DNA of 64,000 bases. Origin: an uncultured Scytonema sp. (lineage in GTDB: Bacteria > Cyanobacteriota > Cyanobacteriia > Cyanobacteriales > Nostocaceae). Of this stretch, positions 1-64,000 are shown in pieces; within the stretch, counting starts at the first letter, position 1; each line of letters begins with the position of its first letter. The stretch covers positions 19,066 through 83,065 of the forward strand of contig CALMVQ010000110.1 of assembly GCA_937873135.1 (NCBI GenBank). Reading direction: 5' to 3'. The position numbers and the translations under genes are program-made. Under the pieces are notes generated by a model. The model was not told where the DNA came from. It searched no databases and worked only from the letters and a program-made list of their open reading frames with translations.

Positions 1-3000
1 TCAGGAATGGGGACTAGCGTAGGGGCGAACGGCTGTTCGCCCTTATCGGGAGTGAAAACTTCTAATTCAAGAATTGTTGGTGTCGAGGGGCTAACAGATA
101 AATTCTGGCTGAAGCTTTCAGATAAAATCTCTGTGACCAAATTTGTTGCAGGTGACTCAAGGACAGGAGTCACTGGTGTAACAGAGATAGCGGAAAGTTT
201 TACAAATATATCATCTGTGGCTTCGATTGGCGAAGTGAGGGGCTGGTTGGTAACAGGTGGAGTAACTGATGTGTTGCTAAGTTTTACGGGCAAATCATTC
301 GTTGTCTCTGCGACAAAATTTCTTACTAGTTGGCTTTCTGTATGATGTGGAGTCGCCGATTTACCAGTAACGATCTGGGAATACTCTTGCTGTACGAGTT
401 GGAAAAAGTTTTTAGTGTATTCTACCTGGTGCTGGAGATATTGCTCGTGAATGCGTAAGGTTTCACTTTGTTGGGAGTGAAACTGCATCATACCGCGCTC
501 TAAGCTTTCCATCACAACTGGTTTGAGCTTAGTAGCTTCTGTTGAAGATTGGCTATTTGCCAACAAGGAATTCTGCTGCTGCATCAGTTGGAAAAAGGTT
601 TTGGCATATTCCATCTGATGGTTGAGATAATGTCCGTGAACTTGTAAATGCTCACTCTGACTCTGCTGAAACTGTGCTAGCAGGTATTCTAAGCTTTCTA
701 ACACGGCAAGTTTGTTTGGTTGCATACGAGGGGGAGTTTGTGAGGAGGACGCTAAGAATTTCTCGGTGTTGATCTGTGCTAATTTTAATCTGTCCTCTTC
801 TTCTGCGTCACCTTGTCCCTGCGTTCCCGTGTCCTCTACTTTCACTGCTTCCTCGACAATAGCCTTATGCCCATTATTGTTTGTAGCTGGTGGAGTGAGA
901 GTGGCAGTAATAATATCGACTCTGCCAGTTCCTCTTTCTTGATCCGCGCTCAAGGATGCAATGACAGTGTTCTCTCGAGAACTGCTTTGCTGTAATTTCA
1001 CTTGATGCCCATCCTGTAAAGATTGCTCAAAAGCGTTTCTCGTTTTCTCGGACACATAGTTAATGCCGTTTAAACGTACACTCAACGCCTTTTTCTCGGT
1101 TGTGGATATGGGTTGTGGCAGTTGGTAGGGATCTGGGTTGTTTAAAGACAAACCAGCTACACGCAACTGGACAACGGCTTCTCTTAAGGAACGATCGCTA
1201 TTCTTTTGAGCGCTGGGATTCAACGCAACAGTCATATGAGGGCGATCGCCTAAGATTTCTTTCACCAAGTTGGAGAGAATTTTCTTCGGACCAAATTCCA
1301 CAAAACAATAACCCCCGGCAGCGTAGATATTTTCTATCTCTTGCTTAAACAGCACCGAGTTGTTCAGGTGTGTTTCTAGGATTGTTTGAATTGCAGTTGA
1401 TTCTTTGGGATAAGGTTTGCCAGTGACGTTGGTGTAAACAGGTATTTTGGGGTTTGAGAACTGGACTGTTTTAATTGCTTGGGCAAAGGCTTTTTGAGCA
1501 AAGGCAATTAGGGGTGTGTGGAAAGCTGCGGACACGGGTAGCAAAACGGAGGTACATCCTTGGTTTTGCAACATTTGCTGCACTTTGGTGATTTCGGCTA
1601 CAGGCCCTGCTAACACAACTTGACGGGGAGAGTTGAGATTGGCGATCGTGACTTGAGGAAAATGCTTGAGAACTGCTTCTACCTTGCTAATGTCTTCTTT
1701 CACTGCCAGCATGGCACCAGCATCATAATCGGGATCTTGGGGGGCTGCCATTGCTTGTCCCCTAGCTTTTACCAAGTAGCAGTAATCTTCGTCACTCAAA
1801 ACGGAGGCTGCCCATAGTGCTGTGAGTTCTCCAAAGCTGTGCCCAGCGACAAAATCGGCATTGAAGCCTGCTTGTTGGAGGATTTTGTACATCCCGGCGC
1901 TTAACATCCCGATCGCGGGTTGAGCATATTCCGTGCGTTGCAATGCGGCAACTTGGGCATTTTTTTCTACCTCTTCAAACACGGGATGGGGAAAAACGAT
2001 CTCCGACACCGACTGCAAATTATCTTTGAGCAAAAGGCTATCCATCGAACCGTAAAGACGGCGCATGGTGGGAAAATTCATCACCAGTTCCCGACCCATT
2101 TCTACGTATTGAGAACCCTGCCCGGAGAATAATGCCACGACTTTTCCTGCGAGTTCCAAACCAGAGGCACGGTAGTAAATGCCTTGAGGATGTTCCCATG
2201 CAGGGGATGAGGCTTTGTTTTTCAGTAAATCAACACAGATTTGCAGAAATTTGCAAGCTTCAGAGCGTGACTCAACAACAAACCCAACTCTGGCGGCAGC
2301 TAGAGGAATTTCTTTTGATTTACACTCCTCGACTAGTTCTGCATAATGTTTGTCTCCAGTCTCAGATTGCAAATTCCCCAAAATTTCTTCACAGTTGCTC
2401 AACAACTGTGCGGGATTCTGAGCAAACAACAGCACTTCACAAGGAGTATTATGGATACGGTAGGGGAGGTTGTGTTCGGCTGTGTATTCTTCAAGAACGA
2501 CGTGATAATTTGTACCGCCAAAGCCAAAAGAACTGACACCCGCACGTCTTGGCGGTTCTCCTTCAGCCCGAATCCAAGGTCTGGTTTCAGTATTAAGATA
2601 GAAGGGGGAATTTTTGATGTTGAGTTTGGGGTTCGGTTCTGTGACGTTAATTGTGGGTGGCAATATCTTGTGATGTAACGCCAACGTCGTTTTGATTAGA
2701 CTCGCTGCACCCGCTGCTGCTTTTGTATGTCCAATCTGAGATTTCACGCTGCCCAAGGCAATGTGCTGTGTTTTAGCATTTTGTTCGGCAAAAAATTCTC
2801 TGATGGAAGCAAATTCTGTTGGGTCTCCAGCCATAGTGCCCGTGCCATGTGCTTCAATCAGACTTACACTTTCTGGTGGAAAACCTGCATCTTCATAAGC
2901 ACGTCTTAAAGCTTTGACTTGTCCTTCCAGTCGGGGAGCATAAATGCTTTTATATCGCCCATCACTAGAAGTGCCGATTCCTTTGATCACAGCATAAATT

Positions 3001-4010
3001 GTGTCGTTGTCTCTTTCCGCATCTTCTAGGCGTTTGAGCACAATCATGCCGATCCCTTCACCCAACATCATCCCATCCGACTTGGCATCGAAGGGTTTCA
3101 CCGTCTCGCTGGGAGTCATTGCTGGTGTTTTGCTGAAACACATATAACCCATGATCGTGTTGTCGGTGTCAACTCCACCAGTCAGCATCATGTCGGATCG
3201 GTATTCTACAAGTTCGCTGATTGCCATTTTTAAGGCACCGAACGAACTAGCACAAGCGGCATCAATAACGCAGTTGATCCCTCCCAAATTCAGGCGGTTG
3301 GCAATTCGTCCGGCGACGATGTTAGCTAACATACCTGGGAAAGCGTTCTCGTCCCACTTCACATATGCACTTTTAATTTTCTGGACAATTTTTTGTGTAT
3401 CTTCATCAGAAATACCACTGCTTTTGAGAACCTTTTCCCAAACGGGATATTCCAACCTGGAAGCAAGTGGCATACCGAGTTGCTTTGCCATTGCCACGCC
3501 TAAAATCACCCCAACAGTCTCGCGATTGAACTCGCGGGATGCACCATAGCCAGCATTTTCCATTGCCTCTTTCGCAATCACCAAACTCAATAGTTGCGAA
3601 ACGTCTGTGACTTCCAAGATGCTGGGAGGTATCCCAAATTCCATCGGATTAAAGTCAACATAGGGGATGAAACCACCTCTTTTAGAGTAGGTTTTTTCCT
3701 CTGGTGTTCTCGGATTCGGGTCGTAATAATCGTCTATATTCCAATGGGAGGATGGAACTTCAGTAATACAGTCAGTTTTATTAAGAATATTTTGCCAGTA
3801 CTCTTGCAAGTTTCTAGCTTGGGCAAATAAAGAAGCCATACCAACGATGGCTATCGGATTATGTTGCAGTTGTCTGTTAATTTTCTTGACTGATAGAGAT
3901 TTATCTGACATGTTTTTTTTCTCCTCAATAAACCCAATAACTGCCTTTTCAATCTCGTTGATCTGATTTTCTAGCTGCGCTAAGGCAGTATTAATTGAAT
4001 GAGCAGACAT
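1..4010 (-). CDS. HglE/PfaA-like type I polyketide synthase, KS-AT part (3' end outside window)
   Basis: Iterative type I PKS of the heterocyst-glycolipid/polyunsaturated fatty acid synthase family, expected to build a long acyl chain in the cytoplasm. My translation shows a ketosynthase with DAACASS (about residue 247, active Cys), EAHGTGT (about 384) and GHTKAAAG (about 427), then an acyltransferase with GHSFGE (about 722). The KS opening (IAIVGMASLF) and the KRGGFIP segment are typical of HglE/PfaA rather than modular PKS. After the AT is a long linker with two similar helical segments; ACP and KR domains would lie beyond base 1. The start at 4010 adds about 33 residues of coiled-coil character; an ATG at 3911 has a much better ribosome site (GAGGAG, 9 nt spacing) and may be the true start. 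The linker contains a repeat-derived insert near bases 19-45. Family assignment is firm; the product is inferred. Confidence 0.88.
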   Translation of the reverse strand, partial: MSAHSINTALAQLENQINEIEKAVIGFIEEKKNMSDKSLSVKKINRQLQHNPIAIVGMASLFAQARNLQEYWQNILNKTDCITEVPSSHWNIDDYYDPNPRTPEEKTYSKRGGFIPYVDFNPMEFGIPPSILEVTDVSQLLSLVIAKEAMENAGYGASREFNRETVGVILGVAMAKQLGMPLASRLEYPVWEKVLKSSGISDEDTQKIVQKIKSAYVKWDENAFPGMLANIVAGRIANRLNLGGINCVIDAACASSFGALKMAISELVEYRSDMMLTGGVDTDNTIMGYMCFSKTPAMTPSETVKPFDAKSDGMMLGEGIGMIVLKRLEDAERDNDTIYAVIKGIGTSSDGRYKSIYAPRLEGQVKALRRAYEDAGFPPESVSLIEAHGTGTMAGDPTEFASIREFFAEQNAKTQHIALGSVKSQIGHTKAAAGAASLIKTTLALHHKILPPTINVTEPNPKLNIKNSPFYLNTETRPWIRAEGEPPRRAGVSSFGFGGTNYHVVLEEYTAEHNLPYRIHNTPCEVLLFAQNPAQLLSNCEEILGNLQSETGDKHYAELVEECKSKEIPLAAARVGFVVESRSEACKFLQICVDLLKNKASSPAWEHPQGIYYRASGLELAGKVVALFSGQGSQYVEMGRELVMNFPTMRRLYGSMDSLLLKDNLQSVSEIVFPHPVFEEVEKNAQVAALQRTEYAQPAIGMLSAGMYKILQQAGFNADFVAGHSFGELTALWAASVLSDEDYCYLVKARGQAMAAPQDPDYDAGAMLAVKEDISKVEAVLKHFPQVTIANLNSPRQVVLAGPVAEITKVQQMLQNQGCTSVLLPVSAAFHTPLIAFAQKAFAQAIKTVQFSNPKIPVYTNVTGKPYPKESTAIQTILETHLNNSVLFKQEIENIYAAGGYCFVEFGPKKILSNLVKEILGDRPHMTVALNPSAQKNSDRSLREAVVQLRVAGLSLNNPDPYQLPQPISTTEKKALSVRLNGINYVSEKTRNAFEQSLQDGHQVKLQQSSSRENTVIASLSADQERGTGRVDIITATLTPPATNNNGHKAIVEEAVKVEDTGTQGQGDAEEEDRLKLAQINTEKFLASSSQTPPRMQPNKLAVLESLEYLLAQFQQSQSEHLQVHGHYLNHQMEYAKTFFQLMQQQNSLLANSQSSTEATKLKPVVMESLERGMMQFHSQQSETLRIHEQYLQHQVEYTKNFFQLVQQEYSQIVTGKSATPHHTESQLVRNFVAETTNDLPVKLSNTSVTPPVTNQPLTSPIEATDDIFVKLSAISVTPVTPVLESPATNLVTEILSESFSQNLSVSPSTPTILELEVFTPDKGEQPFAPTLVPIP
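3911..3926 (-). promoter_or_regulatory. Ribosome binding site for the internal ATG of the PKS
   Basis: On the minus strand GAGGAG is followed by nine bases, mostly A, and then ATG at 3911. The upstream ATG at 4010 has no comparable purine-rich site, so this site argues that translation of the PKS may begin at 3911. Confidence 0.5.
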
Positions 4011-4248
4011 AGGACATAGACTAATCTTTAGTGAGAGTGGATTATTTCTCTGCTGTAATTTTTGATGCGGATTAACTTCTCTAGAAAGAAGCTATCCTAT
4101 CCCACCTGCGGCAAATCAATGCCACCCTGATTAGTTGATTTTTCTGGTGTTTTCTAGCAATTTCGGTCACCTTACAGCAAGGACGAAATCTACTGTGCTG
4201 TTGTGTATTCAAATTACACAATTGCTAAAAGTCATTATTTTTCATTTG

Positions 4249-4269
4249 TTTGTAGTAACCTATTACAAA
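4249..4269. promoter_or_regulatory. Dyad TTTGTA-N9-TACAAA upstream of the PKS
   Basis: A perfect 6-bp inverted repeat separated by 9 bases lies in the roughly 310-base gap between the upstream small gene and the PKS start. It could be an operator. It resembles the NtcA consensus GTA-N8-TAC but has a 9-base spacer. Nothing else was recognised in 4011-4320. Confidence 0.25.
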
Positions 4270-4320
4270 TGAATTAAGACAAATCTCCTTTGAGAAGTGC
4301 AATTTAAATACCCAGTTTTC

Positions 4321-4602
4321 TTATATAACACTCGATTCTTCTTGAGATGGTGGTAGGAGATCGATTACATTGTTGAAACTGGTGAAATAGTCTTGCAGTG
4401 CGATCGCAGCTTGACCTGTAAACTCAATCCATTGGTTATGGCACATATTTTGAGGAATTGTTTCTCCCTGGAGCAATGGAAACGTGGGAGTAGCTATGAG
4501 GACAGAAACGCTTTTTTCTCCAGAAGCAGTTTGATTATCAAGATTAACTGCGGCAACGTAGCTGCTGTTAATGACAACGTTCTGTATTTTTATAAATGCC
4601 AT
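4321..4602 (-). CDS. Small conserved-type hypothetical protein (93 aa)
   Basis: An unrecognised soluble protein of 93 residues starting MAFIKIQNVVINSSYVAAV. It has alternating hydrophobic beta-strand-like segments and an acidic tail, with no signal peptide or membrane helix. The opening resembles small beta-rich cyanobacterial proteins of unknown role. It lies about 310 bases upstream of the PKS on the same strand, so co-transcription is possible. A plus-strand ORF overlaps it but has poorer protein character. No function is proposed. Confidence 0.6.
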   Translation of the reverse strand: MAFIKIQNVVINSSYVAAVNLDNQTASGEKSVSVLIATPTFPLLQGETIPQNMCHNQWIEFTGQAAIALQDYFTSFNNVIDLLPPSQEESSVI

Positions 4603-5344
4603 AGCCAGTTTCAGCGTCCAAGATAATCTAGTTTACGGAAATTGCTCTCTTTAGTTTGACATATCAGTTACAAAAGAAAGGTAGAAGTACGTTCAAGGTA
4701 GCGTCTCCAATGGAGTTGGCATCCGGCTGAAGGTAAATAATTTTAATCCTACATTCGTGGGAGTAGCTCCCAGCGAAATAATAAAAATGTATTTCGAGCG
4801 GAGAGTGTCACAAGAAATACGGTGTCCAAGCTTAAATCCTACGATATAGTGAGTGGTATCATAGCGACCTTCAGCATAGCTGAAAGTATTGTTTAAGAAT
4901 GGATATCTGGCTTTATTAGTTGAATGCTATCAATTAACGGGCATAAGCTGTACTACAAATAAACTTGCACGTTGATTGGTAAGGATTGTCCTTGAGAAAC
5001 CCGCCGTCGGCGACTGGCATTTATTCGTCATTTCATACGAAGGACTAAGGAAAAAGGACAATGACAACCTCACAAAAGAAAAGTGCAACATAAATGTGTA
5101 TTAACCTAATATGCCTTGCCGCTTTCAAGCATTAGAATTAATAAAAACACTAGCACAGCCAATAACAATTAGATAGTTCGTTTTTAGCAGTTTTTCAAAA
5201 AAGATGTATTTGTGCAACTATGAACATTTGGGAAAAATCAAAAAGTATAGCTATTTACTATTATTTTACCAATTAGGTTTTTTCTGAGGTTTTCAGTATA
5301 CGAGTTGCCAGAAACCCTTGATTTACAAAGATATAAAGCAATTT
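4603..5344. other. Gene-free stretch of about 740 bases
   Basis: No ORF with protein-like character, RNA gene or long repeat was recognised on either strand. The stretch is AT-rich, especially 5100-5340, and probably holds the promoter of the small gene at 4321-4602 and the 3' untranslated region of the ParB-like gene. Confidence 0.4.
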
Positions 5345-6697
5345 TTAATTCTTTGAAGAGGTTTCTATTTTCTCTAGTTGTTTTCCTGCTTGCTTTTGCC
5401 ACCGGGTTATTCCGTAATTCACTCGAGCAGAATCATCATCGCCAATAAAACAAGTACGTCCCATCCGTTCGCAAGTCATGAGAATTTCGCCGTATCCCAC
5501 AAAAGGAGCAATGACAGAATCGTGCGGATTAGTATACAAATGTAGCAAATAATTGACGATAGCCTCAACTCCTTCAATGTGAGTTGGTGTCTGTGGTTTG
5601 GATATAGATTGGTGAGAAAAAATACCAACGTAGAGGTTCCCAAGAACTAATTCGTGTTGAAAGGGCATCTGCTGACGGCTGTAAAATTCATAAATATTCC
5701 CCTCAGCGCGTATTACCGCAACAACTCGAGCCTTATCCACTAAATAATTGTGATTCCATGTTGGTGAAACAGTGGCGATCGCTAAAGCTGCATTCTCAGG
5801 TAGTCTATTGATAAATTGTTGGCTAGAGGTATCTCCACAATAAACGAGATGGCGACCCAAAATTGATTGCTCCCCAACTTCTACAACAGACTCTAGCTCC
5901 GTAACTTTTTCCTGAGGCTGTTCAAGCTGAGGTTGTGCTTTCTTGCGGGATGACTTAGCTTCCCTTTCGGCTATAGCACTTTTGAGAGTTTCTAACTGTA
6001 ATTCTTCAAGCTTTAGCCGCCAAATTTCTACTTGTTTGGCTTGAATTTCTGCTTCTTCAAGATCCTCAGACGCTAAAGCTTGTTCTAAAGCTTTTTGGGC
6101 AAGTTCAGCTAAAGTACGTTCTTTGCTACCCGTTCGCGCAACTTGGAGCAGCTTTGTTTTGTTTTTGGCGAGCGGTGTTCCTTCGATCATCTGTTGAATT
6201 TTTGGGGCAATATCTCTAGCAATCTGCTTTTCAAGCTGCATACTTCGTTCGCTATACCCGTGTTCTCTGGCGAGATCTGCAGTTGTCTTGAGTGGTGGTG
6301 AAATGATTTCACCACCACGGCTATGTTGATTATCTCCGGCTTTAGCTCTGAGTCCTAATCGTTCGAGGATGCGATCGCGTTCTCGAAAAAGTTGTCCTCT
6401 TTCTAGATGATCCAACTCACTCCGAATGAAATTCTCGTCTATTTCCGCTAGACGAGCTTGGTCATCATCATCATAAGTGATAATATTGCATTCAATCTCT
6501 TCGAGTCCGAGTCGCTGACAAGCTGTCAAACGGTGCAGTCCAGCAATCAAGTTCAGCTTCTGATCTACTGTGATCGGGTTCAATAGACCATTCAGTTTGA
6601 TTGATTCTTTTAACTCTTCTACTTTCTCGTTCTTGATCGCTCGACGGTTCAGACTATTAAATTTGATTTTGTGTATGGACACTGGCACTGTAGGCAT
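5345..6697 (-). CDS. ParB-like nuclease/DNA-binding domain fused to a degenerate DNA methyltransferase domain
   Basis: 450 residues. The N-terminus is a ParB/Sulfiredoxin-type domain: a 'PI' strand (LLNPITVD, about residue 38) and the GLHRLTACQRLG box (about 53-64), followed by a helix-turn-helix-like region (TTADLAREHGYSERS, about 138). A charged coiled coil (about 180-265) leads to a C-terminal domain shaped like an N4/N6 DNA methyltransferase: a CGD...FINRLPENA segment and PFVGYGE...CERMGRTCFIGDD, which corresponds to the PFxGxGT SAM-binding motif. The catalytic (D/N/S)PP(Y/W) position reads VSPTWNH, so methylation activity looks lost. ParB-methylase fusions are common in phages and plasmids; a regulatory DNA-binding role is possible. 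It is divergent from the DevB gene, with about 1 kb between them. Confidence 0.8.
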   Translation of the reverse strand: MPTVPVSIHKIKFNSLNRRAIKNEKVEELKESIKLNGLLNPITVDQKLNLIAGLHRLTACQRLGLEEIECNIITYDDDDQARLAEIDENFIRSELDHLERGQLFRERDRILERLGLRAKAGDNQHSRGGEIISPPLKTTADLAREHGYSERSMQLEKQIARDIAPKIQQMIEGTPLAKNKTKLLQVARTGSKERTLAELAQKALEQALASEDLEEAEIQAKQVEIWRLKLEELQLETLKSAIAEREAKSSRKKAQPQLEQPQEKVTELESVVEVGEQSILGRHLVYCGDTSSQQFINRLPENAALAIATVSPTWNHNYLVDKARVVAVIRAEGNIYEFYSRQQMPFQHELVLGNLYVGIFSHQSISKPQTPTHIEGVEAIVNYLLHLYTNPHDSVIAPFVGYGEILMTCERMGRTCFIGDDDSARVNYGITRWQKQAGKQLEKIETSSKN

Positions 6698-7745
6698 AAT
6701 CGCAGTTCTTCAGTGTTTAGTGCGGAAGTTCATCGATAAATTATCAAAAACCAAAAATTCTTGACAACTTTGATGAGAATGTCTTGTAAGCCACAGCCAA
6801 AATTTAGCTGTCTATCAATTGATATTACAACCAACTGAGTTAAGACTATTGAAGCAAATCACCGCCTGAAAGTTCCCCCTCTTTGGGAGGGAGATAACAG
6901 AGGGGGCAATACGATTCGGTGAAGGGTTTGCGCTCTCACAAGCATGCATGCTAAGCTCTCAGCAGTATTGTATACAGAGAATTTAAATGTTTCAATTTTT
7001 GCTCCGGCTTCCTTGTCTAGAGGTTTTTTGGAGGGAAATGTCAAGATGACATAGTTATAAATTTTTCCACCCACCTACTTACAATACTGCTGAGAGAGCA
7101 AACCCTTAACCGAACCGTGTAGAGAGAGGGGGAGAAGAAAGAGAAGGTATAGAGGAGAGAATTCTAAGCACATTTACCGATTGCCAAAATCACAGTTTTA
7201 TGCAATGCTGGATGACAAGTTTTGCTATTTGATTTCTATCAGCGCTTCGTCCTTCAAAAAAATGAGTATTTTGCTAGCGCTACGGCAATTTGACAGCAGT
7301 TGATATAATATATTATCTGGGTAAGTTTTAGGATATTAGACGCTTCCCACTGCATTCATTACATAATGAATACTCCGTCCCCTCTGTCCCTCTCCCTAAA
7401 CGATAATCTTCGGGTACTGAAAGGAGTAATCTGTAGCTTCTGTAGCGGCTGAGATTGTGGATAACATTATATAAAAATAATTAGAGAATTCCGGAAATTA
7501 CAGCAGTTTTCATCTTAACAATGGACCATCCCACTCTCTATTCCCCAACGCTCCTTGCTGTAAGTTCAGATCGATCCTCCTCCCTGCATCAAGTGCGGTT
7601 TCTGCATCTAAAAATCACCCTTCAGGAGGAGAGAATACCTTTGCAATATAAGCTTTATAGAATAATTTCCGCCTCAACCCGAATCGATTGATATAGCTGT
7701 TTTAAGCAGTTTACTTGCGTAGCAATCACAATTTAGGACATAGAT
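6698..7745. other. Long gap of about 1 kb with an inverted-repeat element
   Basis: Upstream region of both the ParB-like gene and the DevB gene. It contains the imperfect inverted repeat described separately (6913-7117). A 71-codon minus-strand ORF inside that element has no recognisable protein features. The DevB promoter should lie toward 7745, but I could not identify a convincing -10/-35 pair. Confidence 0.4.
6913..7117. repeat. Imperfect inverted-repeat element, possibly MITE-like
   Basis: The left arm holds ATTCGGTGAAGGGTTTGCGCTCTC (as two blocks, 6914-6936) and CTCTCAGCAGTATTGT (6957-6972). The right arm (7081-7117) is their reverse complement, starting ACAATACTGCTGAGAG and continuing GCAAACCCTTAACCGAACC. 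The left arm has an extra block with the palindrome AGCATGCATGCT (6941-6952). The central part of about 105 bases has no recognised gene. Arms of this length flanking a short core suggest a non-autonomous element, though target-site duplications were not identified. Confidence 0.5.
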
Positions 7746-8948
7746 ATGGCAGCAGACAAGGAAAGCCAGTTATACAAAAAACCCTCTTACGGGTGGCGAA
7801 TAATGTTGGCAGCTTTCATCGCTTTAATGACTGGATTGATATCTATCTACAGTCTTTCTCGATACCTGTCTCATGTTCAGACACCACCACCAGTAAAAGC
7901 TCCAAAGGCTGCGATCAAGAGAGTCGCTGTGACTGCTTTAGGACGCATACAGCCTCAAGGTGAAGTGACTAAGTTGTTTCCTCCCAGCTCACTATCAGGT
8001 GTCCGAGTTCAAAAACTACTGGTGAAGGAAGGAGATCCGATTCGAGTAGGGGAAGTCGTGGCATGGCTTGAAGGTTATGCTCGCAGTCAGGCAGCATTGC
8101 AACAAGCTGTGGATAAAGTTCAAATTTCTCAAACCCGCTTGGCGCAGGTGAAAGCTGGAGCGAAAACAGGAGATATCAATGCTCAGAAGGCAGCGATTAC
8201 CCGTTTGGAAGCTCAACTGCAAGGAGATGTTGCCTCGCAGCAAGCAACAATCGCCCGGTTACAAACTGAGTTAGATAATGCTCAAACCGAGAACAATCGA
8301 TATCAGCAGATCTACAAGGAAGGTGGTATTTCAGCTTCCACAGCAGATACTAAGCGTTTGCAGATGAGGACTGTAGAACAACAGATCACAGAAGCCAAAG
8401 CCAGCCTTAACCGGACTATCAACACTACTAACAATCAGATCCAACAAGAAAAAGCAAAACTGGTGAGTCTTCAAGAGATACGTCCTGTGGATATCCAGTT
8501 TGCAGAAGCCGATCTCAAGAGTGCGCTCACTGCTGTCAATCAGGCGAAAGCAGACTATGATTTAACGACTCTCAGATCTCCCATAAATGGAAAAGTATTG
8601 AAAGTACATACCAAAACTGGAGAGGTAAACACCAGTGAAGGGATTATTGATATAGGTAAAACATCTCAAATGATGGTAATGGCAGAAGTTTACCAAACCG
8701 ATATTAGTAAAGTACATGTAGGTCAAAAAGCTACCATTACCAGTACTGCTTTTCCAGGAAAAATAGCAGGAACTGTTACCAAAATTGGTTTGCAAGTTGA
8801 CAGACAAAATATTTTAAGTGTTAATCCCACAGCAGAAACAGACGGCAGAATCGTTCAGGTAAAAATTCGTATTGACAAACCCGCAGACAGTCGGCAGGTT
8901 GCAAATCTAACCAACCTACAGGTAGATGTTGCCATTCATGTACAGTAA
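7746..8948 (+). CDS. devB: DevB-family ABC exporter membrane fusion (HlyD-like) protein
   Basis: 400 residues. One N-terminal membrane helix (about 18-40, AAFIALMTGLISIYSLS) is followed by a periplasmic adaptor: lipoyl/barrel strands (VRVQKLLVKEGDPI, about 88), a long alpha-helical coiled coil rich in Gln and Ala (about 115-255) and a return lipoyl segment (LRSPINGKVLKV, about 277) with a C-terminal beta-barrel. This is the layout of DevB/HgdB, the adaptor that links a DevAC inner-membrane transporter to TolC and exports heterocyst glycolipids. It is followed 64 bases later by the DevC-like permease in the same direction. DevB versus HgdB cannot be told apart by eye. The start ATG has an AGGA about 8 bases upstream. 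Confidence 0.85.
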   Translation: MAADKESQLYKKPSYGWRIMLAAFIALMTGLISIYSLSRYLSHVQTPPPVKAPKAAIKRVAVTALGRIQPQGEVTKLFPPSSLSGVRVQKLLVKEGDPIRVGEVVAWLEGYARSQAALQQAVDKVQISQTRLAQVKAGAKTGDINAQKAAITRLEAQLQGDVASQQATIARLQTELDNAQTENNRYQQIYKEGGISASTADTKRLQMRTVEQQITEAKASLNRTINTTNNQIQQEKAKLVSLQEIRPVDIQFAEADLKSALTAVNQAKADYDLTTLRSPINGKVLKVHTKTGEVNTSEGIIDIGKTSQMMVMAEVYQTDISKVHVGQKATITSTAFPGKIAGTVTKIGLQVDRQNILSVNPTAETDGRIVQVKIRIDKPADSRQVANLTNLQVDVAIHVQ

Positions 8949-8966
8949 GAAAGAGTCAGGAGTCTT

Positions 8967-8987
8967 CTGTCTCCTGTCTTCTGTCTT
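8967..8987. repeat. Heptamer tandem repeat (CTGTCTY, three copies)
   Basis: Three tandem heptamers (CTGTCTC, CTGTCTT, CTGTCTT) lie in the 64-base gap between the DevB and DevC genes. This is the short tandem repeat class typical of heterocystous cyanobacteria. Confidence 0.7.
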
Positions 8988-9012
8988 TAACACATTCTTA
9001 AAATCTTGAATC

Positions 9013-10191
9013 ATGGCTGTTAAAATTCCTTTAGCGTGGCTACAACTCGTCCGATACAAAATTCGGTCTTTAGTAGCTATAGCTGGCATTTCTTTCATCG
9101 TTATTCTAACTTTTATGCAACTTGGTTTCCAAGATGCTCTTTATTCAAGTGCAACTGCGGTACATCGTAACCTTCTTGGAGATATATTTCTAGTAAGCTC
9201 TCAATATAAATCTCTGACAGCCATTCAAAGCTTTTCCGAGACTCGTTTATACCAAGCATTAGGGTTTGACGGTGTAGATTCCGTTAGCCCCGTTTATATG
9301 GGATTTGCTAAATTAAAGAATCCTGATAATGGGGAAAAATACTCAATATATGTTATAGGATTTCAACCCGGAAAGCCTATTATGAATCTACCCGAAGTTG
9401 AGCAAAACATAGATAAAATTAAAATTCCAGATATCATACTTTATGATCGCAATTCTCGTCCAGAATTTGGTGATATTGCTTTCAAATTTGAGCATGAAAA
9501 AACTGAACCAATAATTGAGATATTCCCCTTTAATTCTTTAACAGGCTATCGAGTCAGAGTTGGTGGTTTGTTTAGCTTAGGTGCTTCTTTTGGAGTCGAT
9601 GGGAATTTAATTGCCAGTGACTCAACTTTTTTCAGAATCTTTCCCAATACTCGACCTCTTGACATGATAGACATCGGTGCAATCACTCTCAAGCCCGGTG
9701 TCGATCCGCAAAAGATTGTGGAAACTTTGCGGCAGAGCTTACCGAATGATGTTCTCATTTTTACCCATGAAGGTTTTATAAATTTTGAAAAACAATACTG
9801 GGCAACCAGAACTCCTATCGGTTTTATATTAAATCTCATGCTGTCGATGGCTGCTGTTGTCGGTGTCGTCATTGTGTATCAAATTCTTTACAGTAATATT
9901 TCTACTCAATTGGTTGCTTACGCTACTTTAAAAGCCATAGGTTACGCCAATAATTATTTATTAAATGTAGTCTTTCAACAAGCTTTTATTTTAGCAGTAT
10001 TTAGTTATATCCCTGGATTTATGATTTCTTGGTGGTTATCTGATATTGCGATGAAAGCTACGAGGCTACCAATCATGATGACTGTCCACAATACAGTCTT
10101 AGTCATAGTTTCAACAATTTTGATGTGTATGACTTCCGGTGCCTTTGCGATCAATAAGCTCCGTTCCACAGACCCAGCCGATATTTTTTAA
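9013..10191 (+). CDS. devC: DevC-family ABC transporter permease
   Basis: 392 residues with the MacB/FtsX-type topology: one N-terminal helix (about 17-40, SLVAIAGISFIVILTFMQLG), a large periplasmic domain (about 45-270) and three C-terminal helices (about 275-305, 320-345 and 355-375). The C-terminus RSTDPADIF is characteristic of DevC. With DevB and a DevA ATPase it would form a glycolipid exporter. No ATPase follows: the next gene is an epimerase, so the ATP-binding subunit must come from elsewhere. Length fits DevC (about 385 aa). Confidence 0.88.
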   Translation: MAVKIPLAWLQLVRYKIRSLVAIAGISFIVILTFMQLGFQDALYSSATAVHRNLLGDIFLVSSQYKSLTAIQSFSETRLYQALGFDGVDSVSPVYMGFAKLKNPDNGEKYSIYVIGFQPGKPIMNLPEVEQNIDKIKIPDIILYDRNSRPEFGDIAFKFEHEKTEPIIEIFPFNSLTGYRVRVGGLFSLGASFGVDGNLIASDSTFFRIFPNTRPLDMIDIGAITLKPGVDPQKIVETLRQSLPNDVLIFTHEGFINFEKQYWATRTPIGFILNLMLSMAAVVGVVIVYQILYSNISTQLVAYATLKAIGYANNYLLNVVFQQAFILAVFSYIPGFMISWWLSDIAMKATRLPIMMTVHNTVLVIVSTILMCMTSGAFAINKLRSTDPADIF

Positions 10192-10380
10192 AAAATGCTG
10201 GTTGTTAGTAGTTAATTGTTGATTGTAAGTATTTAGTAGTTACTCCTAACAAGAGTGTAAGATAACCTATCTCCTTTATCTTCTTTCTTGGCTTTCTAGG
10301 AGCAGGAGCAGTTTTTTAGAGCCGTATTCATTTCTGACGGGAAGGGAGTAGTTGTTAAAAAAACTATTCATAAGTCCTAA

Positions 10381-10435
10381 CTACTAACCATTAGTCATTA
10401 GCTACTAACCACTAGCCACTAACCACTAACCAACT
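10381..10435. repeat. Imperfect heptamer repeat tract (ACTAACC type)
   Basis: Degenerate tandem copies of ACTAACC/ACTAGCC/ATTAGTC end just before the epimerase start codon. The tract forms the last part of a 247-base gap after DevC. It belongs to the STRR class and leaves no standard ribosome site directly upstream of ATG 10439. Confidence 0.65.
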
Positions 10436-10438
10436 ATT

Positions 10439-11440
10439 ATGCTCAAAAACAAAACTATCCTCATCACAGAAATTGGTGGATTTATCGGAATGCGAGCGGC
10501 TGAGCTTGCTGTAGCTCAGGGAATGAAAGTTTGTGGACTGCAAAGTTCTTCTGATAAGACGAGAAAAGCACAAAACTTGGGAGTTAAGGTAATTACTGGT
10601 AGTGTTACCGATCCGGCGATCGCCCAAGAGGCATGCACTGGAGTAGACATCGTTTTGCATACGGCAGAAGTTGCCAAAGAAGGTGGTTCCATCGACCAGT
10701 TTCGTGACATCAATGTTGGCGGAACCATTAATATGGCTAAAGCTGCCAAGAACGCAGGTGTCAAAACCTTCGTTCATATCTCAAGTGTTTTAGTATACGG
10801 CTTCAACTATCCTGATCGCGTCACGGAAGAAGCACCACTCGCGAACGAAAAGAACCCTTACTGTCAAAGCAAAATAGAAGCAGAAAAAGCACTTTTAGAA
10901 CTGAATTCTCCACCAGATTTTGGGATCACTATTATTAGACCTGGAGACGTTTACGGACCTGGAAGTATTCCCTGGATAGTCCGACCGCTTCTATTGATGC
11001 GTCAAAAATTATTTGCATACGCCAATGAAGGACGGGGAGTCATCAACCATGTGTACGTTGACAACTTGATCGATGCCATCTTTCTCGCTATTGAGAAAGA
11101 AACATACGGAGAAATCTTTAACGTCACCGATGGACAAGAAACTTCTTGGAAAGAGTATTTTGTGCATTTAGCTGATATTGCCGGATTACCTGCACCTTTT
11201 TCCATGCCCAAAGATGAACTCAAATTGTTTCTGCAATTGCGTTATCAAGGACAGAAACTTTTCCGCAAACAAGGAGATCTTCTGCCAGAAGTCGTAGATT
11301 TTATGACTCGTCCTTACGCTTATTCAATTACCAAAGCACAGAACGTATTAAGTTACGAACCAACAGTCGATCTTAAAGAAGGAATGCGACGCACGCAAGA
11401 ATGGGTTCAGAAAACCGATCTCCAAAAATTAATGCCATAG
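10439..11440 (+). CDS. NAD(P)-dependent epimerase/dehydratase family protein
   Basis: 333 residues, extended short-chain dehydrogenase fold. The nucleotide-binding turn reads TEIGGFIG (residues 10-17), where the family normally has TGxxGFIG, so the first Gly is Glu. The conserved HISSVLVYG strand (about 112-120) and active-site YCQSK (Tyr about 141) are present, as is the RPGDVYGPG stretch. The C-terminal half resembles 3-beta-hydroxysteroid dehydrogenase/sugar epimerase proteins. Its position between an exporter and glycosyltransferases suggests that it modifies the sugar or the acyl chain of the exported lipid; substrate unknown. Confidence 0.82.
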   Translation: MLKNKTILITEIGGFIGMRAAELAVAQGMKVCGLQSSSDKTRKAQNLGVKVITGSVTDPAIAQEACTGVDIVLHTAEVAKEGGSIDQFRDINVGGTINMAKAAKNAGVKTFVHISSVLVYGFNYPDRVTEEAPLANEKNPYCQSKIEAEKALLELNSPPDFGITIIRPGDVYGPGSIPWIVRPLLLMRQKLFAYANEGRGVINHVYVDNLIDAIFLAIEKETYGEIFNVTDGQETSWKEYFVHLADIAGLPAPFSMPKDELKLFLQLRYQGQKLFRKQGDLLPEVVDFMTRPYAYSITKAQNVLSYEPTVDLKEGMRRTQEWVQKTDLQKLMP

Positions 11441-11514
11441 TCGAGAGCGTTTAAATTGCACACTGACAAATGACAGGTTTTCATTAGTCCTTTGTGGTCA
11501 ATAACATCGTGTTC

Positions 11515-11632
11515 GGTTAATTGTTGATGGTTAATGGTTCATTGCAATTAACAATCAACTATTAACAATTAACGAACAACGTAATTATCCGAACATAATA
11601 GAACTAATGACAAATGACTAATGACCAATGAT
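11515..11632. repeat. AT-rich heptamer and inverted repeats between epimerase and glycosyltransferase
   Basis: The gap holds GTTAATTGTTGATGGTTAATGG and its partial inverse (CAATTAACAATCAACTATTAAC), which could pair into a hairpin. It then has degenerate heptamers (AATGACA, AATGACT, AATGACC) before the glycosyltransferase gene. No gene was recognised here. Confidence 0.5.
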
Positions 11633-11679
11633 AGTCTTAAGACTTTTTCTGCGCAAATCCTAAAATCCTAACACCACTT

Positions 11680-12693
11680 ATGAGCTATAAACAGCCACGA
11701 TTAAGTATCGGACTGCCTGTATATAATGGCGAGAAATTTATCAAAGAAGCCATAGATTCGATTTTGGTTCAAACCTTTGAAGATTTCGAGCTAATTATCT
11801 CAGATAATGCATCAACAGACAATACAGAGGAAATTTGTAGAGCATACACTACTCAAGACCAACGCATCCGTTACTACCGTAATGAAACGAATATCGGTTG
11901 CGCCTGTAACTTTAATCGTGTCTTTGAATTATCTTCAGGTGAGTACTTTAAGTGGGTAGCTCATGACGATTTACACGCTCCAGATTTTATCAGGAAGTGT
12001 ATTGAGGTACTTGACCAAAACCCTGAGGTGATTTTGTGCCACTCTCAGGTGTATTTCATTGATGAAAACGGCAAATTCTTACAGAACTACGATATCAACC
12101 TAAAAACCAATTCAACCAAACCACATGAACGTTTTCACGATCTTCTAACTAAGCATCTGTGCTATCAATGTTATGGGGTCATTCGTTCCAGCGTCCTTAA
12201 AATGACACCGCCTATGGGTGGTTACGGTGTAGCAGACGGAATCTTTTTGTTAAGACTCGGTCTCCTCGGTCAGTTTTATGAAATCCCCGAATACCTATTC
12301 TTTGCCAGAAGTCATCAGCAACACTCATTGAGTATGTTCTTTCCAAATTACTTGTCGTTTACGAGCAACAATCCAAAATACTCATTAAGTATGTTGCCGG
12401 ATTTCTATTCCTATGCTGTGTGGTTTGATTCATCACAAGAAGGCAAAATTTTATTTCCACATTGGCGAATATTTTGGGAGTATTTGCGCTCCGTTCAGAT
12501 GGGTTCACTAAATTGGTATGAACGGATGCGTTGCTACATAAGTATAATACAGCAACTCAAAGGTACAGAGTATCTTTTGATGAAAGATTTGCTTGTCGCT
12601 GCTCAAATGTTCTACAAACGTTTGCAGCAAAAATCAATCAAAAAACAGGTTCAAACTCATACCACAAGTCCAATTACAGCAATTTTCAGGTAA
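11680..12693 (+). CDS. Family 2 glycosyltransferase (GT-A fold)
   Basis: 337 residues. The N-terminal GT2 core is clear: LSIGLPVYNGEKFI (about 8-21), SILVQTFEDFELIISDNAS (about 27-45) with the nucleotide-contact Asp, and KWVAHDDL (about 90-97) carrying the DxD-equivalent metal-binding motif. The C-terminal half has no membrane helix and should define acceptor binding. The enzyme likely transfers a sugar from a nucleotide donor at the cytoplasmic membrane. It is co-directional with DevBC and the epimerase, consistent with glycosylation of the exported lipid. Confidence 0.85.
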   Translation: MSYKQPRLSIGLPVYNGEKFIKEAIDSILVQTFEDFELIISDNASTDNTEEICRAYTTQDQRIRYYRNETNIGCACNFNRVFELSSGEYFKWVAHDDLHAPDFIRKCIEVLDQNPEVILCHSQVYFIDENGKFLQNYDINLKTNSTKPHERFHDLLTKHLCYQCYGVIRSSVLKMTPPMGGYGVADGIFLLRLGLLGQFYEIPEYLFFARSHQQHSLSMFFPNYLSFTSNNPKYSLSMLPDFYSYAVWFDSSQEGKILFPHWRIFWEYLRSVQMGSLNWYERMRCYISIIQQLKGTEYLLMKDLLVAAQMFYKRLQQKSIKKQVQTHTTSPITAIFR

Positions 12694-12749
12694 AGTCTGC
12701 GGAAGAGAAGTTTCTAAGAGCGCGAGCTTTACGTAAATAGACCACAGTC

Positions 12750-12779
12750 GTAGGGGCGAGGAAAGGCAAACGCCCTTAC
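12750..12779. repeat. Palindromic GTAGGGGCG...CGCCCTTAC repeat
   Basis: An inverted repeat of the GTAGGGGCGAA...CGCCC(C/T)TAC family. It lies in the 282-base gap between the glycosyltransferase and the DUF2141-type gene. Related copies are inside the PKS gene (19-45) and inside an NRPS gene (42328-42354). Confidence 0.6.
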
Positions 12780-12975
12780 AAACGGTGTGGTTCATAGAGA
12801 GTGAAAACCGCTGTAAGACAGCTTTCAATACTCTTCCCATTAGACTCGATCCCCATCATCTCCTGGGTGAGCAATGCGTAGCTGAGATCGAAATCTGTCT
12901 TGATTGAGCATTGCCACTCTACTCTCAAATTTCTCTCAAACTAAACTCAAATCCATTGTTGATAACGGCAAAATC

Positions 12976-13443
12976 ATGCTTAGAATATCTAAACTCAGTA
13001 CTTTTTTGTTTGCTACTATTGCAAGCATGAGCTTCGTAAAAACAGTGCAAGCGCAGCCAACTGAAACACTGACTGTCATAGTAGACGGAATAAAGCATCA
13101 AAAAGGTCAGGTTTGCTTAAGAGTTTTCTCTAATGAAAAAGGATTTCCACAGGGTGATAGTGGTGGAGTCCAAAGTGGCTGTAGTCAAATAAAAGGAACT
13201 ACACTCACCAAGCAGTTCTATGGCTTGAAGCCAGGAACTTACGCTGTCGGTATAGTTGACGATCAGAACGGAGATCACAAACTAAACTCAAACCTTTTCG
13301 GTATTCCAGAAGAAGGTTTTGGTGTTTCCAAAAATCCAACCATATCGATCGCAACAGGTTCACCAAAATTTAGCCAATCTAGTTTTGTAGTCAACAAAAA
13401 CACCACCATCAAGATTCATATGAAATATTCGCTCGACAAATAA
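12976..13443 (+). CDS. Secreted DUF2141-type protein
   Basis: About 155 residues from ATG 12976; the longer frame from TTG 12904 is less likely because the signal peptide begins at 12976. It has a Sec-type signal: basic MLRISK, a hydrophobic stretch (FLFATIASMSFV) and a cleavage site after VQA. The mature part is beta-rich with GQVCLRVFSNEKGFP, KQFYGLKPGTYAVGIVDDQNGDHKLN and GIPEEGFGVSKNP, the pattern of DUF2141. Such proteins are exported small beta-sandwiches of unknown role. Its place between two glycosyltransferases suggests a periplasmic part in envelope or glycolipid assembly, which is inference. Confidence 0.8.
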   Translation: MLRISKLSTFLFATIASMSFVKTVQAQPTETLTVIVDGIKHQKGQVCLRVFSNEKGFPQGDSGGVQSGCSQIKGTTLTKQFYGLKPGTYAVGIVDDQNGDHKLNSNLFGIPEEGFGVSKNPTISIATGSPKFSQSSFVVNKNTTIKIHMKYSLDK

Positions 13444-13449
13444 ATCTTA

Positions 13450-13489
13450 GTTTGTAGTTGCGCTTTAGCGCTAAAGCGCAACTACAAAC
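13450..13489. repeat. Perfect 40-bp palindrome
   Basis: Two 20-base arms with no loop: GTTTGTAGTTGCGCTTTAGC (13450-13469) and its exact reverse complement (13470-13489). It lies 7 bases after the DUF2141-type stop codon. It could act as a terminator hairpin but has no T tract. It looks like an interspersed palindromic repeat. Confidence 0.8.
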
Positions 13490-13540
13490 AGTCAGATTTT
13501 ACATTTCATCACATAACTTTGTTTTTTACTGGAGACCCTA

Positions 13541-14713
13541 ATGAAAGAATTAGCAATATTGCTGTCTCTCGTTTTGCTAATTTGGTGGGCTACTCAGGTA
13601 TTTCTCTCACTGCGATTTTTTTTGTACCTGCGATCGCACCACCAAGATACATTACCAGATAATCAGCTACCCAAAACTGCGGTCATTGTTTACCTGCGTG
13701 GAACCGATCCCCTTTTGTCGAAATGTTTGCGATCGCTGTTAAATCAAAACTACCCACAGTACGATTTAAAGCTCGTCATTGACAACGAGCAAGATCCGGC
13801 TTGGAACATTGTCACAGAGACACTTTCTCAGGAAACAGCACAGAACGTGCAAGTTAGTCCTCTGCGGATAGCAAGTCCTAATTGTAGTCTCAAATGCAGT
13901 TCCCTAGTGCAAGCTGTTTCCGAACTCGACGATTCTTACAAAGTGGTTGCTTCAGTAGATGCTGATATGATCGTCCATTCTAATTGGCTGCGCGAACTTG
14001 TCAGCCCTCTGGCCAATCCCAAAGTTGGAGCGACAACAGGGAACTGCTGGTATGTACCGACTGGTAAGTCTTTAGGATCTTTGGTACGTTACTCGTGGAA
14101 TATCTACGCAGTTGTACAGATGTACACGCATCGGATTCCTTGGGGTGGTGCTTTGGCGATAAAAACAAAACTGATTCACCAAACAGAACTGCTTGATAAG
14201 TGGGGACAAGCCTGTGACGAAGATACGATGATTTACAGTGTTTTGGCAAAACATGGTAAGCAGGTTGTATTTGTACCTTCTCTCATGACTCTCAATCGTG
14301 AAGAGTGCCAATTATCTAGTTTCCAAAGTTTGTTGAAGCGACAACTTCTTTCTTCTCGACTTTACCATCCTCAATGGTGGGCGATTGTTGCTGAGTCGAT
14401 TTTAAGCGTGCTGCTTCCCAATCTGATGTTGGTGTTATTTGTAGCAGCATTGTGTACGAAACAATGGGATGCAGCAGCTATCTTCTTTAACAGCTTCGGG
14501 GCTTATATGCAGGCATTGCTTTTTCTGGCGATCGGTCTAGAGAAAAGCGTACAGCACGTCCTGCGCCAGCACCATCAGCCATTGACAAAATTATCGCCTG
14601 TGACAACGATGAAAATGTCAATATCATTTCCTCTAACACAGTGGATTTACGGACTGGCCATGATATCGTCTTTAGGAATGACAAAAGTCAAGTCCCTCAG
14701 AGCTAATCATTAA
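13541..14713 (+). CDS. Membrane-bound glycosyltransferase, family 2/21 (ceramide-glucosyltransferase-like)
   Basis: 390 residues. An N-terminal membrane helix (about 5-28) precedes a GT2 catalytic domain: AVIVYLRGTDPLLSKCLRSLLNQNYP, VDADMIV (about 142, DxD-type), CDEDTMIY (about 226, catalytic Asp) and LLKRQLLSSRLYHPQWW (about 265), the position of the Q/RxxRW motif of processive or lipid-acceptor enzymes. C-terminal hydrophobic segments (about 285-310, 320-340 and 365-380) anchor it. The layout resembles ceramide glucosyltransferase/HpnI, which act on lipid acceptors. This supports a glycolipid role with the neighbouring DevBC exporter. Confidence 0.82.
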   Translation: MKELAILLSLVLLIWWATQVFLSLRFFLYLRSHHQDTLPDNQLPKTAVIVYLRGTDPLLSKCLRSLLNQNYPQYDLKLVIDNEQDPAWNIVTETLSQETAQNVQVSPLRIASPNCSLKCSSLVQAVSELDDSYKVVASVDADMIVHSNWLRELVSPLANPKVGATTGNCWYVPTGKSLGSLVRYSWNIYAVVQMYTHRIPWGGALAIKTKLIHQTELLDKWGQACDEDTMIYSVLAKHGKQVVFVPSLMTLNREECQLSSFQSLLKRQLLSSRLYHPQWWAIVAESILSVLLPNLMLVLFVAALCTKQWDAAAIFFNSFGAYMQALLFLAIGLEKSVQHVLRQHHQPLTKLSPVTTMKMSISFPLTQWIYGLAMISSLGMTKVKSLRANH

Positions 14714-15084
14714 GACTGACGTGGAGATTTTGTAGGGTGGACAATGCGTAGTATATTCAGTTTCATTCTGAGATGGTTCGGCATTGCCCACCTAGCCCAA
14801 TACAGTTCATTACCTATCAATGGCGGCGAAGCGCGAAGCTCGCCGTTCGCGCTTGCGTCTGGTGACTGGAGTTGGCATCGCCCTTTCAAAATCATTGGTG
14901 AATATATTTTTCTAGTATATTCCAATTTGATTGAGAAGCTCTAACTACAAAGTATTGATTGGATCCTATTATTAGGATATAAGATTGTTTGATTTTGTAA
15001 ATATTATGTAATACTATATCCAGATCGTAACTTAGGCAGAGCAAACAGTTCTTTCACTTTCCACTCCAAAGGAATCATTTTCCT
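14714..15084. other. Gap with interrupted palindromic repeats
   Basis: It contains the two halves of a GTAGGGTGGRCAATGC/GCATTGCCCACC-type palindrome (about 14731-14800) separated by other sequence. A GC-rich stretch (14822-14862, GGCGGCGAAGCGCGAAGC) is typical of cyanobacterial interspersed repeats. No protein-like ORF was seen, so short ORFs crossing these repeats are not reported. Confidence 0.45.
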
Positions 15085-16188
15085 ATGCTCCAAAGACTGT
15101 ATATACACAACTTCAGATGCCTAGAAAACTTTGAACTATCCATAAAGGGGATGTCATCTGCTCTCTTGATTGGAAAAAATGGTACAGGTAAATCAACTAT
15201 TGCTATTGCATTAGAGGTACTTCAGTCCATCGGTCGAGGCATAAATAGAGTTGGCCAACTTATCCAGTCGAAGGATTTCGCTCGTGGAAGATCTGATGTT
15301 CCGCTCCGGTTTGAAATAGAAGTCTTAATTGAACATAAATTATACAAATATGTCCTGGCTTTAGAGTTGCCAGAAAAATTTAAAGAGCTTCGAGTTTTTG
15401 AAGAGCAATTGCTAGTTGCAGGAGATCCAATATACTCTCGAAAAGAAGCTAAAGTCAGTCTTTACAACAGCTCACAAAATCGTGAGGCTCAGTTTCTGGT
15501 AGATTGGCATCTTGTTGCCCTTCCAGTAATTCAGAAGCAATCAGAGACTGATCCTCTTCATATTTTCAAGACTTGGCTTGCTCACATGATCATTTTAGCT
15601 CCGATCCCAAGCTTGATGACCGGAGACTCCAACGGTGAAACTTTGGAGCCAAAGCGAGAGGGTTCAAATATTGGGGAGTGGTTTTCTGGGTTACTCGGTC
15701 GTTATCCTGCGGCCTACACACAGATTGACCAATATCTTCGAGAAGTTATGCCTGACATCCAGGATTTTCTGAATGAACTTATTGGCAAAGACTTCAAAAG
15801 CATGATTGTTCGGTTTGAAGAAAATAATGCGAATCTGAGTATTAATTTTAAAGACTTATCTGACGGTGAGAAATGCTTTTTTCTTTGTGCTGTTGTCTTG
15901 GCTGCCAACAAATCATACGGCCCACTTTTTTGCTTCTGGGATGAGCCTGACAACTATCTCTCCTTGTCAGAAGTTGGACTTTTTATTACATCACTGCGAC
16001 GCTCATTTAAGAATAGTGGACAAATTTTGGTGACTTCGCATAATGAGGAAGCAATCCGAAAGTTTTCAAATGAAAATACCTTTGTACTTGAGCGAAAAAG
16101 CCACTTAGAGCCAACTCTGATCAGATTGCTTAGTGATATGGAGGTGAGAGGTGATCTTATAGAAGCCTTGATTCGTGGCGATATATAA
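15085..16188 (+). CDS. AAA (ABC/OLD-like) ATPase of a putative defence pair
   Basis: 367 residues. The N-terminal LYIHNFRCLENFEL and LIGKNGTGKST (Walker A, about residues 28-39) are typical of SMC/OLD/RecF-type ATPases. A middle insert (about 60-240) is followed by the signature-like LSDGEKCFFL (about 258), Walker B LFCFWDEPDNYLS (about 279-291) and a switch His in ILVTSHNEEAI (about 312). It is followed after 2 bases by a small acidic protein with TOPRIM-like motifs. This pairing recalls ATPase/TOPRIM defence systems (OLD, Gabija, PARIS). It interrupts the glycolipid island. Exact family not determined. Confidence 0.8.
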   Translation: MLQRLYIHNFRCLENFELSIKGMSSALLIGKNGTGKSTIAIALEVLQSIGRGINRVGQLIQSKDFARGRSDVPLRFEIEVLIEHKLYKYVLALELPEKFKELRVFEEQLLVAGDPIYSRKEAKVSLYNSSQNREAQFLVDWHLVALPVIQKQSETDPLHIFKTWLAHMIILAPIPSLMTGDSNGETLEPKREGSNIGEWFSGLLGRYPAAYTQIDQYLREVMPDIQDFLNELIGKDFKSMIVRFEENNANLSINFKDLSDGEKCFFLCAVVLAANKSYGPLFCFWDEPDNYLSLSEVGLFITSLRRSFKNSGQILVTSHNEEAIRKFSNENTFVLERKSHLEPTLIRLLSDMEVRGDLIEALIRGDI

Positions 16189-16190
16189 CT

Positions 16191-16682
16191 ATGAGCATAA
16201 ATAAGCATAAACCGCACATTCTTGTGTTGCCCGAAGACGATGCTAATCGCCAGATGGCGAACGGATTTATTCTTGATAGAAACCTCAATAGTCGCGCTAT
16301 TCAAGTCCTACCAGAGGCTCGTGGTTGGAAAAACGTTGTGGAGAAATTTACGAATGATTATGCCTCTACAATGCGACAATATCCACACAGAATGATTGCT
16401 TTACTGATCGATTTTGATGAGGATGAAAATAGATTGAGTTATGTAAAGCATCAAATTCCAAATGATTTAAAAGATAGAGTATTTGTTCTTGGTGTCTTAT
16501 CTGAACCAGAGAAATTAAGGACAGATATTAACAAGAATTTTGAAAAAATCGGAGAAGCCCTTGGAAAAGATTGCTCCGATAACACGAATGAATTATGGGG
16601 GCACGATCTTCTCAAACACAACAAAACCGAGTTAGATCGTATGATTTTATCTATCAAACCATTTCTGTTTAATTTGAAATAA
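16191..16682 (+). CDS. Small TOPRIM-like partner of the AAA ATPase
   Basis: 163 residues, starting 2 bases after the ATPase stop, so the two are almost certainly co-translated. The beginning HILVLPEDDANRQMANGF (about 8-25) resembles the glutamate strand of TOPRIM folds, and MIALLIDFDEDENRL (about 65-79) looks like the DxD strand. The C-terminus DLLKHNKTELDRMILSIKPFLFNL is helical. I infer a divergent TOPRIM nuclease or an effector regulated by the ATPase. It is shorter than AriB-type (DUF4435) partners. The function is not established. Confidence 0.65.
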   Translation: MSINKHKPHILVLPEDDANRQMANGFILDRNLNSRAIQVLPEARGWKNVVEKFTNDYASTMRQYPHRMIALLIDFDEDENRLSYVKHQIPNDLKDRVFVLGVLSEPEKLRTDINKNFEKIGEALGKDCSDNTNELWGHDLLKHNKTELDRMILSIKPFLFNLK

Positions 16683-16690
16683 TGTTGGTG

Positions 16691-16715
16691 AATGGGCATC
16701 AGTTGGCTGCCCATT
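16691..16715 (+). terminator. Possible terminator hairpin after the ATPase pair
   Basis: AATGGGCA and TGCCCATT form a perfect 8-bp stem around a 9-base loop, 8 bases after the stop codon. No long T run follows, so termination is only possible. Confidence 0.35.
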
Positions 16716-16757
16716 TATCTCCCCATCCGTAGATGCTCTTTTTCATCATATTTTTGG

Positions 16758-16890
16758 CGATGCCGTTGGCGTACCCCTTCGGGGAAGCAAGCGTGACAAG
16801 GAGCGTCTCGTAGAGAAGCCTCTCGTTCGCGCAGCGTCTCCGACAGGAGAAGAGAAGGCCACGGCTTAAGCCGTATCGCTCTCCTCTTTT
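16758..16890. repeat. Composite GC-rich interspersed repeat block
   Basis: Several short palindromic modules in a row, including CCCCTTCGGGG, GCGTCTCGTAGAGAAG, GCGTCTCCGACAGGAGAAGAG and a GGCTTAAGCC core. Similar modules recur at 18663-18740. This is a mosaic of the interspersed repeats that cyanobacteria carry in intergenic space. The rest of the gap up to 17013 holds no recognised gene. Confidence 0.6.
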
Positions 16891-17013
16891 TTTCCTACTA
16901 GGGGTGATCGCTCTTCGGAGAAAAACTTTTTGTCCCAACTCAAGCGTAAGTACAAGGTATCAAAAACAATATTAACGCTACGGAAAAGCATTTTAGCTTA
17001 ACATTTCACCAAT

Positions 17014-18558
17014 CTATCCCAATCTTTCCAACAAATGCTCCCCGACACGCAAAGCATTTGCCATAATAGTAAGTGATGGATTTACCGCACTACTAGATGG
17101 GAAAAAACTACCATCAATAACGTAAAGATTATCAACATCATGTGTACGACAATTGATATCAAGTACCGAAGTTTTAGGGTCTTCACCAAAACGACAAGTT
17201 CCACACTGATGAGCCACCTCTTGCAAGCCCATTTTTGAGGTAATAAATGATGAAAACGAGCTAAAGCGATAGGGTCGCCCCCTAATGGACTTCAACACTT
17301 CATTCCAACGCTCAATTAAGCGCTCAAATGCCTCTTGATTATTATTTGTATAGTCAAGAATAATTTTCTCACCGTTGATCTGTACACGATTATTGAAGTC
17401 GGGTAAATCTTCAGTGATTAACAACCAAGAAAGGGAATGATTTGCCACAAATTCAGATATTTTGTTAGGCATAAAAGGTGGTGCATGAGCGGCGACTTTA
17501 TCTTTATGGATATTGCCGAGTAATTGTACGCTTCCCATTGGGTAAGCAAAATCTTTTTCACCCCAATAAAAATCATTGACAGCAAGTGTCTTTTGAAAAA
17601 CTGTTGGATTGGGTTTTGTGCTTAAAGCCATAACTACGGCAAACTTATGTGCCATGTAATTACGCCCAACAAGATGAGAACTATTAGCCAATCCATTTGG
17701 GTGTTGGTCGTTGGCAGATTTCAGTAACAAGACTGCTGAATTAACTGCACCACAAGCAACAACCACAATATCTCCAGTAAACATCTGAAGCTTACCTGCA
17801 ATTTCTGCTTCCACTCCAGTCACTTGCCGACCCGATGCACTGGTATGCAAACGTGTGACTTTTGCATTGGTAATTAAAGTCAGATTGGGATTGACAAGTG
17901 CTGGACGTACACCGTTAATGTCAGCATCAGCTTTAGCATTGATAAAACACGGGAAGCCATCACAAGTATCGCAACGAATACAAGCACTTAAAGAACGATT
18001 GACTTCATTAAGTTTGACGGCAAGCGGTAGATAAAATGGATGCAAGCCTTGATACTTTAGGGCATAATGGATGTTTTGAATGTAGGGTTCGTGGCTGACT
18101 GCTGGAAAGGGATAGTCTTCACCAATCTGCGGTTCAGTAGGATCGAGACCTCGCTGACCATGTACTTCATAAAGTTTCTCAGCTTGGGCATAGTAGGGAG
18201 CAAAATCCTGATACTTTAATGGCCATTCCGGGGAAATGCCACCTTTATGAATAACTTTTTCAAAGTCCTGCTGGCGAAACCTAAACAAGGCACCACCATA
18301 AAATTTAGTGTTGCCGCCAACATAATAGTGCATGACTGGTCGTATGGCTTTGCCGTTTTTGTCATACCATACATCACTATTTCGATAGCGTTCTTTTCGC
18401 AGAACCTGCTGAGAATCCCAATTCGCTTTTTCTCTAGGTAGAAAAGTTCCTCGTTCTAGAACTAAAATTTTCTTACCGCTTGATGCCAATCGATTAAGCA
18501 GAGTTCCACCACCGGCACCTGTACCAATGATGATGACATCGTAATGACCATCAGCCAT
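17014..18558 (-). CDS. GMC-family FAD-dependent oxidoreductase
   Basis: About 514 residues from ATG 18558 (MADGHYDVIIIG); a TTG at 18600 would add 14 residues but is less plausible. The FAD-binding GTGAGGGTLLNRLASSGKKILVLERG is at about 12-37. GGNTKFYGGALFRFR, the interior VVACGAVNSAVLLLKS and the C-terminal HQCGTCRFG and SAVNPSLTIMANALRVGEHL match glucose-methanol-choline oxidoreductases; the H of HQCGT and the N of VNPS are the usual catalytic pair. A Cys-rich CIRCDTCDGFPCF segment (about 205) is present. It would oxidise an alcohol, perhaps on the lipid chain. It faces the glycosyltransferase block. Confidence 0.88.
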   Translation of the reverse strand: MADGHYDVIIIGTGAGGGTLLNRLASSGKKILVLERGTFLPREKANWDSQQVLRKERYRNSDVWYDKNGKAIRPVMHYYVGGNTKFYGGALFRFRQQDFEKVIHKGGISPEWPLKYQDFAPYYAQAEKLYEVHGQRGLDPTEPQIGEDYPFPAVSHEPYIQNIHYALKYQGLHPFYLPLAVKLNEVNRSLSACIRCDTCDGFPCFINAKADADINGVRPALVNPNLTLITNAKVTRLHTSASGRQVTGVEAEIAGKLQMFTGDIVVVACGAVNSAVLLLKSANDQHPNGLANSSHLVGRNYMAHKFAVVMALSTKPNPTVFQKTLAVNDFYWGEKDFAYPMGSVQLLGNIHKDKVAAHAPPFMPNKISEFVANHSLSWLLITEDLPDFNNRVQINGEKIILDYTNNNQEAFERLIERWNEVLKSIRGRPYRFSSFSSFITSKMGLQEVAHQCGTCRFGEDPKTSVLDINCRTHDVDNLYVIDGSFFPSSSAVNPSLTIMANALRVGEHLLERLG

Positions 18559-18600
18559 TTTTGTATGTTCTTTTGAGTTAATTGTGGATTTACAGAACAA

Positions 18601-18745
18601 TCAGCTAATAGCTATTAGCTATCGCAATCCTACATGAGTCGTGAAGATTATTTTAGGAATGAACCGCCTTGGCTGACGCCACGTCTGACGACGAACGCGC
18701 AGCGTCTCCCCTTGGGAGAAGAGAAGACGCTCTTGTACGCCAAGA
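18601..18745. repeat. Heptamer and GC-rich repeats upstream of the GMC gene
   Basis: AGCTAATAGCTATTAGCTAT (18603-18622) is a palindromic heptamer tract. It is followed by a GC-rich mosaic (18663-18740) with GCGTCTCC and GGGAGAAGAGAAGACGC. It sits in the 391-base gap between the GMC and SDR genes. Confidence 0.55.
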
Positions 18746-18920
18746 AAAGAAAGAGAGAGAATTTCACAAATGATTTAGGATTGCTATATAAACTCAATTT
18801 GTAAATATTTTCTCTATCAAAATAAATATTTATATTTTTTCATAGAGGAAAGAAATACGTATTCCTTAATAGAAAATAATCAGCATATTGCTAACTATTT
18901 AAACCTATCGTTTCTCAACA

Positions 18921-18942
18921 ACCATTAGCTAATAGCTAATGG
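18921..18942. repeat. Palindromic ACCATTAGCTAATAGCTAATGGT tract
   Basis: ACCATTAGCTAA and TTAGCTAATGGT-type halves form an almost perfect inverted repeat just after the stop of the minus-strand SDR gene. It may act as a transcription end for that gene. Confidence 0.5.
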
Positions 18943-18949
18943 TTTGAGG

Positions 18950-19777
18950 CTATTTTATATTTTCCTCTTGCATTTTATTTTCAGCACAAGTTTTGTTTAT
19001 TTGTGTTAATCCAATCATGCGATAAATTCTATCTCCGAATTCCGGAAAAAGTTGTATATTTGAGAACAGTAATCGTGTTAAAAGTCCATCAAGTACAACC
19101 TCTCCCTGATTTTGCTGAATGGCCTGTAGGACTGCGATCGCCACATCTGTTGGTTCAGAAACACGCGCTAACTTGGGTGCTGGTAAGCCAAATTTCAGAA
19201 ACATTCCTGCTTTTGTATATCCCGGACAAATCACTGAAACCCCTACATTAGTATTAGCTAATTCCTGCCGCATTGCATCTGTCCACATAATCATACTCGC
19301 TTTACTTGCTGAGTAGATGCTGTTGTAAGGCGCTCCTTTTTTACCTGAGCCAGATGAAATATTCACAATGTGACCGCTATCGCGATCTAACATACTCGGT
19401 AAGACTAAACGAGTTAACTCCATCCCCGCAATTAAATTCGTTGTCAATATCGACTGGATATCTTCTAGAGAGTAATTTTGAAAAGGTCGATATTTTTCTA
19501 TTGCAGCATTATTAATCAAAATATCGATAGGGCCTACAAGCTGATTAATTTGCTGTACGAGAGTTGATAATTCTTCCACTTTGTTGATGTCAAATGGAAG
19601 ACTTATTCCTCTACCACCAGCAGCTTCAATCTCAGCACATATGCTATCTAGCTTTTTCTGAGAACGAGAAACGCAAACTACAGTTGCTTGTTCTTTTGCA
19701 AATGTACGGGCAATAAAGACTCCAATACCACCTGATGCGCCCGTTAACAGCACCGTTTTACCTGCTATGTTTTTCAT
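18950..19777 (-). CDS. HetN-like short-chain dehydrogenase/ketoacyl reductase
   Basis: About 275 residues from ATG 19777 (MKNIAGKTVLLTG), chosen because AAGCGG lies 6 bases upstream; ATG 19783 is the alternative. Classical SDR motifs: TGASGGIG (about 12-19), NNAA (about 88), catalytic Ser in NISSGSGKKG and YSASK (about 157). The sequence from KTVLLTGAS and KEQATVVCVSRSQ to WTDAMRQEL and CPGY resembles HetN, the ketoacyl reductase encoded beside heterocyst glycolipid genes. The position of the HetN inhibitory pentapeptide RGSGR reads RDSGH, so a patterning role is unlikely. A reductive step on the acyl chain is the likely job. Confidence 0.82.
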   Translation of the reverse strand: MKNIAGKTVLLTGASGGIGVFIARTFAKEQATVVCVSRSQKKLDSICAEIEAAGGRGISLPFDINKVEELSTLVQQINQLVGPIDILINNAAIEKYRPFQNYSLEDIQSILTTNLIAGMELTRLVLPSMLDRDSGHIVNISSGSGKKGAPYNSIYSASKASMIMWTDAMRQELANTNVGVSVICPGYTKAGMFLKFGLPAPKLARVSEPTDVAIAVLQAIQQNQGEVVLDGLLTRLLFSNIQLFPEFGDRIYRMIGLTQINKTCAENKMQEENIK

Positions 19778-19783
19778 AATCAT

Positions 19784-20987
19784 CCGCTTGGCTCTTACTG
19801 AGTCCCTAACTAATCGGCATGTTCAAATGAGCTATCAGCAACTTGGGTTGATAGCTTAAAATTTTCTCCAGAATAGATAGCAGTCCGTGGAAGAGAGCGT
19901 GAAAATTTGAGGAAAGTTGCAACCGAACTGTAGTCCCCCTAAGCCAGTAGGGTGAATTTTCTGACAATTCCGAGGCGGATCGCTATATTGCTCATTGCCC
20001 ACAGATGCAAAATCTAAAATTTTTCACAAATAATGCACGGATTACTCTTTATCTAGAAAAAATCAATTTTTTTACCTGATTGTAGTAGACTTGTTGTCGC
20101 CAAACAAAGGAATGAAAAAGCTAATGTGCAATAAAATTGCACTCGTGAAGCGTTAATACAGTCATTGGTGATTTGTATTTACAAAGGACAAATAACAAAT
20201 AACAGCTTTCACAATTAATTATGCAACTTTAAAGCGTAACAGCTTATTAGGTGGGAACTGCTTGCACAGAGATTCCGCAGCAATCAGGTAGAAGTGACAC
20301 AGTCCCGTCACCGCGATCGCGTTCTGAGTCAACCTTCGGCAGCAATGCAATGGCGATAAATGTCTGTCATTGCATGGTAGCGCTTGACTTTGAAGAGAGT
20401 GTGTTAGCCGTAAGCATTCAGCTATGAATGGAATTATTCATTATAAATATCCAAAAAAGAATGTGGCTTCAAAACCTCGTCTCTACAAGGTTTTCAGGGA
20501 ACACAGAATTAATGACTGACGGATCTGTCTATTGGTCATTTGTCATTATTTACTAGTTATCAATCATTAGATATCTCTAGAAATGTTGTAGGGGCGATCC
20601 TACTTTTACCATCCATACAAAGGATTTCAAGGAATGCATAATTAATTTCAAATTACTTTATATTAAGGATTAAAGACAAATGAGCAAATACAACCTTCAT
20701 TATAAATTGTTAGAGGTTGATGATTTGGTGGCAAATTAATCATTTGCCCATCGGATTCAACGCTAAAATAGCACTCAATCAGCCATAAAAATTGTCAAAG
20801 TATGGTTAGTAACGGGGATGACAAAACTTGTGATGTAAATGTAATAACAAGGATTTGATACTAGGTATTTGTTAAACACTAACTACTGCGTGAGACAGAA
20901 AATATGGGACTCACAATTACGAATTGTGGTCAATGCGTAACTCTTAAATCCAAAGGTATCAGTGCTATACAAGACTTCGCCTAAATT
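19784..20987. other. Longest gene-free stretch, about 1.2 kb
   Basis: No protein-like ORF or known RNA gene was recognised. It contains a small hairpin at 20126-20142 (GTGCAAT, loop AAA, ATTGCAC), degenerate heptamers around 20186-20207 (ACAAATA) and short palindromic pieces. It separates the minus-strand SDR from the plus-strand GT4 gene, so both promoters should be here. A non-coding RNA cannot be excluded. Confidence 0.4.
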
Positions 20988-22247
20988 ATGACAAAGCAAC
21001 CTCTTCGCATTGCGATTTTCACGGGATTATATGCTCCGTTCTTGACGGGGGTTTCAGTTGCCGTACATCAACGAGTTCGCTGGTTGCTACAGCAGGGGCA
21101 TGAAGTCTTTCTCATCCACCCTCAAATCAACGACAAGTACCCGAAAAATGTTGGCAAACGTCCCATGCCAGGGTTAAGTGAGTTACAGCCTTTCCCAAAT
21201 TTTTCCCATTATGCATTCCCAACACAACCGCTGATATTCTACAAGTCTCTTCCCCAACCATTGAGTTATTGGCATTGGAACGATACTGAGTTACTTCAGA
21301 ACTTTCACCCGGACATTATCGTGGTTGAAGAAGCAGCGCAAATGAGAGGAATCTACTCAATGTTTCTGCAAGGTTACGGTCGCCCGATCGCCGTTCAATA
21401 CGCAAGGCGAACTGGTACCCCAACAGTATCCCTTTTCCATACCGATATTGTTGCCTACATTCAATATTATTTGGGAGATTGGTTCTTTAGCTTGTTTCGC
21501 CCAATCATTCCCATTTTGGTCAAGCAGTTCAGTGAGTTGTATGACATCAGTTTCTTTTCTTCTAAATCACAGATGGCTAAATATCAAGAGCTAAAATGCC
21601 AACGCTGTGAATATCTTCCCTATCAAGGAGTCGATTGCCAGAAATTTCATCCCCAAAACATTCGTTACAATCCTATTCCCAACGACCACCGACCGACTCT
21701 GCTTTTTGTCGGACGCATTACCCCGGAAAAGAATATTACCCAACTCCTAGATGCATTTCCGATAATTGCCGCCAAAATTCCTGACGCCCATCTTGTGATC
21801 ATTGGCAGTGGGCCCCAAGATGAAGAGATCCGTCGTCTGGCATCTAAGTTTAAATCCAGTGTTACCGTGTGGGGTGAGTCGCACGGAACAGAACTTTTAG
21901 GCTGGTTTGCACGCGCAGACGTATTTGTCAACCCCTCCGTCACCGAAAACTTCTGCACCACAAATAACGAAGCACTAGCTTCTGGAACCCCTGTTGTTGC
22001 AGCCGTTGCACCATCCACAGAGGAACAGGTATTCCCAGGTCACAACGGCTTCCTCGCCGAACCTAATAACCCAACTGATTTTGCGAATCAAGCGATCGCG
22101 ATTCTCGAAAATCCCAAACTCAAAGCAGAAATGTCTCAACAAGCCCGCCTCTCCATACTTGAATTCGATTGGTCGGCATGTTCGCAAAAATTTGAAGACA
22201 GACTCTATCAACTTGTTCAAGCATCAAAGCAGAAGACGAAGGTTTAA
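20988..22247 (+). CDS. Family 4 glycosyltransferase (GT-B, lipid-glycosyltransferase-like)
   Basis: 419 residues. The N-terminal RIAIFTGLYAPFLTGVSVAVHQRVRWL (about 6-32) is the acceptor-side Rossmann domain of GT4 enzymes such as SqdX and digalactosyldiacylglycerol synthases. The donor-binding half has LLFVGRITPEKNI (about 236-248), HLVIIGSGPQ (about 268) and FVNPSVTENFCTTNNEALASGTPVVA (about 310-335) with the E-x7-E motif. A sugar is probably transferred to a lipid. It is the third glycosyltransferase in the island. The sequence is intact with no membrane helix. Confidence 0.85.
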   Translation: MTKQPLRIAIFTGLYAPFLTGVSVAVHQRVRWLLQQGHEVFLIHPQINDKYPKNVGKRPMPGLSELQPFPNFSHYAFPTQPLIFYKSLPQPLSYWHWNDTELLQNFHPDIIVVEEAAQMRGIYSMFLQGYGRPIAVQYARRTGTPTVSLFHTDIVAYIQYYLGDWFFSLFRPIIPILVKQFSELYDISFFSSKSQMAKYQELKCQRCEYLPYQGVDCQKFHPQNIRYNPIPNDHRPTLLFVGRITPEKNITQLLDAFPIIAAKIPDAHLVIIGSGPQDEEIRRLASKFKSSVTVWGESHGTELLGWFARADVFVNPSVTENFCTTNNEALASGTPVVAAVAPSTEEQVFPGHNGFLAEPNNPTDFANQAIAILENPKLKAEMSQQARLSILEFDWSACSQKFEDRLYQLVQASKQKTKV

Positions 22248-22361
22248 AAAGCTTTCAGCGATCGCGCACAAGCCTCCGTTGCCATCGGGTTAGCCCGTTC
22301 TTACGATGACGATTCCACTCGTCAACTCATCTAAATGGATGTATCGGGGAGGCATTTTATC

Positions 22362-22808
22362 TCATTTTTGATACGGATCGGACTGAGGAGGATGCCAACC
22401 CGCTTCTACCCAAAAACGACGAGCAACTTGAATGGAAGGCTCATCACGGCGTTCATCATTGAGATCCAGGCGAACGCAAGTGGCTCTACCTATAGGAGTT
22501 GTGCCTAAAATTTTTGTCCCGTCTTTTGTCCAGATGAAATGGTCAGACCACTTTTGCTGACGGGAATTAAATAGAGGGACTTGTTCTTGGGTTTTGGGAT
22601 CAGTACCTAATGTAAAATTATAATGACGCTCATTACACTGGTGGCAAGCAAATGCCAAATTATCCAGTTCATCAGAGCCACCCAATGACTGCGGCATAAT
22701 ATGGTCAATGGTAAAACGGTCTGGACTCAAGTACTCTGGAGAATGGCAGTATTCGCAGAGGTATCTGGCTCGTTGTCTTACAAGTCTTCGAGTTTGGGCC
22801 GACACCAT
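22362..22808 (-). CDS. HNH endonuclease
   Basis: 148 residues. The HNH core is complete: RYLCEYCHSP (about 15-24), FTIDHIMPQSLGG (about 32-44, catalytic His of DH) and NLAFACHQCNERH (about 50-62), with the two CxxC pairs of a structural zinc. Its start overlaps the end of the upstream small gene by 31 bases, so the two are translationally coupled. Stand-alone cyanobacterial HNH proteins of this kind have unknown biological targets; a defence or mobile role is possible. Confidence 0.88.
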   Translation of the reverse strand: MVSAQTRRLVRQRARYLCEYCHSPEYLSPDRFTIDHIMPQSLGGSDELDNLAFACHQCNERHYNFTLGTDPKTQEQVPLFNSRQQKWSDHFIWTKDGTKILGTTPIGRATCVRLDLNDERRDEPSIQVARRFWVEAGWHPPQSDPYQK

Positions 22809-22993
22809 TTACTTTTTGCTGCGAGTTGAGCATTAATCAAGGTAAATATTCTCTCTAATTCGGAGATGCCTACATATTCAGCTTCTTCTTCTGGAGTGAG
22901 CGCATCAGCTTTTTTCTTCTCCAACAGTTCTTCAAAGCGAGACTGTAGCTCATCAGTAAATTTAAAAAGATAAATGTCACCGAATTCACTCAT
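22778..22993 (-). CDS. Small helical protein coupled to the HNH nuclease
   Basis: 71 residues from ATG 22993 (MSEFGDIYLFKFTDELQ); an upstream ATG at 23047 would add 18 residues. It is strongly helical and charged (LQSRFEELLEKKKADALTPEEE). It shares a 31-base overlap with the HNH gene downstream, which implies coupled expression. It may be a partner or inhibitor of the nuclease, by position only; no family recognised with certainty. Confidence 0.65.
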   Translation of the reverse strand: MSEFGDIYLFKFTDELQSRFEELLEKKKADALTPEEEAEYVGISELERIFTLINAQLAAKSKWCRPKLEDL

Positions 22994-23074
22994 CCTGATA
23001 CCAGAAGATATTAAGGATGAGGGTTGAACCATCAACTGAGTAGTCATTATGTGTTTACAGTACCTTTGGTTCTA

Positions 23075-23176
23075 TTATGCCTCTTTCTCTACAATACCAA
23101 TTTCATCAACGATCCCAGCAATAATGCCCAGATGGTCTATGTCTTGCGTTTGAATGTCCGGCAGTTTTTTGCTCAT
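23075..23176 (-). pseudogene. Transposase N-terminal fragment (DUF4277/IS1634-like)
   Basis: A 33-codon reading frame beginning MSKKLPDIQTQDIDHLGIIAG and continuing IVDEIGIVEK before a stop. The phrase DxLDHLGIVAGIIDEIG is the conserved opening of DUF4277-type transposases. The rest of the element is absent, so this is a remnant. It lies just upstream of the HNH pair and marks past mobile-element activity in this defence region. Confidence 0.6.
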
Positions 23177-23601
23177 CAGTTAACCCTTGCTAGTCGAGTA
23201 TTGCTTCTCGACCTTAAAATACCATTTCTTGTTTCACCTTTGTCTTCAGGTGGCGATCGCACTACGTTGAGTCATGCACCTTCACCTTTACAATTTCTCA
23301 ACCCGCCAACCTGCGGAATGTAGGTAAGAGCGTTGTGGGGGCATAGCTGTTTGTATTAGCTCGATGTCCAGCTTAATAGTAGTAATTCTTCTCCGCGCTT
23401 TAGTAAACTCTCCTAATCAATAGTTCTTATGTACTAAATATCTCCATTTCGTTGGGGTGTGACAGTTGTGGGTGCGGAAGGTGGGATGTACAGGTAGTAT
23501 TACTTTTACTTCTTTTCCTCAAGTTCGTTATTTTGTATAAATTTTGGGGAATTATATAAATGATTACAAGATCACTCAATTTATAACTAACTAACCATCC
23601 A
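23177..23601. other. Gap upstream of the McrB-like operon
   Basis: No gene was recognised. The last 120 bases are very AT-rich (TTGTATAAATTTTGGGG, then TTATATAAATG) and probably carry the promoter of the McrB-like operon. Confidence 0.4.
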
Positions 23602-24744
23602 ATGTCAAAACCTATAAATAGTCCAATTCAAAAAATTCTTTTTGGGAGCCCAGGAACTGGTAAAAGTTATAGAATTCATTACGAAATTATTAAAGATGAA
23701 TTAAACATAGTAGAATCACAGAATATTATTAGTACGGTTTTTCATCCTGAATATACCTATGGCGATTTTATGGGTAAATTAGTACCCATTACAAAGGGCA
23801 ATAATGTCCGTTATCAATTTCATGCAGGTCATTTTTTAAGAGCACTTACACAAGCTTATAACAATATAATTACAGAATATAACGATCCACACAAAGATAA
23901 ATCTTTTAAAGAGGTATCTGATGATGAAAAGCTAGCTATACGTGAACAAGCCTTCAATGTAGCTTGGAATAAAGCAGCAAATGTAGCTTTGGTTATAGAT
24001 GAAATCAACAGAGGTAATTCATCTGCTATTTTTGGAACTGTTTTTCAGCTTTTGGATAGAGATAATAATGGATGGTCATCTTACAAAATAAATTTAACAG
24101 AAATTGAATTATTAAAAATATTACAACTCATGGGTGTTGAAGAAAAACCTTTAGCTGATAATAGATTTGAATATCAGTTTCCAGGTGAAAATCATTGGGT
24201 ACAAGATTATTTAATTTTCCAAAATCGAGTTGATTGCGTACAGATAAACCTTAAAGATAAGTCTATTAAAATTCCCCCTAACTTATCTTTTTTAGGTACT
24301 ATGAATACCTCGGATAACTCAATTTATTTCATGGATAGTGCCTTTAAACGACGTTGGGATTGGGAATTTGTTGATTGGGATGAAAATACTAGATTACCTG
24401 AAGCGGCATATGGCAAAGCTGAAAATGGAACTTTGGATGAAGAGGAATGGAAAACTTTTGTCAGAAAGCTGAACACTTTCATTAAAAGTCAACACGCCTT
24501 TGTTCGTGGTATAGAAGACAAGCAGGTTGGTAATTATTTCATCAAAGAGCGTCCTGTAAAGGCTGAACAGATACGAAATAAACTGATGTTCTTTCTATGG
24601 GATAGTGTCTTTAATCGTGATAAAAAGCCACTCCGAAAAATTTTGGGTGTAGTAGAAGACAAAGAACTTGTTACATTTGGTGATTTTACTAAAATGCATA
24701 ATGTTTTTGTTGAAGAAATTATGAAATATGAAATAGACGAATAA
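23602..24744 (+). CDS. McrB-like AAA+ NTPase lacking an N-terminal recognition domain
   Basis: 380 residues. The protein starts almost directly with Walker A (FGSPGTGKSY, about residues 14-23). It then shows the McrB-type HPEYTYGDFMG segment (about 49), Walker B VALVIDEINRGN (about 129-140), sensor/NTSD motif LGTMNTSDNS (about 232) and arginine-finger AFKRRWDW (about 249). McrB normally has a DNA-recognition domain before the motor; here it is missing. The motor would use GTP or ATP to drive the nuclease encoded next (37 bases to its ATG). Codon use is AT-rich compared with the NRPS region, which hints at transfer. Confidence 0.85.
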   Translation: MSKPINSPIQKILFGSPGTGKSYRIHYEIIKDELNIVESQNIISTVFHPEYTYGDFMGKLVPITKGNNVRYQFHAGHFLRALTQAYNNIITEYNDPHKDKSFKEVSDDEKLAIREQAFNVAWNKAANVALVIDEINRGNSSAIFGTVFQLLDRDNNGWSSYKINLTEIELLKILQLMGVEEKPLADNRFEYQFPGENHWVQDYLIFQNRVDCVQINLKDKSIKIPPNLSFLGTMNTSDNSIYFMDSAFKRRWDWEFVDWDENTRLPEAAYGKAENGTLDEEEWKTFVRKLNTFIKSQHAFVRGIEDKQVGNYFIKERPVKAEQIRNKLMFFLWDSVFNRDKKPLRKILGVVEDKELVTFGDFTKMHNVFVEEIMKYEIDE

Positions 24745-24780
24745 TTTAAATTTATAAACAAGAGACTTTTGATTAAAAAA

Positions 24781-26358
24781 ATGCTAAATTTTTCCGAACT
24801 GAAGCTGGTTAAAGTCAGAGATTACAAAGATAATTTTGTGGGGATCCGCAAATGTGCATCTGGGGATAGTTTTGAGTTTTGTCTACCAAATGGTTTTGAC
24901 GATTTTCCCGATGGTGATTTTAACCAAGTAAGGGATTTATTTTTTAAAATGTATCGAACTTTCCGTAAATTTGAGTGTGATAATACGCTTACTAACCGAT
25001 TTAAAATAAACGAGCCTAAATATCAACGAGAACAAGATCAGACTACTCTTTCTTCTGGTGGCATCAGTATGCAGACTCAAGAAGGGGAACCTTGTATGCT
25101 TTATAGTAAATTGAGGATGATTGAGCGAGTTTTAGAAGCATATGACGACCTTGCTATAAACTCTATACAAAAGAAAATCAGACGGAGTGAAGATATTGAT
25201 TATTCACAAATTCATAAATACTTAGAGCGTGCTATTTACCTTGAGCAGGATGTAATTTACATTGAGACAATGGATCTACCGCGTCCGATTGTGCGTTATG
25301 AAAGTACTGACATAGTTAACTTATATTGTTATATTCTTGATGAGATTGTGCAACAGTTACATGGTGATGTACCTGAGAACATTCAAGTTCGCATTCAAGA
25401 TATTCGATTTCTTTCCCAACATTTTCAAGACGACTACTTGAATAGTAACCAGTCTATTTTTGACAAAGACACTTTTATAGAAACTAGCAATATTCTTAAA
25501 GAAGCTTTAGATAATATAGAGAAAAATACTTATTACAAAGACATAGATTTTTGGCAACTTTATGAAGCTATTGAAACGTTTTTATATGGTGAAATCAATC
25601 CCGAACTTAACGATGGCGAATACTGGGGAATACAAAGCTTCTCTCTTGTTTGGGAGGATATATGTAACACATATTTCTTTAAAAAACATTATAATAATAT
25701 TTGTTTTGCAGATACGGATATTCCTATCAAAGATTATCAAAACCCAGAAAGGGAAGGTGAAGAGCAAAAACGAGTTGGTAACTATGCTAGGAAGTTTGAT
25801 AGTCAAAATGAGAATAAATATGGTAATCAATGGATTTATAGAACATTTTCAAATATTCCTTACTCACAAAAAGAAGGTAGTTTCTTTGGATGGAATCTAC
25901 TAATTTGTATCGAATTTAATCCTCTGCCTGGAACTTTAGTCTACTCTAATCCTAAATCTCAATATAATGATGTCCATAAAAGAGATAGAAGTAGAAAGGA
26001 AGTACTACGTCGCTTTCCTTGTCCTGATTTAGTTTTCAAAAGTGAATCAGATAAGGGAATTGAGTTAAGTATTGTAGACTATAAAGATGTTACGATTGAT
26101 TTTTACTATAGAAACTTTAAATTACCATTATATAAATCCGATAAAAAATATAGAAGCGATATCATAAAACAACTTACTTATGAGTTAGCATTACAGCAGA
26201 CACATAATATTTTAAATAATATTTTTTTAATTCCTTACTATTATAAAGATTTTGCTAAATCAGGAGAACTGGAACCGGATTTCAATATTAAAGGAATTAA
26301 GATTTTTAAAGCGAATTTTACGCTGATTCAACAAATATATTTAAATGAAAGTTTATGA
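24781..26358 (+). CDS. McrC/LlaJI-type partner with PD-(D/E)XK-like nuclease motif
   Basis: About 525 residues from ATG 24781; a TTG at 24769 is an alternative start. The N-terminal part is acidic and unrecognised. A long helical region (about 95-280) precedes a C-terminal candidate nuclease core: RRFPCPDLVF (about 410-419), then ELSIVDYKDV (about 430-439), which fits the PD...(D/E)xK arrangement, followed by a helix QLTYELALQQTHN. It pairs with an McrB-like motor as in McrBC and LlaJI systems. It overlaps the next gene by 4 bases (ATGA). Target specificity is unknown. Confidence 0.72.
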   Translation: MLNFSELKLVKVRDYKDNFVGIRKCASGDSFEFCLPNGFDDFPDGDFNQVRDLFFKMYRTFRKFECDNTLTNRFKINEPKYQREQDQTTLSSGGISMQTQEGEPCMLYSKLRMIERVLEAYDDLAINSIQKKIRRSEDIDYSQIHKYLERAIYLEQDVIYIETMDLPRPIVRYESTDIVNLYCYILDEIVQQLHGDVPENIQVRIQDIRFLSQHFQDDYLNSNQSIFDKDTFIETSNILKEALDNIEKNTYYKDIDFWQLYEAIETFLYGEINPELNDGEYWGIQSFSLVWEDICNTYFFKKHYNNICFADTDIPIKDYQNPEREGEEQKRVGNYARKFDSQNENKYGNQWIYRTFSNIPYSQKEGSFFGWNLLICIEFNPLPGTLVYSNPKSQYNDVHKRDRSRKEVLRRFPCPDLVFKSESDKGIELSIVDYKDVTIDFYYRNFKLPLYKSDKKYRSDIIKQLTYELALQQTHNILNNIFLIPYYYKDFAKSGELEPDFNIKGIKIFKANFTLIQQIYLNESL

Positions 26359-26903
26359 GTAATGAAATAGATATTATCGGAATTCGCTCTGAGAGCTTAT
26401 GTTATGAAAGTGATTACGTTCCTTTTATCAGTTTTAAAAACAAATTTCAAAAAGATGCAGTAGAAAAATATATTCTAGAAGAGGTAGATGATTTTTTTAA
26501 GAATATTTTAAGAAAAAATTTTTTCCAGACTCAGATTCCATATCATAAAATTATTACCAAATCAGATTTCATAGCAATAGATATCAGTTATTTTTATGAA
26601 AATATTTTTTATGATTTAGGAGAGCGGGACAAGAATGGAAAGTTAAAACCAAAAATAAAATGGGGTATTACTTTCGATGAAAAATGTGTTCCAATTCGAG
26701 TAGCAAATCAGTATAGAATAAAGCCAGAGGAAAAAATCGGTTATTTTGATCGCCGAGAAGGTCGTCCACGCTTGCAATATCGCTCACATAACCCATATCC
26801 ACCTTATCGTCAATACGGTACTATTGATATTAATGGAGAGCCTATTTTTTATTACCTTCAATTTACCCTTCAGGAAATTTTAGATGTTATTGAGCAATTA
26901 TAA
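26355..26903 (+). CDS. Unknown third protein of the McrB-like operon
   Basis: 182 residues, overlapping the nuclease gene by 4 bases, so it is part of the same operon. It is not recognised. Visible features are an acidic/aromatic N-terminus, lysine- and phenylalanine-rich middle part and a basic, Tyr-rich segment (about 130-160: YFDRREGRPRLQYRSHNPYPP) that might contact nucleic acid. No signal peptide or membrane helix. It may supply the substrate recognition missing from the motor, or be an effector. Confidence 0.65.
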   Translation: MSNEIDIIGIRSESLCYESDYVPFISFKNKFQKDAVEKYILEEVDDFFKNILRKNFFQTQIPYHKIITKSDFIAIDISYFYENIFYDLGERDKNGKLKPKIKWGITFDEKCVPIRVANQYRIKPEEKIGYFDRREGRPRLQYRSHNPYPPYRQYGTIDINGEPIFYYLQFTLQEILDVIEQL

Positions 26904-26989
26904 AATCCTTAAAATTCAATTTAGTGGAATTAGTTAGTATATGTTAGGAGTGTTCTTTTGGTTAGAAGCTAAAACATGGGTTTGGCGCA

Positions 26990-27024
26990 AAGCCTGCCGG
27001 AGGGAGTATCCCCCCGACAGGCTT
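26990..27024. terminator. Hairpin after the McrB-like operon
   Basis: AAGCCTGCCGGAGGG and CCCCCCGACAGGCTT pair over 13 of 15 positions around a 5-base loop, about 87 bases after the operon. There is no clear T tract, so it may be a terminator or an interspersed repeat. Confidence 0.4.
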
Positions 27025-27126
27025 TACGTTTCTGTGCATTGATTACTTCATTCTCCCATTTAAAGTGGATGTTTGAATGGAAATTGACATTCGCTCTTTG
27101 CAGGTGCAAGATATAAGTTGATCCCA

Positions 27127-27240
27127 CTAGTCATCATTACTAACTACATAGGCAAAAACTCGCGCATCAATCTCAATGCCTAAACGCGCCTCTTCCTGAT
27201 GCCACAAACGAATCAAATCTTCCCGAATGCCCTCTACCAT
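27127..27240 (-). other. Small unassigned ORF (37 codons)
   Basis: A minus-strand frame from ATG 27240 to TAG at 27127 reads like protein (MVEGIREDLIRLWHQEEARL and onward) and has AAAGGCAG just upstream of the ATG. It may be a small gene or a fragment of a larger one. It is the only coding-like content of the gap between the McrB-like operon and the NRPS. Confidence 0.35.
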
Positions 27241-27278
27241 CTGCCTTTCTTTGGAAAATTAACCTTTTAAAATATCCT

Positions 27279-30200
27279 CTAACGCCCCTTGCTCTCTTTG
27301 TTTAGGGAGGATAACTTAATCCGCCGACTTTCACGCGATAGTGGTACCAAAACTGGGGCTTGACTTTGAGCATTGCTTTGTTTAAACTTTTCCACTACTT
27401 TAGATAATTCTGCAATTGTCGATGCTTCAAATACTGTACGCAAAGGTAACTCCACACACAAGGTGTCGCGCACTCTAGAGACAAGCTGAGTTGCCAGTAA
27501 TGAATGACCACCTAATTCAAAGAAATTGTCATAAATTCCTACCTGCTTAAGTCCCAAAACCTCAGCAAAAATTTTCACCAGCACTTGTTCAACAGGAGTC
27601 CGAGGTGCGATGTAATTTTCAGGCAATTGGGGCTTAATTGCATCATGCAATGCTCTTAAGGCGCGGCGATTGACTTTACCGTTAGCTGTTAGAGGTAAAG
27701 ACTCCAAGACGACAAAAGCTGATGGCATCATGTACTCAGGCAGTTTTTCTGCTATGTAAGTCTGTAACTGGGGCACTAATTTACGCGCAGCTTTGGCTTG
27801 TAGGGGATTATTGGCGTAAGATTGCCAGGGACGAGAGTGAGTAATGCTCTGTGGAAAAATAGTTCTCTTACCTATTCCATCTTGTCGTACAAAAACCACA
27901 TCATAGAATCCTTGAATATTTGAAGGTGACCAGGTAATATCAACTCTGTAAGGTACATCCAGTGTATACAAATCTTCTGGGTCTACTCCAAAATTTTCGA
28001 TTTCTTGCAAAGCTTTACGCATTTGACCTACAGTTTTAAAACCTTCTACATCTGATAGCCATTCTGCTGTTTTAACTGCTGACATCACCCGCGCATTAGG
28101 TACATTGATAATGCTTAATATTTCCGGTTTATTTTCAATTAATAACTGACGCACTGCTGAGATGGTTAGATGCTCTTCAGACCAGTTTAACACTGAAGAA
28201 TTTTCAGTATTATTAACAGTTTCGGCACTACTAATATGAAGAATCACATTGTAACGAAACTCAGTTAGCTCATTGTGATGTTTACCCCGCATCAGTTGAA
28301 TTTGTGCATGATTAATCTGCGGAAAGCGTTGCTTTATTGCAGTAAAAAAAGCTGGTTCAATGACTAACTCTGTTTCTTGAAATATTTGCATTTGTACCCG
28401 TTGCTGCAACTCGAAGCGGGTAAGGGAAGGTTCCGCTTGATACAGTTGCACTGACGCATGGAAAGCTTGCAAGAGTGGCAAACTACGCACATCTCCGATG
28501 AAAATAAAGCCACCGGGAGCAGTTGCCTTGACAGCATCTTCTAATACACGAATCAGATAATCAATGCTAGGGAAATATTGTACAACTGAGTTGAGAATTA
28601 CTGCATCAAAAGCTGCTGTTTCCACTTTCTCGAAGTCAGTAGCCATTTGCTGATACAGCGTTACCTGCGGCATTTCTTGCTTTTGTAACTGCTGCTGAAT
28701 GTAGTTAAGTGAAACTAGAGAAAAGTCTGTACCCCAATATTTAGTGCAGTGAGGTGCAATTTTAAACAGAATTAAACCTGTGCCACAACCAATTTCTAAC
28801 ACTCGCTTGGGTTGCAAAGCCAAAATCTGCTCAACTTGGTTATTCACCCACGAGAGCATCTGCTCTGCTGGAATAGGCTGATTTGTGTAACTACTGTTCC
28901 AGCCGACAATATTCAATTTTGGATCTGCTGATTCAGCAGCTTGATTATAAGTTTCATTATAGAGCATCTGCCATTGCAAAACTTGCTCATTCTGTAATTG
29001 CATTAATTGTATATTCTTCTGGTCGCTGCTGTATTCGGTTTTTGGTACCACATAAGCGTCGAGGCGCTTTTCGCCTTGATACTCACGAATTATTACTACA
29101 GTTTGCTGTACTGCTGGATGCTGACTCAGTACCGCTTCTATTTCTCCCAACTCAATGCGGTAGCCCCGCACCTTAACCTGCTCGTCGAGGCGACCTAAAA
29201 ATTCAATGTTTCCATCTACTCGATAGCGAACTAAATCACCTGTTTTATAAAGTCGTGCTTTTAACTTATTAGTAAAAGAATGAGAAAGGAAGCATTGAGC
29301 AGTTAAGTCAGGACGGTTTAAATAACCTCGAGCTAATCCATCACCACTGATGTATAATTCTCCCGAAACGCCAATAGGTACTGGTTGTAAATGTTGATCT
29401 AATATGTAAACTTGTGTATTGGCGATCGCACGACCAATGGGGGATGCTAAATTATCTTTATTCTCAACAGAAATATGACCCGAAGTTGTCACAACCGTGT
29501 TCTCAGTTGGTCCGTAATTATTAACTAACTGGAAAGGATGGTCAGCTAAAGGATATTGATTTAATCTGTCTCCACCTGTGAGTAATATTCGTAAAGCTGC
29601 GTTTTTAGGAAAATCTAATAAGAGAATTTTCTCGGCTATTGGAGTTGGGATAAAGGAAATTGTTATCGCTTTTGATATTAACCAATCTCGTAGCTGTTCA
29701 GGCATTTGCCGTACTTCATTATCTACAAAATAAATGCTTGCCCCAGTAGTAAGATAAGGCCAAATTTCCCAACCACAAGCGTCAAAGCCAACTCTTGAAA
29801 TCTGCGTTGCTCGGTCAAGAAGTGAAACCGTAAACGCTTTTTGATGCCAAAAAACTAGATTCAACAATCCTCTATGTTCAATTTTAACCCCTTTAGGTTT
29901 TCCAGTCGAGCCAGAAGTATAAATGACATAAGCAAGGGTATCTACTTTAACTTGGCTGGTAAGATTATCTTCAACTTCTTGAGTAATAAATTCCGAATCA
30001 TTATCTAAACAGATTACCTGTGAATTATGGTTTCCCAAACCTTTAATCCATTTATCTTGAGTTACTAAAACTGAGACTTGAGTATCTTCAAGCATAAAGT
30101 TTAAACGTTCAGATGGGTAGCTCGGATCTAAAGGTACATAAGCTCCGCCTGCTTTCAAGATGCCCAACATCCCGATTACCATATCAAAAGAGCGTTCTAC

Positions 30201-31994
30201 ACAAATTCCTACTAAAACTTCGGTTTTAACTCCTAATTTGTTTAGATAATGTGCAAGTTTATTGCTACGTATATTTAACTCCTTGTAGCTGAGTTGCTCA
30301 TCGCCAAATACTAGTGCGATCGCATTAGGACTCTGTTCGGCAATGCTCTCAAATAACTCATGAATACACTTGTCTTGAGGATAAATTAACTGAGTATTAT
30401 TCCATTGAACCAATAAATTATGTAGCTCAGATTCACTTAAAAATGGTAATTGTGCAATTCGTTCTTCTGGATTGGCAACTATACTCTCAAGTAATGTTTG
30501 GAAGTGTCCTAGCATCCTAGTGATAGTAGCGTCATCAAATAAATCAGTGCTGTAAATTACAAAACCACTAATTCCTTCTGAGCTATCTACCCATAAACCA
30601 TTTTGGGTATTTGGCTCCCATAGGTGTAGCTCCAAATCAAAGCGTGTTGTTTCCGTATCAAATGGTAGCGGACTTAAAGTTAAACCAGTTAACTCTAATG
30701 CTGACATAGGCGCATTTTGCAGGGCAAACACCACTTGAAACAGTGGATTTTGATTCAAATTCCGCTCTGGATGCAGTTCTTCTACGAGTTTTTCAAAAGG
30801 CAAATCTTGATGAGTGTATGCTCCTAAAGCTACCTCTCTTACTCTGCCTAATAATTCTCGAAAAGTTGGGTTTCCAGTTAAGTTGGTACGCAGTACTAAG
30901 CTATTGACAAAAAAACCAATTAATCCCTCAATTTCACTACGGTTGCGATTGGCAATAGGCGAACCAATAGCAATATCTTCTTGTTGTGTGTAGCGGAAAA
31001 GCAAAACTTGAAATGCTGCTAGGAGGGTGATAAACAAAGTTACCCCTTCTTGGTGTCCAAGAGCTAAAAGTGCTTTGCTCAAACTTTTTGATAATTGCAG
31101 AGGTTGCCTTGCACCCTGGTAAGTTTGAACAGCTAGTCTTGGTCTGTCGGTTGGCAGATTTAACATAGAAATACCGTCTAATTGCTTCTGCCAGTAACCG
31201 AGTTGCTTTTGTAATACTTCCCCTTGTAACCATTGGCGTTGCCAGTATGCAAAGTCTGCATATTGGATTGTAAGTTCCGGTAGTGCAGAAGACTGATTGT
31301 TAGCAAAGGCTGTGTAGAGTGCGGCTATCTCTTGAATCAGCACCCCAATAGACCAACCATCGGAGACAATGTGGTGCATATTCAGCAGCAGGATGTATTC
31401 TGTCTCATCCAACCTCAGCAGTTTTACAAGCAACAACGAATCAGTTGATAAATTGAAAGGACGTTGAGCTTCAAGGTTAGTTAATCGTCGTGCTTGTATT
31501 TCTCGTTCAGTTTGTGGCAGTTGCCGTAAATCTATTATTGGTAACGGTATTGTTAGTGTAGGATTAATTACTTGAATCGGTTGCCCTGACTGCATAACAA
31601 AAGTGGTGCGTAAAGCTTCATGTCGTCGCACAATTTCGTTAAAAGTTTGCTCTAGCGCGGCTAAATTTAGCGAACCTGTTAAATGTAGAGCTACTGGAAT
31701 GTTATAGAAAGGATTATTAGGGATTAATTGGTCAAGAAACCACAGCCGTTGTTGAGCAAAGGAGAGGGGAAGAGTTCCTGAGCGCGAAATAGGTACGAGA
31801 GGTCTTAAGCTGTGGTTATTAGTACGATTAGTTACTTTTAAAAATTCAATAATTTCTGCTTTATGCTCTTGGATTTCTGCACGTAGTTCTGCTGTAAGAA
31901 TTCCTTCAGGCGCGTTACAACGAAACTTTTCACCATCAATAAAAAATTGAATATCTAAGCTACGAAGATAAGATAATAACTCAACTGTATTCAA
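27279..31994 (-). CDS. NRPS: TubC docking-C-A-(N-methyltransferase)-PCP, predicted N-Me-Leu module
   Basis: About 1571 residues from TTG 31994, preceded by GGGG at a suitable distance; the frame upstream belongs to the antitoxin gene. Order: TubC-type docking domain (about 1-50, NTVELLSYLRSLDIQF), condensation domain with HHIVSDG (about 206), adenylation domain with YTSGSTGKPKG (about 695), an N-methyltransferase inserted late in the A domain (LEIGCGTG about 1068, NSVVQYFP) and carrier protein LGGHSL (about 1494). The ten-residue specificity code read by hand is DAWFLGNVVK, the classic Leu code. The module should therefore add N-methyl-leucine. The last residues show no TE. The docking domain predicts an upstream partner protein. 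Confidence 0.88.
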   Translation of the reverse strand: MNTVELLSYLRSLDIQFFIDGEKFRCNAPEGILTAELRAEIQEHKAEIIEFLKVTNRTNNHSLRPLVPISRSGTLPLSFAQQRLWFLDQLIPNNPFYNIPVALHLTGSLNLAALEQTFNEIVRRHEALRTTFVMQSGQPIQVINPTLTIPLPIIDLRQLPQTEREIQARRLTNLEAQRPFNLSTDSLLLVKLLRLDETEYILLLNMHHIVSDGWSIGVLIQEIAALYTAFANNQSSALPELTIQYADFAYWQRQWLQGEVLQKQLGYWQKQLDGISMLNLPTDRPRLAVQTYQGARQPLQLSKSLSKALLALGHQEGVTLFITLLAAFQVLLFRYTQQEDIAIGSPIANRNRSEIEGLIGFFVNSLVLRTNLTGNPTFRELLGRVREVALGAYTHQDLPFEKLVEELHPERNLNQNPLFQVVFALQNAPMSALELTGLTLSPLPFDTETTRFDLELHLWEPNTQNGLWVDSSEGISGFVIYSTDLFDDATITRMLGHFQTLLESIVANPEERIAQLPFLSESELHNLLVQWNNTQLIYPQDKCIHELFESIAEQSPNAIALVFGDEQLSYKELNIRSNKLAHYLNKLGVKTEVLVGICVERSFDMVIGMLGILKAGGAYVPLDPSYPSERLNFMLEDTQVSVLVTQDKWIKGLGNHNSQVICLDNDSEFITQEVEDNLTSQVKVDTLAYVIYTSGSTGKPKGVKIEHRGLLNLVFWHQKAFTVSLLDRATQISRVGFDACGWEIWPYLTTGASIYFVDNEVRQMPEQLRDWLISKAITISFIPTPIAEKILLLDFPKNAALRILLTGGDRLNQYPLADHPFQLVNNYGPTENTVVTTSGHISVENKDNLASPIGRAIANTQVYILDQHLQPVPIGVSGELYISGDGLARGYLNRPDLTAQCFLSHSFTNKLKARLYKTGDLVRYRVDGNIEFLGRLDEQVKVRGYRIELGEIEAVLSQHPAVQQTVVIIREYQGEKRLDAYVVPKTEYSSDQKNIQLMQLQNEQVLQWQMLYNETYNQAAESADPKLNIVGWNSSYTNQPIPAEQMLSWVNNQVEQILALQPKRVLEIGCGTGLILFKIAPHCTKYWGTDFSLVSLNYIQQQLQKQEMPQVTLYQQMATDFEKVETAAFDAVILNSVVQYFPSIDYLIRVLEDAVKATAPGGFIFIGDVRSLPLLQAFHASVQLYQAEPSLTRFELQQRVQMQIFQETELVIEPAFFTAIKQRFPQINHAQIQLMRGKHHNELTEFRYNVILHISSAETVNNTENSSVLNWSEEHLTISAVRQLLIENKPEILSIINVPNARVMSAVKTAEWLSDVEGFKTVGQMRKALQEIENFGVDPEDLYTLDVPYRVDITWSPSNIQGFYDVVFVRQDGIGKRTIFPQSITHSRPWQSYANNPLQAKAARKLVPQLQTYIAEKLPEYMMPSAFVVLESLPLTANGKVNRRALRALHDAIKPQLPENYIAPRTPVEQVLVKIFAEVLGLKQVGIYDNFFELGGHSLLATQLVSRVRDTLCVELPLRTVFEASTIAELSKVVEKFKQSNAQSQAPVLVPLSRESRRIKLSSLNKESKGR

Positions 31995-31996
31995 AA

Positions 31997-32185
31997 TTAC
32001 ACCCCTTCGTAGCAGAAATCCATCAGGGCTTTCGCCCGCGCCTTGCGGTATGCCTCGAAATCCGCCATCGACATGACAACCACGCAATCGCGCTTGTGGC
32101 GCTTAATTACGATAGGGTTGCGTTGCGCGGAATCGAGCAACGCGCCAAAATTGCTCTGCGCCTCCTTGGAAGTCATGTAATCCAT
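31997..32185 (-). CDS. Phd/YefM-type antitoxin
   Basis: About 62 residues from ATG 32185 (MDYMTSKEAQSNFG); GTG 32194 and ATG 32176 are alternatives. TSKEAQSNFGALLDSAQRNPIVIKRHKRDCVVVMSMADFEAYRK is the Phd/YefM fold: DNA-binding N-terminus and repressor dimer core. These antitoxins bind their own promoter and neutralise a RelE/Doc-type toxin with a C-terminal tail. No toxin gene is adjacent: the stop codon is followed after 2 bases by the NRPS start codon. It may be an orphan, and it could repress the NRPS gene downstream. Confidence 0.8.
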   Translation of the reverse strand: MDYMTSKEAQSNFGALLDSAQRNPIVIKRHKRDCVVVMSMADFEAYRKARAKALMDFCYEGV

Positions 32186-32243
32186 AAAAGCCACATTATC
32201 TATATAAGATGTCTAATGGCTATTATAAGCCAACCCGTGGCGG

Positions 32244-32285
32244 AATTGGACTTTGGACAAACTTCTTTTTGTCCAAAGTCCAATT
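32244..32285. repeat. Perfect 17-bp inverted repeat between kinase pseudogene and antitoxin
   Basis: AATTGGACTTTGGACAA (32244-32260) and its exact complement (32269-32285) enclose the loop ACTTCTTT. It lies upstream of the antitoxin gene and downstream of the kinase pseudogene, both on the minus strand. It could be an operator, an RNA hairpin or a terminator; there is no distinct T tract. Confidence 0.65.
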
Positions 32286-32307
32286 TCAAACGGAGTTAGT
32301 AATCAGA

Positions 32308-35159
32308 TCAAGTGTTAGAAATTTGACGTTGTTGAATGAGGGGAATGCGAATGATAAACTCAGCACCAACTCCTGGTTGCGAAACGCATTCTAAAGAACC
32401 GCCATGTCTTTCTGTGATAATTTGGTAACTAATAGCCAGCCCCATCCCTGTACCTTGTCCAACGGGTTTGGTTGTAAAAAAGGGATTAAATAGTTGCTTT
32501 TTAACATCTTCTGGTATTCCCAGTCCGTTGTCAGCAATGCGAATTGTGACTTGATTTGGCACTGATAATTGCGTGCGAATATAAATTCGGGGATTATCCA
32601 TCAGAGCTTGTTTTTTTGTTGCCCACCGCCCTCTAACCACTGAATCTTCTAAAGCATTGATCGCATTCACCAAAATATTTAGAAATACTTGGTTTAACTG
32701 CCCAGGATAACATTCAATCAAGGGGATGTTGCCGTATTCTTTGATCACCTCAATTTGGTCGCGCTGGTCAGTAGCCTTGATGCGGCTATTGATCAGCACC
32801 ATCGTACTATCAATTCCCTCATGTATATCAACCGCTTTCATTTCCGCTTCATCTAAGCGTGAGAAAGTCCGCAGGGAACGTACAATCTCTCGAATCCGCG
32901 CTGCTCCCATCATCATTGATTTGAATAATTTGGGTAAGTCTGACCTCAAGAAGTCTAGTTCAATTAAATCTGTAAACTCCTCAATTGCCTTCACTGATTG
33001 GGGGTAATGTTTTCGGTAGAGATCTAACAGTAAAATTAATTTTTGAGTGTATTCATCAGCCGGGTGAAGGTTACCGTAAATAAAGCTAACTGGGTTGTTA
33101 ATTTCATGTGCAATCCCTGCTACCATTTGTCCCAAAGCCGACATTTTTTCACTTTGCACCATCTGTGTCTGGGTGCGATATAATTCTTTTAAGGTCATTT
33201 GCAATTGGTCATTTTTTTGATTTAATGCTTGGGTGCGTTCTTTCACCCTGTCTTCTAGTTCCGCGTACAAACACGCATTCTCTAAGGAAATTGCCGCTTG
33301 GGACATTAATAGATGCAAAATTTCTAGGCGATCGCGCGTAAACGCTCCCACCGTTAGGTTATTTTCTAAGTATAAAATGCCAATCAACTTACCTTGGTTG
33401 AGGATTGGCGCACAGAGAATACTCTTGGGTGAGTGGTGCAGCATATAAGGATCAGCCGCTAGCGTTGGCTCGACTACTGCATTCTCAATCACAGCCAAGG
33501 TGAGGGTATTTTTGACCCGATTGATCAGGGCAACAGGTACTGTTTGATGATCGTCAAAGGGCAGCGAACGCAAGACAATGGCAGGCTGTTCGAGTTGAGA
33601 AAGGGCTTCAATTAACCAGCGATTTCCTTTTGGCATCAGCAACGCACATTTATCAGCTCCGGCATTTTTGAGTATCACCTCAAGTAGAGTTGAGAGTAAT
33701 TTATCCAACTCAATTTCACTCGACAAAGATTGAGAGGCTTTGAGAATGGTTGCTAGATCGAGGGCTTCTGAGAGGCTAGTATTACTCAATGTCGAAGTTT
33801 GGATCGTCTGAGAGGAGACAGAAATCATCGTTTCCGTCGGTTTGAAAGATGGTTGCTGTTTTTGCAAAATTGTGACGAGTAGTTGCGGATAGCGGGTTTC
33901 TAAATCAACAACTTTGGCTTTTGCTCTCCAGTGGGCATAACAGTAATACGCCTCAATCATGTAGACTTGAGCGATTTTTTCTTTGCCCCAATCGAGATAA
34001 AATTTGGCGGCAAGTTCGTTGGCAAGGGCTTCTTCGTTGAGGAATTGGTTTTCTTTGGCGAGGGCGATGGCGCGATCGTATTGTTCGATCGCCTCTGCTT
34101 TGTTGCCCAAAATCCGACACTTTTCTGCCTCAACTAAATGCCATTTATGCAGATAATTCATGGGAGCATTTTGCGCCCACTGATGCAGCGTGGTTTGATT
34201 GGTTTCTACCTGAGCCAAAATTTCCGCTTGCTCAGTTTCTGACTGCATGGGGAAGATTGCCAATTGCGTCAAAGCGCCATAAAAATGGAAAATGGGAATA
34301 GAAATTGCGCCTTTTAGCGAAGGCAGATAGGGTTTGCTTTGAGCGATGTAGTCTAGTCCGTTTTTGTAATAACCAAAGATGTATGCAAGCAATAATTTAT
34401 ATAGGTAGCCAAGCGCGAGCGCAGTTAATTCATTACAGTTGCATCGCTGCCACTGATGTGCAATCGCTCATCAATGGTAAATCAACCAGTTCTTCAAGCT
34501 GTCTGCCGTTTAGTTGATGGTTCAAGTTTTGTAAGGCTACGCCAATCTTCGCTTCGTCTACTTCCGTTGGGAGTTCTACCCCCAATTGTGCTAGAGCCTC
34601 TCTGCAAACTGCGATCGCCTCCAACATCTGGCCTAGACACATTGGGATTCATTAGGGTTTGAGTTTCCCGTGGTAGTAAAGATGCAATACTGAAGTCAAT
34701 TAATTTAACTTGTTTGGTTTCGGGATTAATTAAAATATTGTTGGGTTTAATATCTTTATGAATAATTCGCTCCCGATAGAGAATATCTAAGGTGTTACAG
34801 AGTGCGATCGCTATCTGCAAAAATTCCTGTAGAGATGCGATATATCGCGTCTCTAGAGAGATGAAATAATCTTTTAAAGAAATCCCTCCAAAATCTTCCA
34901 TCACCAGTGCATAGCCATTTTGGGAGGGTTCTAGGCTGTAAGTGGCGATGATTAGGGGTGAGTTGAGATTTTTGGCGATGGTGTACTGATTGCGAAACTG
35001 TACCAATTCGCCAAAACCCGGATATGGATTTTTCAGCAGTTTAATCACCACAGGTAATGAGTCAACTTCTCGATAACCCCGATAAACCAGGGTTCTGGAA
35101 CCATTGTAGAGTTGTTCGCTTACTTGATATCCGGGAATATTGGCTAGAGTGCTTACCAT
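32308..35159 (-). pseudogene. Decayed HstK-type Ser/Thr-histidine double kinase
   Basis: Three colinear pieces of the same architecture as the intact gene at 53325-59225. Piece 1 (35159 to about 34653) has the Ser/Thr kinase start with IPGYQVSEQLYNG, HKDIKPNNIL and LIDFSIASLLPRE. The homology stops abruptly after NPNV. Piece 2 (about 34642-34433, another frame) matches the later helical region (MLEAIAVCREALAQLGVELP). Piece 3 (34392-32308) resumes at YKLLLAYIFGYY and keeps the tail of the helical repeats, a GAF domain, H-box AHEINNPV and G-box GTGMGLAIS. About half of the kinase domain, the AAA ATPase and much of the helical region are gone. It lacks the PAS domain of the intact copy. The 694-codon last piece is an open frame and might still be translated. 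Confidence 0.85.
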
Positions 35160-35468
35160 ACTGCGCTCATCTGTGAAGACTTTCAGATTTAGTGTTCCCA
35201 GATATAGCCCTCACTAATCATTCGTGAGAGATAAGATGCCCAAAAAATTTTATGAAGTCGGGTATCTGTAACTTTCAATTCTGACAAATCAAATATAATA
35301 AGTAATAACTTATACTTAAGTTTCAATAGATAATTCTCTCCCATCACTGAGAATAGAGTCAGCACTCAATTTTCTGGCGTGATTTTTTTCAACGAATTGA
35401 CAAGCGATCGCCAGTCGGAAGTCCGTTCCTTTACTGACAGCTTTAGTAGTAAATAAATGCGTTTCTCC
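35160..35468. other. Gap between NRPS and kinase pseudogene
   Basis: About 310 AT-rich bases with no recognised gene. It separates the second NRPS gene (stop at 35469) from the pseudogene start and may hold the original kinase promoter. Confidence 0.4.
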
Positions 35469-38400
35469 TTACAATTCCATGTCTTCTCGCTTCTGACTCG
35501 TAGTTCCACCTTTATCTAAACCTTTTGTCGCCCAACATGTTGAATCAATGTACTTAGTAAGTTGTTCTATAGTCGGTGCTTCAAACAAATTGCTTACAGG
35601 CAAATCTATTTGGAAGGTGTCACGGATGCGGGAAGTGAGCTGAGTCGCTAGTAGAGAATGACCGCCCAATTCAAAAAAATTGTCGTGGATGCCTACTTGT
35701 TCTTTTCCCAAGACTTTAGCCCAAATTTGTGCTAGTAACTCTTCAACTTGCGATCGCGGTGCTACATAATCTTGTATATTGAAAGTCATTATATCAGGCG
35801 TGGGTAAAGCACGGCGATCCACTTTACCATTAGGTGTTAGAGGTAGAGATTTCAGTACCACATAAGCTCTTGGCATCATGTATTCTGGTAACTTTTCTTT
35901 GAGAAATTGACGAAGTAAGGACGCGAAGCTTTGCACGTCTTGCGTCGGTATCTGTTCCTGGTTGGGAACAATATAAGCCACCAAGTACTTATCATCAGGT
36001 ACGTCCTCATCAGCAATGACAACAGTTTCTCTCACTGCGGGATGTTGACTCAACACCGCTTCAATCTCTGACAACTCAAGGCGGAATCCACGAATTTTTA
36101 CTTGATTGTCAATGCGACCTAAAAATTCAATATTGCCATCTGGTAAATAGCGAGCTAAATCACCCGTTTTATAAAGACGTGTTTTTAGTTTATGACTAAA
36201 ACGATGAGTAATAAAGTGTTTAGCAGTTAATTCAGTCCGATTAAAATATTCTCTTGCCAATCCATCACCACTAATATATAATTCGCCAGTCACACCAATA
36301 GGCACAGGTTCTAAATGCGTGTCTAATATATAGATTTGCGTGTTGAGGATCGGGCGACCAATGGGAATAGATTTAGCTGAGGTTAACAATTCTTCTACGC
36401 AATAATAAGAGGAAAATGTAGTATTTTCTGTAGGACCATAAACATGAATTAAATGCTTTGGCACATTATATTTAAAAATCTTTTCAATCCATCTTGTATT
36501 AACAGTCTCGCCACCAAAAAGTAAATATTTTAATGTCGCAAAAGCTTGCGGAGTCTCTCTGACAATCTGTTGAAACAAGGCGGTAGTCAAAAACAGAATG
36601 TTGATACCTTTTTCTCGTAGTTGTAATGCAAATTCGTGAGGCGAAAGGGTGACATCTTTACTAATTCCCACAAGTTGAGCGCCGTTAAGTAATGCTCCCC
36701 AAATCTCGAATGTCGCTGCATCAAAGGAAGTGTTTGAGGCTTGAGCGATTTTATCAGATGGTGACAATTTTATATAGTTAGTATTGCACACTAACCGATT
36801 AACAGCTTTGTGAGGTACAGCCACTCCCTTGGGTTTTCCTGTAGAACCAGAGGTGTAAATAACATAAGCTAAATGATCACTATTTAAATCGCTTTTGAAA
36901 TTATCCTCCTTTTTTTGGTTAATAATTTCCCAGTCTTTATCTATAGAAATAATTATATTTGAAAAACCTTCAAAATGCTTGAGTAAGTTTTCTTGTGTCA
37001 GCAATACTGAAATTTGTGCATCTTCTAGCATAAAATTTAGACGTTGTTGAGGATAGCTAGGGTCTAATGGAACATACGCTCCCCCAGCTTTCAGAATACC
37101 CAACAGCCCGATGACCATTTCTATAGACTGTGAAATACAAATGCCGACTAAAACTTCTGAACATACTCCTAATTTTTGTAGGTATTGTGCTAGTTTATTG
37201 CTGCGACTATTCAACTCTTGATAAGTGAGTTGCTCGTTAGCAAATTTTACTACTATAGAATCAGGATACTGCTGTACCTTTTCTTCAAACAATTGATGGA
37301 TACACTTATCTTGAGGATAATCTGCTTGGGTGTTATTCCATTCCACCAATACCTGATGTCGCTCCACGTCACTTAATAACGGTAAATTTGCAATTCGTTG
37401 TTCTGGATTTGCAACAATGCCTGACAACAGAGTTTGAAAATGTTTCAGCATCCGGCTAATGGTGGCTTGCTCAAACAAATCTGTGTTGTAAACCATTACG
37501 CCTCGCAAACCTTCAGAATACTCCCAGTTTCCACCCGATAAGCTCCTAAAATCTTCCGAACACTTCCACAAATGCAGTTCTAAATCAAACCGCGTTTTTT
37601 TCAAATCAATATTCATAAAGCTAGGTACTAATCCAGGCATTTCTAGCGCTGACATTGGCGCATTCTGGAAACCAAATACTACTTGAAATAGTGGATGGTG
37701 GCTCAAGTTTCGCTCTGGATGCAGTTCTTGAACTAACTTTTCAAACGGCAAATCTTGGTGGCTGTATCCTCCTAAGGTTATCTCTCTTACTCTGCCTAAT
37801 AGTTCTCGAAAAGTCGGATTTCCAGATAAGTTGCTACGTAGCACCAAACTATTGACAAAAAAACCAATTATTCCTTCAATTTCGCTACGGGTACGGTTAG
37901 CAATTGGCGAACCTAACGCGATATCTTCTTGGTGTGTGTAGCGGTAAAGTAACGTTTTAAATGCTGCCATAAGCGTCATAAATAAGGTGACATCTTCTTG
38001 CTGTGACAGCGTTTCTAATGCATCAATTAGCTTTTTTGGTAATTCTAGAAATTGTGTTGCTCCTTGATAGTTTTGGATAGCTGATCTTGGTTTATCAGTA
38101 GGCAGATGTAGTATGGAAATACCGTTTAATTGCTCCCGCCAGTAAGCTAACTGGGTTTGGAGTAGTTCTCCTTGCAGCCACTCGCGCTGCCAGTGAGCAA
38201 AATCGGCGTACTGAAGAGGCAGTTCTAATAGAGGGGAAAGCTGATTTTGTGCAAAAGCTGCGTACAGCGTTCCCAGTTCCGAAATCAGTACCCCCATAGA
38301 CCAATCGTCGCAGATAATGTGGTGCATATTCAGTAATAGAATATGTTCTGTCTCGGAAAGGACGAGGAGTATGACTCGCAGCAATGGTTTGGAGGATAAA

Positions 38401-38756
38401 TCGAAGGGATGTTCTATCTCTGCGTTAATAATGCACTTTGCTTTAACCTCTTGTTCATCAGCTGCTAATTCCTGGAGGTTTAATACAGAAATAGGGATTG
38501 TTAAGCTGGGTGCAATCGCCTGTAGGGGTTGCCCATCCAAGACAATAAAAGTGGTGCGTAAGGTTTCGTGGCGACGCACTATTTCGTTAAAAGTCTGTTC
38601 TAGTGCGGCTAAATTTAGCAAACCTGTCAAGCGAATTACTGTCGGCACATTGTAGATAGAATTGCCGGGGATCAATTGGTCGAGAAACCATAGCCGTTGT
38701 TGAGCAAAAGATGCTGGAAAGACAAAGACTTCTTCAGAAGATATATCAGAAGACAT
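35469..38756 (-). CDS. NRPS: C-A-PCP, predicted Ile/Val module
   Basis: 1095 residues, 8 bases downstream of the preceding NRPS gene, so in the same transcript. Condensation domain begins at SFAQQRLWFLDQL; its active motif reads HHIICDDWS (about 146) where the family has HHxxxDG, so the Gly is Asp. The adenylation domain has YTSGSTGKPKG (about 638) and a hand-read code of DAFFLGVTFK, associated with branched aliphatic residues (Ile/Val) in cyanobacterial peptides. The carrier protein LGGHSL (about 1029) follows. There is no thioesterase; a short C-terminal tail may dock to the next protein. Confidence 0.87.
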   Translation of the reverse strand: MSSDISSEEVFVFPASFAQQRLWFLDQLIPGNSIYNVPTVIRLTGLLNLAALEQTFNEIVRRHETLRTTFIVLDGQPLQAIAPSLTIPISVLNLQELAADEQEVKAKCIINAEIEHPFDLSSKPLLRVILLVLSETEHILLLNMHHIICDDWSMGVLISELGTLYAAFAQNQLSPLLELPLQYADFAHWQREWLQGELLQTQLAYWREQLNGISILHLPTDKPRSAIQNYQGATQFLELPKKLIDALETLSQQEDVTLFMTLMAAFKTLLYRYTHQEDIALGSPIANRTRSEIEGIIGFFVNSLVLRSNLSGNPTFRELLGRVREITLGGYSHQDLPFEKLVQELHPERNLSHHPLFQVVFGFQNAPMSALEMPGLVPSFMNIDLKKTRFDLELHLWKCSEDFRSLSGGNWEYSEGLRGVMVYNTDLFEQATISRMLKHFQTLLSGIVANPEQRIANLPLLSDVERHQVLVEWNNTQADYPQDKCIHQLFEEKVQQYPDSIVVKFANEQLTYQELNSRSNKLAQYLQKLGVCSEVLVGICISQSIEMVIGLLGILKAGGAYVPLDPSYPQQRLNFMLEDAQISVLLTQENLLKHFEGFSNIIISIDKDWEIINQKKEDNFKSDLNSDHLAYVIYTSGSTGKPKGVAVPHKAVNRLVCNTNYIKLSPSDKIAQASNTSFDAATFEIWGALLNGAQLVGISKDVTLSPHEFALQLREKGINILFLTTALFQQIVRETPQAFATLKYLLFGGETVNTRWIEKIFKYNVPKHLIHVYGPTENTTFSSYYCVEELLTSAKSIPIGRPILNTQIYILDTHLEPVPIGVTGELYISGDGLAREYFNRTELTAKHFITHRFSHKLKTRLYKTGDLARYLPDGNIEFLGRIDNQVKIRGFRLELSEIEAVLSQHPAVRETVVIADEDVPDDKYLVAYIVPNQEQIPTQDVQSFASLLRQFLKEKLPEYMMPRAYVVLKSLPLTPNGKVDRRALPTPDIMTFNIQDYVAPRSQVEELLAQIWAKVLGKEQVGIHDNFFELGGHSLLATQLTSRIRDTFQIDLPVSNLFEAPTIEQLTKYIDSTCWATKGLDKGGTTSQKREDMEL

Positions 38757-38764
38757 ATTGATCC

Positions 38765-41700
38765 TTATTTTAAATTTTGTGCTTTCTCAATACAAGCTCT
38801 TAGCTGTGTGGCAAGCACTTGGATATGGGGTTTTCTCAGCATAGTTAGGTGATTGCCAGGAAGATGATGAATTTCTGTTCCTCCGACAACTAGCTGATCC
38901 CAACCCATACTCGGATCTTCCTTAGCAATGCTTGATTGAACATTTGTTCTGAAAAGATGAATTCGTTTAGGGTAGGCTTGCGGAACGTAGTTGAGAACTG
39001 CTTGGCTATTGGCATACAAAACACGAAGCATTGGACGAATTGCTAACTCGCTTAAAAGTCTTAACTTAGATTCTTCAGATATAAGGTTGACTGTGGCATC
39101 CTCTTTCAGGATGAGGTGAGGGAACATATTTGTTTGGAGCGATCGCAAGAGCGACTTCCAAAAGGAGTATCGCACAATTTTATGAAAATTAGTCAACCGA
39201 GAAGTGAAACTGTTAATTTCATTCTTAGTGATAGCGATAATGAGATATAAATAATCGAGGAAAAAGGGCCATATATATCGCGCCACTGTAGTCAGCATAA
39301 ACTTAAAACCATCACCCAAAGAAGGTATATTGCCCGGAATTGGTGCTAAAGTGTCAAGCACAGCAAGTAGAGCCACTTCTTCCCCAGACTTTTGGAGTTG
39401 TTGAGCCATTTCAAAAGCAACCCAACCTCCAAAAGACCAACCTCCTAAAAAATAAGGGCTTTTGGGCTGCACTCTACGCAATGCTTCAATGTAGTGAGCA
39501 GCCATATCCTCAATGCGAGTTAGTGGAGAACTTTTTCCATCAAGTCCAATGGGTTGTAGCCCATAAAATGGTTGATTTTTTCCCAAATGATGAGCTAATT
39601 CGTAATAAGGAAAGACAACACCAAAAATTGGATGGACGCAGAAGAATGCTGGACTTGAACCAGCAGGTTGAATCGGAACTAAGGGAGACCACGGGAGAGA
39701 ATCTGCTTTTGAGCATAAAGAAGTTGCTAAACTTTCAATTGTTGGATTTAAAAATAAGCTAGATAGCGGTAATTCGCGCTCAAACTGCTTGTGTATCTGC
39801 TTCATGAGGCTTACAGTTAACAGCGAATCTCCTCCCAAGTCGAAGAAGTTATCGTAAATACCCACACGCTCAACATTCAGGACTTTAGCCCAAATGTTTG
39901 CCAAGGTTGACTCGGTTGCAGTACGAGGAGCAATAAATGTTTTATCTGTTAAACGGCTAGCGGGACTGTCGAGTTCTGTTAGGGCCCAACGATCCACTTT
40001 ACCACTCTTTAGCGGCAGAGAATCCAGGACTACAAAAGCTTTTGGCACCATGTATTCTGGTAATTTTTCTTTTAAGAAATTACGTAGTAGAGACGCGAAA
40101 TTTTGAGTCTCCACATTGGAAACAATATAAGCCACCAAATACTTATCACCAGATACATTCTTTTTAGCAATCACTATTGCTTTTTGTACACTTTTATGCT
40201 GACTTATTACTGTTTCAATTTCTGACAACTCAATGCGGAATCCACGAATTTTTACTTGATGATCGATGCGACCCAAAAATTCAATATTACCGTCTTGTCG
40301 AGCCCGAGCTAAATCACCCGTTTTGTAAAGTCGCGCGCCATTTTTATCAATAAAAGGATTGGGAATAAACTTTTCAGCAGTTAATTCTGGACGGTTAATA
40401 TAGCCTTGTGCTAATCCCTCCCCGCCTATGTATAATTCGCCAGTAATTCCAATTGGTAAAGGTTGTAAATGCTGATCTAATATATAAATTTGAGTATTAG
40501 TAATAGGGCGACCAATAGGCGGTTTTTCACTTATATGATTAATCTCTGCAACGCTTGACCAAACCGTTGCTTCAGTAGGCCCGTAAGCATTCAAAAATCG
40601 ACGCTGAGAGTTCCACCAACGTTTTACAATATCATCGGTGCAGGATTCGCCTGCACAAATCATAGTTTGCAATGCAGGAAGTGATTCTGTAGGTAGGATT
40701 GCTAACACTGCTGGCGGAAGGGTGACGTGAGTAATAGCTTTTTCTCGCAATAATTGGAGCAAAGGTTGTCCGGGTAGAAGGGATTCTTTGTTTGCTAAAT
40801 AAAGAGTTGCTCCTGTTCGCAGTGCCATGACAATCTCAAAAATTGAGGCATCAAAACTTAATGATGCGAATTGCAGAATGCGGTTACTCGGTTGCAAGTT
40901 GAAAACCTCAATCTGAGCTTCTGCTAAGTTTGACAATCCTCGATGCTGAAGCAAAACGCCTTTAGGCTTTCCTGTTGAGCCAGAGGTATAGATAACATAC
41001 GCTAGGTTGTCAGATGTTACGCAACTAGTAGGATTTTCTTGGCTGTGTTGTTTAATAGTTGCCCAATCTTCATCTATGTCAACGACAGACAAGAGATCCC
41101 CCCAACCCACGCTCCTCGCCTCAACTTTGGGAACCAAACTCAGGCTTTGGCTCCCCTTAAAAAGGGGGGCTAAAGAGGAATGAGTGAGCAAGACTGATAC
41201 TTTCGCATCTTCTAGCATGAAGTTAAGACGCTCTTGAGGTAGGCTCGGATCTAAAGGCAAGTATGCTCCACCCGCTTTGAAGATCCCTAATAGGGCGATG
41301 ATCATCTCTGGCGATCGCTCTACGCAAATGCCTACTAAAACGTCAGGGACTACCCCCAATTTTTGCAGGTGATGTGCAAGTTGGTTAGCTCGGATATTTA
41401 GTTCGCGATAAGTTAACTGCTGCAAGTCAAATACTACTGCGTTCGCGGAGCGTGCGCTAAGCGCAATCGCATCGGGAGTTTCCTGCATCTGCGCTTCAAA
41501 TAACTGATGAAAACACTTGTTCTGTGAGTAGTCTCTTTTTGTGTCATTCCAATCAATTAATAACTCTTGTCGTTCTCGCACAGTCAGCAAAGATAAATCT
41601 GAAAGACGCTGTTCTGGATTAGCGATAACGCTTTCTAGCAGCGTTTGGAAATGTCCTAGCATCCGGGTAATGGTTGTATCATCAAATAAATCGGTGCTAT

Positions 41701-43066
41701 AAACCATTTGTCCTTTCAAACTTTCCAAATCCTGCCACAGATGGAACTCTAAATCAAGCTTTGCAGTTTTGCTGTCGAATTCAAATAGCGAAAGCGTTAA
41801 CCCTGGTAACTCTAGCGCTTCGATGGGAGTGTTTTGCAGGCTAAATACAACCTGAAAAAAAGGATGATAGCTCAAATCTCGTTCTGGATGCAGCTCCTCT
41901 ACCAGCTTTTCAAAGGGCAAGTCCTGATGGCTGTATGCTCCTAAAGTGACATCTCGCACTCGATTCAACAATTCTCGAAACGTCGGCTTACCTGAGAAAT
42001 CTGTACGTAGCACCAAGCTATTGACAAAAAAACCAATTAGTCCCTCTAGCTCGCTACGATTGCGATTAGCAATGGGTGAACCTACTGTAATATCCTCTTG
42101 CTGCGTGTAGTGATAGAGCAAAGTCTGAAACGCTGCAAGCATTGTCATGAACAAGGTAACGTCTTCTTGGTAGCTAAGTGCCTCTAACGCTTGAGTTAAG
42201 GAACGTGGTAGCTCTAGAAATTGTTTTGCGCCCCTGTAGGTAGGAACTGCTCGTCTTAGTCGATCGCTAGGGAGATTCAGCACCGAAATCCCGTCTAATT
42301 GCTTTTGCCAATAAGCTAACTGGGTTTGTAGGGGCGAACAGCCGTTTGCCCCCACTCCTTGCAGCCACTCCCGTTGCCATTCGGCAAAATCTGCATATTG
42401 AATGGGTAGTTCTGGCAGGGGTAAGGTAGACATGGAGTCGTCAGAAAACTCTGTAGGAGCGTTTCCCGCAGCAGGCGACTGCGAACGAGCGTCAGGGCTT
42501 GTCGTTAGACATCGCTTATCCTCTGCAAAGGCTTTGTATAATACCCCTAGTTCTCTAATTAGCACTCCAATTGACCAGCCATCGGCAACAATGTGATGTA
42601 GATTTAGCAGCAGCAGATATTCTGCTTCATCCAGTTGTAGCAGCTTTACTCGCAGCAATGGGCCGGTGGTGAGATTGAAAGGATGTTGAGCCTCTGCGAT
42701 TGCGATTTGCCGCACTTGTGTCTCACGTTCAAGGCGAAGCAAATTGCGTAGATCTATTAAGGGAAGAAGTATGGTTAAGTTGGGTGCGATCGCCTGCACT
42801 GGTTGCTGCTCTACCATAACAAACGTAGTGCGTAAGGTTTCGTGGCGACTTACAATTTCGTTGAATGTCTGTTTTAAGGCAGTGAAGTGAAGGGAACCTG
42901 TCAGGCGAAGTGCTGTTGACACGTTGTAAAATGGATTGCCCGGTGCTAACTGATCGAGAAACCACAATCGCTGCTGGGCAAAAGAAGTGGGAAAAACGAA
43001 AACCTCTGTTTCTTCAGAAAAATTAAGTTTTTCATCATCTGTGAGACTGAGAATATACTGGCTCAT
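38765..43066 (-). CDS. NRPS: C-A-PCP-thioesterase, predicted aromatic module
   Basis: 1433 residues. Condensation domain with HHIVADG (about 160), adenylation domain with YTSGSTGKPKG (about 695), carrier protein LGGDSL (about 1078) and a type I thioesterase with GWSFGG (about 1212). The hand-read code DAFTIAAVWK is closest to Phe codes; other aromatic residues are possible. The TE makes this the chain-releasing protein, yet its gene is first in the transcript. Compared with its two siblings it has extra in-frame segments near residues 175-215, 235-250, 535-545 and 627-660, which coincide with repeat DNA. The start ATG directly follows a heptamer tract, with no visible ribosome site. Confidence 0.88.
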   Translation of the reverse strand: MSQYILSLTDDEKLNFSEETEVFVFPTSFAQQRLWFLDQLAPGNPFYNVSTALRLTGSLHFTALKQTFNEIVSRHETLRTTFVMVEQQPVQAIAPNLTILLPLIDLRNLLRLERETQVRQIAIAEAQHPFNLTTGPLLRVKLLQLDEAEYLLLLNLHHIVADGWSIGVLIRELGVLYKAFAEDKRCLTTSPDARSQSPAAGNAPTEFSDDSMSTLPLPELPIQYADFAEWQREWLQGVGANGCSPLQTQLAYWQKQLDGISVLNLPSDRLRRAVPTYRGAKQFLELPRSLTQALEALSYQEDVTLFMTMLAAFQTLLYHYTQQEDITVGSPIANRNRSELEGLIGFFVNSLVLRTDFSGKPTFRELLNRVRDVTLGAYSHQDLPFEKLVEELHPERDLSYHPFFQVVFSLQNTPIEALELPGLTLSLFEFDSKTAKLDLEFHLWQDLESLKGQMVYSTDLFDDTTITRMLGHFQTLLESVIANPEQRLSDLSLLTVRERQELLIDWNDTKRDYSQNKCFHQLFEAQMQETPDAIALSARSANAVVFDLQQLTYRELNIRANQLAHHLQKLGVVPDVLVGICVERSPEMIIALLGIFKAGGAYLPLDPSLPQERLNFMLEDAKVSVLLTHSSLAPLFKGSQSLSLVPKVEARSVGWGDLLSVVDIDEDWATIKQHSQENPTSCVTSDNLAYVIYTSGSTGKPKGVLLQHRGLSNLAEAQIEVFNLQPSNRILQFASLSFDASIFEIVMALRTGATLYLANKESLLPGQPLLQLLREKAITHVTLPPAVLAILPTESLPALQTMICAGESCTDDIVKRWWNSQRRFLNAYGPTEATVWSSVAEINHISEKPPIGRPITNTQIYILDQHLQPLPIGITGELYIGGEGLAQGYINRPELTAEKFIPNPFIDKNGARLYKTGDLARARQDGNIEFLGRIDHQVKIRGFRIELSEIETVISQHKSVQKAIVIAKKNVSGDKYLVAYIVSNVETQNFASLLRNFLKEKLPEYMVPKAFVVLDSLPLKSGKVDRWALTELDSPASRLTDKTFIAPRTATESTLANIWAKVLNVERVGIYDNFFDLGGDSLLTVSLMKQIHKQFERELPLSSLFLNPTIESLATSLCSKADSLPWSPLVPIQPAGSSPAFFCVHPIFGVVFPYYELAHHLGKNQPFYGLQPIGLDGKSSPLTRIEDMAAHYIEALRRVQPKSPYFLGGWSFGGWVAFEMAQQLQKSGEEVALLAVLDTLAPIPGNIPSLGDGFKFMLTTVARYIWPFFLDYLYLIIAITKNEINSFTSRLTNFHKIVRYSFWKSLLRSLQTNMFPHLILKEDATVNLISEESKLRLLSELAIRPMLRVLYANSQAVLNYVPQAYPKRIHLFRTNVQSSIAKEDPSMGWDQLVVGGTEIHHLPGNHLTMLRKPHIQVLATQLRACIEKAQNLK
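41094..41178. repeat. Repeat-derived insert 4 inside the NRPS adenylation domain
   Basis: Contains CCCCTTAAAAAGGGG, a palindrome typical of intergenic interspersed repeats. It is read in frame as LAPLFKGSQSLSLVPK and onward, about 20-25 residues with no counterpart in the two sibling NRPS proteins. Confidence 0.6.
41438..41470. repeat. Repeat-derived insert 3 inside the NRPS adenylation domain
   Basis: The stretch GCGTTCGCGGAGCGTGCGCT is a common interspersed repeat module. It adds about seven residues (SARSANA) between two conserved strands where the siblings read directly on. Confidence 0.6.
42328..42354. repeat. Repeat-derived insert 1 inside the NRPS condensation domain
   Basis: The palindrome GTAGGGGCGAACAGCC/GTTTGCCCCCAC sits in frame and encodes about nine extra residues (VGANGCSPL) between LQG and QTQLAYW. 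The same repeat family occurs at 19-45 and 12750-12779. Confidence 0.7.
42430..42525. repeat. Repeat-derived insert 2 inside the NRPS condensation domain
   Basis: About 28 extra residues (including DARSQSPAAGNAP) are inserted between the Leu/Tyr-rich helix and LPIQYADFA, relative to both sibling NRPS proteins. The DNA has repeat-like modules (GTTTCCCGCAGCAGGCGACTGC). Confidence 0.6.
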
Positions 43067-43124
43067 AAGTAAAAAGTAAAAAGTAAAAAGTAAAAAGTAA
43101 AAAGTAAAAAGTAAAAAGTAAAAA
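43067..43124. repeat. Tandem heptamer repeat AAAAAGT, about eight copies, touching the NRPS start codon
   Basis: Seven exact AAAAAGT units plus partial ends run from the base next to the NRPS ATG. Read on the coding strand this is TACTTTT repeated, so the normal place of a ribosome site is occupied by repeat. The rest of the gap to 43287 has a related ACTTTTA/ACTTTTG tract (43228-43250). Confidence 0.85.
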
Positions 43125-43287
43125 GAGAATCCCCATAATTAAAAACAGGGGATTTTACGCTCACCTTTTTTGGTTTTCCATAAATAAATTTAGGGGCTTG
43201 AAACTGATTTTTCTTTTTCTTTCTTTTGCCTTTTAACTTTTAACTTTTGCCTTGTTCTATGGTGGAATTTGTGGAAACATCTCCTGT

Positions 43288-46200
43288 TCACTCAGATTGC
43301 ATGGGTGATCGCCCAGATACAATTATGAAACCAACAGAATCAAGCCTAATCTGTGGCTTTTTAATTCCCTCTAAAATCGCTGCATTTAAAGCTCTTTCTA
43401 TTTTCAATTCTTCAGCTAGTTCACGATCCCAAGTTTGTCGGTTCAGGCGCAAGCGTAATTGTTCTACTCTATTGCCTAGCTTCTTCTGGGCAACCTTAGC
43501 GGAGCGTTCACACAAGTCTATAAAATCGGGACGGGTAGAGAGTAATTCACGAGAGGTGTTACGAGCTTGATAGCAAAATTTTTGCCAATTACTAGCATCA
43601 ACAAAATCGTCAATAATACTTAAGCGTTCCTTTGCCAGATTGTAATCTCGTCCTTGATTACTGTTTCTATCTTTATACGGACGTTGGAGGATATTTAAAA
43701 GTCTTTCATCTTCAACAATGCATATTGGCTCCTGACGACAATCAATAAAGATAGTTTCGATAATGGGAGGAAATAAAGCATCGACACGTCGCTGCAAGAT
43801 TTTGGATTTAGAATTATCTAGCTTGTACTTGATTAAAACTTGTTTGGCAATTTCTAAATTTGCCTCGACTACATAATTGCATCGAAACCCGAACCATTCC
43901 ATCCCCTCAGCAGCATCCCAAGATGCATCTGTGCGCCACAGAGCAAAGGCTTGACCTCGGTCATCCCAGTCTATATAGCTCAAGAGCGCATCTAGCAATC
44001 CTTCCCCAATTCGGAAGAGTTTAATGCCAGAATTTTGGTTTGCTACCCTGCGGTTATAAGTCCCAAATTCGTCTAGATAACTATCAGCAAAGCGAGTTGT
44101 CAAATCATCCACAGGAACCAATGTGCGAGATGTGGGTTGATAACGCCGCACTTCCAATGAGTTTGAGTTATTGATTGGCTTAAATCCCAGTGCGTCAGCA
44201 ACCCAGCCTTCAATTGCGAATTTTATTTCTAGATGTCTGGCATCATAATTATCTAATTCTTGAAAATACTGGCTTGCTACTTCATCGCTGGCATCAATTT
44301 CGTCTAAAGCATTCTGTTCGCTAATTTTTACTATTTCGGCTTTGATTTGTGACTGAATCGGCTCAATCATCTCCAACAATCCAGCCGCACTCGATTGAAA
44401 CAAAGCTGTTGCCAATTCTGCAAGTTTCTCATCCACATAAAACTGTAAACTGGCAATTGATTGCTGGAAGATACCAAATCCATCTTTCAAGATTTGATAC
44501 CAAGCATTGTGGGGGCTATCTTCTAAATAGGGACCAAGTAATGCACAGGATTGAATTCCAATTTTACTGCCAATGCGGTCAACTCTGCCGATTCTTTGCT
44601 CTAATTGATTAGGGGACCAAGGAAGGTCAAAGTGAATCAACCAGTCAGCAAACTGGAGGTTACGTCCTTCTTCCCCAGAGCGATCGCATACCAGAATAAA
44701 GCAGTTTGGGTTATTCTTGAACCGATTTATGTTTTCCTCAACCTTTTGTCTCGATTCCCCAAATTGATGGCTAGCTACTGTCTCTGCTCCAAAGGTATCA
44801 GACAAAGACTGCACAATTTCTGCACAAGTTTGCATAAAATTTGTAAATATTACAAATTTGGGCAGAAGATCGCCAGGAATTGGTCTACGAATTCTCTGCT
44901 GTATCCTTGTTAGTAATTCATTTTGATTTCTCCGAACTGCAGGTGAAATTTTGAAGTACACAGCTAGCTGATTCAACAGCAATGTTCTCAAATTTTCCAC
45001 GCGATCTCCATCCTCTACAGGTTGACGAATAATTTTCAGCAAAGATTGCAGAATCGCTTCTTCCCCTGAGAATTTAGGAGTTGCAGTCAAGATCTGAACA
45101 TTACTCTGCCCAAACTCCTGGATCAGTCCAGAATGGGGCTTACTGCTTAAACGTGCGGTAATCACCTGTTCCAAAATACCTAACCAAGTACCGGATGCCT
45201 GGAATAACAGCAGAAAAATTCGTTTATACTGCTCCTCATTAGGGGCGACAGTACGCCATTCATCGATGATTTCATGGATGTCAGGCGATCGCTCATCTAA
45301 GTCATACTCTACTTTAGGTATAATATTGCGGTCAAAAATGACATCTTCTACGGAGGCGCGTCGATTGCGAAGCATTCGACGGTGAAGCCGATAGGTGTCG
45401 CTGATGTGGGTACGAATTGAGCGAACAATCTTATCTCTGTCGGCAGTATTTGCTTCTAAACTATTTTGTAACTCTTCTACCAAGTTAAGCAAATACTTGT
45501 CTTCAGCAAACAGGTTACGGAGTTGTTTGAGGTTAGTTTTGAGGACGAGATCTTTCGCGCCTTCTTTAAACGAGAGCAGCACTTTACCAATGTCTTGGCG
45601 TTTGATCACCCTGTCATGAAAACCTGCTAAATCCCCAAGCTGATAGGTTGTGGGATCGAGCAGGTGAAGCATTGCCAGAAAATCTTGCTCATGGTTGAGA
45701 ACTGGGGTAGCGGAGAGTAGAAGTAAGCGATCGCTCTTTAGTGCCAGGTTTTTGCAAGTCTCAAAACACGCGCGCTGCAATGGTTCAGACGAGGTTGCCA
45801 TTGCCGCAATGTTGTGTGCCTCATCTATAATTAGGAAGCCCAAATCAGCCTTCTGGCTCACCTTACTCACATCTTCAACAGCAAGTAGCTTCACCCTATC
45901 TGGAAAATGGGAAATGTAAAATTTTTCTAACTCAGTGCGCCATTGTTCCTGTAAATACTGCGGAACAATCACCACGGCAAGGCTAGAAGGTTCATCTAAT
46001 AGGTATTGACGAAGAATAGCACCAGCTTCTATGGTTTTTCCCAGTCCTACTTCATCTGCTAGCAGATAACGTTGAATCGGATCTTCGAGTACGCGCCGAA
46101 CCACTTCCACTTGGTGAGGATAAAGGTTAATGTTCGCGCTCAACAGTCCTGTCATCCCACGACTAACAGCGCGTTGCTTAATCAAGCATTCGTAGAGCGC

Positions 46201-46599
46201 TAATCTTCTATCGTGGAAGTAAGGCGTTTCTTGACCCTTCATTGCCAAAGTATCGATGGGATCTGCGCTCAGGACATTGCAACGTACGTAAATTTCCTGC
46301 TCAGTTGCAAACGTAGTTTTCCGATCAGGTAGGTCAATTTGATACTCTTCACTCTCCGAGTCCCAAGCAGAAACCCTGCCAATTATCCATGTATCTTGGA
46401 TGTCTGAATTGATATAGCATCGAGTCTGAGGCTGAAGCCTGACTTGAGAGAGCGAATCTAAAGGTAAAGTTTTTTGGATACCTTGCCCTACTGAGCAGAA
46501 ATACTCAACATTCACATTGCCATGGGATAATATTTCCGTAACTTTTCCTATTCCCAAATCATTGTTATGGGACTGCACGAGTGAGTAAAGTTTAATCAT
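43288..46599 (-). CDS. SNF2-family helicase, DpdE/DrmD-like
   Basis: 1103 residues. The N-terminus YSLVQSHNNDLGIGKVTEI and a following Tudor/SH3-like part (about 1-110) recall DpdE-type proteins. The two RecA-like domains are complete: ADEVGLGKTIEAGAIL (motif I, about 181), LIIDEAHNIA (II, about 257), LLSATPV (III), FVIFTNFMQT (IV), DRSGEEGRNLQFADWLIHFD (V) and QLEQRIGRVDRIG (VI). A long C-terminal region (about 650-1100) is unassigned. Such helicases belong to DNA-modification/defence systems (Dpd, DISARM) or to RapA-like factors. No dpdA or methyltransferase partner is present in the window. Intact, with a start at ATG 46599. Confidence 0.8.
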   Translation of the reverse strand: MIKLYSLVQSHNNDLGIGKVTEILSHGNVNVEYFCSVGQGIQKTLPLDSLSQVRLQPQTRCYINSDIQDTWIIGRVSAWDSESEEYQIDLPDRKTTFATEQEIYVRCNVLSADPIDTLAMKGQETPYFHDRRLALYECLIKQRAVSRGMTGLLSANINLYPHQVEVVRRVLEDPIQRYLLADEVGLGKTIEAGAILRQYLLDEPSSLAVVIVPQYLQEQWRTELEKFYISHFPDRVKLLAVEDVSKVSQKADLGFLIIDEAHNIAAMATSSEPLQRACFETCKNLALKSDRLLLLSATPVLNHEQDFLAMLHLLDPTTYQLGDLAGFHDRVIKRQDIGKVLLSFKEGAKDLVLKTNLKQLRNLFAEDKYLLNLVEELQNSLEANTADRDKIVRSIRTHISDTYRLHRRMLRNRRASVEDVIFDRNIIPKVEYDLDERSPDIHEIIDEWRTVAPNEEQYKRIFLLLFQASGTWLGILEQVITARLSSKPHSGLIQEFGQSNVQILTATPKFSGEEAILQSLLKIIRQPVEDGDRVENLRTLLLNQLAVYFKISPAVRRNQNELLTRIQQRIRRPIPGDLLPKFVIFTNFMQTCAEIVQSLSDTFGAETVASHQFGESRQKVEENINRFKNNPNCFILVCDRSGEEGRNLQFADWLIHFDLPWSPNQLEQRIGRVDRIGSKIGIQSCALLGPYLEDSPHNAWYQILKDGFGIFQQSIASLQFYVDEKLAELATALFQSSAAGLLEMIEPIQSQIKAEIVKISEQNALDEIDASDEVASQYFQELDNYDARHLEIKFAIEGWVADALGFKPINNSNSLEVRRYQPTSRTLVPVDDLTTRFADSYLDEFGTYNRRVANQNSGIKLFRIGEGLLDALLSYIDWDDRGQAFALWRTDASWDAAEGMEWFGFRCNYVVEANLEIAKQVLIKYKLDNSKSKILQRRVDALFPPIIETIFIDCRQEPICIVEDERLLNILQRPYKDRNSNQGRDYNLAKERLSIIDDFVDASNWQKFCYQARNTSRELLSTRPDFIDLCERSAKVAQKKLGNRVEQLRLRLNRQTWDRELAEELKIERALNAAILEGIKKPQIRLDSVGFIIVSGRSPMQSE

Positions 46600-46958
46600 A
46601 GTTACAGCTTATCCAATACACTAAGAGAAAGTCTCGCCTGTTAATTAGACATCACAACGGCAACAGCAATTGCCGAACAGACTAGCTTACTAACCTGTGT
46701 TTGACAATTTGGTAAATTTCGCAGCTCAATATATAGACAACAAAATACTGGGATCACAATCAAAGTAATAAAAATGCCCCTAGAAGCCATAAGTATATTT
46801 CTTAACATTATATATAATTCTTATGACGATTTTGCTCTAGTCAATGAAAAAACTAACAGATGAATTGAGATTCCAAGAGGCTCCTGGTAGACCCTTTGTA
46901 GCAGATCCGGTTTTTATGCTACAACAGTTGCAAGCAACTTGAGGAGCTTTACGAATGC
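46600..46958. other. Gap with a possible 32-codon peptide gene
   Basis: Mostly AT-rich. A plus-strand ORF 46844-46942 (beginning MKKLTDELRFQEAPGRPFVA and ending LQQLQAT) reads like protein, but there is no ribosome site. It might be a small peptide gene or a fragment. Nothing else was recognised. Confidence 0.3.
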
Positions 46959-48188
46959 TTACTTGGGTACTTGTCCAGACACTTTTTGTATCTGCTGAGT
47001 AAAGTAAGTTTCGTCTGACTTTAACTGTTGGGCTAACTCGAGTCCCTTCTGAAAAGCGATTCGTGCTTGTGGATAGTCTTTACGTTGCACATGGATCTGC
47101 CCAATTTGATCATAAGCTTTCATCAAACCATAAAAGTCTACAGATTGTTCTTCTGTCTGCACTAAAATTTTGCTCGCTTGCAAAGCCTCTTGTGTTTGTC
47201 CTTGAGAGCGGTAAAGGGCGATAAGTTTCTGCAACGCCTCACTCGCACGAACGTACTGCTGCAATTGCCAAGCGATCGTATAAGCTTGTTGGTAGTTTTT
47301 GAAAGCCTCCTTTAGTAGGACGGGATTGTTATGTGCCAAGGATTGATAATCTGAGGCGATCGCCTGCTTTAATACGACTAACTGGTTAAGATTGTTTTCC
47401 TGCTGGTAAATATCTGCTAGCTGATTGCGTATTTTTACTGATTTTTGTAGTTCATTTTCTTGTTCGTAAATGTAAGCAAGCTGTTGTAGGTATGTCACCT
47501 GATTATCGTGATCGCCTTGGGAGTCAGCTAATTTTAGCAATTGTTCGTAAGTTGCAGCAGCTTTGGGATAATCAAGCCAACTCAGATTCACTTCCCCAAT
47601 CGTCTTCAGAGTTTCAATTTCTGCTAATGTATCTCGTTGCTGTCGTGCCATTGCCAAAATTTGGTTATAAACCTCAATGGTCAGTTTGGCGTCTCGCACT
47701 TCTCGGTAAGCTTGACCAACCGCTTGCAAAAGTTGTAAGCTATTTGCTATGGGGAATAGTGAGAGTTTTTGAATTGTTTGCAATCGCTGAGTAATATATT
47801 GTACTTCTAAGCGCTGGTTTCGCCTCCAAGCGATCTCACCCACTCGTGACAGTGCTTGCACTTCTGCTAATGGACCTAAGGCTTGACGCAAGCGCAGTTC
47901 TCGGTTCCAAATATCAAACGCTGCTTCCCTATCGTCTGCTTGCAGTTTAGCCGCAGCTTGTTGATTCAATTCATCCAGCGCTACCTCCAATTTTTGACGT
48001 TGTTCAGGAGTTAATGGCTGATTCGGCAGCAATTTTGGTAGCAGTGGATCGGGCACAGTAATTTCCAACGGATTTGGCGGAAATTTATCTGGCTGTTTGG
48101 GCTTTTTAGTTGCAGCCAACGTTAATGAACTGTAAAGGAGCCAGAACGTAGCAGTGGCAGTAATAGTAACACTTAAGCGCCGTAGCAT
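46959..48188 (-). CDS. Exported TPR-repeat protein
   Basis: About 409 residues from ATG 48188 (MLRRLSVTITATATFWLLYSSLTLA), which gives a normal signal peptide; ATG 48212 adds 8 residues. The mature part begins with a Pro-rich segment (KKPKQPDKFPPNPLEI) and continues with about seven tetratricopeptide-type helical pairs (for example YPKAAATYEQLLKLADSQGD and YPQARIAFQKGLELAQQL). It is expected to act as a protein-interaction scaffold in the periplasm or at the thylakoid lumen side. It is divergent from the CpcT gene. No enzyme domain. Confidence 0.82.
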   Translation of the reverse strand: MLRRLSVTITATATFWLLYSSLTLAATKKPKQPDKFPPNPLEITVPDPLLPKLLPNQPLTPEQRQKLEVALDELNQQAAAKLQADDREAAFDIWNRELRLRQALGPLAEVQALSRVGEIAWRRNQRLEVQYITQRLQTIQKLSLFPIANSLQLLQAVGQAYREVRDAKLTIEVYNQILAMARQQRDTLAEIETLKTIGEVNLSWLDYPKAAATYEQLLKLADSQGDHDNQVTYLQQLAYIYEQENELQKSVKIRNQLADIYQQENNLNQLVVLKQAIASDYQSLAHNNPVLLKEAFKNYQQAYTIAWQLQQYVRASEALQKLIALYRSQGQTQEALQASKILVQTEEQSVDFYGLMKAYDQIGQIHVQRKDYPQARIAFQKGLELAQQLKSDETYFTQQIQKVSGQVPK

Positions 48189-48344
48189 GGGGATTTGACC
48201 TTTCAGTTGCATACTCGAATAGAGAATCGCTAATAGCTATTAGCCATTGACGAGATTTTACAAAAAATTATCCTCAAGACACAGGCTACTACAAGTTTTA
48301 AAATACTGATAGGTTATTTTCAAGCAACTGGTGTATCATTAATA

Positions 48345-48941
48345 ATGACTAATTCTACAGATCTTGCCACATTAGCTCGGTTGATGGCAGCTGATTTCAG
48401 CAATCAAGAACAAGCTTTTGAAAACCCACCTTTTTTTGCCCACATTCGCGTGTGTATGCGCCCCCTACCTTTAGAACTGTTGTCAGGGGTTAGTTTGTAT
48501 GTCGAACAGGCTTATGACTACATGTTAAATGACCCTTATCGGGTACGAGTGTTGAAGTTGGTGAACGCAGGCGATCGCATTGAAATCGAAAACTACAGCG
48601 TTAAGGATGAGCAACAGTTCTATGGTGCCGCCCGTGACCTACAACGTCTCAAAACCCTCAGTGTTGATAAGTTAGAAAAACTACCAAACTGCAACATGCT
48701 TGTAGAATGGACAGGTCATAGCTTTAAAGGTAAGGTGCAACCAGGGAAAGGCTGCATCGTGTTCCGTAAAGACCACAGAACCTATCTTGATAGTGAATTT
48801 GAAATTGACGAAGATAAATTTATCAGTCTTGACCGAGGACGCGATCCCGAAACCAATGAACATATCTGGGGATCTGTCGCCGGACCATTTCACTTTGTCC
48901 GAAGGGGAAGTTTTGCTGATGAAGTGACTATTCAGTCCTGA
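48345..48941 (+). CDS. cpcT: Phycobilin lyase of the CpcT/CpeT family
   Basis: 198 residues, the usual length of CpcT. Family marks are LARLMAADFSNQEQAFENPPFFAHIRVCMRP at the start, the YVEQAYDYMLNDPYRVRVLKL strand pair (about 50-70), CNMLVEWTG (about 115) and GCIVFRKDHRTYLDSEFEI (about 140). CpcT attaches phycocyanobilin to Cys-155 of the phycocyanin beta subunit; CpeT homologues assist phycoerythrobilin attachment. I favour CpcT on similarity, but CpeT-like function cannot be excluded. The stop codon lies inside a heptamer repeat. Confidence 0.88.
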   Translation: MTNSTDLATLARLMAADFSNQEQAFENPPFFAHIRVCMRPLPLELLSGVSLYVEQAYDYMLNDPYRVRVLKLVNAGDRIEIENYSVKDEQQFYGAARDLQRLKTLSVDKLEKLPNCNMLVEWTGHSFKGKVQPGKGCIVFRKDHRTYLDSEFEIDEDKFISLDRGRDPETNEHIWGSVAGPFHFVRRGSFADEVTIQS

Positions 48942-48986
48942 GTGCTGAGTGCTGAGTGCTGAGTGCTGAGTGCTGAGTGCTGAGTC
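48938..48986. repeat. Tandem heptamer CTGAGTG, seven copies, overlapping the cpcT stop
   Basis: Six CTGAGTG units followed by CTGAGTC. The cpcT stop TGA (48939-48941) is part of the first unit. Confidence 0.9.
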
Positions 48987-49211
48987 AAAAAGAGTGCTGA
49001 GGAGCCTGCGCCGTGCGGGGGTTCCCCAACGCAATATAGGAATGCACTGGCTCTCCGTCTTCTCAGGAGCACAGACGCTGCCTTGAACAGCACTGGCTCC
49101 CGTTGAGGCGACTGGCGTTGCTGAGTCAAAAAGAGTCTTGAGTTAAGATTTTTCTCTTTCAACCTTAGTCTTTGATTTAAGGGAAAATAAGAAGGGTTCT
49201 TCACGGGCGTT

Positions 49212-49239
49212 GGACTCAGGACTCAGGACTCAGGACTCA
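49212..49239. repeat. Tandem heptamer GGACTCA, four copies, overlapping the phosphoesterase stop
   Basis: Four exact units. On the minus strand the stop TGA of the phosphoesterase (49237-49239) is the last TCA of the tract. The 48987-49211 stretch between the two tracts holds GC-rich repeat pieces and no recognised gene. Confidence 0.88.
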
Positions 49240-50007
49240 GGCTACATAAGGAACTCTTTCTACACTGGTTTCCCAAGTACCGTTGGGGTAAAGTTTCAGG
49301 AGGCGGAAACCTGGAGGTTTTTGGTCAAGGGCTAAAGTTGAGGTTTCTGGCTTAAACTGAATGCAAGTTGAGGGAGTTCCTAGATAGTAAACATCGTTAC
49401 GCTGGTAATGAAACTCCTGGTGGATGTGACCGGATACAACTAACTTGACTTGTGGGTGGCGATCAAGGACAGCAAAAAGTTCCTCAGGATTTTCTAGGGT
49501 ACTGCTATCAAGCCACTGAGAATTTACATGATAAGGCGGATGGTGTAGAGCTACTAGTGTAGGCTGGTTGCTCATGATTTTTAACTGGGAGTCCAGCCAA
49601 TGTAAAGAGGTCGCTGATAGATGACCGTGCATATACTTAGATACAGAGGAATTGAGTAAGACAAAATTCCATCTGCCACGCTCAAAAGACTTTCGCAGGG
49701 AAATCAGTCTAAAATTTAACACTTGCTTCATTGCGATCGCACAGTCATGATTCCCCGGCAACCAGTAAGTAGGTATTTGCAGGGGACTGAGGAGGCTTTG
49801 CACATTTTCATAGGATTCAAGCGTACCATCACCAGACAAGTCCCCGGTCAGCAGTAGTAAATCAAGGTCTGATCGCAGCTTTTCCAAGCGTTCTACAACC
49901 GCTTGGAAAGACCTCATTGTTGGCATTCCCAGTAGTTCTTGGCTTTCATTCGCAAACAGATGCATATCTGTTACTTGAGCAATTAACATAGGAGAAACTT
50001 GATTCAT
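49237..50007 (-). CDS. Calcineurin-like metallophosphoesterase (CpdA-type cyclic nucleotide phosphodiesterase)
   Basis: 256 residues. All metal-binding motifs are present: AQVTDMHLF (about 10, DxH), LLLTGDLSGDG (about 53, GD), WLPGNHDC (about 83, GNHD), LVALHHPPYH (about 150) and VVSGHIHQEF (about 190, GHxH). The set and spacing match class III cyclic nucleotide phosphodiesterases (CpdA). It likely hydrolyses cAMP or a related phosphoester in the cytoplasm. ATG 49989 (MLIAQVTDMH) is a possible shorter start. Confidence 0.88.
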   Translation of the reverse strand: MNQVSPMLIAQVTDMHLFANESQELLGMPTMRSFQAVVERLEKLRSDLDLLLLTGDLSGDGTLESYENVQSLLSPLQIPTYWLPGNHDCAIAMKQVLNFRLISLRKSFERGRWNFVLLNSSVSKYMHGHLSATSLHWLDSQLKIMSNQPTLVALHHPPYHVNSQWLDSSTLENPEELFAVLDRHPQVKLVVSGHIHQEFHYQRNDVYYLGTPSTCIQFKPETSTLALDQKPPGFRLLKLYPNGTWETSVERVPYVA

Positions 50008-50445
50008 ATGATGCTGATAGCAATGTGGGTGTCCTAATATCCGATTCTCCTTTGAGGAAAATAACTGTTTGCAACTGAAGTAGCTAACACTTACCTAAGA
50101 ATAAATGCTGCTTTACATTATTTATCAGGCAATAGGTTATGGATAACTGATGTTTCCCATGTTTTTCCGTAATTGCTGAGCTAACCGTTAGATATAAGTC
50201 TATGACTACTTTATTTAGTTTATTTGTCATCTATCAAAAGACATACTTTTTATAATTTTTATGAGAAAATACAAACATTAGAAAGTGCATATACTGTTTA
50301 TCTGAAAGCAAATATGTAATCTACATTACATAATAACTACTGTACCTGTGAAATCACAAACTTAGACAAAACAGCACAGACGCAAAAGATAGAAGTCATA
50401 TATTATTAACTCCCCATTACCCATTCCCTATTAAGTCCTGTATGC
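50008..50445. other. AT-rich gap, no recognised gene
   Basis: About 440 bases upstream of the phosphoesterase. No ORF with protein character, no obvious RNA gene or long repeat. Confidence 0.4.
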
Positions 50446-50859
50446 TTGTCGTCCACTTTCCCCCTTAACAACCGCAGCTGTAATCAGGTGGGCAATGCGA
50501 AGCGCTTCAGGCACATGGCTTCATATAATTTCCCTCACATTACTGTTGAGCATGTGCTGCCGCAAAATCCAAATCCCGGCAGTGTGTGGGTGAATTGGTT
50601 TCCCACCCAGGAAGAACGAGAGAAATATGTCCATCGTCTAGGCAACTTAGTTTTGCTCTCTTCCTGTAAAAATAGTGAGGCGCAGAACTACGATTTTGAA
50701 CGGAAAAAGCAGCAGTATTTCACTACTAAAACAGGTGTTTCAAATTTCGCGTTAACTACGCAAGTGCTAATGGAACAAGAATGGACACCTGAAGTAATCG
50801 ACAAGCGTCAAGAACGGCTAATTGATAAGCTCAAAGAAATTTGGCGTTTAGGGCTTTGA
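50446..50859 (+). pseudogene. C-terminal remnant of a DUF262/DUF1524 (GmrSD-like) nuclease
   Basis: The open frame has 137 codons (TTG start), but homology begins only near ITVEHVLPQNPNP (about residue 32), the His-Asn-His-like motif of DUF1524. It continues with EREKYVHRLGNLVLLSSCKNSEAQNYDFERKK. In full proteins this domain ends a 600-residue chain with an N-terminal DUF262. Here that part is absent and the upstream DNA looks like an interspersed repeat (GGTGGGCAATGC). It is most likely a 5'-truncated remnant of a type IV restriction protein. Confidence 0.65.
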
Positions 50860-51153
50860 GTAGCAAAGGATACTGTTGGCGAAGTCAAAAAACACGGCTT
50901 ATACCGTTTCACTTTAAAGTTGATACAAATAGCTAGCAGGGGAGCAGGGGAGGAAAGAATTACAAACCATCATTTGTATCAAGCCTAAGCGTGAAATGGT
51001 ATTAAGCAGTGGTCAAAGGCAACGCACAAAATAATCGTTTAATGGAGAGTGCGATCGCGCCTGAGTGTTAGCAATATTTTTGTTAAGAAAATTATTAAAC
51101 TGATAGTGTCAACTTTATAAGTGAGATAATGTTAAACCCAACTGACAAAAAAA

Positions 51154-51513
51154 ATGCAGATTACCCAGTGTCTCCACACAGCCATTCTCGTGACTGACTT
51201 AGATCGTTCCGAGCATTTTTATAGCAAAGTTTTAGCATTATCGAAAGTTGAACGCTCTTTGAAGTTCTCAGGTACATGGTATCAAATCGGCAACTATCAA
51301 ATTCACCTTATTGTTGCGCCAACTACTAAGATTGAACCTCAAAACGAAAAATGGGGACGCAATTCTCACATCGCCCTCTCAGTCGTCGATCTAGAAGCCG
51401 CCAAACAGCAACTCCTGAATTATAACTGCCCAATCCAACCCAGCGCCTCGGGTAGAGCAGCCCTCTTCACCCAAGATCCAGATGGCAATATCATTGAACT
51501 TAGCCAACAATGA
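51154..51513 (+). CDS. VOC-family (glyoxalase/dioxygenase fold) protein
   Basis: 119 residues, one complete VOC unit with two beta-alpha-beta-beta-beta modules: HTAILVTDLDRSEHFYSKVLAL (about 8-29), HLIVAP (about 51), HIALSVVDLEAAKQQL (about 72) and FTQDPDGNIIEL (about 106, with the metal-ligand Glu). Candidate metal ligands are His8, His72 and Glu at the end. Substrate unknown; proteins of this size include lactoylglutathione lyase relatives. It is followed by heptamer repeats. Confidence 0.85.
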   Translation: MQITQCLHTAILVTDLDRSEHFYSKVLALSKVERSLKFSGTWYQIGNYQIHLIVAPTTKIEPQNEKWGRNSHIALSVVDLEAAKQQLLNYNCPIQPSASGRAALFTQDPDGNIIELSQQ

Positions 51514-51561
51514 GAGGGGGAGGGATAGAAAATCAACTTCCTGTCTCCTGAGTATTTTTTG

Positions 51562-51592
51562 AATGAAAAATAAAAAATGAAAAATGAAAAAC
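51562..51592. repeat. Heptamer tract AAAAATG
   Basis: Degenerate AAAAATG/AAAAAAT units after the VOC gene. An inverted counterpart TTTTTAA lies at 51716-51742, just before the recombinase gene, and the two could pair. Confidence 0.6.
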
Positions 51593-51715
51593 AATAAATA
51601 ATTTTTAATTGTTTAATTAAGGATACAAGCCCCTGTTTTTAAACAGGTCAAACAGAAAAGACATCGGAGCAATTTTTACAAAATTATTTATGAATAGTGG
51701 GATCTTTAATGAGTG

Positions 51716-51742
51716 CATTTTTAATTTTTAATTTTTAATTTT
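51716..51742. repeat. Heptamer tract TTTTTAA before the recombinase gene
   Basis: Three to four tandem TTTTTAA units directly upstream of the recombinase start region. They are complementary in part to the AAAAATG tract at 51562-51592. Confidence 0.65.
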
Positions 51743-51756
51743 TTGACTCCTACCTT

Positions 51757-53055
51757 ATGACAATTTTCGCCTACACCTACACTGATCCCCTCCTAGAAAC
51801 TGCTCCCGATCCGAGGATTTGGTCATCGGAGGTGGATCGGGTTTATCAGGATTTGGGGAAGCGATCGCAATTAGAGCAATTATTCGACGACTGTAAAACA
51901 GAGGCTGTTGAAAGTCTCTTCATCCGTCGTTTAGAAGAATTGGGAGATACTGTCGGGGAAGTTAATGATCGCCTTGCGGAATTAGAAGCGATGGGCGTCA
52001 CCATTATTGCTGTTGAACAAGCTTATAACTCTTCCCTTGAAAGTGCTTGCCCCCGTGGCGAATTGCTCAAATTGCTACACGAAATCCAGACTCAGCAACG
52101 CAGTCGCCGCATCCGCCAAGGACATGCTCGCAACCGCCTTGATGCTTCTCCCCCTCCTGGTAAAGCACCTTACGGCTACCGTCGGGGGAAAGGAAAATAT
52201 ACCGTGGATCGCAGTACTTCCCCAGTCGTTAAAGATTTTTTTGATCACTTCCTACTCTATGGTTCCTTGCGGGGGGCAGTTCGTTACCTAGCAAAAAAAT
52301 ATAGCAAAAAAATTTCTGTTACCACAGGACGACGTTGGCTAACCAATCCAGTGTATCGTGGTGATACAGCTTATCAAAATAGTGAAATTATCTCCAATAC
52401 CCATGTTGGAATAATTTCTCGAGAAGTAGCCGCCCAGGTTGATAGATTGTTGCGTCGGAACAGGCGTTTAGCGTCTCGCACTGCATCTGCACCGCGTTCT
52501 CTAGCTGGGTTAGTTGTTTGTCATCAGTGTCAGTCACGCATGACAATAACCCGTGTCACCATTCGCAACCAAAAAAAAGAATATCTTTATTTACGTCCGA
52601 TTAGCTGCACCAATTGCCCCAAATGTCGTGCCTTACCTTACCAAGAGGTATTGGCACAAACAATCAATGCCGTTTGCCGCGACTTACCCTTAGCGGTAGA
52701 AAAAATGAACTCTCCGCAGTTGGATGCTCTCAAGAATAATTATAGTGAAGCGATCACTACTCAGCAACATATACTCGATAGCCTACCGGCTTTAATAGAA
52801 ACAGGTGTTTTAGATGTAGAAACAGCAAAGTTAAGAGCTTACAAACTCAACACAGAAATATCCGCACTCCAGCAGAATTTAGCAACTCTTCCGCCTGTAA
52901 ATTTGCGTTCTGTTGCTCTAGCCGTTTCTATTCCGCAATTTTGGTTAGATTTATCCGAATCAGAACGACGCTTTTACTTCCGCGAATTCATTCGGAAAAT
53001 TGAGATTATTCGTCAAAAGCAAGAGTGGGAATTATACATTAATTTTATTTTTTAG
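51757..53055 (+). CDS. Large serine recombinase-like protein
   Basis: 432 residues. The N-terminal resolvase-like domain is recognisable: IFAYTYTDPLLE, then LFIRRLEELGDTVGEVNDRLAELEAMGVTIIAVEQ (about 54-88), followed by a recombinase domain (GKAPYGYRRGKGKYTVD about 133; RRWLTNPVYRGDTAY about 192) and a zinc ribbon (CHQCQSR about 254; CTNCPKC about 282). A coiled-coil-like C-terminus ends with FYFREFIRKIEI. Family members I recall have Ser in the first strand (YSDPLL); here it is Thr, so activity is uncertain. It resembles the recombinases that excise elements during heterocyst differentiation, but is shorter than XisF. No attachment sites were seen. Confidence 0.8.
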   Translation: MTIFAYTYTDPLLETAPDPRIWSSEVDRVYQDLGKRSQLEQLFDDCKTEAVESLFIRRLEELGDTVGEVNDRLAELEAMGVTIIAVEQAYNSSLESACPRGELLKLLHEIQTQQRSRRIRQGHARNRLDASPPPGKAPYGYRRGKGKYTVDRSTSPVVKDFFDHFLLYGSLRGAVRYLAKKYSKKISVTTGRRWLTNPVYRGDTAYQNSEIISNTHVGIISREVAAQVDRLLRRNRRLASRTASAPRSLAGLVVCHQCQSRMTITRVTIRNQKKEYLYLRPISCTNCPKCRALPYQEVLAQTINAVCRDLPLAVEKMNSPQLDALKNNYSEAITTQQHILDSLPALIETGVLDVETAKLRAYKLNTEISALQQNLATLPPVNLRSVALAVSIPQFWLDLSESERRFYFREFIRKIEIIRQKQEWELYINFIF

Positions 53056-53324
53056 AGTTGGTTACCGCCCAGATAATCTTGGAAAAAATGTAACAACGTC
53101 TCAGGCGACTTGAAAAGGTGATGAAAAATTGGTATAAACTACAGAGAGATTTGTCTAATCACGTAGTCTGTAATTTTCTGATGGAACATCTAAAACAAAA
53201 TCCTTACATTTAGATTTTAATCCTCCCTTCAGTTCTAGTCGATATAAATATTTGCTAATTTATTGGGGAATCATTGGGTGCATTTGGGAATACTAAATGC
53301 GAAAGGTTTAAACATTCAGTAGTT

Positions 53325-56300
53325 ATGGATAGGACTCTAGTCAGTATTCCCGGATATCAAGTTAGTCAAGAGATATACAACAGTTCTAAAACTCTAGTTT
53401 ATCGCGGGTATCGAGAAACTGACCAAAAACCTGTGGTCCTCAAGTTGCTGAAGAATCCTTATCCTAATTTCAGTCAGCTGGTGGAGTTTCGTAATCAGTA
53501 TACCATCGCCAAAAATCTCAACTCACCCCTCATTATCCAAACATATAGCTTAGAACCTTACAAAAATGGTTATGTGATCGTGATGCAAGACTTTGGCGGA
53601 ATTCCTCTTAGTCAGTGGAAGGGGACAGGAGGAACTGTAGCAACCCTGATTGAATTTTGTCAAATAGCGATCGCTCTGTGCAATAGCTTAGATTTTCTTT
53701 ACCGCCATCGCATTATTCACAAAGATATTAAACCTGCCAATATTTTAATTCATCCAGAAACAAAACAGACAAAATTAATTGACTTTAGTATTGCATCTCT
53801 ACTCCCACGGGAAACTCAAACGATCATCAATCCCAATGTGCTAGAAGGCACATTATGCTATTTGTCTCCAGAACAAACCGGACGGATGAATCGCGGGATG
53901 GATTACCGTACTGATTTTTATTCTCTCGGTGTAACTTTTTATGAGTTACTGACGGGGGAATTACCGTTTCAATCAAAGGAACCGATGGAATTGATACATT
54001 CTCATATTGCAAAGCTTCCACCTTTGGTACATGAGATTAATCCTCAAATTCCACCTGTATTTTCGCTCATTGTCAGCACTCTGATGGCGAAAAACGCTGA
54101 AGATCGCTATCAGAGTGCATTAGGGCTGAAATATGATTTAGAAAATTGCTTGGAGCAACTTAAGAGAACGGGTAAAATTACTGACTTTCAAATTGCACAA
54201 CGAGATGTATGCGTAGGCGTAGCCCGCCGTAGGCATCGCTTTATCATCCCCGATCAACTCTATGGACGAGAAAAAGAAGTAGAAACACTGTTAACAGCAT
54301 TCGAGCGCGTCAGTGCAGGTTCTACAGAAATGATGCTAGTTGCAGGTTTTTCAGGAATTGGTAAAACGGCGATCGTTAACGAAGTCCACAAGCCCATTGT
54401 CCGACAGCGCGGCTATTTCATCAAAGGTAAATTTGACCAATTTAATCGCAATATTCCCCTATCTGCCTTTGTTTCAGCCTTACAAGACTTGATGAGTCAA
54501 TTGTTGAGTGAAAGCGATCGCCAAATTGAGCAGTGGAAAACTAAAATTCTTTCAGCTTTGGGGGAGAATGGACAGGTAATTATCGAAGTCATTCCCGAAC
54601 TCGAACAGATTATTGGTTCACAACCTCCCATACCCGAATTATCTGGTAATGCTGTCCAAAATCGCTTTAATTTCCTCTTCCAAAAGTTCATTGCCACCTT
54701 CACTACCATTGAACATCCCCTCGTCATATTTCTAGATGATGTGCATCGTGCAGATTCTGCTTCTTTAAAGCTGATGCAACTATTAATCAGCAAAACCGCT
54801 CCGGGGTATCTATTACTAATAGGAGCCTATCGAGATCATGAAGTTTTTCCAATTCATCCTTTAATACTAACTTTAAATGAGATTGAAAAAACTGGGGTCA
54901 CTCTTAACACCATGACTTTGGCCCCACTCAATCAATCCAACATCAACCAACTAATAGCTGATACCCTCAGTTGTTCTCCGGATTTGGCTTTAGCTTTAAC
55001 TAAATTAGTTTACCAGAAAACTCAGGGGAATCCATTTTTTAATAATCAATTCCTGAAGGTGCTACATGAAGAGGGACTGATTACCTTTAATCTCGAGGTG
55101 GGGCATTGGGAATGTGATATTGCTCAAGTCAACGCCTTAGCTTTGACGGATGATGTAGTCGAGTTTATGGCAATTCAGTTACAGAAATTGCCTCAAGCAA
55201 CCCAAGATGTTTTGAAGTTAGCTGCTTGCATTGGCAACTCCTTTGACTTGGGGACTTTGGCTATTGTCAATCAAAAATATCAAGTTGAGACGGGAAATGA
55301 CTTGTGGCAAGCTTTGTCAGCAGGTTTAATTTTACCTCAGAATGAGATTTATAAGTTTTTTCAAACCAGCGAGAATGACGCGAACGTAAACCTAGAAAAC
55401 AATTCCAGTTTTCAAGTTCCTACTTATAGATTTTTACATGATCGCGTGCAGCAAGCGGCATATTCACTGATTCCAGATGAGCAGAAACAGTCTACTCACT
55501 TGAAAATTGGACGACTTCTACTGAGTCATACTCTAGAAAGAGGATGGGAAGAAAACATTTTTGAAATTGTTAATCACTTCAATTTTGGACGAAGCCTAAT
55601 TATCTTACCATTGGAGCGAGAGCAACTGATTAAGTTCAACTTAACTGCGGCTCGCAAAGCAAAAGCTGCAACGGCTTATGGAGCGACGGTACAGTATTTG
55701 GAAATCGGAATTGAGCTATTGCCAGAAGATAGCTGGCACTCCGAACATGATCTGACTCGTATTTTATTTGAAGAAGCAGCAGAAGCAGCTTATTTGAGTA
55801 CGAATTACCCTCAGATGGATCAATTGGCAGCCATAATTCTGCAACATACTAACAGCTTATTAGACAAGATCCGAGTCTACGAAATTAAGATGCTGGGTGC
55901 CAAAGCTCAAAATCAATTACAGGAAATTATCCAGATTGGTTTACACGTACTACAGCTATTGGGGGTGGAGTTTCCACCGCTAACTCCTACAGATATTGAA
56001 CAAGGATTACAGCAAACTCAGATGGCTATGCAAGAACATTCCATTCCCAGCTTGTTGAATTTAGGGGTGATAACCGATCCGATAAAACTGGCAGTAATGC
56101 GGATTTTAGCTCAAATGGTTCCATCTGCTTATCAAGCTGCTCCTTTGCTGATGCCATTGCTAGTCTTTAAGCAAATCAATTTGTGTATTTTACATGGAAA
56201 TTGTGCAGTTTCCGCAATTTCCTACTCAGGTTATGGGCTTTTGCTTTGCGCGAAAGTAGGCGATCTGGATACTGGATATGAGTTTGGACAACTGGCTTTG

Positions 56301-59225
56301 AATATCCTCGAACGCTTCCAGGCTGATACATTGAAATGTCGGCTCTATTTTATTGTTTACACCTTCCTTAGTCACTGGAAAAAACCTGTCAGAGACTTCT
56401 TGCCTCGGTTCCTAGAAGCATATCAAGTCGGCTTAGAAATGGGGGATTTAGAAAGTAGTGCGTTAAACCTACAAATATACTGCTGTCATGCCTATTTTGT
56501 GGGGATTGAACTAAATACTCTGTCAGAGGAGATGGAAAACTTTAGGCAGGCAATTTATCAGCTCAAACAGGAACCAACTCTACATTTTCAGGAAATTTAC
56601 CAGCAAACGGTTTTAAACTTGCTAGGACGTTCTCAAGATCCATGTCAGTTGGTGGGAGATGTGTATGATGAAACACAGTTACTTCCCATTCACTTACAGA
56701 CAAATAATCATACTGCTGTTTTCTACCTGTACTATAACAAAACAGTTCTCTGCTATTTGTTAGAACAATACCAGCAAGCAGCAGATTATGCTGATGTTGC
56801 TAATTCCTATCAGGATAGCGTGAATGCTATGTTTGTGGGAACTTTATTCCACTTTTATAGTTCTCTGGTGTATCTGGCTTTATGTAACTCGGCGACTGAA
56901 ACACAACAATCTCAGTATTTGGAAAAAGTCGTCGCCAACCAAGAAAAGTGCAAAAAATGGTCAAATCATGCTCCAGCGAATCACTTACACAAATTTTATT
57001 TAGTGGAAGCTGAACGACATCGGGTATTAGGTAACAAAGCAGAAGCAATTGAATATTATGATCGCGCCATTTGCGGAGCAAAAGAAAACAGTTTCATTCA
57101 TGAAGTTGCTCTTGCCAATGAACTCGCGGCTAAATTTTATCTCGAATGGGGCAAAGAAAAAATTGCTCAAACTTACATGACGGAAGCTTACTACGCTTAT
57201 AGCCGTTGGGGTACCAAAGCCAAAGTAGACGATTTAGAGCAACGTTATCCTCAACTGCTTGCATCTATTTTGCAACAGCGACAAGAGTCATTAAATTTGA
57301 CTGAAACAATCTTTGCAGCTTCTTCTCACACGAGCCAAACCTTGGTATTGGGTAATAGTTATATATCAAAAACACTAGACTTAGCAAGCATATTCAAAGC
57401 TTCTCAAACCCTGGCAAGCGAAATTGAGCTAGAAAAGTTACTTTCTACCTTGCTCCAGGTTGTGCTGGAAAATGCCGGAGCTGACAAGTGCGTTTTGCTG
57501 CTGCCCAAAGATGAACAGTTGGTAATTAAGGCAATTGCTCAACTCGGGCAACCTCCAACTGTTCTGTCATCGATTGCTACACAACTGAGTCAATATGTTC
57601 CAACGTCTCTAATTAATTTTGTTAAACGTAGCCTGAAACCCTCTGTAATATTCAATGCGGTAGATCACGATCTCGTTGCCCTAGATCCCTACATTCTGCG
57701 GCAACGCCCCAAGAGTGTTCTTTGTACCCCAATTTTGAACCAAGGCAAGTTAATTGGGATTTTATACTTGGAAAATAACCTGATGAGTGGAGTATTTACA
57801 AGCGATCGCCTGCAAGTTCTGAATTTCCTGTGCGCTCAAGCCGCGATCTCGCTGGAAAATGCTCGGGTGTATCAGCAAGCACAGAACTACGCAAAACAGT
57901 TGGAACTGTCCCTAGAAGCGTTGAGTGCCAGTGAAACCCGCTTCCAAATGCTTGCGGATAATATCCCTGGGGTAATTTTTCAATTACGCTCCACAGAGGA
58001 AGCTTTCCTATGTATGTATATCAGTTCAGGTTGCTACGATCTATACGAAGTAACCGCTCTTGAGCTAATGTCTGGAGCGAAAAGTGTACGTTCTTTTGAA
58101 CATCCTGACGATATCCCAGAGATAAATCGAGCCCAGCTCTACTCAGCCCAAAATCTTACCCCATTTCGCCAGGAATGGCGCATTATCACGCCCAGTGGTA
58201 AAGTGAAATGGATTCAGGTGGCAGCGCTGCCAGAACAACAAGATGATGGTGCAGTTGTTTGGAACGGTGTCATTCTCGATATTAGTGATCGCAAACACGC
58301 TGAAGCTGAGCGACGAAAAAAGGCAGAGGAACTCGAAAGGGCTTCAAAAGAACTGCAACAAGCTCAAATTCAGCTTATTCAAAATGAAAAGATGTCTGCG
58401 TTAGGCAACCTTATTGCAGGTGTGGCACATGAAATTAATAATCCTGTCGGCTTTCTCAGTGGCAATATCCAACCCGCTTTAGACTATATTGAAGATCTCT
58501 TTGGGTTAGTGGATTTGTATCAACAAAAGTATCCTAATCCGGAAGCAGAAATTAAAAAGAAAATCCATACTATTGGGCTAGACTATATCCGTGAAGACTT
58601 ACCCAAATTAGTTGGTTCAATGCTTGAAGGTATCAATCGCATTTATGATATTAGTAGTACCTTGAGAACCTTCTCTCGGAAAGATAGCGATCGCCCAGCC
58701 GCCACCAACATTCACGATGGCATCGACAGCACGATTCTTATCCTCAGACATCGCCTCAAAGCTTCGAGAAATCATCCGGAAATTCAAGTTATCAAAGAGT
58801 ATGCTCTGCTTCCACCCGTAGAATGTTTTGCCGGACAACTAAATCAGGTATTTATGAACCTGCTAGCAAATGCTATTGATGCACTCGAAGAGTCAAATAC
58901 CGGACGCTGTTTTGCAGATATTCAAGCTGATCCCAATTACATTACAATTACTACCAAAATTAGTGACGATAAACAACAGGTACTTATTAGTATTAAAGAT
59001 AATGGTCCCGGAATGACAGAAGAAGTCCAACAAAAGATTTTTGATGACTTGTTTACTACTAAAACTGTTCGTAAAGGAACAGGATTAGGTTTGGCGATCG
59101 CTCAGAAAATTATTGTCGAAAAACATAAGGGAAATATTGAAGTCAATTCAAAAATAGGACAAGGAACACAGTTTACGATTACGATTCCTATTTCACATTC
59201 AAATTCGTACTTCAATCATTTATGA
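53325..59225 (+). CDS. HstK-type hybrid: Ser/Thr kinase-AAA-helical repeats-GAF-PAS-histidine kinase
   Basis: 1966 residues from ATG 53325 (MDRTLVSIPGYQV), chosen because the decayed paralogue begins at the same point; TTG 53274 is an alternative. Order: Ser/Thr kinase (HKDIKPANIL about 133; DFSIAS), AAA ATPase with GFSGIGKTA (about 342), a long TPR-like helical region (about 640-1320), GAF (about 1365-1520), PAS (about 1540-1640) and histidine kinase with H-box AHEINNPV (about 1702) and G-box GTGLGLAIA (about 1920). HstK proteins in Anabaena influence heterocyst glycolipid synthesis, fitting the island to the left. Residues CVGVARRRHRF (about 296-306) derive from a repeat inserted in frame. 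No receiver domain. Confidence 0.9.
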   Translation: MDRTLVSIPGYQVSQEIYNSSKTLVYRGYRETDQKPVVLKLLKNPYPNFSQLVEFRNQYTIAKNLNSPLIIQTYSLEPYKNGYVIVMQDFGGIPLSQWKGTGGTVATLIEFCQIAIALCNSLDFLYRHRIIHKDIKPANILIHPETKQTKLIDFSIASLLPRETQTIINPNVLEGTLCYLSPEQTGRMNRGMDYRTDFYSLGVTFYELLTGELPFQSKEPMELIHSHIAKLPPLVHEINPQIPPVFSLIVSTLMAKNAEDRYQSALGLKYDLENCLEQLKRTGKITDFQIAQRDVCVGVARRRHRFIIPDQLYGREKEVETLLTAFERVSAGSTEMMLVAGFSGIGKTAIVNEVHKPIVRQRGYFIKGKFDQFNRNIPLSAFVSALQDLMSQLLSESDRQIEQWKTKILSALGENGQVIIEVIPELEQIIGSQPPIPELSGNAVQNRFNFLFQKFIATFTTIEHPLVIFLDDVHRADSASLKLMQLLISKTAPGYLLLIGAYRDHEVFPIHPLILTLNEIEKTGVTLNTMTLAPLNQSNINQLIADTLSCSPDLALALTKLVYQKTQGNPFFNNQFLKVLHEEGLITFNLEVGHWECDIAQVNALALTDDVVEFMAIQLQKLPQATQDVLKLAACIGNSFDLGTLAIVNQKYQVETGNDLWQALSAGLILPQNEIYKFFQTSENDANVNLENNSSFQVPTYRFLHDRVQQAAYSLIPDEQKQSTHLKIGRLLLSHTLERGWEENIFEIVNHFNFGRSLIILPLEREQLIKFNLTAARKAKAATAYGATVQYLEIGIELLPEDSWHSEHDLTRILFEEAAEAAYLSTNYPQMDQLAAIILQHTNSLLDKIRVYEIKMLGAKAQNQLQEIIQIGLHVLQLLGVEFPPLTPTDIEQGLQQTQMAMQEHSIPSLLNLGVITDPIKLAVMRILAQMVPSAYQAAPLLMPLLVFKQINLCILHGNCAVSAISYSGYGLLLCAKVGDLDTGYEFGQLALNILERFQADTLKCRLYFIVYTFLSHWKKPVRDFLPRFLEAYQVGLEMGDLESSALNLQIYCCHAYFVGIELNTLSEEMENFRQAIYQLKQEPTLHFQEIYQQTVLNLLGRSQDPCQLVGDVYDETQLLPIHLQTNNHTAVFYLYYNKTVLCYLLEQYQQAADYADVANSYQDSVNAMFVGTLFHFYSSLVYLALCNSATETQQSQYLEKVVANQEKCKKWSNHAPANHLHKFYLVEAERHRVLGNKAEAIEYYDRAICGAKENSFIHEVALANELAAKFYLEWGKEKIAQTYMTEAYYAYSRWGTKAKVDDLEQRYPQLLASILQQRQESLNLTETIFAASSHTSQTLVLGNSYISKTLDLASIFKASQTLASEIELEKLLSTLLQVVLENAGADKCVLLLPKDEQLVIKAIAQLGQPPTVLSSIATQLSQYVPTSLINFVKRSLKPSVIFNAVDHDLVALDPYILRQRPKSVLCTPILNQGKLIGILYLENNLMSGVFTSDRLQVLNFLCAQAAISLENARVYQQAQNYAKQLELSLEALSASETRFQMLADNIPGVIFQLRSTEEAFLCMYISSGCYDLYEVTALELMSGAKSVRSFEHPDDIPEINRAQLYSAQNLTPFRQEWRIITPSGKVKWIQVAALPEQQDDGAVVWNGVILDISDRKHAEAERRKKAEELERASKELQQAQIQLIQNEKMSALGNLIAGVAHEINNPVGFLSGNIQPALDYIEDLFGLVDLYQQKYPNPEAEIKKKIHTIGLDYIREDLPKLVGSMLEGINRIYDISSTLRTFSRKDSDRPAATNIHDGIDSTILILRHRLKASRNHPEIQVIKEYALLPPVECFAGQLNQVFMNLLANAIDALEESNTGRCFADIQADPNYITITTKISDDKQQVLISIKDNGPGMTEEVQQKIFDDLFTTKTVRKGTGLGLAIAQKIIVEKHKGNIEVNSKIGQGTQFTITIPISHSNSYFNHL
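54211..54239. repeat. Interspersed repeat inserted in frame in the HstK gene
   Basis: GCGTAGGCGTAGCCCGCCGT followed by AGGCATCGC is the reverse complement of a common cyanobacterial module (GATGCCTACGGCGGGCTACG...). It sits in frame in the link between kinase and AAA domains. Confidence 0.7.
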
Positions 59226-59963
59226 CTTATCTGCCTAATTTTTTCTCCCTGAGTACGTTTTCAATATAAATTTTCTTACTTAAAAAAGATTGTTACTTCA
59301 TTTTTTTATCTAATCAAAAAAATGCATATTATTTACAACTAAAGCTGCTGGAAGAATGAGCTTATGTGATAGCGAGCGCACAGCAAATTATAGTTTAACT
59401 ACACTCTACTAATTGTTTTTCAACAATAGGACAGGGAACCGAATTTATAATTCACCTTCTTGCTTGACAGTATTGATCATTACCAGAATTGATATCGCTA
59501 TTGTATCTTATGTATCTAAACCAAATTTTTCTGCAAAAATCTATATTTCTTAATATTGATGTAGTTATAAATATCAATCATTAGAGAGATGAAAAAGAGT
59601 ATCAACCTTGTTATCCTTATGAAAAGATAAGTCTTAAGGAAACAGCATTATGCCGCCTCACTAGTACTCTAGAGCGTAAATAGAGCAACCATTTAAAATC
59701 CCTAAAAAGCAGATTCCATAATACTTTTGACTTTTGACTTTTGACTTCCGCCTTGCGGTACTAGCTTAAAGATTTTGAGAATTGTTTAAGTAAGAAATGC
59801 ATTTAGGAAAAATATATCAGTTACCAGGTCAGTAGATATTAATTGGTAGGCTTGGGTAAGAAATTTAAATGAGCGATTTTGACAACGAGGTTTAAGTCTG
59901 AATATCGTTGACAAAATAACTGGAAAAAACAAGAAAATAGCAATATTGAGGAGTAAGTAAATT
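59226..59963. other. Gap with kinase-tail remnant and heptamer repeat
   Basis: About 740 bases. At 59416-59467 a frame reads FSTIGQGTEFIIHLLA then stop, which matches the C-terminal end of histidine kinases (GQGTxFxI), so it is probably a leftover of a second kinase gene. A heptamer tract TTTTGAC (three copies, about 59722-59746) follows. No intact gene was seen. Confidence 0.55.
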
Positions 59964-60608
59964 ATGGCATACGTTGATAGACCAGGAGATAATATAGTTA
60001 CTGAGCCTGTTGTTAATCAAGTCGTTGATTATCATGACCGTGTTCGCTGGGGTCCGATTATTTCTGGATTGTTGGTTGCACTCGCAACTCAATTAATTCT
60101 GAGTGCTTTATTTGGTGCAATTGGAGCAGGCAGTATTGAAGACTCAGGGAGGCCAAGAACAATAGCATCTAACGTTGCTAGTAACGTAGGAATTTGGTCA
60201 ACAATTGGTCTATTAATTTCTCTATTTACTGGTGGCTGGGTGACAGCCCGTGCTTGTGGCCCAATGAACCGCAATACAGCTCTTCTTAACGGTGCGATTC
60301 TTTGGGCAACAACTCTGGCGTTAAGCTCTTGGCTATTAGCAAATGGTGTATCAGGTGCTTTTGGTGTCGCAGCTTCCAATGCCGGAGCCGTTTTCAACCA
60401 GGCACAACAGCAAGGTGCTACACTTCCACAGAATGCACCTAACGTAACTGCTCAACAAGCGCGTGAAATTGCTGCTAATGTACGCCAAGGATTATGGTGG
60501 TTTGTCATCGGTTCGTTACTGGGTTTACTCGCCTCAATGATTGGAGCCGTTACTGGCGTTCGCAATCACCGAGTCAATAGAACTGAAGCATACAGGGTTC
60601 AAAGATAA
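59964..60608 (+). CDS. Membrane protein of unknown function
   Basis: 214 residues. A soluble start (MAYVDRPGDNIVTEPVVNQVVDYHDRVRWGPI) precedes four hydrophobic helices (about 34-53, 73-93, 112-132 and 172-195), which are Gly/Ala/Ser rich. A polar Gln/Asn-rich segment (about 145-165) separates helices 3 and 4. Start is supported by GAGGAG about 9-14 bases upstream. Proteins of this type are common in cyanobacteria with no assigned role. A strong terminator follows, so it is probably a single-gene unit. Confidence 0.8.
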   Translation: MAYVDRPGDNIVTEPVVNQVVDYHDRVRWGPIISGLLVALATQLILSALFGAIGAGSIEDSGRPRTIASNVASNVGIWSTIGLLISLFTGGWVTARACGPMNRNTALLNGAILWATTLALSSWLLANGVSGAFGVAASNAGAVFNQAQQQGATLPQNAPNVTAQQAREIAANVRQGLWWFVIGSLLGLLASMIGAVTGVRNHRVNRTEAYRVQR

Positions 60609-60641
60609 TTCCTTTTCTGGTAATTATACACCCTCTAAAAA

Positions 60642-60685
60642 AGACCCCCGACTTCGTAAAAGTTGTCGGGGGTCTGGGTTTTTGT
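60642..60685 (+). terminator. Rho-independent terminator
   Basis: AGACCCCCGAC pairs with GTCGGGGGTCT over 11 bp around a 12-base loop and is followed by GGGTTTTT. It closes the membrane protein transcription unit. Confidence 0.8.
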
Positions 60686-60705
60686 ATTCTCACAAATTAA
60701 GTAAA

Positions 60706-60973
60706 ACGGCTTTTTGAGTTTTTTTGCTCGCAACATACATATATGCATGGCTTTTATCCATTTCTCACTCAATGTGCCAATATTAATAACCAATGCTCCA
60801 GCAATACTCACCATATCTTCTACTTCTTCTATAGCATGAGCCATAACTGGTGAAACGCCTCATGCCAAAAGAGGATTAGCCATGTTATTCATCACAACGT
60901 AGTTGGTGATGTTATGAATTAAGGGAACAGAGTCGCGGATTTTTTGTATGTATTCCCAAATGATATGAGCATT
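60706..60973 (-). pseudogene. thiM: Truncated hydroxyethylthiazole kinase (thiM) pseudogene
   Basis: The minus strand reads IRDSVPLIHNITNYVVMNNMANPLLA, then a TGA stop (60860-60862) and, in the same frame, [21 protein letters not shown] and [10 protein letters not shown]. This is the N-terminal third of ThiM, which phosphorylates 4-methyl-5-hydroxyethylthiazole in thiamine salvage. The stop replaces the conserved Leu of ALGASPVMAHA. Homology ends at AKKLKKP next to the terminator, so the kinase core is missing. It has no intact start. It is clearly non-functional. Confidence 0.8.
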
Positions 60974-61059
60974 AATATTCCTATCTGAACCGTATTTGTT
61001 CTAAAGTTGAACAAAAAAGCCTCTCATGTGAGAGGCTAAACTATGAATTTGTAAAACTC

Positions 61060-64000
61060 TTAACCAAAGAAATTAAGACCAGAGACAGCTAAAGCACCGG
61101 CTAATGCAGAAGCCGCTAAAGAGAGAAAAGCCGTGTTAAATAACCACCAAGCAGCACCCTTAACAGCTTTCTTAGTTTCCACTGCTTGAAGATTGGCTTG
61201 TTCTTTAATGGCAGACAGGCGTTTTTGTGTTTCTTTCTGAATCAGTTCGGCTCTTTGCAGCACACTATCTCGTGCCCCTTCAATTCTGTCGAGAATCTGA
61301 TTTGCTTGTTCGGAGGAAACATCCTCACGAGAACTCATAATAGCAACCAGACTATCACGGTCGAATTTACCCAAGCGATCGCGTAAAGCGTCAAATCCAC
61401 TTTGTGGATCGTCAAACAATTTGGCGAAGTCTTGCTGGATGCCTTCATAATTGAGTTCGGGACGATCTAAAGAGTTAAGATAGGTACGAACTTTTTCAAA
61501 AGCCCCATCAAGCACTGATTGCAATCTTTGTTGAATCTGCTGGTATTGTTCGACAACCGAGTTGCGAGCAGATTCTATTTGATCGACAATGCGGTTGGCT
61601 TCCTCTTCCGAGATATCCTCACGTCCGGATAACAAAGCGACAATTGTTGAGCGGTCAAATTGGGAGAGGCGATCGCTCAAAGAAGATACTCCAGCACGCG
61701 GAGAATTCAGCAACAATTGCAGATCGCGCTTGATACTATCTGGGTTGAGTTCTTCTTTATTCGTATTGCGCAGATAGCTTTCTAAACTATCTTTAAAGTC
61801 ACCAACTTTTTCAGTCGTGCGCTTTGCCAAGCTTTGCGGCGCTTTCACAATGCTATTAATGCCTTGTTGCACGGAGTCAATCGCACGATTAACTTGCTCT
61901 TCGTTAACATCTTCCCGCCCAGAAAGCAGTTTGACCAAAGTTTCGCGATCCACTTGAGAGAGGCGATCGCGCAATGCACTAGCACCTTCAGCGGGATCTG
62001 CCAGTAACTTTTGTAAATCTTGCCCGATACTTTCGGGATTGAGTTCCTCCAAGTTCGTATTGCGGAGATACTCTGCAATAGTGCTAGTAGTTTTCTCGTA
62101 TTGTTCTTTCGCCTTGGAAGCGACTTTTTGTGGGGCTTGCAAAACGCTATCCCTTACTGATAGCAGTTGGTCAATAGTTTGATTGACTTGCTCCTCACTC
62201 AAATCTTCCCGTTGACTCAGTAATTTTACTAAGGTATCTCTATCAAATTGTGACACTCTTTGACGCAAGACAGACAATCCTGCTTGCGGGTCATCTAGCA
62301 GTGTTTTGAAATCACGCTTGATCCCGTCCGGATTGAGTTCTTCTTTGTTGGTATTCCGCAAGTAGTCTTCAACCTTTTGCCGCAGTTCATCTGCTTTGGC
62401 TTTTGCTTGTTCTTGCAGTTCCTTAGCCTGATTCAAGAAATTATCGCGAGTATGCTCGAATTGACCAACAATATTATTAGCTTCCTCTTCGTTAATGTCT
62501 TCGCGTCCAGCAAGAAGCTTAACCAAAGTATCGCGGTCAATATCTGAAAAACGTTGGCTTAAATCTTCAAAACCAGCTTCCGGATCTTCCACTACCTTTG
62601 CAAAGTCCCGTTCAATCCCTTCTGGATTCAGTTCTTCTTTACCAGTGGAACGCAGGTAATCTTCAATTCTAGTGCGAAAACCTTGCGTCTTTTCCTGTCC
62701 TTCAGCCTGCTGCACAGTCTCTAACACTTCTGTGCGAATACTTTCCAACTGTTCGGCCAATTCCTGAATTTTCTCGTCGCTGATGTCTTCCCGTTGCTTG
62801 AGCAAATTGGTAAAGTACTCAGAGTCGATTTCCTCTAACTGCCGTCGGACATCTCCCGGATTTGCCTTTGCGTCATAGATGATGTCTTTGAATTCATCTT
62901 TAACTGTCAGGCTGTTGAAATGCCAAGGAAAAGAATTCTGTATGTATTCTTCTACATCTGCCTTGATGGTGTTGGATTGACTTGGCAAATTGTCACTCAC
63001 AGAACTGCCTACAGATTTTGCTTGTTGTGAAGCTTTATCTTTAAGCTTCTGCAACTGCTCTGTAATTTTATCGACATCTACTTCCTGAACTTTGTCTCTA
63101 AGCTTTTGTAGCTGGGGTTTAATTTTCTCAATGTCTAACTCAGAGAAGTTAACTCTCTTCAAAACTGCTGGCAAAGCAGCACTTAAACCAACTTCTAAAG
63201 CCTGCTTCCCAATTCCACCACCGGGCTTGAGAATCCCTCCTCCAACTGCAGCGAGTTGAGAAATGCGATCGCCAAATTGTCCGGACTTTAGTTCTTCTGG
63301 AGTGGCAGAGTTGATTAAACTAACGACTTGATCTGTGGGATTTTCCCCACCCACAACTTGCTGCCAAGCACCTTCTAACTGATCGGCAACGCGATTGATA
63401 TCTTCAGTAGAGAAGTCTGTGCGGCTGCCAACTAAATCGACAAAAGTCTGGCGATTAATGTTTTTCAGTAAATCGCTATCACCTAGAGATTGCAAATCTG
63501 CATCTTTCAAAAGCCGATCAAATTGAGAGCGAATTTCTTTTGAGTCTAGCTTTGGTAATTGTAAAGAAGCCAAAGAACTAGAGAGCGTATTTTTGATTTT
63601 ATCTGGATCTATACCTTCCGTTAATTCGCGGCGAACAGCTGCTGTAATCTCTTCAGCAGTAGAAACCATTTGTTGTTTGGCAGCATTTGCTCCTATTGCA
63701 GCAGTTGCCGTACCCATCACACCTTGCAAACCAGAAGTCGCCGTGCTTACTAGCGTTCCCAGCAAAGAACCGACTGCTCTTGAACCAAGCCACACCACCA
63801 GCGAGAAGTACGTAGACCAAATGACGACACCAATGATTGCTCCTAAAAGTGTACTCTCAATCAAGCTCAGTTTTACTGCTAGAAAACAAGCACCGAATAA
63901 AGCAATCGTGGCAGTCATAAGTGCCCAAATCCCAACGGCACCCTCAACTTTACTAATTGTTTCTCCCAAGCCTCCTGATGATTCATTACTATTTGAGCCT
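61060..64000 (-). CDS. Membrane protein with six long tandem repeats (5' end outside window)
   Basis: The frame is open from the right edge; a TTG at 63969 is only a possible start. After two hydrophobic helices (about 14-34 and 40-62 from that start) comes an amphipathic Ala-rich region, a degenerate repeat (FVDLVGSRTDFSTEDINRV) and six repeats of about 95 residues. Each contains the pattern YLRNTNKEELNPDGI, then FDRDTLVKLLSQREDLSEEQVN and a coiled-coil tail. A single C-terminal helix (WWLFNTAFLSLAASALAGAL) ends the protein. Helical repeats suggest an envelope or thylakoid spacer. Some databases label such proteins transporters without evidence. Confidence 0.8.
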   Translation of the reverse strand, partial: GSNSNESSGGLGETISKVEGAVGIWALMTATIALFGACFLAVKLSLIESTLLGAIIGVVIWSTYFSLVVWLGSRAVGSLLGTLVSTATSGLQGVMGTATAAIGANAAKQQMVSTAEEITAAVRRELTEGIDPDKIKNTLSSSLASLQLPKLDSKEIRSQFDRLLKDADLQSLGDSDLLKNINRQTFVDLVGSRTDFSTEDINRVADQLEGAWQQVVGGENPTDQVVSLINSATPEELKSGQFGDRISQLAAVGGGILKPGGGIGKQALEVGLSAALPAVLKRVNFSELDIEKIKPQLQKLRDKVQEVDVDKITEQLQKLKDKASQQAKSVGSSVSDNLPSQSNTIKADVEEYIQNSFPWHFNSLTVKDEFKDIIYDAKANPGDVRRQLEEIDSEYFTNLLKQREDISDEKIQELAEQLESIRTEVLETVQQAEGQEKTQGFRTRIEDYLRSTGKEELNPEGIERDFAKVVEDPEAGFEDLSQRFSDIDRDTLVKLLAGREDINEEEANNIVGQFEHTRDNFLNQAKELQEQAKAKADELRQKVEDYLRNTNKEELNPDGIKRDFKTLLDDPQAGLSVLRQRVSQFDRDTLVKLLSQREDLSEEQVNQTIDQLLSVRDSVLQAPQKVASKAKEQYEKTTSTIAEYLRNTNLEELNPESIGQDLQKLLADPAEGASALRDRLSQVDRETLVKLLSGREDVNEEQVNRAIDSVQQGINSIVKAPQSLAKRTTEKVGDFKDSLESYLRNTNKEELNPDSIKRDLQLLLNSPRAGVSSLSDRLSQFDRSTIVALLSGREDISEEEANRIVDQIESARNSVVEQYQQIQQRLQSVLDGAFEKVRTYLNSLDRPELNYEGIQQDFAKLFDDPQSGFDALRDRLGKFDRDSLVAIMSSREDVSSEQANQILDRIEGARDSVLQRAELIQKETQKRLSAIKEQANLQAVETKKAVKGAAWWLFNTAFLSLAASALAGALAVSGLNFFG

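Follow-up and report, generated by a model that had tools for sequence, protein, structure and literature searches.

An HgdB–HgdC exporter in a Rhizonema-like hgl island: a probable single loss of its DevA-type ATPase and a changed coupling region

Which ATPase, if any, drives a DevB–DevC-type exporter that has no ATPase gene beside it? The question is raised by a locus in a 64,000-nucleotide stretch (the window; C110:19066-83065) of a 9.6-Mb genome assembled in 383 contigs with 98% completeness. Rhizonema sp. NSF051 (L042), of a genus that lives as a partner in lichens, encodes an HgdC with 100% identity to the one in the window, and the host of the hgl island is, judged from sequence, a Rhizonema-like heterocystous cyanobacterium. 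The preliminary description had read, at 7746-14713, DevB and DevC followed by an epimerase and glycosyltransferases with no devA, beside an HglE-like PKS; coordinates, profile matches and the KS and AT domains of the PKS bear this out. The features are as follows.

3..4010, minus strand: HglE-type PKS with KS and AT domains, N-terminal 1336 codons, continuing outside the window
4321..4602, minus strand: small conserved neighbour between hglE and hgdB, 93 aa, with a match in most of the heterocystous-type loci long enough to include it
5345..6697, minus strand: ParB_N-domain protein (PF02195), a conserved neighbour with matches in relatives
7746..8948, plus strand: hgdB, encoding a DevB-type membrane fusion protein (TIGR02971 heterocyst_DevB, 365.6 bits, cut-off 129)
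9013..10191, plus strand: hgdC, DevC/MacB-type permease without an ATPase of its own (TIGR01185 devC, 456.2 bits, cut-off 290.35)
9814..9945, plus strand: hgdC codons 268-311, covering the TM2 helix, hinge and coupling helix, with changed residues 273, 280, 281, 299 and 302
10439..11440, plus strand: hgdA, NAD-dependent epimerase, 333 aa (PF01370)
11680..12693, plus strand: GT2 glycosyltransferase (PF00535), found in part of the relatives
12904..13443, plus strand: DUF2141 protein (PF09912), compared across relatives
13541..14713, plus strand: HpnI-like GT2 glycosyltransferase (PF13641), compared across relatives
17014..18600, minus strand: GMC oxidoreductase (PF05199/PF00732)
18950..19783, minus strand: short-chain dehydrogenase (PF00106)
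20988..22247, plus strand: group-1 glycosyltransferase (PF00534), best hglT candidate

Within the window, no ABC-exporter ATPase follows hgdC, and hgdA occupies the position held by devA in the sister sets described below. The ATPase encoded at 15085-16188 is of the AAA_21/AbiEii kind and resembles defence ATPases. The reductase at 18950-19783, earlier labelled HetN-like, may not fit that label, its profile scores being those of a generic short-chain dehydrogenase. The glycosyltransferase at 20988-22247 is the best candidate for hglT, because it is of the group-1 type, the class to which HglT (all5341) is assigned (PMC4365693; also PMC2211374), and because our locus comparison gave it no counterpart at L069 of Richelia HH01, a genome reported as being without hglT (PMC11804610). 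In a search of its own genome the HglE-type PKS gave a 100% match at C110:19071-23075; the gene continues past the window into the contig upstream and is broken there by a stretch of N. Beyond it lie genes for KR-DH, double-KS, PfaD-like, ACP-thioester reductase and PPTase proteins, a gene set characteristic of an hgl island, and with an HglE-type PKS and its partner genes alongside, the window's HgdBC lies inside that island. A scan for the NtcA-type site GTAN8TAC found 11 over the whole window against 8.8 expected and none between 5259 and 31557, hence none just upstream of hgdB.

The same arrangement recurs in relatives. Our HgdC search found 82 relatives, of which 80 loci were kept, 38 of them heterocystous-type (L042-L077, L118 and L119). 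All 38 carry the same epimerase after hgdC and no devA (the epimerase of L070 is in two pieces), so the DevBC-then-epimerase layout is not due to chance. An ABC-motif scan of these 38 loci and the window picked up three things: in L049, a complete ABC exporter about 7 kb away from hgdC; in L056, an incomplete DevA of a different type where the contig ends; and in L047, a short frame whose sole motif is signature-like. Ten more loci, whose DevC also falls in the HgdC clade (L078-L084, L086, L087 and L101), each carry a same-strand devA no more than about 1 kb downstream; one of them, L084, comes from the same MAG as the DevA-less L056. Six DevA-bearing HgdC copies from heterocystous genomes adjoin HglE-type PKS genes and appear to lie in hgl-like islands.

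Trees of DevC and DevA point to how the two kinds arose. Among 168 DevC rows, HgdC splits into 44 DevA-less and 16 DevA-bearing rows. In a more careful tree of 65 rows, DevA-less HgdC forms one clade of 26 rows (100/100), and the window's row lies within it. Its sister clade of 19 rows (93/79) has DevA downstream in 19/19; its members are copies in hgl-like islands and in relatives that form no heterocysts. The tree of DevA shows a matching split: DevA of the sister sets forms one group (16 rows, SH-aLRT 93), canonical DevA forms a separate one (28 rows, SH-aLRT 98), and none of the seven unpaired DevA rows falls within the hgd-type group. Canonical DevC and canonical DevA are each a clade separate from HgdC and hgd-type DevA. 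The DevA state changes once in the 65-row tree, in which the outgroup rows chosen all have DevA; in trees with more rows the label changes 16 or 17 times, because other DevC genes are also without an adjacent DevA. Some such genes lie at a contig end or have DevA further off. Taken together, the DevA-less clade, its DevA-bearing sister, the mirroring DevA tree and the count of 0/7 suggest that HgdBC probably lost its own DevA-type ATPase once. The trees indicate that HgdBC formerly had an ATPase of its own, with no relocated descendant among the DevA rows read, and they support a loss in the lineage that gave rise to the hgl island of heterocyst formers.

All 16 same-family genomes (G000-G015) have one hgdC adjoining hgdA without DevA, and all 16 also have a canonical DevC (644-713 bits), which adjoins DevA in 15 and lies by a contig end in the remaining one (G002). 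An unpaired DevA over the cut-off occurs in three, namely G007, G008 (devB alongside) and G013 (contig edge), and in none of the other 13; a conserved unpaired devA for HgdBC was therefore not found in this set. The pairing count omits 12 DevA rows below 221 bits and two DevC rows below 150 bits (146.8 and 143.3). When 70 genomes of the family were sampled more widely, HgdC matches of at least 65% identity turned up in 68; G037 has the DevA-bearing kind only, and G061 has no HgdC match at the 65% threshold.

In the source genome, a complete canonical devBCA lies at C196, and its DevA is the only full-length one over the family cut-off. The preliminary description had proposed a search for an unlinked devA and named as a refutation a complete devBCA elsewhere that pairs with its own B and C only; of that case one half holds, the C196 set being complete. 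A third set, at C169, is broken: only the start of devB is there (model positions 1-57 of 327), fused in frame to devC, while its devA breaks off at model position 188 of 220. The genes adjoining it appear transposase-like by eye. At C60 a DevA-like ATPase, intact in frame and adjoining a weak DevC-like permease, scores 261.7 bits, which is under the cut-off, and the genome has 113 ABC-ATPase matches to the DevA model at E ≤ 0.001. That breadth, with the unpaired or extra DevA of some relatives, is what speaks for a partner other than canonical DevA, be it a DevA paralogue or a different ABC ATPase. We consider such a partner unlikely, given that the one full-length DevA over the cut-off is canonical, that the C169 copy is cut short and that 13 of the 16 same-family genomes keep no unpaired DevA. 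By elimination among the copies of its own genome, canonical DevA is the leading candidate, and the likeliest partner of HgdBC would be this DevA acting in trans; a gene missing from the assembly is possible too.

We defined signature columns as those conserved at 85% or more in each of three comparison groups and altered in DevA-less HgdC. These are 273, 280, 281 and 299, all inside columns 265-325, which hold 19 of the 77 base columns; the clustering has a p of 0.002 to 0.03 depending on the threshold, for a region picked after seeing the columns. Looser thresholds add columns outside it (223 at 0.75; 27, 126 and 223 at 0.7). The changes in DevA-less HgdC, F273L, F281S/A, H299Q and E302A, lie in TM2 and around the coupling helix. 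At position 302, DevA-less HgdC has A in 44/44, and E is found in 30/30 canonical, 57/59 other and 11/16 sister rows (A in the other five sister rows); H299 is kept in 15/16 DevA-bearing sister rows. The pattern was then compared with 46 previously unused sequences, comprising 39 linked to hgdA without DevA, three with DevA and four with neither. The 39 have L273 and S or A at 281 throughout, A302 throughout and Q299 in 38 (one H, L288). The three DevA-bearing sequences read F, G, F and H at 273, 280, 281 and 299, with H299 in all three. The remaining four (L291, at a contig edge, L329, L333 and L334) have Q299 and A302 in 4/4, L273 in 3/4 and S281 in 2/4. Since all share one ancestry, this is a test of consistency and not of independent origin.

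In a structure model of HgdC (pLDDT 82), residues 273-281 are part of the helix that forms TM2 (268-297), and residue 302 belongs to the helix that follows (300-309), in the stretch linking TM2 to TM3. The coupling-helix core, 303-311, has a mean identity of 0.985 vs 0.767 over HgdC and ranks 6 of 384 nine-column windows by conservation. In MacB, the helix of the TM2-TM3 loop is the major coupling helix and pushes TM2 when ATP joins the ATPases (PMC8277102). In FtsX, hydrophobic coupling-helix residues are essential and a glutamate has been modelled as touching FtsE (PMC7468199); by analogy, this glutamate may correspond to HgdC position 302. Convergence of HgdC on canonical DevC was considered and set aside, as only positions 183, 287 and 311 fit, which are too few. 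The same scan of HgdB gave 2 of 68 base columns (262 and 271), on rows with a readable devB beside devC (43/44 DevA-less, 10/16 DevA-bearing and 21/30 canonical).

HgdBC might instead need no ATP hydrolysis and serve, together with a TolC-type protein, as a scaffold or in handling lipids. This is consistent with the lack of an adjoining ATPase gene, with residues around the coupling helix having changed after the loss, and with an Anabaena hgdB mutant that still makes the layer, aberrant in structure and composition (PMC6161253). Against this, the core of the coupling helix has not decayed: few parts of HgdC are as well conserved. Because this core is near invariant while its surroundings changed, coupling of HgdC to an ATPase has most likely persisted; the residue pattern favours a borrowed ATPase, and we regard ATP-free action as improbable.

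We therefore arrive at the following model, which we hold to be fairly probable as a whole: the island carries hgdB-hgdC-hgdA, its ancestral ATPase was lost once, and HgdC still couples, likeliest to canonical DevA in trans. HgdB, HgdC and a TolC-type outer membrane protein, as known from Anabaena and inferred here, would form a MacAB-like pump acting on the heterocyst glycolipid layer, the coat that keeps oxygen out of the nitrogen-fixing cells. The ancestral HgdBC would have had its own DevA-type ATPase, which hgl-like islands and relatives without heterocysts retain next to hgdC and which was lost once toward the heterocyst island, where hgdA now stands in place of devA. HgdC, altered in TM2 and around the coupling helix with a near-invariant core, would still couple to an ATPase, with the DevA of canonical devBCA as its partner. 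The model has points against it. With E302A and H299Q, coupling might be weaker whatever the ATPase, HgdC has not clearly converged on canonical DevC, the changes lie on one branch so that many sequences are not independent tests, and the many DevA-model matches, with the intact C60 copy, leave another ATPase possible. A borrowed ATPase, the reading of the preliminary description, is nevertheless the best one; borrowing had already been proposed (PMC6161253). More tentatively, as heterocysts came to use the hgl island, the exporter may have dropped its own ATPase and re-tuned TM2 and the coupling helix (F273L, F281S/A, H299Q and E302A) for DevA, a possibility we entertain without favouring it. 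If true, one ATPase would drive two permeases in turn, so that the export of lipids and the completion of the layer would be tied together.

The preliminary description rightly saw a heterocyst-type glycolipid synthesis and export set but called it alternative, and a second island with its own DevBC exporter is very improbable indeed: a separate complete devBCA does exist at C196, yet devBCA is known to sit outside the main hgl island, the window has the gene content of the published main island, and its PKS is the only stop-free HglE-type match above 35% identity in the genome, the other close one (C169, 49% identity) containing a stop codon. The DevA-less hgd set is thus of a known kind, HgdBC, ordinary in a heterocystous cyanobacterium.

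A 2018 study did not settle which ATPase drives HgdBC (PMC6161253). The loss history and the coupling-region signature make the question testable, as swaps with DevA-bearing sister sets could distinguish shared, other or ATP-free action. Both the DevA-less hgdBC arrangement and the idea of borrowing DevA are already published (PMC6161253, PMC6692557); what is new here is the probable single-loss history and the signature. Judged by titles and the openings of abstracts in an open-licence library, we found none that deals with the loss of an HgdBC ATPase or with coupling-helix changes in HgdC, and the main text of PMC11804610, which describes 19-gene hgl islands and smaller hgl-like islands, is without 'ATPase' or 'devA'.

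The closest known system is that of Anabaena 7120, whose hgdBC cluster is without an ATPase gene, whose HgdB binds HgdD, and for which DevA or another ATPase could serve (PMC6161253); there hgdA, which encodes a 333-aa epimerase, takes the place of devA (PMC6692557). Expression in heterocysts and an effect of HgdBC on the glycolipid layer are known for Anabaena only. The window likewise has DevB and DevC followed by a 333-aa epimerase inside an hgl cluster, and gene order, tree and published description identify it as the likely orthologue of hgdB-hgdC-hgdA. Unlike PCC 7120, it has a GT2 gene and an ATPase pair between hgdA and the GMC, SDR and hglT-like genes, and the hosts differ. In hgl-like islands (PMC11804610) and in non-heterocystous cyanobacteria, the hgdBC-devA sets also have hgdB and hgdC beside an HglE-type PKS, but with DevA downstream of hgdC and mostly H299, both absent from the window; a compact second hgl-like island would carry hgdBC of the sister kind without hgdA, whereas the window has hgdA and HgdC of the DevA-less clade. 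Canonical DevBCA shares the membrane fusion protein and MacB-like permease, matched by the same NCBIfam models, but has its own DevA, which the window lacks, and its DevC and DevA fall in separate clades. By Foldseek, the modelled fold of HgdC is that of the MacAB-TolC, LolCDE and HrtBA permeases (type VII ABC), with LolCDE, MacB and HrtBA at 12-17% identity to HgdC among the matches listed. The ATPase is fused in MacB and partner-encoded for the other type VII permeases; HgdC has neither adjoining.

Three genomes carry a second HgdC copy of the DevA-less kind with no hgdA adjoining (devC/hgdC-type loci L329, L333 and L334). In the HgdC tree, L329 and L333 group together (support 98/93) and form the first branch within the DevA-less clade, a placement with weak support (84/56). 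Both have Q299 and A302 yet retain F281, a combination that hints at the order of change in DevA-less HgdC, with the hinge and helix altered first.

For five other devB-devC pairs (L188, L190, L201, L203 and L205), no frame for DevA or another ABC-type ATPase was present within the 8.5-10 kb read, and DevA-less pairs may thus be commoner than the hgd case alone. These pairs retain the usual H299/E302-type motif, as seen in the rows printed for L188 and L203 and in those of L177, L179 and L171 for the remaining three.

Elsewhere in the window's own genome (G000), contig C169 carries two degraded features:

C169, 24705-26788: devBCA-type set in decay (L180)
C169, 32407-40958: pieces of an HglE-like PKS with stop codons

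In the former, the start of devB is fused to devC and devA is shortened. Together they may represent the decaying remains of a second cluster of lipid type.

Four further features lie in the window:

15085-16682: AAA_21/AbiLi-like ATPase paired with a 163-aa gene, within the hgl island
23602-26903: McrB-like AAA protein, then two unnamed genes
27279-43066: NRPS genes broken up by sensor-kinase pieces
51757-53055: large serine recombinase

The stretch holding the ATPase pair (~14790-17016) is absent from Rhizonema sp. NSF051 (L042) and found in PD38 (L043), and has the appearance of an insertion, either mobile or defence-related. Condensation and adenylation domains of the NRPS genes were recognised by eye in the translations. 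The top NCBIfam match of the recombinase is XisF, at 143.5 bits far under the cut-off of 375. The McrB likeness was likewise read by eye, and PADLOC gave a type II restriction profile match for that protein, making 23602-26903 a possible restriction locus.
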